This document shows, piece by piece, positions 1 through 64,000 of a stretch of DNA of 64,000 nt. The stretch is taken from positions 11,512,017 to 11,576,016 of the forward strand of contig NC_084677.1 of assembly GCF_028389875.1 (NCBI RefSeq). The letters are read 5' to 3'. Positions within the stretch are counted from its first letter, which is position 1. Each line of letters opens with the position of its first letter. The notes beneath the pieces were generated by a model. It ran no database searches, was not told the origin of the DNA, and saw only the letters and a list, made by a program, of their open reading frames with translations. Made by a program: the position numbers and the translations under genes. This DNA comes from Rhea pennata. Taxonomy: Eukaryota > Chordata > Aves > Rheiformes > Rheidae.

Positions 1-708
1 CATACAAGGCAAAACTTCCTAGGCAGCCTGGTTGCCTGAAAGTAGCACAGATTCTTACCACGTGGCATAAAAAGTGGGTGATGAGTTCATTCCTCTCCCC
101 AACACAGGGGAGGCTGAACAGCAGTAGGCGGTGTTGCGATTAGTAGCTCTGTAATCTCAGCAAGGAGTCCCTGTCCAGCTCCTGAGTGCATGGGTTACAT
201 TGCTTTCTGCTCCTATTGAGCAGTTCACAGACATTTTCAGAGCCTGGATCCTTTTTTCTTCTTTCCCACCTCCTTTTTGAGCCTAGTATGGGATGTTAAG
301 CAGTAAATGGTCAATAAGGAGACTGCTGAAGCAAGGGCCTTTCCCAGCTTTTATGTTTGGGTATTAATTCTACTCATTCCTAACAAACAAGAGAAAGGGG
401 AATAATTTCTGAACGGGAGACACACTTGTTCCATACAGTGTTAGAACAGCTCAAATAGAGCACTTTCATCCCCTTACAGCTATTTATAACTCTTAGCCAC
501 AGTTGGAAGTGAGGTTGATGTGAAGAGCTGGGAGATGTGAACTAAAGTAAGGAGGGGATTGCTTGCAACTCTCTGGCCTGCCCAGTTTATAGTTCTGCAA
601 GTTTAGACTTGTATCTGAATTTTCCCATCACCAGAGATTTCATGGGTGGGGTTATGGGTGTATGAAGTTCAGGTTTCCATTCTGAGACTGTTTCAATTCT
701 TTCTGCAG
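1..708. other. Probable OTOA intron; no supported exon
   Basis: This stretch precedes the first exon I can support (709). That exon begins in phase 2, so a coding exon must lie upstream. I found no open segment here with acceptor, donor and matching phase. One open stretch near 161-280 lacks a donor. Confidence 0.5.
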
Positions 709-3700
709 GGTTGAGTATCTGGAGTATGTTTCAGGCTCTTTGTGTGTCCCTTTTATTGCGAGTCTGGGAAAGACTGAGATGGACATTGTGAATCCAAGCC
801 TTCACAAAAAGAGCGCTGTCCTGCAGAAAGTACAGGAGTGCTTGGTAGGCATGATTAGATGGGGTCAGTGGTGGGAGGGAGAACTGCAAAAAAAGATATC
901 CGTAACTAGCCACTGACAATTCCGTATTAAGTGAAAGTGGTTGTATTAGTCCCTATAGTCACATGAGGTGCCTCACAATGTTGTGATGCATTCCTGAAGT
1001 CTCCTCCCTGCATGCATCCCTCTTGTGGTCTCCTACAGATAGACAGCAAGCTCTCAGACACAAGCTCTCCTGTTCTGTGTCTGTACAGTACCTTAGTGCA
1101 GTGAACCCCAAGCTGGTGACCATACAACAACCCAAAAGGCAATAATATGGCATGCTAATTTCTTCATTATTGTAAGTAAGAGCAATTTAGACTGTACCCT
1201 GGCTTGTAGAAACTGTTAAAGTCTTACGTTTAAGGCCGAGCAAAGCATTTGTGATTTTCTGGATTGTACATGCCCAAGGCCAATGACAGCCCAGTTTAGC
1301 AACCTACCAATTGATTCCTGGCAGAAATTAGATGTCTGTAGACCTCAAACATCCCCGTAACCCCTGAGCTACCCAGAACTGCTTTTGAAACAGCTCTGTG
1401 GAAAGGGTTTCTAACTCAACAAAAATAATTTCTTTATTCCCATGTAGACCAAAATACGTGAATTTCCATTTAAACATAAGAAAAAACTTTTTTACTAGTG
1501 ATCAAACACTAGAACAGATTGACCAGAAAGTGCTTATTAAATACTATGAATTGTATGGATAACAGCAAAAAGTATAAAGTAGTCTCGACAGAAACTGCAG
1601 ATTAAACTGCTAGCATGAACTGTTGTGTCTTTGATCTTAAAGGGTTGCAGAGCTTAAATGTGTTGTGATGCAGCTGAGTGATACAGGGCAAGAGCCAAGA
1701 TTAGCTCTGCCAACAAGGTAAATGCTCTTTGTTTCAGAATGGCTCCATTGCTGATGAATATGATGTTGACCTACTTGGAAATCTGATCTGCCACTTACCT
1801 CCAGCTTCTATACGTGGCAGAATGTCCCTGAAGGCAATGGCAATAGCCCTGCATCAATTCAAACTCTGCCGACAGCTCAGCCATGAGCAGAAGATTGAAA
1901 TTAAATACAAACTCCTCGAGTTATATGGGTAAGGTATTCGATATACCACCTTGCTCTGGCTGACGTTTAAGACATGCAAATACCAGGCATTTGCTTTGTC
2001 CAAATAGCACTACAGTGAAAAACACAAAGCAACTTCTATCACTGGCCAAGCGTGGAGTCTCAGTCTGCTGGAATGACATTTCTGTTCTTGTATGTAACGT
2101 GATAACTGTGGAACAGAATGTAACTCCAGGGACACTATGAGTGGCTTGTGTCCAAGAGAAAAAGGGATAAATTCTACAGGCAAACTGAATCTATGGCATG
2201 GCAAGAGAAAGGGAATTACTGGCAAAGTACAGTGCAAGAATGCAAGGAATGGGAAGATGAAAGTGGGATACACAGTGCCCAGATGTGATAAGAGAAATTA
2301 AGAAGAATGTGAACATCCTGGCAATGGGAGTGAGCCAGAGGAGAAGGCAGAAGGATATAAATTTGAACCAACAGAAGCAACTAGGTGGACAGCCTGTTAG
2401 AGGTCATTAATGACTAAGACTAGGAGGCTGATTTCAAACACACTGCTGCATCAGGCATGCAAAAAACAGTGTAATCTTCTGTCTGGCAAGAATATACCAT
2501 TTCCCTCCTGCCTTCTCTCTTAGAGGTACCTTTAATTTGAAAACAGAGACTGGGACACGCAGTTCTTACCCCTAACCATCCCTTCAGTAAAGTGTGCCTG
2601 CAGTCTTTCCCTTCCTGCTCCACAGTATGTCACCTGATCCTCCTAAGCACTTTTGTTACTCCTTCAGCTTCCTCCTAGTTGTCAGCATTTTTCTGGTAAT
2701 GAAGTAGCTAAAGTGAATACATCAAAGAAAGTACTAAAAATTGACCTTATTTATTTATCAAATATAGGATAGATACTGATAGTTTTATGAGCTATGTTTT
2801 AGCTTCTAACTATATTTTTCACCAGATCCCACCCATGCATTTGATCTTGATACAGATTTAGATTAACACATCATGAAAAATTATACTAAATAATATTTTA
2901 TTAAGAAAATATTTGTCTAGTCAAAAATCCTGATAATGGGGCAACAAACCAAATAAAGTTTTGTTAAAATATAAATTAGTAACAGGCCTGATAGACTATC
3001 ATCATCTTTAGAGTCAGGCAGAGAATTATCAATCCAAGTGTTTTCTTAAGTTGATCACAAGACAACTGTCATTTGTCAGATTTGTATCAAACAGCTCAAA
3101 CATTCATAGTGCTAAGCTACAGATACTTCCAAACACCTAGCACCACTCAGAACTGAATTTGAACTTCATTTTTAAGACCTGAAATTCCTACAAATGATTT
3201 AGCATGTTATTTCAGGAGATATGATACCTACTACAGAATTGTTCTCCAATACAGAAATGGCACAGATCTAATTAGATCTGGTTCTACAAGGCAGTAGAGC
3301 TATCCTTCATTACTTCTTAACATTACAGATGAAGGAAATAGCACTGACAATAAAAATACGTAGCTAATAAGGTATGTATTTAAATCTTCTGCTCCATCAC
3401 TAGTTTTATGTTTCTGTCCCTTAGTTTTAAAGAGGCAGTGCTAGCAGCTGACCACTGCCACACTGAGTTACTTATGTGAGTTGTTCAGTGAAATCAGTCT
3501 TTTCAGAAATGTTGAGCATTCTCAGCTCCTTTTGACATCAGGGAAAGCTCCAGTAGCCCAACGCTGATGAAAAACAGCCTCTGTAAACCTGCAACAGTTA
3601 AATATGGAAAGTTGTTCAAATTTATAAGCAGGTGCTGGCAAGTATTGTTTGCTTGATGTATTAGCAAGATTGGTCCTTAGGCACGGTACTTGGAAAAGGG

Positions 3701-6700
3701 ATGGTTTCAGTTTTGTTTATGAGGTTCATACATTTTGATGCCATTTAATACTGTGCAGTATAAATCTGAGAAAATGGTAAATGAAGCTTTCTGGAAAAAA
3801 AAAGAAAGCAAGAAAGAAAAAAAAAGGGACTATTTCTCCTTACCTGAACACTGTAGTACTAAGAATGCTAAGAATATTGAGGGAGAGAGAGGGAGAAAAG
3901 CTCCTCCAGTGCTAAAATACTTGAAGGCTTTCTCTTGAGTGTACTGAGAACTCCACTAATGCCCTTTGTGTCAAAGAGATATGAGAAAATTCCATATGAT
4001 ATTAATAGACATGAATCGTCACGTTTGCATAGGAGTATCTATCTTTTCTATATGATATAGTCCAAATAAAACTGTGACATTTTAGTATAATTTTAATTGC
4101 TGGCATACGTTTTAGTATCATTTTGATTACAAGTATTCTTCATTAAAGTAATTTCCCCAAATATTTCCTCAGCTCCCCAAAGACCTGGACAGCTGAAACA
4201 ACATTAGATGTCGGACCATTCATAGCTCTGTTGTCAAAAGGAGAATTAAATGTCCTTGCCATAAAGGTATCTTTTTATCTCAATTTTTAAATCTGTGAAA
4301 GATATGTTAAAAGTTGAATTTATGAAAGTCATAATTCAGTCTAAATTATGCAAGTTGAATGCTAAACTAGGAAAATTCCTTCCTGGCAAGGAACCCTGTG
4401 TAACTGTTTTAATCCATTCTTACATTCCTGACTTCATCAACATTTCTGAGATTCTCTCTTGAATGTGATAGTAGTATAAACAATTATGTGCACATATACA
4501 ATGATAATTGAGCACTGTCATTATAGAAGAAAACAGTGCATTTATAGTGAGGTATATACATACAGAGCCTCCAACAATTTTAGAACTTTACGCAGTGCAG
4601 TGTTCCCTGCTTCATTCCCTCCTTTCCAACAACGAAAGTTTTGTTTTTTACCCCATTACTAATAATGAGATCATACTGAGAGAGAGAGAGAATCAAATTA
4701 GCATTTACTCATGTGGCCCTTTGCCCGCAGACTAGTGTAATAACATTATAATAATGCCACATAATAATAACTGATAGCCTCTGCATTGCACTCTGTAGTT
4801 TCTTTGCCCTCTTTCATTCTTATAACTTTATAGCTTTTATGTATAGGAATAACCTTACTGGAATGAGGTATTTATTTTTCAGCAGAATGATGTTAACAGA
4901 CACAGTAAGTTTTCCTCAGGAGATAATGCTTATGTTTGACAGTAGAGAATAAGATGTCAAATGAAAATGTGATGTCTAGCAAGGTGGAAGAGAGAGGTGA
5001 AAACCTTAGAAAATCCTAAAAAAGATGAACAAGATAAAATTAATTCTCATAATTTAATTGGATCCTCCCCCTAAATTCTGATATTTACCTGGCAAATTTA
5101 AAACAATCAAAATAAAGTACTTTTCATAGTGCACGTAATTAAACTGTGGAACTCATTGCTACAGCATGGTCTGGGTGCAGTCTCTAATTCAGACAGTGTT
5201 GAGATGTTGCCAGAAGCTGTGAGGGCTTACAAGAGAGAGAATCACTCTGAATTTACTTTCTTCCATATATTTCTTCTGTAAGCATCTGCTGTTGACCTTT
5301 GAGGACCAACCAATTTACTCTCCTTCCCTTCAGAAACATCTGCACAAGCAGGAAGGAAGCTGAGCTGTTGCTAGCTCGTACTTTGCTGAGGCCTGCACAA
5401 GTCTTTCTCTGTAGATCATTTCCTAATTGCTGTGTTTTAAAAGGGGGGAAAGATGTCTTACTCATTTTTTTTTCTCCTTTTGAAGTTCCCAAATATCATT
5501 TTACAAATAGCAAAGACAATTGGGCCAATTTCTTCAGCTGAAGAGCTTCTATCAACTGTATTTGAATTTGTCTCCAATACCACTGCCAGCAACAGATCAT
5601 CTATCACCAGTCCTGGTGAGTATTTCATCTGGTATCCGTGCAGTTTCAAAATGCCAGATTTACGGTGGTGCCATTTGGGGTAGGGGTGGTGCAATTTGAT
5701 CAGACTTTTTGTTTTGCTTTGCTATCAAATGCATTCTGAGAAACAGGGCAATAAAAAGTAAAGCCTCAAATAACTTGAAGAGGGTCACTCTTCTGGTAAA
5801 ACAGCGAGAATCTGTGCCCTGTTGCCTGTAGCTGTCTGATGCATTGACCAGTTGATGAAGCATTTAGTTCCATTAATCTCCTGGAACGTTTGCGAGTGCA
5901 CAAAGGGAAAAGATAAATCATTCATTTAGTTTTTTTCTTTATTTTTACTTTTTTTGCCTTCCTTTGTAATCTAAGTGAAATTCCTTGAAAAAAAAAGCCA
6001 CGAGGGTAACAAGTTATTGTGCCAAAAGATTACACGCAGTTAATCCTTTGCCAGACATGAGTTTATGTTGACTCAGCTGTTTTTCAATCTGACACTGCTG
6101 GCACGAGGTTTTGTCTGTCCAAATGGACAAAGTTTGTTATAGCCTAAAGGTATTTTAGTTAGCAACCAAACATCAATCTATTCAAACCTCTTCTGGCAAA
6201 TGGACCCTGTTTTCCTTGTGGGAGGTATATACTTAGACTGTATTCTAGCATTACAGTAGCTATATGCTTTCTCTTATTTGAAGTTCACCCAGGGAGAAAT
6301 TTTAAACTGCCATTTTAAACTGTGGCATAGAAAACAGATGTGCTGTGGGGAAGTCTTTGGAAAGAACTAAGGAGAATTTAGCACTGAACACTTTGGAGAG
6401 GTTTGATACTATCTACTTCTAAAGCTTTAAAAATCTCCCCATTGGTTCTCTGTTTAAGAGAATATAAGCCCAAGCTCCCACCAAACCCTGAGGTCTACAT
6501 GGAATTGCATCTGCCTGTATAATAGCAACTGTGAATGATTACTGTGGTGTCCCTGGGAATGAATATGCCCCTTACAATGTTGTATTCCTATACAGAGGGA
6601 GACAGAGAATGTTTTCCACAGCTATATTTTTGATCAGAGGAATCATTGCATAATTATCATACTTCAAAATTGCCAAATCAGGCCACAGAATAGCAGAGTG

Positions 6701-9700
6701 TTAGTCTGGCTGTATGGACAAAAATCACTCTTGAACAAGTAAACTATCTGATCATAAGCTGTTTGTTTAGACATGGGCCACTGGATTTGAAGATTCAGCA
6801 TCAGGGGTCTCAGCTTGTCTGTGTCGTTTATAATGTGCTTTTAGGTCTGAGGATCACAACAACACGAATCCTGAAAACTCTTCTAATCAGGCTAGCCCAT
6901 GGCCAATGCAGCTGCAGAGCAGCCTTGTCTGCACTGCAGGACCAATGTCAGCCTGCCAGGGAAGTTAATGATCTTTGTCATAGTCCAAAAGTATATTGAT
7001 GAAGTTCTGTAACCAAACATAATTTTATTAAGTTCACAGGACTCACATGACGATTTTTGAAAGGAATGAAAATTTATGACTGATTTCTGAATCATTGGAA
7101 AATTGATGTGTTATGAAAACAGCTCTAGAATAACAGTGATGTTCTTCAATGCAACCAACCTGATATTTTACATTTCTCACTGTCCAACTGTGAGCTATCA
7201 GTTCAATAACAGTAACAATTACTGGTGACAGAGTTTTTACATCTATACCTACATCAAAGGAAAAACAAAAATTGTGGAAAATATGAGATTAAACTCAGTG
7301 TACCCAAGATGCTACACTAAAACAGTGTCAGTGCTGGAAATAAAATTCAAGTTGATTGCATCACTGCACCAAGAATTTGTATTGTATATAACACAATTTG
7401 TATTGTATATAACACGTTCTGCATCAACCTAAGTATGATTATATAGCAAAAGGAAGAATGAGGCAGCATCAGATACAGGAAGCAAAGCCGGAAGTCTAAT
7501 TAGTATTTCCCTCTCTAATCTCACCAACATATCTGGTGTGTAGCAAATAATAAAAATCAGTGTTTTTTCCAAGACCAAAAAATATTAGATTTTTGTGACT
7601 TGGGAAAGGGAACTGCATTGTGCAAGGATGGATAGGTAGTATTTACATGAAAAAAAGCTGACCTTTTGCAGCAGGGGAAAGTGAAACAAAGCAGCTTCAC
7701 AAGAGAGTGGTTTGAAGGGAGAGCAGAACATCAGCTGGTACAGTAGAAGCTGAGCAGCATTTTCATTTGCTCAACAGATATAGTCTTTTCAGTCTACCCA
7801 CTACTGTAGCTTTCTTTGATGCAAACAAATCCCTTTTCTGCCTCCTTTCAAAGTACAAATCTATTTTGTATATCCTCACTTTAATTTACTTAGCTAGGGA
7901 AGCTTAGCTCAGACTCAGCATCTGTGAAATTCTTGCTTTTTACTGGTAATGATCGTATCTGGAGACATGCAGAGATTATTCAGTTTAGATAATTGTTTAA
8001 TAAGGGTTTCCAGAATTAGTGACAGGAGAGAGATCAGGATTCTAATTTCTGCTTTCCATATTCAATATTAGAGGTGGTCAATGCCAGCAAGGACCAGGAT
8101 TCATTAAAAGACACAATGGAAACAGTCTCATTTAAGCATGCGTAGGGCCAGAATCTGTCGGTAAATCAGATTTTTAAATGCTGTTCGTCTGTCCTAACAG
8201 TTCTGTTGTAAGTGAATAGCCCTTTCTAGTTCCTGACATTTTAACAACATGCTTGACATAAAGAACAAGCACTGCCTTTCTCTGACACATTCAGTTTCTG
8301 TCTTCACCTTGTTTAAATGTCAGGCAAGTCTTATAAGACATACATCTCTGTCAGTGTGTTTCAGAGTTAAAGGATCTCTCCTATCTGTTACTTAACTCTT
8401 CAGTTGGATTCATGTATGTGGTGCTTGAACATGGAGAAGTTTATTCAGCTGCAACTTTTCTGTGTGAACAGCAATATAGCTGTATAGAGAGCTATATTTG
8501 CGTTTCATGCTTTCATTCTTTCATTCTTCTGAAACAAGATTCCTGATAAACAGTGTTTTTACCTTAGGATCAGCAGTTACCAGGATTTTGGTTCTTTTAG
8601 GGAATTAGACACTTAAAAGATCTTGGTTACTCTTAGCATTTCATACATCCAGATTTTAATGTCACTGTAGTATCATATAGTTCAAAAATATGTCTACTCC
8701 TATTTTCTTTTCCAGCATGAGCTGCATTTGGAGGACAATATATAACCAATTTCTTGCAAATTAGGCAATCCTATTTTTATATCCAGGACATTCATGATGT
8801 GAATATTTAAAGGAATTATTTCATTGTAGGATGATAGATTTATCAATATCACATTGGCTGTAGCTAATCCATAGCCTGTCAGCCTCTTAAATCTTTGTAT
8901 TGGTTCAATTTCTTTTTTTGGTCTCCTTGAAGAAAACTCTTGCTGTTTGTCTTTTTCTTCCAGATTGCTTAGGAACCAGAGCCCCTTCTTCGGATGAAAT
9001 TATTAAATTAGCAGAAGCAAATGCCTTTTGGTCAGTTCAGGAACTGAAATGCATGGATGCAGAAACATTTGATAAAAATGTGGAACTTCTTGGGACTGTG
9101 TCAGATTTTAACAGCTCCCAACTTACTGTCTTGAAGGAAAAAGCCAAGCAGGTAACTATCCTGTCTGTGAAAGAAAATTAAATTCGTAATTTAATTTGCT
9201 GTTATCAAACTGTGTAGTTCTAAAGTAACTATGCTATTGCAATGTAACTATTGCTGGAAGAATATCTATTGTTTATTGGAAAAATAATGTGATTTGATGT
9301 TAGAAGATTATTGCCCTTGCTTTAGAGTCAAAAGGCAAGTAGTTCTGAGCTACTGGCAGCTGAACAACTTAAGTGCTTTTATTTTTCAACACCTTTTCAG
9401 TTGCTTGCTTCTTGTTTTTCTTCCAGAAAAGAGAGATCAGTAAGCCATACTATACACTATTGGTAGGCCTGCTGAGAATTAAGTTCAGTGTGTTAAATTG
9501 TCTACACGTTAAATGTAGCTTACAGTGGTATAAAACCAGATTGACTGAAAGAGACTTCTTAGCTGGGAAGCCTGATGTTCCCACCTGATTGCCACAGCCA
9601 GTGCACCAGGGACAAACTCATTGATGGGAAATTTTAGGGAGAAAAAAAACACTTGTGCTTGAAGTCTTTGTCTTCACTAGGTGGTTACAGGCAATTATTT

Positions 9701-12700
9701 AGAAAACAGAGCAGAGGGAAGATATCCTGCTTTGTCTGAGGAATGGGATTGGAGTCTCTTTGCCCATTAGTGCCCTTCCCCAGCTCCCTGCAGCACTGCT
9801 CGCACCTGCCTCTTTCCTGAGATGTGCAGCAGGGCTGGCTGTGGGGCTGCAGGCAGGGTGCCAGCAAGGAGCACTGCTGCCCGGCCAGGCATGGGCTCCT
9901 GCAGACACCTGAGGGAGAAGTCAGCCCTCGCCCCACACCTGCAGTCATCAGTGCTGCACCCCTCCCTGGAGGTGACTGCCTCCTGCTCCCTCTTGCTGCC
10001 TGCGCAGCTGCGGAACAGCTCTTGCGCCCTGTGCTGTCCCAAACATCCTTCTGTTGTAGGAAAGGAAAGCCTTAGGGTGCAATCCGACAAGTTATTTTGG
10101 CTGCAGAAGAGCCAGAGGTGAAGAGGGGACTGACCCCAGCCTGTCTGCAGCTGCTTGTCACCAGCCTCTCCTGTCTGCCTTCATCGCTGCGTGGCTAGCT
10201 GTTCCCTAATCCCTTTCTGTCAAAATGAGCCAACGTTTTTTTTTTTTTTAAAAAAATCCCTTTCAGGCTCCATCAGAGCAGTCTGACAGAACCAGGTTAG
10301 GAAGCATCTACAAGTACAATTAGTTGCAAGCAGCACAAGTGCAGGGGGCTGCGATCTCTGGAGGGAAGCAGAAACGGGACAAGGTGGGACAGGGCAGCAT
10401 CTCCTTAAACCAGGAGCTGCAGCCAGAACAGTGGAGCTGACCATGACCTTTGGGTAGGTGAGGCCAGAAGTGCAGTGTTTAGTAGTGAAGCTCAGCTTTT
10501 AAAACTCCTAAAATGCAGGTGCTTAAGGAGAAGTGGCACTAACTGGATTTTCAAAAGCAGATGCTGACCCTGGTCTCTGCTGCCTTGTTGCAGTAGGACA
10601 GCAGCCCTCTGCATCAGATGAGTTCTTCTGAAGACAGCCTCCCTCTGTCAACATGGAGACATGTGGCTAGGAAAAGGAAAAAAATATAACCCTAGAAGAA
10701 AATAAAAATACTGCTCATCTGAGATATTGGAAATAAAAATATTTTACAGCAGTGTGACATACTGGTATGCTTGCAGAGTGATACCTGTTCTAGAGAAATT
10801 GCCAGCAAGGTTAGTATACTCATATCCCAGCTATAATCAATTAAAAGATGCACAGATCTGAAGTGCACTAAATGCAAGAATACTTTGTCTGTGTGAATGT
10901 TTGTAAGAAAGATTACTGTTAGACAAAGCCAGACTTCCTGTATAATAGTTTATAAAATGTAACATGGTGTTAACACTGAAGTCAAAGCCTGAGAAATCAA
11001 ATAGTACAGGCAAAGCAACCACAATTCTTTGAAATTATCTGCATAAGATGATCTTTATTATTAACTAAAGGGCATCTTTGATTAAAGGTTTGATTAAACC
11101 AGCTTTATTTCTCCTAAACTGATTGATTCTGCATAGTCCTCTTGGGGCCAAACTAATTCAAAAAGTCCAGTTATCAGATTGTGTCTTAATCAAAATAAGA
11201 AGCTTAGGTGACTTAGAAGAGGAAGGTCTCTAAGCTCAGTGATAAACAGCTGTGTAGACCTGCAGCCTCTAGGTGAATGAGGACCACGGAGTGTTTCAGT
11301 TTTCATGTGTTGTGTTATTTATACTGTTACGTCTGAGATTTTATCTCTGTTGTCAGATAATACTATTTATGAAGCAGTTCAAATGCTTTATTTTATGACC
11401 TAGATCAGTAAACAGACACAGAATTTTTAACTGTACTTGTTTCATATACCCCTCAAGCTAGAGAATTAAGAGCTTTAAAATTGGGTAACACTTTATACTA
11501 TTTCTTTTATTTGGAAAAGATTGAAATTTCCCAGGCTAAATCCTTTTTATATTTCCTTATGACATTGTAAAACCAGCATAAAGGACTGTGTGGAAACTAG
11601 CTGACATAATGCAAATTTTCTGAAGTACATGAGACCATTAAACAAAACGTACTTTTCTTTTTCTTTTCTTTCCTTTTTTTTTTTTTTTTTTTGACTTATA
11701 CCTTTCTTTTTCTGGTTATTAATTTTAGCCAAAATCGAAGCTCTCTTCTCTCTGACAATTAGCCATATCCTCCCAGATGTGGACCACTGACTATCAGCTT
11801 CTATAATTTCCAACAAAATACAGTTAATAGTTCTGGGCTCTGCAAATTCAGCTCTAGATGGTCTTTTCTTATTCAGGTAGATCTTTCCTTGAAATCAGAA
11901 TTTTCTTAGGAGCTGGTCTGGGACAGCTTTTGAATTGGTGTAATTGTATTACAGATAAAGTTAAAGCAGTGGAACACATCAGTTTAAATACATCAGTATT
12001 GGTATAAAAGAGCCCTTATTTCTTTGTTTTTACAGAGCTTCACAGTTAACTGTATCTTTACAAACACATTAAAATGAATTTTAAAAATACTCTATGTACA
12101 CAAACTTGAAGTCAGAACTTTAGAAATGGTCTATTTGCCTGGATTATCCGATTCTCTACTTTGACTTCTGCCTTCCTTGTCACTGACTGCTCACGAAGGC
12201 AGTTTGAAGTCACTCCACTGCCGTGACTGCAGCTGATGCAAAAGCCTGCATGGTTCATTTGCTGCTTTTGTTGTAGCAGTAATAGTGTGGATCTTAGCAC
12301 AGGCTCACTTTTTTTGTTGTTTTTAGTGGCATTTGCTTCTACAGGAACACTTCCAGCAGTACCTGTACTGACTTAACAACAAGCTCAAGCTGTACAAATT
12401 GCAGTGTTTTTGGATGAACTCATCATTGCTAGTGTAGAACCTGAAATAGCTTCACAATACCTAAGCTCTGCCTATTGCGTGCAAAGAAGCATCCTTTGGC
12501 TGATGTGGTTTATCCTTGGGTATTGGGATTTCTAAAGCCCAAAGTTTTGAGAATGGTGCATAAGCAGGAAGATGCATAACGATCTGATAGACACTCTATG
12601 TTAATGAATTTATTCTAAAGGTTTGGGGATCACTGTCAGACTGGAAGAGTTACCATATTGTTTCTCTGGGGCGCATTGCTCTGGCACTCACTGAAAATGA

Positions 12701-15700
12701 AATAGAAGAGCTGGATTTACATTCTATTGACACCATTTCTATGCTGAGTCAACACACAGAGTGGACTTTTACTCAGGTAAATATTTTATTGAATTTACTA
12801 CTGGTGAAAGCCTCTTGATTCATGCCCTTTGGGACTGAAGTCCTGCAATTGCCTGGGAAACAGATTCAGGAATCCACACTATTCCGTGCTGGTTTTCTTT
12901 GGCCATGATCCCAGTAAAAGTGGCAAATAGGTCAGCACTAGTGTCTGTTTGCCTACTGGCTTCCTTGATGAGATGGCTAAGAGGACATCAATGAATATTA
13001 ATTGTGGTGGTGATAAGCGTATTCATGAGCACTTGCCCACTAAAAAATAGAATGTCAGCAGCTCCTCTCACACTGAGAAACTAAATATAGTAAATACTAA
13101 ATAGAAACCAGTGCCAGAAGCTATTAGCCCTTCCTAACTAAAACCAATCACCCAAGAGGTAGTGTGCACCCTAACCCCCAATGTTTATTGCTGTAGAAGC
13201 CTAAATTATTAGCAAAATGTGCCATCTAGATAGTATGCTCTTCTCATCTCCCTTTGCTTGAATAACTTCTAGTTATGTCAATAGGGCTTTCATATTAAAT
13301 GAAGAGAAGATTAAAAACTTTTATTTATGTATGCAGCTGGCAGCACATTTCTAATTTTGTGACCATACCATCACAGGTACTTGGTTGTACAGATGCTTGC
13401 ATGGTGGCAGGCAGCTTTGGCAGAATGTCATGGCTTGTTCTGATGAACTCTATCAGAAGGAAACAGGCAGTACTTGGGAGGATTTTATACAGTACTAGTT
13501 GGCTTTTGAGATTTCCTGCTGTTAATAAAAACAGCTGCTTAACCAGGATTCATTTCACCCACCTTCAGGAGTCTAAAAGTTAGGCACCTAGTTTAAGGCA
13601 GTCATTGAGGCTCCCTCTATAGAAAGAGGCACAGCACACTAGATAGACGCTAATCTGGCCATAAATCAGGATTTTGCTGAAGGTGCTTGTTTCTTTCACT
13701 GACTTTAGAGAATGCCTTGGCGACAGACCAAAGCTAGACACACAGTTTAGGATGAATGCCATCCTAAGTGACTTGGACGTGCAAAGGTATTTTGGCACCA
13801 CTCTCCCTTTCATATTTGTACCTTAATGCTAAACACAGGTCACCACCTATATATGACACTTTAATAGGACAAGCCAACCTAAAAATGTTGTATTGATCAC
13901 CTAGAGGAATTACATTTTCTCATGGTTGTTAGATTGAATTGGGCAGTTCTGCTTGGCACTTCAATGCCTGTGTCTGCTGGTGAAGTGTTCACTTGTGATG
14001 TCCCGTAAGAGGTGCAGGATGCTTCAGCTTGCTCATGCTTGGGAAGTGGTTGCATTAGTATCCTGGTTAAGTGTCACATAGAGGTGGTAACAGTGTTCCT
14101 GCTGGAGGCAGTGGCAAAATTCCAGCTAATTTCACTAAGGGAGACTCAGGATTATATATAGGCTGCTTGTAACACTCAGTTGCTTCTGGTAGAGTTGGAG
14201 CTTCTGTTAATAAAACCTTCGATTATATGTACTCTGTTATTGTATCATATGTTATTGCTTTTGCAGGCGAGATCTATATTGCAAGGTTTTCTAGAAGACT
14301 CTGGCCACACGATCAGTACACTAAAAAGCTTTGATTTAGTTGGATTAGGAGCTATTCTCTGTGCTCTGAATTCCACAGAAATCATGTCCATAAGGAGTGC
14401 TGAATTCAGGTACCGCATTTGATAATTGATGAGATATTTATCAGTATCTCTATTGATAGAATTCATTGTGCAATATGTTTTCCGTCAGGATTTCTAGAGC
14501 CTAAAGGACTATTTTAACACTTTAAATGCTTTTAGAAAACAGTTTAGATGCTTTAAGAGTAACTGTTATGGAAGACATACAGTCGTTGTTTAAAATAGAT
14601 TCTATAGCAGCTTTCCTCTATTTTCCTGCTATTCATATTTCAAGTATTGCATCGAGAAACCTGGGCTTTTGCTCAAAGCAGTCAACATTTGTATACGATC
14701 TGTGTGCATATATTTTAACTTGAAAATAGGTGCACAGTCTTGTTAAAGCAGACTAAGTACATTCCAGACATATTTAACATTGGGTGCAATTGCAGCACGT
14801 AGTGGTAACCTTGTTGCCTTTTGCAGTGCTGCTGTTGCAAGAATTGGCTTGTTGTTCTGTAGCACTCCTGTGCTAAAGCAGTTTAAGAAGATGGCAGAAT
14901 TGGTGTTCGGAATTGCTACCAGCTGGAACAACTCTATTCTACAGGAGATTGGTACTATAGCAGGTAATAAAACTCTGGCTCCAGATGGTGTTAGTTCTGA
15001 AGCGTTGTTATTAAGCATTAAGAGACAGGGCTCACACAGCCATGCATTTTTCCTCCTCTCTGGAAGAAATGCATTTTGCAGGTCAGGCTAGATCAGGTCA
15101 GGGCAATGTTCTAGCTGAGGGAGTTTCCTGCCTCCAACAGTGGAAAAAATGGGCTATCTAGGAAAGAGTGGAAGAACAACAGTAGCCTGCAGTATTGCTT
15201 CTCCAGAATACTGTCACAACCTCACTCCCTGAGCAAGAGGTCACACAGGATTTGTTGTTCATGTTTTTTTTTTTTTTCCCTGTAATTCTATTTAACTGCA
15301 CATTGAACTTATACAAATTTTAGCATCCCCAATGCCTGCAGCAATGATTCAACACTGTAAATAGTAATGGGTGAAGCACCTCCTGTTATACGTTTTGAAA
15401 GTCTTCCAATAATTTCACTAAATGCTCCCTAAATCTTATATTGGAAGACACTGTGAACAGGCATTCCCTCAAACACTGCATGACTTCACAGATTTTTATC
15501 CTACTTCCTCTCAATTGTCTCTTCTCCATGTCAGAGTTGTAGTTTATCTAGTGGTCCCTTAGGTAGAAGACATTCCATACCAATGGTTGACATGAGGTGG
15601 TTTGTAATGTTTGAATATAATGAAAGAAAACAAAACAAAATGAAAAAAGAACTAGTGCTTCTTTTTAAAACTTACTGGAGAAAAACAATTATTAGGCATT

Positions 15701-18700
15701 TTCTGTAGCTGCTTAAAAATCATATTAGCCTAAAAATACACCTAATGAAAATAATATTAACTGAATTCTGTTCCTGTTGTGTTTTTGTAGGTGGTTTGAA
15801 TGAGGATGAATTAAAAGCTTTTGATAAAAACTTGATGCCATATTTCCAGCCAGTAGCAATAAAAAATATACCTGCTGAAATTTTCCAAGTAAGAGTATGG
15901 TTACTGAAGAAGTAACCAAATTTCTATCATTTTTGCTCTCATATAAATAAGCTACAGCACTGATGTATGCTTTGGTTTGAGGTTTCAGCAAGAACTTTTC
16001 TATCATGTATTAAGTGAGAGGCAGTCAACGATTTGAATATTAACTGTCAACTACATCATCTGTATTTGTGATGTTAACAGCATTATTTATTCTTCAAAAT
16101 GCATTTCAAGGAAAAAGGACCATGAATTAGTTTAGAAATGCAATTCAAATATCCAGGGTCAGAATGCATGGAAGGGGAGTCTCTCTCTTCTGACACCATA
16201 TTCAGATCTGAGTTTTCTTCTCTGTTTATTAACATTTTCATGGATGCTATCATAGCTGCAAATTTTTGTGCTGATTATGTAAGAGTTTTTTGTTACCCTA
16301 AAATCTGGCAACATTCTCCCAAGTTAGCTCTGAAAAACAGATTGTACAAGCAGATACAGATCTGAAAGGAATTACATCTAATTACACCAGTTTTGAGTGT
16401 GGACCAGAAACTAGAACATGGATTTGAGATCATTGCCCCAGACTTTATTTGACTTGGTGACAAGATTAATATTCTACCTAGGCTGGTCCCTTTCCGATGC
16501 TCAGGCAAGCAGCATTCTTATGGACAGATGAGCTAAACAGATAGTTAACTGTGTCAGCTTCCAAAAAAGAGAAAAACCCCTTGTACGCTTACTGTTCTGC
16601 ATAGTACCACTGACAATTTAGATAAGCCTGAAACGTCCTTATGTCAAACTATTTCTCTGGAAAACAGGCAAAGCTGAAAGTCTATGGTATCTTGTAGAAT
16701 TCCTTTGAAATAGCATAAATTCTTGTTAATAAAAATTGTAATAATATTACAAAATGTGTTTAAAAATAACAGGTATCTTTCTAGAGGAGTTTTCTGTACT
16801 TGAAGGACTGAAAGCAGATTTTGTATTTACACAGGTTTTGTATAAATTTATTTTAGGGCTATGTACATTATTCAGACTATGATTTATGAAAAAAATGCAT
16901 TGTTTTATGGACCTTATTTTAATTAAAAGTGGCTCACTTCAAAATTCTGGACTGTCTGATAGGCATTTATATGAAGTTTAAAAAACACCATTTGCTAGAC
17001 CACCAAAAATTGGGAAGGATTTGCTCCATCATCTGATGTACTTGGAATGGGCATACAGTCTTTATAAAATAGCACCTGGATGCAGAATTGTTGCAGCAAG
17101 GAAGGCTTTTTATAGAGGGGAGTTAAAATTCCTGTGACTGCAGAATGTTAACTATAAAAAAACAATCTAGTATGCCCCATAGATGCAGATTTTACAAATT
17201 GGTTAATTGATGTGTGATATAGGATAATTATTGTAAGATTATGATTACCATGTTCCATTTTAAACACAAGATTTAATATGAGTGAACTTGGAAAATTTTC
17301 GATCTCAAAAAGAAGAGTGAATAATAAGATTAGAGCATGTCTTTTCATCTCACTGTTCTACCAATAACTAATCAGGGGTCAAACAGAAGTTCAAGTGAGG
17401 TAGCTTGGGAGCAAATGTAAGAGGAAATAAATGAAAGCACAGAAAGATGAATAGCGTCATCAGCCTTTGAGTAAATCAGAAAACAAGTGATTGGAAAATT
17501 AAATTCCAGTAATATATTGAATCATTGTCAAATACAGTGCTAGCATATAATGGTGCTCATGCTGTCCGAGCCAAGTAGCAAAGAGAAGGCTGAAAGGTAA
17601 ATGTTCAGTGAAGTAAATGAATGCAGAGGTTTGTCAAGCTCTCTTGAGCTCTTGTATAGCAACGCAATGTGGAAGGCCACTTCTCATTCTAAATGCAAGG
17701 CAGAGCTTCCGATTCCCTACCTGCATTGCATAATTGACAGCCTAAACTGTTTGTTCTGGCTTTTGTTCCTCACAGGCATTGTTCCCAGAACAAATAGCAA
17801 ACCTGGGCCCCGAAAATGCCGCCATGGTTACTGAATCACAGCGTGAGCGTCTGAGCATGTCACAGCTCCAAAGTCTTCAGCTGGCACTGGATGGTGCCAG
17901 GACAAGCACCCAAGAGACGCACAGCAACACAAGCACCACTCAGGTGGCACAAACCCCAGCTCCAAGCGGTGAGTAGAGTCGCTCTCTCCTCCTGTTTGGA
18001 GGAGGACACTCACACGTCGAGGGCTGAGCAGTCTCCCAGCATCCACCAGACTCAGACCCTTATTTTGAACGTGTGTTACAGTGAATACTCTGATGAGCGT
18101 GTTTCAACTCGAGTGCAGCTCATGCATCTGACCAAGAAGAGCAGCAAGGATTTTGTTGGATTTACCCACAGCAAGAGATAATGGAGAAAGATTGTCAGGT
18201 GGCAATAGCAGCTATATGCTGCTAGTATAACAAGACACTGTGTTAAACACGGGCTTGAGTAAAATGTAGTAAAAAACATTTCTTTTTCTTTCCCTCCTTC
18301 CCTCCTTCCATCTTTCCCCCTTTCCTTCCTCCCTGCCTCCCATATTTTCTGCCTAAATAGTTTAAAGCAGGGCTGTCCATCTCTGGACCTTCAGATCACA
18401 ACTTTTATCTGCAGTAGATCTTAGTTTGCAGAGCTGCAAGTGGGAAAGGAGATAGCACTGGGGTAGATTAACATCTTTATCCAAAACAGTTTTAGGGCTA
18501 TTTCAACAGTTTTTCCTGCTGTTCCCATCCTATTTGGAATGACAGCCCATAATAGCTAGGCTTCAGTGGTTTAACTTATTACTTCTCCATATTGTAAGTC
18601 ATATTAGCAAGTTATACTGGTAAATATGTTAATGGATGTTTTACAGTTAGTGATAGTTTACACATTGTCAAGCCAGTGTTGAGGAATTAGCCTTATCAGA

Positions 18701-19303
18701 GAGCAAATACTGTTTCTTCCACTACCACTTTCCTCCTTCCAGCCCTGCAGTGAGAGAGAGGCTGTTGAAGAAATGAGAGGGATGTTGAGATGGTAAAATA
18801 GGAGTAAGGGGGACTAAATTGCTATGTTGCACTTGCTGGAATTAGGACAGACCTTCCCAGAAGCAACTGAAAAATACTCTCAGACCAGGTCTGTGGCCTC
18901 CATCTCCCTCTGGGGATATGCCAAAGGGAGGAGCTCTCTGTGTAGAGATCACCTGAGTTCCTGAGCTTCTCATTTGCTTTTTTATCTCAGTGATGCAGTG
19001 AGTACTTTCCCTTTGAATTGCTTCTCTTTGGAGCTTAAGTGTTAAATTGGAAGTGACTGTGCTGGACAGTGTAATCTTCTGAGCAGCTGAATGTAGTTAG
19101 AAGAGTCCAAATGTTGGAATTTGCTACGCTCCTATCTGAGATGTCTTTGCCTCTCTGTTGGGTGAAGAAAGGTGGCTTAAATAAGACAGCATTAGATTGA
19201 ACAATGGCAATAAGCATAATGATTCTGCTTTTCAGGTGCTCCCCATTTGAATAGCTTCAGCATCTGGTTGTGTGCTGTGTTTGTGCTTCCCCTGCCCTTC
19301 TGA
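709..19303 (+). CDS. OTOA: Otoancorin, C-terminal part (11 spliced exons, 5' end outside window)
   Basis: Otoancorin is a GPI-anchored glycoprotein of the mesothelin/stereocilin superfamily, on the apical surface of inner-ear non-sensory cells where acellular gels attach. Exons read here: 709-844, 1738-1928, 4173-4266, 5486-5615, 8964-9151, 12621-12776, 14267-14409, 14827-14963, 15791-15888, 17776-17968 and 19236-19303. Every junction has AG/GT signals and the phases agree (0, 2, 0, 1, 0, 0, 2, 1, 0, 1), giving one open frame of about 510 residues ending at TGA 19301-19303. Known otoancorins are about 1,150 residues, so roughly the last 45 percent is present. The frame is Leu/Ile-rich and helical, as in the family, with segments such as [19 protein letters not shown], and has several N-glycosylation sequons. 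Assignment to OTOA rather than another superfamily member rests on remembered similarity to human OTOA. An extra small exon in a large intron cannot be excluded. Confidence 0.8.
7374..7415. repeat. Perfect 21-bp tandem duplication in an OTOA intron
   Basis: The unit AATTTGTATTGTATATAACAC occurs twice head to tail (7374-7394 and 7395-7415) with no mismatch. It lies in the intron between exons 5486-5615 and 8964-9151 and has no visible coding or splicing role. Identical copies suggest a recent duplication. Confidence 0.9.
9152..12620. other. Large OTOA intron with a GC-rich segment at about 9740-10480
   Basis: The intron between OTOA exons 8964-9151 and 12621-12776 (phase 0). Most of it is AT-rich, but about 9740-10480 is GC-rich, with many CTGCAG/GCAGC words, open frames on both strands, and ends near a T-run/A-run at about 10236-10257. 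No splice-flanked open reading frame in OTOA phase was found there. It could be an old repeat or a regulatory element. A T19 run lies at 11674-11692. Confidence 0.5.
18279..18340 (+). repeat. Polypyrimidine tract (CCTTC-type) in last OTOA intron
   Basis: About 60 bases of almost pure T and C with imperfect CCTTC repeats, in the intron between the penultimate and last OTOA exons. Low-complexity sequence; it is too far from the acceptor at 19235 to be its pyrimidine tract. Confidence 0.7.
19236..19303 (+). CDS. OTOA: OTOA terminal exon: hydrophobic GPI-attachment tail and stop
   Basis: The acceptor TTTTCAG ends at 19235. The exon completes a phase-1 glycine and encodes about 22 residues ending in a hydrophobic run ([15 protein letters not shown]) directly before TGA. 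A short hydrophobic C-terminus with no cytoplasmic residues, after a Ser/Thr-rich stretch in exon 17776-17968, is the usual form of a GPI-anchor signal and agrees with the known GPI anchoring of otoancorin. The exact cleavage residue is not evident. Confidence 0.75.
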
Positions 19304-20249
19304 ATCCATAATTGTTAGGCTTATGGTAAGTTACATTTTCAGTAAGAGGTATCTTTATAACAAACACAGCTCACCTGTGACAGTGATTGCTTAGCAGTAA
19401 CAAGATAGGGTGAAGAACTGCAAGAGAGCCCCTCCTTGCTTTGAGTATAGAGATAACAATTTCTGAGTAACGTTTCTGTATTACAAAGGTGCCTTATACT
19501 TACCTCTCAAACATAGACTACCTTAGAATCTAATCGGGGGAAAGCATTTTATTTTATCTTTACTGTAAGGGCAACCTTAACAAAATGTATATTTAAAGTT
19601 CTATGTAACACTAATCAACTACAGCGTTGTTACTTGAGGCGTGTTGTTGGTATTAACCTGTATTTTGCCTGTTCCAGTATATTGTTAAGATTTTATTCCA
19701 CAATTGCTTTGATAACCTCCAATTAAATGAATGTTGTCGTTAATTGTCGTTAACTCAATGTATTTTACTATTTTGGCAGGATCAAATTTAACCAGAGCTC
19801 TGGTGGACTTAAGTTACAAACTCCACTAGTTAAGCAAACTAAATGCTCTAGTGTTCTCCTTACTGTTAAAGACTGCAACTCAAGGTATGTAAAAAGATTT
19901 GATATTTTTCTTTACTTGCTTTTCAGTACCCTGGAGCTCACAAAGGTGATGATAGAACCAAAGAGTTGCAGCTCAGCACAGTTCAGAGGCTCTGAGTTGC
20001 TTGAGTGCGAAGTGGTAGATTTCTTAAAAAGCAACACCTTCATCTGGCATCATGGTGTGAAGTAAACCCTCTGTCTACCTTCACACATAAAACAGCATTC
20101 CTCCAAATATTTCAGAATAAGCAGAACTGGAAATGGCTTAAGTGTCTTATGAGGAAACCACTAAAAGGCATACTTACGTGCTAGAAAGGTGCCTGAATAA
20201 CTTAGAGGACAACTAGCAGGTGATTGTTATTCAGAAGCTGATGTATTGT

Positions 20250-20253
<4 letters not shown>

Positions 20254-20284
<31 letters not shown>
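20254..20284 (+). repeat. T31 homopolymer in OTOA 3' region
   Basis: A run of 31 T between the OTOA stop codon and its candidate poly(A) signal. On the minus strand it would read as a poly(A) tail, but I could not recognise an inserted retrocopy body or target-site duplication beside it. Confidence 0.9.
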
Positions 20285-20287
<3 letters not shown>

Positions 20288-20422
20288 GTGGCTAATTTGG
20301 TCATGATATTGCATCCATCTGTTGGGGCTTTTTTGCTTATACTATGAGTATATGTTCCTCAGGGCAGGGGGCAGCTTTTTGTGTGTCTTGATAGAGACTG
20401 TACTAAAAGTTACTGCTGTTGC

Positions 20423-20428
20423 AATAAA
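20423..20428 (+). terminator. OTOA: Candidate OTOA poly(A) signal (AATAAA)
   Basis: AATAAA about 1.1 kb after the OTOA stop codon, on the same strand. A weaker ATTAAA lies at about 19722. Which is used cannot be told from sequence alone. Confidence 0.45.
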
Positions 20429-20429
20429 A

Positions 20430-22985
20430 TAATTTCATCTCTGGGTTGCTGGTCTGAATCTTGCTCAGATAAAAAGTGATCATATATTCTTACCATTTAA
20501 GTGCCTGTGTGAAATGTAGTTCCCAATGGCTATATGTATACAACGCAGAGCTGTCAACACCGAGGGCGCTGGCGATACTGTTAACTTTGCATGTGACAAA
20601 ATGCACCATGGAAGCCTGCCTACCTTCATCAGGAGGCAGTCTCTTCCTCACTTCAGGCAGGGTTGAAGCATACGGCTGGGAGTAGTATGAGCAAACTGTT
20701 CACTGGGAGTACAGACATTACTAGGACTAAACATACAGCATTGTTCACAAGCTCAAAATCAATAATTAACTACTTATAATTATAAACCACAAATATTTGC
20801 ACATGTTCTATCAACATACGGTTTGTGTGTCCAGTGTTTTTCATGTCAGGCTCCAGTATTTTAAACAACAGAAAAAAAATAGATACATTAAAAATCCTTT
20901 GCATCTGAACATACATTTTGCTCTTGGTCAACATGATTTTACACAAAGAACTCGTGGTACAGTTTTCCATTTTGCATTGCAAAAGTCTTTTTCTTTCCTG
21001 GATTAAAAAGACAATGCATAGACCTAAAAATTTAGCTGTTCCTTTTATAGCTGTACTATTGCAAATGTCTTTCGAACTTATATTCCTTTATGACAAATAT
21101 CAGATCCAGCTTCTCAGCACTGAAAGCAGAACTGAAATTTTACTACAGGTGAGGAAGGGTTAGGAGTGGAGCTGGGAGGCAGAGCTGGAGGGAAAAGCCT
21201 GGAGAAGGAGGCTTGCTGATGCTGCTGGGGAAGGATGAATATAAGCTGTTACTGCTATTGGGAATAACAGCTCCCACCACAGTCCCACATATTCTTTAAT
21301 TCCTCTTGCAGCAGTAGCAGGAGCCGGCCTGAATTCCAGGGCTCTGTTATTGGCAAAGTGGGCAATGAGAGCAGGGCCGCTTTGCACCTGGTCCTGCTCC
21401 CTTTTCCCCTTGAGCAGTCTGCTGCTCTAGCCACTGTCTTTGCCTGTATCTGGCCTTGGCAAATGTGACATGATGTTACATATAGTATTACATGTTTCAG
21501 TTCTGCATTTTATGAGCAAAGAGCTACTACTATTGCTGCAAATTGCCTTGCACCTTTTTCTCTAGTGCAGAAGGGAAGATACTAGCTTTTTCCATTGAGT
21601 TCCCTTTTCTACATGTAAACAGTAAATTATGGCATTTATTTAAAACTACAAAAAATCTATCAATCCCAGCAAATACATGCAAATACCCACTAAAACTTGA
21701 AATATTTCAATGATTCAAGTATATTAGAAAGAGTCATCTGTTTTCTTACATTAAAAACTCCTGCCTCATTTAGACGTAAAAGTCCTAAAAGGTTGGTTGA
21801 TTTCCAGAAATTACCTGACCTGAATTCTGCATGCATTTCAGTCAAGATGCAAGAGAGTATTTTCATAGTAAATAGTCAGTGTTTCCAGTTCAGCTGTTAA
21901 GCTTAGATACGTGACTTAGCAATACCGAGCACTTCAGAAATGAGTTGAAAACGCTCTTCCTCTGTCAATGTATCTGGGAGTAAATCAGTTTACAATTATG
22001 TGAGTCGGAGTTTAGCTTTTAATTGGAGCAGGAGTGAGATCTTTGTTTCATACCATCTGTGCCATTATTTCTTTCAAGTGCAAGTGTTTTTAAATTGTTG
22101 AACTCCTTGATTATTTATTTATTTTATTAGATTAGTAATTATGTTAATGTCTTTGGTATTGCATTTACATTTGGTCATAGACGTATCTATTTCTTACAAC
22201 AGTAATGAAGGAAAGGTAGGTGTGGAGCACCCATTTAATGTACTTACTGGATGAAAAGCACAGTGTGAGATTGCCAGTCCTATTTAGCTTGTAAGATGGT
22301 ATGAGCATCTTGGCAAGTATTGTGGACATGCAATTTTGCTTTTGCCAATGTACTTCTTTTAGAGGTCACTGCTGGAAATGTTTCTTCTGCAAAAACTGGA
22401 GTTCAAGAGATTTCCTGCTTCAAAACCCTTGAAACTGAATTTCTGTGTTCAGAATAGATAGGGAGGGAAGAAAGGGATGGAGAGCACTACTAATACGCAT
22501 GGTATGTAATCTATTCTCTGTTCAGCTTGGCATACTTCCATTGCTAGGAAGAAACTGAAATGTGAATAGTGCACTTTACTTTTTACTGCTGTGATGCAAA
22601 GCACAGAATAACTAGATGCAGGCATCCACGCCATATGGTACTGTTCGTCAGAAGGATCTCTAACCTGTACATATGTATATAATATATAATGCACATGATT
22701 ACTTTCACGGGAATGTGTTCATGGGCAAGACATCTCACAGTCTCTCTCTTATCACATCATCAGGATTTTGAGGAAGAATACGCTACAGAGAAAAGTTGTA
22801 TAAAGATCTCTCTGATCCTTAAAGAAATGCTTCTGTTTGCTTTAGATGTGGGTAAGATTAAATCAAGCTTAATTTTCCTATATCCTTTTAGTTCTATCAT
22901 TTATATTTTAAGAATGACAAAATAATCAGACTCTAATACAGAAATCTGCTGTTGAATATATGTCATGACGATCTCATTTGCTTAC
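20430..22985. other. Intergenic stretch after OTOA; no supported gene
   Basis: From the OTOA poly(A) region to the minus-strand exon at 22986. It holds AT-rich sequence and one GC-richer patch at about 21160-21420. Small open frames on both strands here lack convincing splice sites. If the minus-strand exon is real, its downstream exons should be sought here. Confidence 0.4.
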
Positions 22986-23441
22986 CTGCACATTGTGAGA
23001 ATTGCAGCTCTGCTTTCCACTTGTGACTACTCTGATGACTGCTGGGCGCTGCAGGACATCCGGCTGGATGTACCTCTGATTGCTGGTGTGGATGTAACCC
23101 TGGTGTAGGCCAAGCTCTTCTGGGGTGTTGTGAATCAAGTGACAGATGGCAGTGTCCAGCAGTATGTAAGTGGGAGTGTTTAATTCATTTGACAGGATGT
23201 AGAAGAACTCTTCAGAGGTTAACAGGCAGAAAGAAATACTTTGTCTTCTTATTATAGTGTCTGCCACTTTTATATTCAGAATCATGTATGAAAAAGAAAA
23301 AAGGGCTACCACCTCTGGATCAGTAATGGAGAAAATATCCCTAGCACCTGGTACTGAGGAAGTCTCAGATGGGAGTCTGGCATCTTTAAATCCCTGAAGA
23401 TAAGAAAGCAACTCCCCCTCCACAGTGTCAGAAGAGTGTCC
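22986..23441 (-). CDS. Unassigned coding exon with storkhead-like winged-helix features
   Basis: On the minus strand an open frame of 152 codons runs from an acceptor (CTCTACAG, exon starts at 23441) to a strong donor (GTGCAG then GTAAGC, exon ends at 22986). Both ends are phase 0. A second acceptor with a better pyrimidine tract (TTATCTTCAG) would start it at 23393, also phase 0. I do not recognise the gene. The second half (TSEEFFYIL, then ILLDTAICHLIHN, then GYIHTSNQRYIQP) aligns by eye with the storkhead-box winged helix of STOX1/STOX2, which has a matching helix-helix-wing order ending in GYFIVTPQTYFITP. Codons are ordinary and the frame has no stops. It lies between OTOA and KDELR2, opposite in direction to both. 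It may be one exon of a larger gene, or a relic. Confidence 0.45.
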
Positions 23442-24399
23442 CTGTAGAGTTGGCACCGTGGTTGTTGTCAGTTTTCATACAGTATGTGGTATGTTTGGCT
23501 CCTAGTGATCTCAATCTGTCACATCAGAGCTAACCAGCTCTTATATATGTAAGGCTCTAAAGATACAGCTTTTTAAGGACATCCTCCTTTAATTTTAAAG
23601 TTAAGAATCCCTTTTCTGACTCTATATAATCTATTCAAATACTTCGGAAGCAATTAATGTACTGCATTATGGCCAATTTGGCTTTTGCTTGACTGCTGTA
23701 CCTATCTTTCAAGATCATCGCCACCTGATTTGTCTTCCCAAAATGCAGTCAACTAGATGGCCCTGGTCTAGTACGACACGAGTGCTTTATTAAGAATTTC
23801 CATTCTGTCTGCCCACATCAAAGCAGCATCCCTCTGCGGATCACCAGGCATGCCTCCCAGGTGTGCCCGTCAAGTACTGTGTCCCAGAGAGGTTTGACTA
23901 ACTCAAATGACACTCATCCGGCAACTCATAAATAAGCGAGGAATTAAACAGTTAACGGGAAAGAGTCACATTAGTAAGTGATTCTGTAGCATCGATCATG
24001 GTGAATTTGCTGGTATTCTCACTTTTAGTGCATAGTGGTAGTTACAGATTCTGCATTCTTAGGAGCGCGCACATAGCCAGTTATGGCATGCCAGTCGAGA
24101 AGTGGTAGCTTGTTAAACCGTGGCAGCTCATTCCCTTGTTATAGGTCACCATTATCTTTACAGAGGGGTAGAAATCAAATTTTGAATAATCTTTTCATTT
24201 TTTTTAGAAAAGCTGATATTCTAGGCTGATACACAACTTCAAGAATGTGATATCTCTATTTTAGTGAAAATGTTTTTGATAAATGGTGAGGGTTTTTTTT
24301 TAGCAAGATCTGTAGATACATGGGCCTACCATCTCAGGGGGGCTAAAAAATTTATTTCCTTATAAATTCTCTTACATTTCTGACTGGTAAAACACTCAC

Positions 24400-24519
24400 T
24401 CCCATGCCATACTCTGTGGCACAATGTTGTGGATTGCTTGCTTTTCCATTCTGTTTGGGCCAGAGCTCTGTCTTCCCCTTCCAATAAGGCATGAAGGAAA
24501 CTGGATAGAGAAGAGAAGT
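24400..24519 (-). CDS. Possible second minus-strand exon (weak)
   Basis: A 120-base segment open on the minus strand, between a good acceptor (TTATTCTTTGCAG, exon starts at 24519) and a GTGAGT donor (exon ends at 24400), phase 1 at both ends. It encodes 40 residues including FLHALLEGEDRALAQTEW. It lies upstream, in transcription order, of the exon at 22986-23441, but direct joining in phase 1 meets a stop. An alternative donor (CACAGA then GTATGG) would restore phase 0. It may be chance. Confidence 0.2.
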
Positions 24520-27099
24520 CTGCAAAGAATAAACACAAACTCCTAATGTAAGCTACATTTCTCTTATCAGCACCCCCAATTCATACTTGGAACATTTGAA
24601 ATCTTTCTTCAGAAATACTAAGCTCTGTGTTGTGGATTGCTATACAGCCTGCTTTAAAACATGTAGGAAGTTAACACACTCTTTAGAGACCAAACTAAAT
24701 CTGTTGCCATCCAAGGACTCGGAACTTCATATTTTGGTCAAGTGTCTGGTCCATTATGAAATTATCTTTCAGTATCTGTCTACTCAGTTCTGAAACAGAA
24801 ATTATCTCAGACACTGCAGCTGACCTCAGCTGGTATCAGGCTAGTAGCAGTTTTTTTAGCATACAATATCTTTGTCAAATTAATGTCTGGTTCTTTAATG
24901 GTACCCGTAAGTATATATTCTGGAAATGTGTTATATTTTGTCTTTGACAGCTATGCTAAGAGTAGCAAGCAGCCAATGTCCATCTGTCTCTTCCTGCCCC
25001 TTCCTGTTCAGCATCAGTGTGCTTTTCCAATCTGGATTAGTAAGAGGATTTTCTTCCCCTCATGATGCAGGAACACAAGGCATGTTCAGAGCTTACAAAG
25101 TGTCTGTAGATTGCAGTATTAAATGGAGGAGTTGTGACTGCTGAATTTCTTGCTTTAGAGGCAACAGCATAACATTTATCTTTTAATGTTTCAGCTGGTA
25201 TTAATTAGCCGTACAAACATTTAATAGCATCTCACCATATCGGAAAGCTTCTCTTTTAGGGAGGAGAAAAGAGAGGGCAAGGGTGAATTGCTAGAGGAGA
25301 AATCTAAAAATAGAGGAAAATTCCAATCTGTTGCAAATACAGCAGGCTATTTTTTTCTGATACTCTTTTCCCCAAGAACTTTTAACCATGGTGTAGAACT
25401 GTATTGATTTATCAAAGACTAGGCATTGCTGTAGTTAAAATCATGTTGGTTTGATGCACACGCTAAAGCAGTCCAAGGTTATCCTTAACTAGGGCCTGAT
25501 GTGTTTCAATATTTAACCAGATATCAGAAAATAACTTGGATTACAAACAAGCTCTGACTATATCCTGCAGGAACTGAGAAAAGGATTGACAGAGAAGGGA
25601 TATCAGCTCTGTGCCTTTAATACATCTATTAGACTAGCTTCCAGTTATGCACATCTGTCAGTTTTTTCTTAGGTACTTCTATTTCAGTACTCATCCTTTT
25701 AGAATTGTTTACAGCTAACAGTCTAAATGTACATATCTCAATCAAATTTGTGTCAAGCAGCTAATCTAGCTAGTTCAGCCAGTGCTCTAAGACATAAACT
25801 GTACTTTCCTAACCTTTATTGTTACACTTGTATATAGCGATGGAAGTGCCGCAGCATTGCAATGACAGTGCTTGTAGTTATTTAGTTTCACTTTTCCCAT
25901 GGTTGCAATCCATATCATGGGCGTGACAAGAGCTGTCAAATGCTTGTAATCTTCGGTACAAATTCTGCAGGTAGCAGGTCTGGGTACCTAACGTGTCCTG
26001 CATCCTCAAGCAGGCAATTTACTGAGGACTACCTGAAACATTTTTTGATGATGTCTAAAGTTACTCAATATCATTTAGAATAATCGATCAATTAGAGTCC
26101 AAATCTATTTCACTTTTCAAACATAATATAAAGCCTCTTTTCTTCAAGCCTTGTAAGAGTAAGGTAAGCCCCCATATGATGGGACTTGTCAAGGAAATGT
26201 ATTGCTGGACTTGTAAATGAAGTGATTGAAGAGGGTAGGTTTTGATACCTAATCTCTGAAAATAAGTAAATGTCTTCCTATCACACCACGGGTACTTGCT
26301 AAAAAAAAAAAAAAAAAAGACAGAAAATGCTAATTAATTCCCTTTAGTTTCAGGGACTATGCAAGTCCTTTAAAGATTTCAGTGTTTATGCAATATTTTA
26401 AATATGAAAATTAAAAACTGGGGAGAGAGCGAGAACACTGGAGAGTTACTGGAGATACACTGCTTAAGAGTAGGTGCCTTCAGATTTGGGATTCATGACT
26501 CTTCAGCGATACAGCACGCTAGCTTGCAAAACCCTGCTGCAAGGAACAACCACTATTTTTTCGTTAAGAGAACTATCCACATGCTTTGTACACTCTCTTG
26601 GACTGTTAAGCAAGAATCAAATCACTAGCTTATTTTCACAAAACATTAAAATACCTGCTAAATATCAGCTGCCCCGATGTCTGATCCCAACATTACAAGG
26701 CAAATTCTCTTTCCTGGCACACTTAGTGGCTCTAGACAGTGCTAGGGAATACACTTCCAGGTTCCTTGCTGTTCCAGAAGCGTGCGTTTTGGGGTATTTG
26801 CTAACTTTGGTTTGTTCTGCAGACGTGTCTTAACGCTGTGCAGACAGGAAATGCTGCTGCGGCGCGACCAGCACGGGAACGAGCCCTGGATGCACAGATT
26901 TGTTCTGTGCTTGCTGTAACTTCGGAATCTGGAATGTAGTCACTGCACAGACTGAGAGTTGTAACAAGCACCAACCCTTGGAGACAGACACAGGGATTTC
27001 AGGAAAGATTTTGTATCCCAATGTTTTTACTGTCGTTTGCTTCACTTCCCCCTTCCAGGCTTTTGTCTTTTTCAGAAGGTGAGTTATATCCGTGTCGGC
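24520..27099. other. Non-coding interval upstream of KDELR2
   Basis: AT-rich sequence with an A18 run at 26301-26318 and scattered short open frames. Nothing here has both splice signals and recognisable protein sequence. From about 27100 it passes into the KDELR2 CpG island. Confidence 0.4.
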
Positions 27100-27402
27100 T
27101 TCTGCCGCTCTCCAGACAAGGGCTGCAGCCGCCGCAGCACGGTAACGGGCCCCTCCCGGTAAACACCGGGCAATTCCCAAAGCGCCCGCAGCGCCGGCGC
27201 GGGGCCTCCCGGGCAGCGCTGCCCTCCCGCGGGGCGGCGGCCCCCAGGGCGGGCGGCTCCCGCCGGCCCGGCCCGGCGCTGGCGGCGGCGGCGCCCTGAG
27301 GGGGCCGCGGCGGCGGGAGCGCGCGGCGGGCGCGTGCGGCGGCCGGGGGCGGGGCCGGCCCCCTCCCGTTTCCCAGGGTGCACCGGGCGCGGTGGCTGTC
27401 TG

Positions 27403-27423
27403 GCCACGTCCCCGGGCCACGTC
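27403..27423 (+). promoter_or_regulatory. KDELR2: Paired XBP1/UPR-like elements (GCCACGTC x2)
   Basis: GCCACGTC at 27403-27410 and again at 27416-27423, 13 bases apart and about 75-95 bases before the ATG. The core matches the reverse complement of the unfolded-protein-response element GACGTGGC bound by XBP1/ATF6. KDELR genes are known UPR targets, so function is plausible but inferred. Confidence 0.45.
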
Positions 27424-27495
27424 GCTCGGTGCCCGCTGAGCTTTCGCCATCTTCGCTCCCCGGCTCCGGGCTGCGCCGCCGCCTCTGCCGCCGCC

Positions 27496-30400
27496 ATGAA
27501 CATCTTCCGCCTCACCGGGGACTTGTCCCACCTGGCGGCCATCATCATCCTGCTGCTCAAGATCTGGAAGAGCCGCTCCTGCGCTGGTGCGTGCGGCGGG
27601 CGGGCGGGGCAGAGGCCGCGGCGGCGGGACCGGCGGGGCGGCCGAGGGGGGCCGCGGCGGGGGCCGGCCGCGGCGGGCGCCCTCCCTGAAGCGGGGGCGC
27701 CGGGCTCGCCTCGGCCGCCGTTAGCGGCCGTTTCTTCTCTGAGGGGAGCTGTTTGGAGGGGAGGGGAGCGGCTGTGGTAATCGCCCCGGGGGGGGGGGGG
27801 GGGGGTTAGACCTGCTCGAGGCGCCGCCACGGCCCCCGGGCGGGAGGGCAGGCTGCCGCGCAGACCTGGCCCGGGCGGGGGGAAGAGGGACCGTGGCTGT
27901 GCCAGCGCGGGGCAGAGGGGGCTCCGCGGCCGGCCGAGCCCCGCCGGCTTGGGCCCCCTCCGCAGCGGGGGCGGGGGTGGGCGGCCGGGGGGAGCCGCTT
28001 CCTCAGCGCCGGGTGCGTGTGGGGGAGCACCCGCGGGAGCCGCGTTTCCGCGGAGCGCTTAGCGTTTGTGATGATCGGTACTTTAATCCCTACGAATCGC
28101 CACTTTCGCCGTCTCCCGGGCGGGCAGCTCGTTCCTTATGTAACTGCCCGGCGGCACGCGAATGAATGGGGAGGCCGCCTTGGAGCGGGGAGGGAGGAAT
28201 GCGTCTCCCGCAGGGCGGGCAGCCTCCCTTCCCCGCTCCCGGCGGCGGGCAGCTGCCACCGGAGAGGGAACCGGGCTTATTTTCTCGCTTTTTTTTTTTT
28301 TTTTTTTTTTTTTTTCCTGACAGTACACGGTATTCTGTCTGCGTGTTTACTTAGCAGCTTTAGACCCTGATGTGTGAAAGCTAAATTTGGTGCAACGTGT
28401 AGAGTAGCTGACTTGCAGTTTGCAGATCCTGAAGTTTCTCTCACCCCCTTCTTTTTCCTGCACACGTTGGTATGCGTTCACCGCAAACAAATGCACTCTC
28501 TTCTGTTCTTTTGCTTTCTTTCCTCTCTACCGTAGGAGCTAAATTGTGATTCATGCCGTTTTTAAGGGTTTTGGAGTCTTTTCCTATCTGTAGCAGCAAC
28601 TGCAGAAGAAAGCTGGAAGAAATTGCCTGTTTCCAGGCTGGAGTGAATAGGCTTTCAGTAGAGATCCCTGGCCTGGTCTGACGTGGCAGCGGGAAGGTGT
28701 GGCGGGGAGGGAGCTGGGTCCCGGCCGCCCTCCAGGCCCGGCGTGGGGCAAAGCCCTGCTCCCGCGACCCGCTCCTCTGCTGCGGGGCCTCTGTCAGTAC
28801 GGGTGGGAAGTGCTGCTGCTTTATTCTGTGTTTTGTATGCGCTTGCTTTAATTTCAAGTGATGTAATTTGCTTTTTCACTTCTAGCATACAGTATGGAGG
28901 TTGGAGGGAATCACTTCAGAAGCAAGCAATTCTTGTAATGGCAATATAGTTGACTATTTTAGAAAACTAAAAAAAGTTGTAATTTAAAATGGGCATTTTG
29001 GTGCTCAGTGTTATCTGGAACAGATTGCCAAACATGGAAATACCATCTTTTTTGTGGACTGGCGTTTGACAGGGAGTTTGATTCTTCATGAGCATCTCCT
29101 TCATTAGTAAGAGCGGTAATTTCTCAGACCATAGTTTGCTGTGTGTTGGCATGAAGTACTGCTGAAATACCAAGTTTACAAAGTTGAACAGATGTATCTG
29201 TAAAGTCCTCAATTAAGAATGTAGATTAGGAGTTAGTTTAAACTGCACCCTGAAAAGACTAATAATGGGGAGATGAGATTTCAACTACAGGTAAGAGAAG
29301 GTGCAGATTCTGTGTATTTTCCTATCAAGTCACCTTTTGCTTATCCCTTCATAGTGCAAAAGAAATAGTAAGCAATCAGCTTTGGTTGAGAACCATGCTT
29401 ACTGTATGTGCATTTTTTAACTTTATAAAAGACTTCAGACAAATGACTCCACAATTCAAATGCAATGATAGTTAAGAACAATCATTTCTGAGGTTGTGAA
29501 GCCCAGGAAGCTCCTTCCCAGTAATCTTTCCTGGCTCAAGCTCTGGTGGATCAGGAGTTCTGTGTGTAGATCTGTCAGAAGGGGCTTGTTCTAGAACTCC
29601 TTCTTGGAGTTCTGTCCTCTTCCACTTTACTTGAGAAATACTGACAATATTGCAAACAAAAAAGGGTTAACGATTCAAGAAATAAGTATTTCTTCCTATC
29701 TGAAGAAAGAAAATGAGAAATTCTTTTGCACGGTTAAAATTCATAGTAGAGTTTTAGTTAGGAGATTCCCAAGTGACCTTTGTACATGAGGCTATTTACA
29801 TAGTTTAGTGCAATATAATAACCTAATTCAGTCTCATCTTTCCACTTAAAAGTGATCTGATGTTGTTTTCCCTAAGCCATGTGAGACTGAGACTCTGTTA
29901 TTAGGGACTTATAAATAAGAAAGAAAAATCATGCCAATCAGCATCTTTGGTATTGCTTTTTCCAAGACAGAGAAGTAAATATTACATAGGGTTCACAACC
30001 CTTACCATTACCAAATGAGCCAGTTTCTGCTAAAACACAAACATATATGCACGTTCTCTTTCAGTGGAAAATGTCATCTTCATTCATTTTCCTGGGCAAA
30101 AAACAGAGATGGGATGCATTTGCCTGGGATTATTTTTTGGTGTCTTCTAGTTCTGCCCAATTGTTCAGGAGTAAATCCATATCCATTTTTCTTGTAATAT
30201 CTGAGACCTAACAAGTTTGGCTAGGATGAGATCAGCACCTCAAAGGAACATGGGATTTTATTTTTGGGGCTCCTTCCTGTTCCTTGTAGTGGTTTATTGT
30301 CAGTTATCATTTCTACTACTAAAAACTTGATCTATTTACACAAAATACTCCTGTCAAGACTTTTCAACAATAAACCCTAAATAGTTACTAGTTGATGTGC

Positions 30401-33400
30401 AGCAGCTGCTAAATGCCTCTTATTAGAGGAGTTTATGTAGTTCTTTAACACTGCATGGTTATTAGAGCAGTTCATAACATGTATAAACATATACTTACAC
30501 CTCATGGTTATTGTGGACTAAGGATACATGTGAGTGAACCAGCAGCTTGTTTAACTGTGCACTTCTGAAGCAGTAGAAGCTTAGAAAATAAATAAAAGCC
30601 TCTGAATGATTGCTAAGCTCTATTCTGTGATCCATGAAGAACTGGCAAGCCACATGGTGTCGACTCCTCTCTTGTAGCTGCATCTGTGTCTGAGGCCTTT
30701 GTTCCAAGAGGAGCTAGGAGGCCTGTAAAAGCAGCTGGAAATGAGAGGGAGACAGCCTGTATACCTCTGCCGCAACCTACTCTTTCCAGGAAAGATGCAC
30801 CAGTCCCCATCTTGTTTCCTAAGAACTGACTTTTGTAATTGAGGAAAAAGAGGTGAGGATAGGAGAATCTGCATTATGAAGCAGTCTGTTTTTGATGTTT
30901 GACAAACTTGTTCTACAAATTCTTTTTCCTAATTTAGTCAATATGTTAAAAAGAGAGCACAAGAGGAAAGTGAATAGAGTCATGATGCTTCTATTCAGAG
31001 CTGGCAAGGGGACAATTTTTGCATGACTGGTTATTTGAGTTCCCAAATTAAGAATGTGGGGAAAACGGTTGCCACTCAAATAGCAGCTCAGATATAATTA
31101 TGGGGAATTGTGGAGAATGGTGCAGATAACTCCATTATTGACTTGTCTGTTATAAGGAGGACATTCATATGTCTTGAAAAATCCTGTGCTTTCAAGCATT
31201 GTCATGTTCTGATTGTATTTTCTAATACATTCCAAGTGAAATTAGATTGTTTGCACAGCAAATTGCTGTCTGAAAATTAATTTGCTTTCCTCAGTGTCAT
31301 TTGTCAGGTGTTAAAGGTGACCTGCAGTTGCAAGGCTGTCAGATTATGTGCCAACTACTCTAAAAGACTAGGTTAGGTGGTCAATGTGTAATGCTTTTGA
31401 TAAGAAGTGTTGCTGTCTCTTGTAATTATGTTTCTGTATCTACTGCAGACTAGATCAGATGTTATGTTGAAGACTTCAGACAGTACTTTGGCACAGGCTA
31501 TAGACGGTTTGTCTGTACTTTCTCAAAATGCTGCTTTTACGCAGGTTTGGAGTTTTTCTTCTTTATAAGAGTTTAGAAGGTTTTTTCTTTTTAATGTTAG
31601 TAGTTTTATGTTAGTAGAACCAGAGAAGCTGTGGTTCTGTGACTGACTTGGACTTCATGCTGAACAAACTAGTTTTTCATTAAATATTTCTAAAATGTCC
31701 ATGATGTTTCTATGGCAATATATAGACTTATTAAGGAAAACTTTAGTTTGCAGGCTTTATGGTTGTGATACGCAGTTCATGGTTAGATAAATAGCACACG
31801 GGCTCCATAGCCAGGCTACCTGACTGCCTCTGCTGCTGCCCTAAGGCTTTACCTAAATCACTATAGCAAAATGAAGCTCACCAGAACGTATTGCAGTTTC
31901 AGCTCTGCTGTTCTCCCTGTCTATGAAAATCAGCTGAGCTTTCAAATTGTAGCGTTTTGTGCTACTGCTTTTGGCCAATCTAGAGAGCAGAAGTTGGAAA
32001 AGGAGTTTTTCATGTGTGAAGGTGAAAGAAAAATGGCAGGTTTGACTCTTGGAAATTTAAGCCCAGAGCTGTGGAAGAAGAAATAAAAATGTGTTTGTTT
32101 AGTTCAAGAATTAAGCAATATTTGCAGGAGTAAAAGGAGAGGGGGGAGGAGAGTAGGTCTGGTGAGGTCTCACTTTATTGAAGTTTCTAACCAAGAGCCA
32201 AGGACAGTGCCATGACAGCTATATTGATATCTTCCTTGAAGCGTCAAAAGGGGTCAAAATCATTCAGGAGAGCAATTACATGTTTCCTCGCCATAATTTT
32301 GCTAGTGATACAGATCTTACTGCCAGTTTGTGTCTCAATAAGTTTTTGGTCTAAACCTTCAACTCTGTCTACTCTGTCCTGGTTAACTTGAAAATTAGTT
32401 TGGACTTGACTTTCAGATGTGTTTTCAGGAACACTTGACTATTCCAAAGATTCAGAATTTAGTGAAAACCTTAATAAAAATGAAAAATTTTTGGTCTTGA
32501 TATCGAGAGGAGGCTGGCAGTTGCTTTGAGGAATTGTCAAATGATTACATTTGTATTTTCATGACAATACATCCAAATTAAAATGTATAGCAGTGATTAA
32601 TAATTAATGTATTTTATATATATGTTTTTTTGCTGTTTGCAAATATTTGCTAAAAAGAAATAGCATGCTAATTAATTCAATTTAACAGTGCACTGTAATC
32701 CTAATGCTGTGTGGTAATGTGGCCAGGTGGATTTCCGTGTCTTGCAGGTCCTGACCTCAGGACGAAGTTGCTTGCTGAGATGTTTTACTGGCCTGAGTGC
32801 AGGGGCTCTGTCTTGAGTTGTAAAGCCAGTGAGTGCACCTGGGCTGCAGCTGACAGTGCTATTTCAGCTACCTTTGCAATGTTGTTCTATTTCAGGAAGT
32901 GCTAAATATTTTTTTTTAAGAACTTTTAGAAAGTTTCTTAAATACTTACGATTTTTGTTTTATGGATTTGCAGTCTGTGTATCTGTAGGTTTTGAGGCAT
33001 TTACTGTTCTCTGTACTACACTTGCTTGTTGGTAGTTGGCTTGTTCTGCAGGTAGTACATGAAGCTCATCCAGTAAATATTTCACATGTGAAAGTTCTAA
33101 ACAAAAAATCTTTTTAAACATTACAGTTCAGGTCGTCTTAAGCTTCAGCCATTCCTGTACTTCACGTATAAATGTAAAGCCAATTTGTTTGGGACAGCAA
33201 ATTCAGTGCTTCCTAAGTCTAAATGAAAAAGGAGTTCAAAACCCATAATAGTTAGCTTTTCTTCTAATTGCTTTATGGCACTTTGATAAAAGCTTTTCTC
33301 AGAAGTATCTCAGTGTAAAATGGGCAAGGATTTTCAAGCTTGCCTCATAACACTTTCCTATAGAACACTTATACTTTCCCTCTCTTTATTGCTTTTGAAT

Positions 33401-36400
33401 GTTTGTGTATGTAGCTAAATGATTTGAATTGGTTTTACCCTAGATAACTGAAAAACAGAATAATTACAATAAGATAGAGACACAGACTAGGTGGTTTTGT
33501 CCCCCTCTTGTAACACGTTGTCAGTCATGTGGAAGGATACTTTTTTTAATTATTATTATACTACATTGCTTTTTGTCTGTTTAATAGAGCTTCCCCCCCC
33601 CCACTATATTGGCAATTAAATCTCAGAATTAACTGCCTTATGTATTAAAATCATTTAATTCCTGTAAAATCTCTATTATTGATGCAGGCATACTTTCTGG
33701 TTATCACTGGGATTTGTAATGTCTATTGTCCTTGCACCTTTCTAGCTATTCAGCAGCTAGAGAATGCATTGAGGCATGTGACAGCACTCTCAGAATGGAA
33801 AGCTAAACAGCCTTGCTGCATAGTGCCCAGTGATAATGCAGAACAGCAAGTGCAGTCTCCAAAAATATCATCTGAAAGCTATGTGCTGTGACTGAATAAC
33901 TTCTAAATCTTGTGTAGTGCTAGCATCTTTTCCAATTCAGTGATGTAGTAGTAACTCATATTCACAATACTGAACAATATGAACTTAGATTGCTGTTTGA
34001 ATAGCTCAGTTCTGGGAAGCCTAGATTTTTGTCCTAATTGTATAGTCAACTTGTTTAGAAATCGGCTCTCATCCTTAGTATCAGGTGTATTTAAAAAGCA
34101 TCATTGCTCTTTGTGTAAATAATTATTTCCTGTATTGTTTTAGGTATTTCTGGGAAAAGCCAGCTTCTGTTTGCACTGGTCTTCACTACCCGTTATCTGG
34201 ACCTCTTCACTTCATTCATTTCATTGTATAACACATCTATGAAGGTAGAGTATCCTGAAGAGTTAGAAAAACTAGTAATGTTGTATACAGAGTTCATAAT
34301 TCCATTAATCAAAGCCTCTTTAAAAATTACCTGCTGTGTAATTAGTGCAGAAGAAGTTTTAGAAAGGCTTCGCATAAAGAACATGGAAAATGGACTCAAC
34401 ACTGTTTTCTGCAGTCTATGCATTTTTAAAAGGTTTGTATGGGGCTTGTGATACTTGGAACAAATGCCATTCTGGTTATTAAAAAGCCTGTAGAGAAATG
34501 TAATTTATTAAGAAAACATTATTCACTTGAGTCATTAGAACTTTTTTTTTAAAAAAATCTGTTTTTATACACTATTAGATAAACCAGTATTCAAAATGAG
34601 TAATGAGAACTAGTGAAAAATTTGCGGGAGTATACCTTAGGACTGTAGCTTCCACTAAATTATGCTCCCTTTACTCACCTATTGAATGTTAGCTTTGTTT
34701 ATCTCTGTTTATATCTGATATTGAGTACAACAAGAAAATAAAGCAGTAGCCTGGGAGAATATAGGATGTTTGGTATTTGTCACCTTGAATCTGGTTCATT
34801 TATTCTTGGTTTCTCTTGAGGTTCTTCATCTTTAGTTCAGAGGATAATACACCTTTATCAAGAGCAAAAACTAGCTAGTTAGCAATTCAAAAAGTATTGA
34901 AGAATTAGGACGATAATACTGTAAAAAATATTTTAGGTTTTAGACTGTTGCTTCTAACAAGTTAAATGTGTATGATTATATTTTAATAGTAACATGAGTC
35001 TAAATAAAAAGTTGTAAATTAAATAAAATGTTCTTGAAACACAAGTTTTTTTTGCTGTGGGATTTCTGTAAATACTGAAAGCTAGTGTTGGGTGCACAAA
35101 GGGAGCAGGTACTCCTTTGCAACTTATTTGCATGACTTGGGCTCATGATGATGTGTTTTGTTCTAGAGGGCAAACTTCATCTGTACCTAGAGAAATGCAT
35201 GTGGGAAATCACACGTGCAGTATGCATATTCATACTGAACTGAGTCTTTCCTGTAATGAGAGTGGTCCTCTGTTCACATCCATTATTAATATGAAAAATA
35301 GAAGCCTCTGTGACAATTTCAAAGGTTCCTTCTTAAATACGTTGTGTTAGGTATTATTGGCATTTCTGTCCATTGTTGTAGTATAAGACAAAACTGCTTA
35401 AAAGTGTCCTTAACAATTTCTTATATTTAGGGTATATTGCATGTATTACCCAGATACAGTACAGAACATAAGCCATGATACAAATAAGCTTGCCCAGAGC
35501 ATAACTTTTTCATCTGAGAAAAATGCTCTAATCAATGGCAGAGAAGTTCTTAATTTCTGTAAAGTCAGGATTTCTTTCAGTACTTTTAGAGAAATGTTAA
35601 TTAAACTACAGATGCCAACTTGAGCTGTATCTGTCTGGCAGTGATCATCAGATACTGTGCAAAGTACTAAAGTACTAGTTGCTTCTGTGCTCCAAGGATA
35701 TAAACAGAAATAGGCAGACTAACACTATATGCGCTCCTTATTGTTCTGTAGACTTTTTAATTTCTGTTTTTTGCAGCATTCTGCATCTTGCAGTTGCTTT
35801 TTGATAGCATCTGTATCTGAGTATTGGCTACATTTCTGCCAGTGCACTCTGCAGTCATTATTCTGCTATTCCTTTGTTTTAAAATTACTGTCTTTAAAAA
35901 GAAACCTTTTTGAGTGTTCCAAAGCATGCTATAATTCTTGCAAAGAAGCCTTTAATAAGGAATTGGGGGTTCCTTCACATTTCTTGGTGTCTTTCATGAC
36001 TACACCCATTATCGTGAGTTTACAGCTGTAGTAGAGATTGCCTAAATCTGGGAACTTGTTGTGTGATCCTTTATCTCCAGTCATCCTGGATGCTAATGCG
36101 GTAAAGAGTCTTTGGATTCTGAGCTCCCTAATGCATTATCTGTAGTGTTTTGTTTCTGTGAGCAAATGCTTTCAGTGGTTAAAACATCTGCAGACAGTGG
36201 GGGGAGTTGTTTATCTGTTTCTTTTCAATAGTGAAGAACCCACATTTACTCTAATAAATGATTTGGAATGTTTCATCTTCATGATGAAGGTGAGACAGAA
36301 GCTAAATTACTTGTCTAATCTACTGTACCACGTTGTCTTCAGGACAATGTTAGCTCTGTCTTGATGATAGCAGGTTCACCTTTAAAAGTAAATTATTATT

Positions 36401-39400
36401 TCTGATTTGGTTTTCTCTTCTGTAAAGCTATTTATCTGCTTAACAGGGAAGAGCTATGAAGTCTACAGTACCACAGCAATTAAAAATACTAAGGTTAGAC
36501 ATTGACTGAAATTGAATTCTAATTCAGTGCTTCTAGACCTATGTTAACTTACTAGCTTTTATGGCTTATTGGTTGATGGAGAATGCTGGCCACCTCTCTT
36601 CAGATTTTAAAGCCTTTTAAAAATCTAAATCAAATCAGCTAATTTGTGATATGTTAAGTGGTTGAGCCTGAGTGGGGCTTGTTGGATAGGTTCTAATTGC
36701 TACATGAGCCAGACCATCCCCAAGCTTTTTAATGTAGAAGACCCTTGTTACCACTGTATGTATGCAAGGGTACATTCTTTAGCTTGAATGTTTTTGGCAG
36801 ATGCTTGCTCTACAGTAGCAGAAGTGATCTTCCTTCTCCAGTCAGTCTCTCAGTTCTACCTATTCAAGAAAGGATCTCTAAAGACAGTTTTGACAGTTAC
36901 CTTCAACCGGAGGCAAGGCGATGTTTTATTTTAAAGCAACAAAGTCAGTAGAGCCAAGTCATTGATTTTGAATTATCACTTTGCCAAGAAAAGCTAAATA
37001 CCACCATGTAGTGTGAGACCACAGAAGCATGTAAACAAACAATGAATGCAAGCTACCAAAATAGGTAAAGCTTTTTCTTAGTGCCTAGGACAGTGTATCT
37101 TCTTTTGGTGAATTTGATCTAATCCTGCACCTTGTGGTGTTTTTTTTCTTTCCTCACTGTTTAGCTTATCTACATTGCTTGCTCATATGCCACTGTATAT
37201 CTGATCTACATGAAATTTAAGGCCACTTATGATGGAAACCATGATACATTCAGAGTGGAGTTTCTGGTGGTTCCTGTTGGTGGACTTTCATTTCTTGTCA
37301 ATCATGATTTCTCTCCTCTGGAGGTGAGTTAGTTGTGGGAATGTGTGTGTGGGGGGGAGGCTTGTACTATTTTTGTCTAAACTATTTAGAATGCGAAGAT
37401 AAATACTGCTAGGCTAAGTGATAAAAGTTTCTAAAGAAGCCTATGTGTAGTAGATTTGTGCTAATCTTATTTCCTATTATGCATCTTCATAGTGTAGACT
37501 TCAGAAAATTTAAGGCATCTAAAGAGACTTATTATCAACATTGATTATTTTATCAAGCAGGAGTATCTTTACCCAGTACACCATAATTGTTATATTAATT
37601 CAATAGTATCCTTCTCTTTGTTACCTTTATAAAAAAAAAATAAAAAATGTGTTAGAACAGAGGCAGTTTGTGAGTAGTTGATGCCACCTGGTGAAAACAA
37701 AAGGAATTATAATTCTCTTTTGTATTGTGTCACGACAGACTAGAGTATTTAAAGGAATTATATTGTATTTGTAATGCAGCTAGGTGTTTTCTTATCAGAA
37801 AAACGATATAGAAGTGCAATTACAGAAAGTTCAAACAGGTAGATTTTCTACAAAACAGAATAACTTTATTTTAAGTAGACTGAGCTGCATTTTTCTATTC
37901 ATTGGTATTAGATGGTTTCATTAAAGAGTACAGAAATTTTAGTTGCAAAGCTTTGAGATAATGCTTTAAATTTTGTTCTATGTTAACTCATGCTTTAAAA
38001 CAATTGATTTGAAAAAGCTGGAAGAACATCAAAAAAAAGCAGGGGAGGGAGGGCTCATCTACCATGCAGCCCTTCACAGCACCGGATCTCTGAACTATAT
38101 TTCATGGTATTGTGAACTGAACTAAGGAATGTACAACAAGTTTCCTCATCAGTAAATCCACATCTGCAAGCTTGCTAAGCAGATGATTTTGAGAGTCTCT
38201 TGTCTGCCAGGAATTCTTATCTCGTGGCATCACAGGGTTGCTTATGAAATTTTCACTTAGATTTTCCTGTACCAAGGAAAGTTTGTCAAAATTCATAAAG
38301 CTGTTAGAGAGTGTAAAGTCAAGCCAAGTTAAAAATTTTCCTTGCTTCTGTTACAATAACTTTTTTTTCCCCCTCAGATCTTGTGGACCTTCTCCATCTA
38401 TCTTGAATCAGTTGCTATTCTCCCTCAGCTTTTTATGATCAGCAAAACTGGGGAAGCAGAGACCATCACTACTCACTATCTTTTCTTCTTGGGTCTGTAC
38501 CGTGCCTTGTACTTAGTCAACTGGATTTGGCGCTACTATTTTGAGGGATTTTTCGACCTCATAGCTGTTGTTGCTGGTGTGGTCCAGACCATTCTTTACT
38601 GTGACTTCTTCTATTTGTATGTTACAAAAGGTAAGTACTGCAATCCCTTGCAGCTTCAGATTGTGGAATGTAGCCATTAGCAGGTTAATAGAGATCTGCT
38701 ATATAGATATTACTAGCTGTTAATTCTCTGTGAGAGTTATCACTGTAATCTCCGTGATAGATTTATCAAATAAATTTCTGCTAGTTTGGGGCCTTTTGAG
38801 GATTGTTTTGAGTATGGATGGAATTGTAAGTGTTTAATGAAGTTAACTGATGCAGTGAAAACAAGCATGGCTAAATATACATTGCAGTTCTTCAGTGAGC
38901 CTGATCTCCATGCTTCTCCTGACAGTGTTCCGTTTTGTGCTGATTCAGCACAAACGAAATCTTTCCTGCAGTATTTTACTTATTGTAGGAGTCCTAAGGA
39001 TTGTGGATGTTTCTGTGTATGCTAAGTGTAGAAGCAGTCATTTCTGCTGGGTCCATTAGTATTTCTGCCCTTCTTTGCATTCCAGCTTCCATCATATAAC
39101 CACAGAGATATGTTGCTCTGTTACTTTAGTCATAGCTGTAGGAAACCACAGCCACAAGCTAGTATGTCCTGTGAGGATCAAAAGTTAGGATTCCAGGGTG
39201 CCACAAGAGGGCAGGATTAGAACAGTTTGTTATTTCGTCAGTTTTATTTGCCTAAATTGAAGAGAAGCAAGTTTGGAAGGAGACTGTAGTGCATCTCTTT
39301 TGTGACAAAGTTGCAAAATGTTTTTAAATGTTGGTCCCTTTGAATTTTTACGAGTTGTATACTTCTCCTAGATAGCATCTGTGTTGCTAATGATTTTCTT

Positions 39401-39453
39401 TCCTATTTTTCCTCACAGTACTCAAGGGAAAGAAGCTCAGTTTGCCAGCGTAA
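27496..39453 (+). CDS. KDELR2: ER lumen protein-retaining receptor 2 (KDEL receptor 2), complete
   Basis: This seven-helix Golgi/ERGIC receptor binds the C-terminal KDEL signal of escaped ER proteins at acidic pH and returns them by COPI vesicles. Coding exons: 27496-27586, 34144-34244, 37165-37323, 38378-38630 and 39419-39453. They total 639 bases, or 212 residues plus stop, the normal family length, and are almost identical to remembered human KDELR2. Residues used in ligand binding and pH sensing are in place: Arg5, His12, Arg47, Glu127 and Arg169, with Asp50 and Asp193. The cytosolic tail keeps the lysines and Ser209 (KGKKLSLPA). The start ATG has a strong context (GCCGCCATGA). Intron phases are 1, 0, 0 and 1. 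Transcribed toward DAGLB, whose CpG island begins just after this gene's poly(A) signal. Confidence 0.98.
27788..27805 (+). repeat. G18 homopolymer in KDELR2 intron 1
   Basis: Eighteen consecutive G about 200 bases after the first donor site, on the transcribed sense strand. It could form a quadruplex or an R-loop-prone segment. The true length is error-prone in any assembly. Confidence 0.9.
28289..28315 (+). repeat. T27 homopolymer in KDELR2 intron 1
   Basis: Twenty-seven T at the 3' border of the CpG island. No retroelement body was recognised next to it. Confidence 0.9.
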
Positions 39454-39704
39454 GTGCCAAAAATCCCATCACCAGCATCTGTCCTTTTGGATGCTTGGAC
39501 AGAACAATCCTTATCACAAGCAAAGGTGAAGATGCTTGAGACAGAAAGTCGGAAACACAGTTCTTTAATAGTGCAGGTAGTCATCAGCGGCTCTGTAAGA
39601 ACAGAGGAAAAACAACCAGCAGATTTCTGTTTGATGCATCTTGCCTTTATCTTTTTTATTACTATGTATAAAGATTTTTTACATAAAGAAACTTATACTG
39701 TATT

Positions 39705-40622
39705 AATAAATTCAGTGTATAGTTTCAATTGGAATAGTTTCAAAAGTGAGATTTTTTTTGTGAGATTGTTAATGACCAGGAACAAGTGCAAACTTTTTTT
39801 TTTTTTTTTTTAATTTCCAAGAATTTCTTTGAAATGACTCTTCTTTTCAGTGCACAAATGTGTGCATCCTTGATGGATGGTAGTCATCTATTCTTTCCCT
39901 TTTGATTCAATTTTCATTCCACTATATTTATTTTTTCCAAAAGGTGAATATATGTCAACTTAAATCTGAAACCACCAATGTTTTATGTGATGTGCTGGTG
40001 CTCAGTCTTTGTGCCCTATGCTGACGTGGAGTTCCTTATTTAAAATGTGTGTTGGTGCCAGAAGGAACAGTCTCACACTGTGTTTTCCTTCTAAGACAGG
40101 ATGATGGCAAGAGTAGAGTAAAGAAATCACTCTTGTGGCCACAAGAATGTGCCCTTTCCTGTGTTGCCATGATATCTGGGAAGGTAATCCCAATAATAAA
40201 AGCACTTGGCAGTGCAGGTCGTGAAGGATAAGAGTTACGGTTTTATTATTCAGCGGCAAATGTTTGTAACTGTGTTTTTCATTCAGGAAAAGAAGGTTAA
40301 ATATCTTGGATGTACAGCTGTATTATATCACAGCAGCTGTAGAAATGGGAGACTTGTAAGATGTTGATTACTGTAATCTGTAGGTGATCATTTTAAATAC
40401 TATCTACACTTTCTCTTTAATGAATGCTTTATAAGCAACATCCATGTTCAGCTTCAAGTGGTTTTTGATGTCACTTTTGGATAATTAATATTTTTTTATA
40501 AACTTCTCAAAATCAGCAGCACCAGTTACCATTCTTTGTCCTTTAAATGATTTCCCCCTCCCCCCCCTTTTTTTTTTACTGAGCTGTTGCATGATTTATC
40601 CTGTGTTACCATCCTCAATAAA
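39705..40622 (+). terminator. KDELR2: KDELR2 poly(A) signals (39705 and 40617)
   Basis: AATAAA occurs at 39705-39710 and 40617-40622, about 250 and 1,160 bases after the stop. The distal one follows a T-rich 3'UTR and is the likelier main site. Use of both would give short and long transcripts. Confidence 0.6.
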
Positions 40623-40739
40623 CATTTTATGAAAGAGTGAAAATGGCATTTTTATTTCTGAATTAAGGCTCTCTCTTGGCCTAAGGTTGGATGAAAAGTC
40701 GTAGCAAGGGGCAGTTTAATTTCATTATTCACTGAGCAG

Positions 40740-41680
40740 GGCGCTGTTGCTGAATAAAGCACCCGTGCGTCGGTGCCAGGTCTTCTGCAAGCGCTCCGCC
40801 TCCAGCACGACCTGCAGGAGGGAGTGCAAGCTGCCGTGCTGAACTGGGCCTTGGAGGTGAGGGTTTGACGCCGGCGGGCGTTCGTTCGATCCCGAAGAGC
40901 TCGGGTGCCTTGGCGCTCCATCGCTGCGCCCCTCCCAAAGCGTACGCTGAGCCGCTCCAGCGAGCGTGCCGCTGCCGCTCGCGTTTCTGTGAAACCACCT
41001 GTCCCCTTAGGGAACACCGGGCGCCGACTCCGGGCGCGGGGCCGCCACAGGCTGCTGCGCTGTGAGGGGGTTCGTCAGGTTCGCGGCCTTGCGCGCTGCG
41101 GGAGCGTGCGTCCGGGCGGGAGGCTCCGCGCATGCGGCTGTCGGGGCTGCGCAGCGCGCGTGCGCGGCTGGGCTCCGTGAGGGCGGGCTGCGGGCTGCGC
41201 CACGGCGTCGCGCTGCCGTGACGTAGGCGCGTGCCCTGCGGTGGGCGGTGCCGCGCGCGCGCGCAGGGGCGGGGCGGGGCGGCCGTTAGCTCCGGGCCGA
41301 GCGGCGGCGCGCGGGGCGAAGGGCCGCGCGGGTACCGCGCCCCTGGGCGCGCGCGGGGCCGGGGGCGCCGCCGGCGCAGGCCACCGAGCGGCGGCCGCGC
41401 GGCGCGGCGCGGCCCGCAGGATGCCGGGCATGGTGGTGTTCGGGCGGCGCTGGGCCATCGGCAGCGACGACTTCGTGCTCCCGGGAGCCTTCGAGCTCTT
41501 CGTCAGGGTGGTGTGGTAAGGCGCGGGCCGGGGGCCGTTGGCGCGGGGCCGCGCGAGCCCGGCCGTTACGGCGCGGCCGCTGGCTGCTCGCCCCGCGCTG
41601 CCGGGCTTCGCCGGCCGGGGCGGCGGGCTCGCCTCTCGGGGACAGGTCGCCCTCAGGCGCCAGCCGCAAGCTTGCCCTGT
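40740..41680 (+). promoter_or_regulatory. DAGLB: DAGLB CpG-island promoter
   Basis: A CpG island beginning about 100 bases after the KDELR2 poly(A) signal and running through DAGLB exon 1 into intron 1. It lacks an obvious TATA box. It contains an exact NRF1-type palindrome at 41155-41166 (CGCGCGTGCGCG), a second GCGCATGCG at 41128-41136, a CRE-like TGACGTAG at 41219-41226 and an alternating CG tract at 41252-41264. Initiation is probably in the 200 bases before the ATG at 41421. Confidence 0.75.
41128..41166. promoter_or_regulatory. DAGLB: NRF1-type sites in the DAGLB promoter
   Basis: GCGCATGCG (41128-41136) and CGCGCGTGCGCG (41155-41166). The second fits the palindromic NRF1 consensus YGCGCRTGCGCR at every position. 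Two sites within 40 bases in a CpG-island promoter is a common NRF1 arrangement; binding is inferred. Confidence 0.5.
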
Positions 41681-44600
41681 TCATCCGGCGTTTTGTATCA
41701 GCGGGAGAGAAAAGCCCAGGTTTTTCCAGGTAATGTAACGGTCGTTACCTGCGGTTCCTGGCGTCACATGGCAAACGGCGTAATACTGCGGTGGGGTGTC
41801 TTCTGTGCACACCGCGCGGTCGCTCTCCAGTCGCGGAGAAGTGCTAACGCTGTTTCGTTATTAGAGCAAGCAGTATAATGGCACCTTTCTTTGGATCAGT
41901 CTAGGTTCTTTGGGACCCGTGGAAATAAGTAGCACCATGAAGGGCCTGTGTTCAGGCCGACTTTGTTGTCAGGCCGACTATGTGTTCTTACAGTTGTTGA
42001 ATTCTGACAAATTCATTACTTATGAATTCCCTATTAATCTCCGTAGAATACTTTAATTAAGATAAAGGCTTTTTATCAAGGGATCGCTTTGCAGTGTATT
42101 TTTTTCCACCTGTAACTTTTGTTGTCCTATTTTCTTGTAGGTGGATTGGAATTCTTGTTCTTTACACAGTTCATAAAGGGCAATTTGACTGTACTGGAGG
42201 AGGCTTATTGCACAGCTACTTGCTTGTCCTCCTAATTCTCCTGGCTGCCATAATATGTGCATTATCTGCTATTGTATGCATCAGTATGCGAGGTATATAG
42301 TTAAAGAGTACATAATATTCTATATTTATATAGTAGAATTATATCGGATTTTTTAATATGGAGTTGATATTTAAAAAGCAAAAAACTTGCAAAAAGTTCA
42401 AGTGCTTTAGCAGTATTCAAGCTTAAGAATCTATCTATCACCATTCATTTGCTTTAATAGTATTAACTCTGTTAGGCAGGAGCAGAAAATGATAAGCAGA
42501 GACAGTAGTCTAATATGGCTGACAAAGACATGATTATCACCATCAGAGCATCTTGAAAATTTCTGCCTCTACATCCACCATTTAATTATGACTTGGCATG
42601 AAACACTGTTTTTAAGGTCCCTGACAGGCTTTTAGGGGACTTTATCCAGATCTCTCTCTCATATGAAATTTCTTGCAAACTTTGCCTTTTGTACACAAAT
42701 TTAGCCCTATCTTACAAAAACTCATCAGCAGTAATGGGTTGCTTTGGAAAATAATGTATAGGAAAACAATCCATATAAATGCCTTGAAGTAGAAGACTTA
42801 ACAGAAGAAAGAATGTAACTAATGCCCTAATGTAACTTCTTGGCATTTGTAGAATTGCTTCATTTTGAGATAAAGAAATGATAGTTTTTTTTTTTTATTA
42901 TTACTGTTTTTTTTCTAGTGATGGACGTCTTTACCAAAGCACTGCTAGGAATATTAATCTAGAATATTTATGTCATTTTTGGAATAATAGATTTGTAATA
43001 TCCTCACAATTTCTAATATATTGATTCTCACACACTGTAAATAGGAAAATATTTAAATTAATTAAATGGAAAGAAGCATAAAGAGTGCGTGAAGAGAAAC
43101 TATGACAGAGCAGAGATGTGAAAGATAATCCTGAGCTCAAATCAAATGAATGGTTTTCATGCAGTTTCCAGAGGAACAAAAGGAAGAGCAGCCAAGTTAA
43201 GCAGTTTTTAATATCAGGTTTGTGGAGGTGAGAGATATAACTGTAAATAGCAAGAGGAAGGAGTTTTGCTCAGTTTAAAAGTAGTTTATAAGGTCATAAG
43301 GCAGGAAGAATTCTGAGACTGAATTTCCAAGAAAACTAATAGTGAAGTGTCTTGGACTGTGGTTAGAACATGTAGTTTTTTGCTAGCAGTGGTTCTTGCG
43401 CCGCCCCGTGCACCATACTGACATGGGCGTTCCGATGCCAATGATGAACTTGGATGAAGAATTCATCTGCTGGCTTGCAGTGCAGGAAAAGGAAAGTTTT
43501 CGTTTGGTTGGTTTGTTTTCACAGGAACGTGGGAACAGCAATAAGCAGCTGTTGGGTCAGGGGCTTTTTTAAGCAGCTTTGCCCCTGGATGTGAAGCACA
43601 TCTGTACATTTGGAGACTAGTCTCCAAAGTTACTGGTTTTGTTCTGTAGCATTTTAAACCTTTACAGTTACGCTGCCTGCACGTAAGTACGCATACGCAC
43701 ACCACCACCTTCATTATTGTGTGACCAACAGACAGGTTTAAGGAGCTAAGCTGGCTATAAAAATACACACTTTTTTGTTGCCTAAGAGTGCTAAAAGAAA
43801 AAGGTTGTTAGTAAATTAACGATACAGAAAATACAGTAGATACTCTAATAAATGTTTTGTTTCTGGAAATAGCACTACGTTTTTTTCCTCTTAAATAAAA
43901 AAAGTGCAAGTATCTTCAAAAATGTGAATGAATTAATTTATTATTTAGTGACTCGATGAATGAATAGAACTCATAGCATGTAGCCCTGGAAAACTGCATC
44001 TCTAAAATTGCAGTGTTCAGCTGATTGAACTATTATTTGCTTCATAATGTGTTCTGTATTAGTATGTGTTTTTTTTCACAATGCTCTTTTACTGGATGAC
44101 AAGTTCTGCCTGTAATTCTTGGTAGCTAACTATTAACTCCTGTAAAGCATTTAGAAGTGGGTAGGATGTCATTCAGCTCAATTTTGATGACTTTGGCAAT
44201 GAACAAAACCAGCAATATTTCTAGTACTTTGAATCTATGTCATTTTTTTTTATTTTTACCACTTAGATGCAATTTTTTCATGTCCACAAAATCCTTTCTC
44301 TAGAATAGTTCTGTTTTTCAAAAAATTGAAACATATCTGACTTTAAAATGATCACATAGAGCAGGAGAGTGGATAATTCCCCAAACTGAAATAAAGATAC
44401 GATAGTCATTCTCTACCTTCCCAGGAAATAAGCCATGTTAGGGATTAAACTCTGAGTTCAGAGGAATGATATAAATTGTTAATAGGTGGTCAGGCATACT
44501 AAATAGAAAAAATATATATTGTGGTATTATGGTAACTTATGGTAAAAATTATGGTAACCGGAGGTTTTTTTAGATATAGCTCAATGGACTTGAAAAAAAG

Positions 44601-47600
44601 AAATCTGATGAGGTTTAATGTTTTAAATCTAAGAATAGATCACTTAATAGATAGGGCTATCTTGAAATCCTAGAATGAAATGATGGAAGTGAAAACAAAA
44701 TGCTTTTGGTTTTGTTGAGGGAAGTGAAAAGCAAAATGCTTTTGGTTTTGTTGAAAATAATAGATAGAAGCTGGCGGCAAAAGTTATTGGGAAATGTGGG
44801 TGAGGCAACTAAACACTCAGTTCACAGCTTTGACTTATAGTGGGCACAGCACTACTGTCTCAAGTTCACTGCATGCTTTTTCTTACTAGAGAGTAATACT
44901 GGGAATTAGTGGAACAGATTGCAAGAATCATGGCTCTAAACCATTGTAACTTTTCTCAGCTTCAGTGATAGCTTTCCTTAAAGTTTGAAAGAATTTATAA
45001 TTTTGATTAAATTTTATATTTTCTGTAAAGCTGAAAAAGCTCATGTACCTTTGTAGGATTTTATGTACTTAGGATGCCTTTGTAAACAGCCCTTGTTTAA
45101 ATTATTCCTGTAATTTCAGGAACAATTTCTAATCCAGGCCCAAGAAAATCTCTTCCCAAACTCCTTTATACACGCCTACTTCTCTATTTGCCTGAATTCA
45201 TCTGGGCTGTTGTAGGAGCTGTATGGGTGTCAGATAGCAGTGTGCACTGTGAGAAGACTGTGATGAATGTCGTATTTGGGACAGTTGTTGCAAGGTAATA
45301 GTAGTACACGTATTTTGTACGTATTCATTTAAGACTTTTTTTTGGCAGTTAAAGGCTTTGATAATTCTTTTAAATTATTTTGATTTCTCATAGAAGATTT
45401 TCATAGTGAATGGAGGAAAAACTTCTAAATCTATACAACTAGAATAAATTGAAATCCTTCCCTAAACAAATTTGAGCTTCCTGCCTTGCAGAATACACAC
45501 CCAATAGGGTGAAGGATAAGAAGATGAAGAACAGAAAGGATAAGAAGGATAGATGGGCATGTAGAAAAATGGGATAAGTATGGAGAGGCAAGTGAATAGA
45601 TCACTGGCAAATCTGGGTTGCTATTTTTAAGGCACAGGGCTATGATTTTGAATTTGGTGCCCGATGTGGAATGAGCTGACAGTCTTGTTCTTATGCCTAG
45701 TGGATTGAAAGCCCACTAAAAAAGCATTCAGCTTTATGACAATAACAGATGGTGTTCTTACAGAATTTCCTACCTAAGTTTGTTTTCTATCTGAGATCTA
45801 TAGTTGCATTGTCTTGCATATTTCAGAAATATCTGGTTTCATGGCATTTTCCTCCCGCTTCCTTCTGTTTTGCAGCTGGATTATCATCATCTTCACCATC
45901 GTTGGAGTTATAATAGTCTTTGATCCACTTGGAGGGAAAAAAACGGTTTACCTCACTGATGGTGTAAATCGGAACCTGGAAAGCAGTCAGTCAGGGCAAT
46001 TGCTATATAATGTGAAGAACACTGCTACCAGAGTCTGGGAAAAAAGAATCAGGTTACTGTGTTGTTGTATTGTTCAAGATGATGACCATCGAGTGGCTTT
46101 TACAAGTATTGCAGAGCTTTTCCGCACCTACTTTTCAGTAAGATGGATTTTTTTTATGTGCTTTTCCATTTTTGAGTAAAACTGAATTTCCAAGTACTGT
46201 AACACATTTACATGTACATTTGTTCAACAAGAGTTCACTGCTGCCTTGTGCTTTAAAATCAGGTTTTGAATGTGCAAATTTAATAGTTAAAGGTGGTTCC
46301 CTTATACCACACTCCCTTTTAAAAAAAGTTTCCCCCCTTTCACAAGCGTGAAGGGCTTTGAGAAAATGGCATTTCTTCTTAGGCAAGCGTCAGGAGAATA
46401 AGGGTAAGTTTCTTTTTCTCAGTATGTGAAGATACAGAAGTTTTCCTTACTGACTGCGAATAGAGTCATACCAGTAGCAAAGAACATGCAGAAGTTGCTT
46501 TGGGGGAACAGCAGAAAACCTATACCTCACTGAAGGCTGTACCATGTTGATTTAGCTCAAACTTACCTCAGCTACTGCTTGAGCCACCAAAGTTCTGTGT
46601 TGACACTGAGATCTGTTTATGATTTCAAAACTACTAGTTCTTGTTTATTAAATGGTGTTTGTGCATGCTAATTTACAGCTTCTGCCTACTCAGTGGCTTG
46701 TAGGATAAAGGGAGTCAATCTTATGAGGTGATGGTTGTCCCAGATACTTGAGAAAAAGCCCTTCAGCCCTCTCATTTGTGAAATCCTTTTTAGTTGTTCT
46801 CTGTATTTAAGGAATAATAATAGCTATATAATATAGAGAACTTGAGCTTTTTACATGGTGGTGTAGAGCAATGATAAGCAGTGTCTAGATCATTATTTGC
46901 TATAGGACTGAACTGGTCCATCAAAGAGTTTTTTTTGTTAAGTGATGAAATTCATGTATAGAATTGTCATCAGTCTTATTTGAAGACAACATTCCATATG
47001 TACAAAAGGATGGTTTAGATAGTGATGTGACCTGTTTCTCTGATTAAACATTTTCTTCTGAGTGACATGTATTTAAGTAAACTGAAAAAATATTTCTAGA
47101 ATTCCTTGTGCATTTTCTTATGATACAATCTTGCTGTGTTGGGTTGTGTGGGATTTTTAAGCACTCTCATTTCTTTTTATAGGACACTGATCTGGTGCCA
47201 AGTGATATAGCAGCTGGTTTGACTCTTCTCCATCAAGAGCAAGACAAAATGGAAAGTTGCCCAAAAGAACCTGAAGAAATCTTATGTTGTTCTCCATCAT
47301 CTCCTGTGGTAAGATAGGATTGTTGTAGCCACTGGCGCATCTCCTCTAAGAGAGCATGTTGGATCTAAGTGAGGTGTAGTTCTTTATACAAATGCCTTTT
47401 AGACAAAATTAAACACCATTATTATTCACAGTTTAAATTATAAATAAGTAAAGTAAAAACATGTTGACAGTATGCAGACAGAAGCATGCATCTCCTTTTG
47501 CATAAGTACAGCTTAAGAGTGAATAATTAGAAGTTGATGATGAATCCAAATTGACACAAATTTTGAAGAGGTTAAGAGCAGGATTTTTCAGTATTCTGAA

Positions 47601-50600
47601 AAAAAATAAAGTTTGCTGTAAATATCTGGACAAGGTAAGAAACAAAAATAGCAGCTTTTAATTGCTTGCAGATGAAGAGTTACAGTTTGCTAATTGATCT
47701 TTACTAATTTCCTGTATTAGAATGTCTTTTTTTTAATTATTTTATCTTCTTTTGTTCTGTGTTTAATAAAAGTATGTAATTCTGCTTCATCCAGAGTATC
47801 TAGTAAATAAGCGCATTTCTACGGAATTGCTTTTGTATCTATCCAGTAAGAGGTTGTGCGAAAAAAGTTCCCAACAGAGAGATCTCCTACAGCTCTTTAG
47901 CCATTCCTTTGACATCCCTAAGTAACTTATTTTTCAGTATTGAGCTTATCAGTGCGTATATATCAGAAAAAATAATGTAATGAGAGCTTTTCAGGTTTCT
48001 TGAGTTCTGTTGCTATGTAAATAAACTTTTTTTTTTTTCCTGGAATATGACAGGCTATTTTTAGTGTATATTTAACCTTGAGGTTTTCTTCTTGGATAGG
48101 ATTTATTTCAAGAAGCCTTAATTTTCAGCAGTTTGTGTTGAGGTTTTATTCTGGGGCTGCCTTACCATTTTTCTTCCTCTGTCTTTCCTCCTCTTTCCTT
48201 GTGTCTTTTCAGACTGATGATTTGGATATTGAACTGGAGAATGCTGCTCACTACATGCGGTTTGCTGCCGCTGCCTATGGCTGGCCCTACTACATATACA
48301 CCAACCCATTTACTGCACTCTGTAAGCTCAATGGTGATTGGTAGGTTGGATCAAGATCTTAAAAATGTACAGCTTCCTTTTTCTTAAGAAATGTTATACA
48401 CGTAAATTAGTTTCAATAGCCACATTTTTGTTTCATTATGTCACTCATGAGAGTACATGAGCTTGACATGAGTTGTCTTCCATGAACTCAGCAGAAACAA
48501 AATTTCAAGGACTCTCCCCACCCTCAGAGACAGATTAGCTTTTGTCTTTTAAGAAAAGTTTGCAAATGAGATAAAGAAGGTGCTTGACCTTCATTCAGTC
48601 TGAACCAATAAAATTCATTCAGCAAAATGCCAAGAATTGGAATTAAATCAAACACAGTTTAAAATTAGGCTTTTGGGGAAATCTGTTGACAGTCCTCTAT
48701 CTTAAAGAAATTGGAAAATGTTTTGTGTTGCTCCAGCCTCCATTTTCTTTGCTTTTCCTCATCCAACTTCCCCAACCTTCAGAGTCAACATTCAGTCAAA
48801 AAGAAATTTTTACAGTCAATATTGAAATATACATAAATCTGCCTAAGTTTACCATATATTTAAGTGACCACTCAAGTCTGTGATTATAACTTATAACTAT
48901 AAATGATTATTTCTAAATTAGTAACCTACTCAAATATTAACGACTTGGAAAAACTGAAATTTCACATAATATAGTGGATAAAACATTAGATAAGCTTGCC
49001 ATACAGAATTTAAACTTCCTTTTTGCTTGTTTGTATTTTCTATCATTGGCTTGTAGTCTTAATAATTTTTTCTTTATTGCTTGTTTGCTCTACGATAGTC
49101 CTGTAGCAATGGCGTGTTTGCCACTCCTTGAACTGAAAATGTATGGTGTATTCCTCAGACAAAATCATGTTTGAGGGCAGAGGTGACATCTTTTATCAGA
49201 TTACTAGTATGATTCCAAAAAATCAGATGAACTTTTGACTCCTGGCAGAAATCCTTCTGCAGATTTAACTGAGTTTGATTCCTGAAAGGAAACTTAAAAA
49301 TTTTGAACATGAAAGTTTTTCTCTTCTGTGTTTGTTAGTTGCGGAAATAGACCAACAGATTCTGATATAACTGGCAGTGATCGTCATAACTTTCACTTTG
49401 GATCCATCCTAAAAATAACAGGACTGCAGTACAGAGACTTCATTCATATCAGTTTTCATAACAAGGTAAACAATGTGAACAGGCATTCAGCAAAAAAACA
49501 TAGTTATTAAGTCAGTGAAAGCAAGGGGTGAAGATTCTAGTTTGCATCTACCATTTATAAGTAGAAGATGCAAAAGAAAAAAAGAAAAAAAAACATCTCC
49601 TGAAACATACATTCTTCGGTTCTGTGGTGTTTTTTTTTTTTTTAATCTAAAGAAACAGTCACAAAGCTATTGACAAAGATCTGTCTCAGTATTGCAATGA
49701 GAGCACTTAACCACAAGCTGAGGAAGTAAGTCAGATTATTTTCATATTTTCATAATCAATAAATAGACCTCAGTAAGAAAGCTTTCAGAAGGTGAGAACA
49801 AATGTTTACTTTTACAAAAACCTAATATCTGTACTGAATACTTTTTTTCCCTCCAGATCTATGAGATTCCATTTTTTGTTGCTTTGGATCACAAAAAAGA
49901 AGCTATTGTGGTTGCAGTAAGAGGAACCTTGTCTTTCGAGGTATCATCCATCTGATGTATAGCTGGCTCTATAGAAATGGATAAACTCCTAGTATCGAGA
50001 GGAAGCTGTATTATGTTGTAAAACAACTCATGGGATGAGTCCTCTAGGCTTAAGTAGTATGCTTCTGTGTCTTTGGATGGATAGTATTTGCTGTGCCACT
50101 GGAAGAAACTGCTGAAAGAAGGAGAGTAATTGATTTCTGTTTTGCTGTGAGGGAAGGTGCATTTATAGTGTGTGTTTGCAGCTTGGCAGGAGCTGCAGAA
50201 AACAGAATTGATTGCTTATTATGGTTGTTTTACGGTGGGTCATATTTTGTTGCTAAAAAACTTAGAAGTCCGATTGATGATGTCTCTATGACAATGTTAA
50301 GAAGTATAGTGGGACCCATGAGTTATGAAGGCCTGCAGAGAGGTCTGATAAAGTCTGTCTTGTTTACAGGACATTCTCACTGATCTGTCAGCAGATTGTG
50401 AAGACTTAACACTGGAGGATGTTCTAGAAAACGGCTTTGTACATAAGGTGTGTGCAGTCCGTAGCGCTCGGAATTTATCTTTGCAGTAATAAAACTGATT
50501 TAACATCCAGGGTCTTTCAGTTATACAGGAAGAGTATTTTTGCAAGATGGATTACACAAAATATTCCAGTTGGCTTGATTGTTACATCAAATACTGCCTC

Positions 50601-53600
50601 TGACACTGCAAAGTGGAAGCTGTAATCCTGCTGTCTGACTCCGTGTCTTTATTTAAAGTATTCCAAAAGAATTTTAGCAGTTATATACAATACCACTTGG
50701 TTATACCTAGACCTCTGACAGGAGCAGGTTAAAAGAGAATATCATTTCTGCAAAAAGAAGTTGTTCTGTGGTAGCATTGTATTTAAAGTACACATGCATC
50801 ACACTTCAGGTTAGATACTAACCTTGTTTTCTAACTGAACATGCTGTTTTCTAGGGAATAACCCAAGCTGCGAATTACATCTATCAAAAGATAATAAATG
50901 ATGGAATTTTAAACCAGGCTTTCACAATTGCTCCGGTAAGCTACCTTCAAAATTATTTATTTTGCCAGAAAAATTATCCAGAGGCTTTTTGGTGTCTATG
51001 TTTCAGTCTTTTCTTTCTGTCTTCAGGAATATAAACTTGTGATAGTTGGTCACAGTTTAGGTGGTGGAACAGCTTCCATACTGGCCATCATGCTCAGGAA
51101 CTCTTTCCCAACATTAAAATGCTATGCCTTTTCTCCTCCAGGAGGGCTTTTAAGGTAAATATGATAGTTCTGTTATTTGGTTCCATGTCGAAGATGAAAA
51201 AATCTTATAGTTGACAAATACATCAGAGATTAGTTTGGCAGTTGTTTTGTGGTAAGCCTGTTCCCTTATTTTCGTTTTTACACAAAACAAATTAATGTTA
51301 TGCATTATCCATAATGACTGTAGAGTTTGGCTTTTTAGCTGGCTCAGATATTTTTAGGCTGTGTTTATAAGTTCTCCACTAAATTTGCTCCATCTTGAGT
51401 TACAATCAAGTTCCACAGGAAATATTGAGTAATGGAATATTTTTAGTGAGTTCTGCTGTATAATATAATTACAGTTTCAAATAAATGTTACAGTCACCTG
51501 ACTAGTCTACTTTGACCTGTTTGACATCTGTATGTGCAAGAGACCATTAAAATCTGCAGTGAAATTACTCTGTCCTCTGTAGCAAGTTGCTCTGAAAGCC
51601 TACTAAATGACTGAAAACAAATTTTTATGATTGTTAACCTTCTATAAAAATATAACTTAAGATGTGCATATATTTTAGTGTGTCTAAAGTGTGTCTTTTT
51701 TTAAGCAAATCACTTGCAGATTACACTAAGCACTTCATTGTTTCAATTATTGTCGGAAAGGACCTTGTTGCAAGGTGAGATGAAAATATTTTTTAATTGT
51801 TTTTTCAGAGATGAGTTAAATAGATTGCAGAGATAGGAGGCTTTTCTTTATTTTATTTGTGTTTAAACAGGCTAAGTATGCCCAACATGGAAGATTTAAA
51901 GAGGAGAATAGTGAGAATCGTGGCAAACTGTAACAGACCTAAGGTAACTAAATGCAGTGAATGGTTAATAGTGGAATTGTCAGCTGGATTAAGCACAGGT
52001 TTAGTGAAATGACAATTGGCATGTGTATTTTTGCTTTTAATGAAGAGAATTAGAGTTGTGTTCTGGAACACAAGTGTTTTTAATTCAGTGACATTGGTAT
52101 TAGTCTCTTACCCTATAAGCTGTCTTGCTGGAAATGAAGATCCAAAAAGACTGGAAGATACTTGTGCACAGCATCCAAGAACTGAAATGCTCTGTTTGCT
52201 AGTTTTGCTGTTAAACTATTCAAAAAAATAAAATCAAAAAACCAAAACAGTTGAAATGGTGAAAGATCAGTAGGATTACTTATTTTCATTAATAATCATT
52301 TAGTATCTGTAAGTAAACTAATTAGTGGTTTTATTTGAATTTAACCTTTAGTATTCATTTAAAAAGCAAATGTGTCTCAGCTTTGTTGTTGAAATGCTTA
52401 CCTCTTCTTTTTACTGTTAGTGAGAAGCACCATTCTGAAAAGTGCTAGAACAATGCGTTGTCAGGCAAAATGTTACTGAAGTTACAGAGAAGTGGTTTAA
52501 AGATTTAAAACTGCTGTCTCTGAATACCTGAAGCTGCAGATCTACTGTACCAAGACTTCCATGTAGTCCCAGGATCAGCAGCCCTATAGCAGGAACTGGT
52601 GACATTGTAAATACAGAATTAGGTGATTGACAATTAAAAGTTAGTGATTTTTTTTCCCTAGCCTTACTGATGGCTTGAGTTAGATATTGGTAAGATATGT
52701 TACTGTGGGAAAAGGTGAAATGGGGGGGTATCTGCTACAGTCATTTTTCATTTTTAATTGTAGTTTCAGATGGTGTGAGTGCAAGCATACAACTAGAATA
52801 AATGAGTTGAAGAGATGCCAAGTTTTAATTTGCCTGTTTTTCTTTCTGAATTCAGTACCAGATTCTACTGCGTGGGTGTTGGTATGAAGTATTTGGAGGA
52901 GATCCAGATAATTTCCCAACTGAGCTGGATGGTAGAAACCAAGATGACCTAACCCAGCCTCTTTTAGCAGAAGAGAGTTTAATGGTTCATCGGTCACCTT
53001 CATACAACGCCCTCGAGGATGAATCACGCTTAAATTCACCACCTCAGTATCCTCATCTGTATCTTCCTGGAAAGATTATCCATATTGTAGAAGAATGCAG
53101 CTCTAAGAGGTATGTGAAAATAATGAATAACATTGTCCTGTTTTCCTGAAATCTACTTCAAGTCCCTTCTCACTTTCAAAAGTACCTGTTTCCAATTCTG
53201 CTTGTCATCTGTGTCTCTTATCTCATCTTTTGGTTCTTGCACATTAGGCAACTTCTCTCTGGCCTCCCTGCTTCTTTATGCGTCATTTCAAGTCCTTGAA
53301 AACTGCTTCGGTATATGTGTGTAATCATTTATTTGCCGTATGCTGCATGTGTTAATATGGTATCATTGAACAGTACACTGCTAAGTTCAGGTTTAGCATG
53401 CTGCAGTTCCTGTATGTGATCTTGCAGTTTTAGATCCCACTAGTAGTGGGGTGATAATGAAACACTTGTTTACTCGGTAGTCATAAGCATACCAGCGATG
53501 ATAAAGATAGATAGGCAAAATTTTGCTTATACTTGCTGAGCCAGAGTGGAGAGGTCCAGTTATCCCAATATCCAGCTTAACTATGCAGATTGAAGTCTCT

Positions 53601-54863
53601 TGTCCTTTTCTTGCTTCTATTTAGTGGAAGCAAGACAATTGAGACAAAGAGAACAGAAAAGCTGAAACTACTGGAAGGGTGTGGGTGGGTTTGTGTTATT
53701 TCTGTTATGTTTTTTTTTTTTTGTTTGTTTGTTTGTTTTTTTTTAACAAAATGATCTGAAACTGCTCACAGGCTAGACAGGTACTTCCCTATGATAACCT
53801 TTCTCATTTCTTTCTGAAACAAGAATAAAAGCATCTGGAACTTACAGAAGCCCAGATGTAAATGACAGATGCTCTTATTTCAGCTACAAAGAGGGTAGAA
53901 AAGAGCTAGATGATAAATCCATTTTTTTCCCTCTCTTTTAGCAGACTGATAATTACTTTGTTTAAGCTTCACTTCATCCTTTTAATACTTAAATAGTTTT
54001 TAAAATTAGGGTACTTCTAATACCAGAAAACCACCAGATTTTCTTGATCGATGCACTTACATATTAACAGCCTACTCTTCATTTACTCCTAAGCAGAGCA
54101 GTTAATCTTACTTTTTTTCTTACTTACAGTATAACATAGGATCCCCCCATCATTTACTATGTTCTGTAAAATAAAATCCTAACTGCATAGTTTCTGCAGC
54201 ATTAAATCTTTTTTTTTTCCTGCTGACTCTGAAAAAGTTTTAATTGCTCCTCTGGAAAGGGTCAGACACCTCCAGGTTGTAGAGCCCCACAGGAAAGCCA
54301 TTCCAGGCTTGACACTTAGCATCATAGAATCATAGAATCGGTAGGGGTGGAAGGGACCTCTGGAGATCATCCAGTCCAACCTCCCCACTCAGCAGTGTCA
54401 CCTAGAGCATGTTAGACAGGGCTGCATCCAGGTGGGCCTTGAAGACCGCCAGAGAAGGAGACTCCACAACCTCTCTGGGCGACCTGTTCCAGTGCTCCGT
54501 CACTCTCACAGTGACGAAATTCCCCCTCACATTCAGGTGGAACTTCCTGCGCTTCAATTTCTGCCCATTGCCTCTTGTCCTGTCACATGGGACAAATGGA
54601 AAGAGTTTGTCCCCGTCCCCTTAATCAGTTGAGACAGTCTGAAAGTTTTTGTACTGTTTGTCTGTTTTAGGTTTTGCTCTTCAGATATTAAATACACTGC
54701 AAGCTGGTCAAAAGAGACAGTCTTCAGCAGCATTTTAATAAGTCCCAAGATGATAACAGACCACATGCCAGATGTTGTGCTCAAAGCACTGAACAGTTTG
54801 GCTCAGGAACATGGCGCTTGTATTTCTTGTCAAACACGGGACTTTAACACCAACATAGTATAA
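41421..54863 (+). CDS. DAGLB: Diacylglycerol lipase beta, complete (15 exons)
   Basis: A membrane serine hydrolase, sn-1 specific, that converts diacylglycerol to the endocannabinoid 2-arachidonoylglycerol. Exons: 41421-41515, 42141-42292, 45120-45294, 45876-46137, 47183-47308, 48213-48340, 49339-49465, 49857-49940, 50370-50447, 50855-50935, 51027-51154, 51706-51774, 51871-51943, 52856-53109 and 54671-54863. All junctions are phase-compatible and sum to 2,025 bases, or 674 residues plus stop (human 672 from memory). Four membrane helices lie at about residues 20-42, 57-79, 102-120 and 133-156. The lipase domain follows. The catalytic triad is present: Ser446 in GHSLGGG, Asp498 in GKD and His642 in TDHMPD. 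A cysteine cluster (LLCCC) follows the helices. The ATG has A at -3. The least conserved parts are the loop after helix 4 (exon 45876-46137) and the region before the last exon. Confidence 0.97.
42293..45119 (+). other. DAGLB: DAGLB intron 2, largest intron of the gene
   Basis: Phase-1 intron of 2.8 kb, AT-rich. It contains an imperfect tandem duplication at 44685-44754. No nested gene or recognisable repeat family was seen. Confidence 0.7.
44685..44754. repeat. 35-bp imperfect tandem duplication in DAGLB intron 2
   Basis: Two copies of a unit beginning GGAAGTGAAAA and ending CTTTTGGTTTTGTTGA (44685-44719 and 44720-44754). They differ mainly by a small insertion or substitution after GTGAAAA. 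It lies inside an intron with no visible function. Confidence 0.85.
51027..51154 (+). CDS. DAGLB: DAGLB exon 11 with catalytic serine
   Basis: Encodes residues 437-479. It contains [10 protein letters not shown], the nucleophile elbow of the alpha/beta hydrolase fold with Ser446, followed by the helix that packs behind it and CYAFSPPGG. It is flanked by CTTCAG and GTAAAT. The intact motif indicates an active enzyme. Confidence 0.95.
53710..53744 (+). repeat. T/(GTTT)n low-complexity tract in DAGLB intron 14
   Basis: A run of T, then several GTTT units, then T8. It resembles the (TTTG)n tract in the DAGLB 3'UTR at about 55001-55030. Simple repeat. Confidence 0.8.
54321..54623 (-). mobile_element. 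CR1 LINE fragment, antisense, beside DAGLB last exon
   Basis: Begins with ATCATAGAATCATAGAATC, the reverse complement of the 8-bp terminal repeats that end avian CR1 elements, and continues with typical CR1 3' sequence (GGAAGGGACCTCTGGAGATCA, then CAGTCCAACC). About 300 bp, so a 5'-truncated copy inserted on the minus strand, which is how most CR1 copies occur. It lies in the final DAGLB intron. Confidence 0.92.
54671..54863 (+). CDS. DAGLB: DAGLB last coding exon with catalytic histidine
   Basis: Completes Arg611 and runs to TAA at 54861-54863. It carries TDHMPD with the catalytic His642. The acceptor TGTTTTAG at 54670 lies only 47 bases after the end of an antisense CR1 copy, so branch point and pyrimidine tract must fall within that short spacer or the CR1 itself. 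Confidence 0.95.
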
Positions 54864-54888
54864 CCATAATGTAAGAAAGATGAGCAGC

Positions 54889-54937
54889 TGTGTGTGTGTG
54901 TGTGGGGGGGGGGGGGGGGAGGGGGTTGGGGGAGGGT
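54889..54937 (+). repeat. (TG)n followed by G16 and G-rich tract
   Basis: Short TG repeat (about 54889-54903), then 16 G, then GA, GGGGG, TT and more G-runs. Meets the pattern of four or more G-runs needed for a quadruplex on the sense strand. Confidence 0.9.
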
Positions 54938-55138
54938 GTTTTTTTTTGTTTGTTTTTTTGTTTTTTTCCTTTTATTTTAATGCAGGTTTCAAATAGTTTT
55001 TTTTGTTTGTTTGTTTGTTTGTTTTTTTTGGGGGGGGGGCTCTCTCCTCATATTGCTTAAAACAAGCAGAGCTTCTCCTTGCATACTAGTATGCTGGTTA
55101 AAGCAGCTATTCTGCATTTATATAGAAGGTGTCCCGTT

Positions 55139-55179
55139 CCCCCCCCCCCCCCCAAAAAAAAAAAAAAAAAAAAAAAAAA
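55139..55179 (+). repeat. C15-A26 homopolymer junction
   Basis: Fifteen C directly followed by 26 A in the DAGLB 3'UTR. The A-run could be the tail of an unrecognised retro-insertion, or slippage-prone simple sequence. Confidence 0.9.
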
Positions 55180-55354
55180 CACAACACACAGAACAGCAGG
55201 GCACATTCTAGCCTCCTCATGTGCATTACTGCATCATGTGAGCACGGGGGAGTCAATGGACAATGCGTCTGAAACAGGTGAGCGGAGAGCCTGGCCCGTT
55301 GGTTAGGCAGTGCACTGTAAGACTTTTTTTATTTTCTGTTTTTTTTCTTTAAAA

Positions 55355-55360
55355 AATAAA
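55355..55360 (+). terminator. DAGLB: DAGLB poly(A) signal, proximal
   Basis: AATAAA about 490 bases after the stop, preceded by a T-rich stretch. A second AATAAA is at 56092-56097. Confidence 0.5.
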
Positions 55361-56602
55361 GTCCCGTTCCAGTTCTGCTTCTTAGTCACTTAACTTCATT
55401 GTTGCAGCTTCGTAGCCTATTACATACCTTTGCAAAGCCTAGACTTCTTTGCATGAAAGGTGCTGAAGTGAAAACAAAAGGGCAGCGCTTGAGCTAGCTG
55501 CGCCCTCAGTCTTCTACCAGCAGAAAGCGGTAAGCAAACGCTTGTGCTCGTCTGGCACGTGCGAGCACGACGGCAGGCCTCCCCTGGGTTTTATCAGGCA
55601 GTTCTTATTGCACTATTTTTCTTACAGACCTTGGTAGCAGCCCTAGGGTAATTCCTGGTGGTGGTGGCAGTGAGGGCTGTGTTTAAATGCTGCTTGGGAT
55701 ATAAATGTGCAATATTCTTTATCTACCTGGGATTTGTATTTGCTGACACACCTGACTGCTGTTATTAATTTTAATCTGACGTAACTGATAACTATTTATG
55801 ATGGTTAATGAGATTAATTTTTCATGCCCTGTGTTTATTGGTTGTAGTCATTAGTTCTAGCTGTGACTAATGAAAATACTAATTTATAACTCTGCCAGCA
55901 ATTTAAAGTCATTTGTATGATAGACCTGATGAAAAAAATGTAATGGCTTGTTTCTAGCATGACTTCTGAACAAAAAAATTTTAAATCTCAAACTCCTTTA
56001 ATTAAAAAAAAAACTAAAAATAAGAAACAATATGATGTGGTTGAGAATAATTAACTGTAGATGTTCATACTATGATACAAAGTGGAGAGAAAATAAAATG
56101 TACTCTTAAAAATTTATCTTATTCTGGGTGTGAGGCAAAAGTTAATAGCTTATAGCTGTTCAAGTGGCTGGATGCCATGGAGGAAGGTAAGTCAACAACT
56201 CTTTTACAAATAGTACATTTGTTCTTTACAAACCTTTAAGCCATGCAACATTTTCCTTTATACAGTTATAACTTTGTCATTTGCACATAGAAACAATCAG
56301 TCTGTGATCTGCATTCATTTTTTCTCCTGGTTGTCAAGAATCTTTGAAATGCAGCAGCAGCTAGTAACAACTCAAACAATAACACACACAGGCCTACAAC
56401 AAAATGCTGCCAGATACTGCATTAATGCTGGTTCTTAACATTAAGGCATTTCTGAAAGAGCCTGTGGTTAGCGCACACGTCCCTGGGCGACCTCTGCCAA
56501 GCTGCTGTTGGCACAAGGAGAATGCTTAGTCACAGACCTTAGAAAAGTGAGATTAGAACACTTGCTCAGAAACTCAAACACTACCACACATTGATTCAAG
56601 GA

Positions 56603-56608
56603 TTTATT
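56603..56608 (-). terminator. RAC1: RAC1 poly(A) signal (minus strand)
   Basis: TTTATT on the + strand reads AATAAA on the minus strand, about 1.46 kb after the RAC1 stop. This agrees with the roughly 1.5 kb 3'UTR of long vertebrate RAC1 mRNA. Another minus-strand AATAAA lies about 600 bases after the stop (57468 region) and one further out at 55834-55839. Confidence 0.55.
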
Positions 56609-58067
56609 AAGTCTTACATGCAAAACATACTGCTAATTGCATTAGCAAAAGATCAATGTAAAAACTTCACAATTTTGCAACTCCATTTTTAAGTTTTGCT
56701 TTAGTGGTTGAAAGGGTGTAGTTCAACATCGTATTCCTGCCAGTGTTTAGGATGTACAGAACATTAGCACTAACTTACAGAACCTCACAGACCCACGTTA
56801 CCGTTACTCAATCTATGATGCACATGTACATGTAGGTGACAAAGAACACTTGTCTGCATTAGTAATGTTACAGTATGGGATATCTGGCAAATAGTGATAG
56901 TTGGGAAGGTTCATAGTTTATAGAGGTCTAAAATATAAAAATTACTAAAACTTGTAAAGGTGCTTCACATGATTTTTACACCTAGTTAGTAGACTAAAAG
57001 CTCCTCAGAAAGCATATAACTTACTGGGTCAGAAGTAACACAAAAATAAGGATATGCTTGAAAATTCTAATCTACAAAAAAGCAGAATTCTATCATGAAA
57101 GGTTTTAAAATGCAAGCTATATTATTCAGTAAGAAGAAATTCTACAAGAAAAGCATTTACTATGCAACAGTTGTGGGAATGACTGGTTCAGAATTGTAAC
57201 TAAATGAATGCCCTACTTGAAATTTAAAGGAATTTACCTATGAACATCAACCTCTCTTCCACTACAGCAGGTCTGGGAAAGCATTCACCAATTTTTAACC
57301 TGTAATAAAAAGTCAATTCATTTTGAACTACCCTGACAGTGTAGTGTGAATTGATCTGTGCAGTGTCAAAACACTGTCTGGCACTATCATCTGATTGAAC
57401 CCCATGTTTCACTTACACAATACAATGCTGTCAAAAGGAGTAGATACACTTCAGTAAGAATAGTTATTTATTTATTTTTTTTAAATCACAGCAACAAGAA
57501 CTAAATTGCAACCAAGCCCTTACCAATGATAAAGCATTTTACACTGTGACTCAAGGTTGTCAGTCATTGTCAATGATCTAGGTTTGATATACAACAGTAG
57601 GCAATGACCGCAGGTTGAGAAAACATTTAATAAAACACATTAGACTGCAATGTTTTGCTAATTATACTGTACTGTTACTTACTGTGAAAAACTATAAAGT
57701 GTTTTTGCATTTCCTAACACAAATTAGAGTCATCTTCAAGAGGAATCTTTAAAAAAGTTTAGTGCTTAGTGTTTATAGCACAACAACGCAACTTAGTTCA
57801 GCAGATAGTTTGGCAACACTTAATTGAGCAAGAAGAGGATTTTAAAAATAAGGCTTTACATAGGTTTGTCTTTTTAGGATTTTGCTTTTAGTAGAATGAA
57901 AATTAACTTTCATACTTTAAACAAATGAAACCATGAAATTGTTGATTGGTTCAAAAATTTTACGGAAGAGAACTAATTCATAACAGAAGAACTTGGCATT
58001 GGATGTGAATGCTCCATTGTTCCGAGCAAAGCACACGGGGTTCGGCGGGGGTGGGGGAGGGCGGCTC
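56609..58067 (-). other. RAC1: RAC1 3'UTR
   Basis: About 1.46 kb of AT-rich sequence between the RAC1 stop and its likely poly(A) signal. Both strands lack a convincing reading frame. The 40 bases next to the stop are G/C-rich (CCCCC-type on the sense strand). Confidence 0.6.
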
Positions 58068-63483
<5,416 letters not shown>

Positions 63484-64000
63484 TTACGTGCAGTAAAGTT
63501 AAGAAGCACAAGGATTTTCTAGAGTCCAAACTGGGAAGTGTACAAAGAAAAAAAAAAAGGTTCTTCACTCCATCCTCCTGCTCCCCAGAAAACAATTCTG
63601 TACATACTGAGTCTGGTATTGAGTAGTAGAAGGAAAAAATATGCAAGACAGACTTGGTCCAGCCTGAGCAGAGGTCATCTTTTTAATCGCTCTTTTGATA
63701 GAAATATTAATCCCAGTAAGTACAGGAAAGCAGGAGATTCATTTAGTAAATGCTTTCTGGTCTTATTGAGGCATTCATCAGCAAGTTAACCTGTCTTGCA
63801 TTTTGTAACATTTAGAATAAGAATTCATGAGCAACAATCAAGGCATCTAAAAGACAACAGATTAATATTAATAACTTCATAAGCTTGATAATCAAGAAAA
63901 CCACACACTCCAAAACCCCCTTACAAAACATTGAAGTTACTAGCAATGTTACTTCAGTAAAGACATTTACCTCATTCATTATTTTGAGCTTTAATGATTT

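Follow-up and report, generated by a model that had tools for sequence, protein, structure and literature searches.

The minus-strand segment 23393-22986 is best read, with modest confidence, as an internal coding exon of a multi-exon gene that matches none of the families searched and is oriented head-to-head relative to KDELR2 and convergently relative to OTOA. Coordinates refer to the window, the whole stretch of 64,000 nucleotides analysed (G000:C15:11512017-11576016; genome 1.27 Gb). A first-pass annotation had placed a minus-strand exon with a storkhead-box signature between the OTOA and KDELR2 positions. The exon is probably real, as judged from its splice sites and rarity, while the signature did not hold. 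If expressed and conserved, the exon marks a gene at the OTOA-KDELR2 junction and a protein family outside the searched profile libraries. If not, it provides a good example of a family match made by eye that fails calibration.

Exon boundaries

The 152 open codons originally annotated at 22986-23441 on the minus strand are present inside a stop-to-stop frame of 166 codons. The strong donor at 22986 (GCAG/GTAAGC) was confirmed with a score of 7.3, as was phase 0 at both ends. Splice scores derive from position weight matrices with assumed frequencies, not trained on this genome. The acceptor at 23441, described as good, scores 0.4, whereas an in-frame acceptor at 23393 (AGTTGCTTTCTTATCTTCAG) reaches 7.3. 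Hence, the exon most likely spans 23393-22986 with 136 codons, and the segment 23394-23441 is probably intron.

22974..23474, minus strand: whole stop-to-stop frame, 166 codons plus stop
22986..23393, minus strand: candidate coding exon, 408 nt, 136 codons, phase 0/0, acceptor 7.3, donor 7.3
23394..23441, minus strand: extra 48 nt of the exon as first annotated, weak acceptor; contains the pyrimidine tract of the better acceptor

Coding character

Frame length by itself is only mildly unusual: frames of at least 166 codons occurred in 9 of 500 Markov sequences of 11 kb, counting both strands. An open frame between good splice sites, as looked for in a coding exon, exceeds chance expectation. 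In the surrounding 264 kb, no other open candidate reaches 400 nt while scoring 7 or more at both splice sites. Expectations for these 264 kb assume a stop frequency of 0.055 per codon. At this threshold, the minus strand holds 13 site pairs with 0.002 expected to be open and one seen, the plus strand 24 pairs with 0.0 expected and none seen. Open pairs were absent from the controls (reversed, 0 of 12; complement, 0 of 2), and no such candidate arose in 200 Markov sequences of 64 kb, one strand each. With both splice scores lowered to 5, two open candidates of at least 400 nt were seen on both strands of the 264 kb against 0.019 expected, the second being an MFS exon confirmed by Pfam. When the length limit at 5/5 is lowered to 200 nt, open pairs number 8, against 0.94 expected. 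They form seven clusters over both strands; besides this exon, two of these were put to Pfam, and both (MFS and KDELR2) are supported by it. The thresholds were set with the exon already in view and the finding was picked from a scan, so that these rarity figures somewhat overstate the case. This selection by a reader, together with the attainable frame length, favours a random open frame between decoy splice sites. Such an origin is nevertheless improbable in view of the 0.002 and 0.019 candidates expected and the empty controls.

Codon usage was scored with a model trained on 14 coding-sequence pieces of the same genome. The exon score of 0.027 exceeds 97.5% of noncoding segments and ranks at percentile 46 among 28 coding segments scored leave-one-out. 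A slightly higher score (0.058) was obtained for the antisense frame r0, yet this frame contains 6 stops; all five alternative frames over the exon, r0 included, carry 6-10 stops each. Among the three frames of this strand, frame 0 is favoured by RNY content and codon-position GC. In an earlier codon test with less training material, the frame came 23rd among 140 open frames, but that test was uninformative, giving -0.111 even for the known KDELR2 exon. By DNA, the exon maps to a single genomic locus, as it does by protein at E<=1e-3. No tandem repeats were found over it.

Profile searches yielded no Pfam family at E<=10, either for the frame or for its pieces, under HMMER filters that drop most matches above about 0.1. 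Searches of PDB sequences (E<=1e-3) and PHROGs gave no relative of the exon. A PDB sequence match to a phytoplasma effector (E 0.07) was taken as chance. The minus strand of 15000-27599, translated in three frames with X at stops, was without Pfam match. Plus-strand positions 1-15001, which should hold OTOA, were likewise without match, so that the test is a weak one. A mobile or viral origin was rejected on the basis of the single genomic place by DNA, the lack of a PHROGs match, and 16 pattern matches to viral contigs, none of which was confirmed. Structured RNA was not detected in 15000-28000 by Rfam at gathering score.

Genomic context

Pfam and PDB sequences confirmed KDELR2 exons on the plus strand, and Pfam also a lipase exon of DAGLB type. 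An MFS_2 (Pfam) exon is located about 59 kb left of the window, and exons that we take to be CDR2- and METTL9-like lie about 75 and 32 kb left of it, respectively. The label OTOA is our assumption from gene order, with no profile behind it. None of three OTOA-like exons tested had a Pfam match. For a longer frame enclosing one of these, Pfam returned no more than a sub-threshold match to HAUS2. The plus-strand segment 17776-17968, with an acceptor of 9.0 and a donor of 5.3, is a strong candidate for an exon and resembles an OTOA C-terminal stretch. OTOA thus probably extends as far as 18 kb or beyond, which would make the gene-poor interval shorter than it first appears. A run of 31 T occupies 20254-20284 of the plus strand. 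Further to the right, the 2-kb bin 40001-42000 is GC-rich (0.583) and includes a plus-strand frame (41181-41519) that resembles the DAGLB start; this bin is probably the DAGLB promoter island.

The 2-kb bin 26001-28000 is also rich in GC (0.584) and contains a KDELR2-like first-exon frame at 27377-27586. It might serve as a bidirectional CpG-island promoter of KDELR2, from which a spliced noncoding transcript could arise with an exon open by chance. A real splice signal requires no coding, and the GC-rich bin would fit this view. However, at 0.055 stops per codon, chance alone would leave one or another frame of a 408-nt exon open in about 0.14% of cases (own arithmetic), and the codon usage is coding-like. 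A noncoding transcript is therefore considered decidedly unlikely.

The gene order points to a bird genome. METTL9, IGSF6, OTOA, and KDELR2 are listed as adjacent in one region of chicken GGA14, and KDELR2, DAGLB, and RAC1 in a region overlapping it (PMC11050503). The quail gene list carries the same genes as the chicken list (PMC10970133). Neither list names a further gene beside OTOA or KDELR2 (PMC11050503; PMC10970133), but such lists may not follow a strict order and leave out unnamed genes. The titles and abstract openings retrieved from the open subset of PubMed Central contained no report of a gene between OTOA and KDELR2.

Putative gene structure

Three minus-strand places in 12000-27700 combine an acceptor of at least 5, a donor of at least 3, and a length of at least 45 nt. 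These are 25303-25236 (phase 2 to 0), 24519-24376 (0 to 0), and 23393-22986 (0 to 0), and they chain in phase. Further candidates were noted downstream.

25236..25303, minus strand: possible earlier exon, weak; 68 nt, phase 2 to 0, ends in ATG, acceptor 7.2, donor 4.7
24376..24519, minus strand: possible preceding exon; 144 nt, phase 0/0 (also open 2/1), acceptor 7.4, donor 3.5
20770..20997, minus strand: possible last exon, weak; phase 0 start, 75 codons to stop, acceptor 6.2
20494..20675, minus strand: possible downstream exon, weak; phase 0 to 2, acceptor 2.1, donor 4.8

The segment 24519-24376, which contains a nested acceptor at 24500, belongs to a class defined by an acceptor of at least 7, a donor of at least 3, and at least 120 nt. 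On the minus strand of the 264 kb, seven open acceptors of this class compare with 1.2 expected, and the two controls gave none against 0.86 and 0.76 expected. Among the seven, only 23393-22986 and 24519-24376 have phase 0/0, and they are about 1 kb apart. Another member, 34487-34331, runs antisense over a KDELR2-matching frame and is probably false. Since the class is thus impure, 24519-24376 is a likely, but not a sure, exon. The case for 25303-25236 is weaker, because the two controls also yield exons as short as 68 nt, 5 in one and 2 in the other, compared with 10 on the minus strand (each per 264 kb).

Downstream, 20675-20494 has a combined score exceeded by only one other candidate on the minus strand between 12000 and 27700. 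Neither this segment nor 20997-20770 matched a family. The downstream side gave no internal exon whose two splice scores both reach 3, and at acceptor 4 and donor 5 no flanking exon was found on either side. The exon might be a stop-free remnant of a gene now in decay, or already lost, in this lineage. The lack of a convincing downstream exon and of a family match would fit such a remnant, whereas the frame and both splice sites are intact and stops abound in the other five frames. Overall, a remnant is regarded as unlikely, though it deserves to be kept in mind.

For the preferred reading, a coding exon of a functional gene, transcription would start from the KDELR2 side. The exon 23393-22986 would be joined in phase 0 to 24519-24376, possibly preceded by 25303-25236, whose last codon would be the ATG. 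The predicted product is a small, mainly helical protein of no recognised family. As no profile searched detects the exon, a fast-evolving, tissue-restricted protein may be guessed. Points that weigh against the preferred reading are the missing family match, the lack of flanking exons at the scores given above, the slightly higher codon score of r0, the rank in the earlier codon test, and the chicken and quail gene lists. There is a slight chance, rated just below that of a noncoding transcript, that the gene is one of birds or sauropsids without mammalian counterpart, which was kept at the OTOA-KDELR2 junction and encodes a domain not yet described, perhaps a winged helix that has diverged strongly.

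Relation to storkhead-box proteins

The storkhead winged-helix signature had been read by eye from the stretches TSEEFFYIL, LDTAICHLIH, and GYIHTSNQRYIQP. It was not recovered by profile search or local alignment: PF10264 did not match, and the local alignments of the frame to STOX1 and STOX2 remained at shuffle level. The intron position also appears to differ. The winged helix of STOX1 is described as highly conserved, with 78.5% identity from mouse to human (PMC7934881), so that a profile should detect an ordinary family member. Genome-wide, PF10264 was found at 4 places (E<=10), all on contigs C7 and C4 and none at this locus. The genes concerned are taken to be STOX1 and STOX2; which is which was read from their sequences.

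Local alignment of the frame to STOX1 scored 28, a value attained by 574/1000 shuffles; for STOX2 the score was 31, attained by 279/1000. With BLOSUM45, the scores were reached by 681/1000 and 459/1000 shuffles; STOX1 and STOX2 score 337 against each other in these settings. An HMM built from both proteins scored the frame at -0.9, 791st of 905 entries, nearly all of which were shuffles of the frame. The best STOX alignment score ranks the frame 7th among the window's 48 open frames of at least 100 aa. MAFFT alignment of the exon with STOX1 and STOX2 produced no meaningful register. Cheap-gap global alignment of the second half was reached by 52 of 2000 shuffles for STOX1 and 195 of 2000 for STOX2; with two proteins and several tests tried, the STOX1 signal appears weak. 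Single-sequence AlphaFold2 models had pLDDT values of 31.3 (152 residues) and 40.0 (93 residues), with helices and no strand, too low to use.

In tblastn searches of the window with STOX1 and STOX2, the best E value was 4.5, and nothing covered the exon at E<=50. The large following exon with the EWP(V/L)RDED motif of STOX1 and STOX2 was not found in this way. A STOX2 piece (E 10) begins exactly at the possible acceptor 20997.

Two minus-strand segments, 22664-22449 and 20675-20496, resembled by eye what we take to be the human STOX1 segment after the winged helix. Both were rejected, their scores against STOX1 and STOX2 being reached by 139/1000 and 786/1000 shuffles for the former and by 723/1000 and 129/1000 for the latter. 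As two competing places were both convincing by eye, such matches weigh little. For the upstream candidate 24519-24376, the scores were reached by 127/1000 and 769/1000 shuffles. No report of a third vertebrate storkhead gene was found in the titles and abstract openings retrieved from the PubMed Central open subset.

A third, strongly diverged STOX gene is thus very improbable. It would draw on the likeness by eye of the three stretches, the helices predicted over them (pLDDT only 31 and 40), the rarely reached second-half alignment to STOX1, and the STOX2 piece at acceptor 20997. These are outweighed by the missing PF10264 match, local alignments and HMM at shuffle level, the unlike intron position, and the tblastn result over the exon. 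On present evidence, as far as sequence comparison goes, the exon is not part of a storkhead gene.

Comparison with known systems

Viewed by eye, the second half of the frame shows the helix-helix-G-Y order of STOX1 and STOX2. In both genes of the same genome, however, the domain appears to be split by an intron after YPG/FPG, at profile positions 42-45, whereas the candidate frame is unbroken. A large exon follows the domain in STOX1 and STOX2, while the window holds no large STOX-like exon. From an ordinary vertebrate coding exon, the candidate differs in having no family in Pfam, PDB sequences, or PHROGs, but it is alike in splice sites, phase, codon usage, and single copy.
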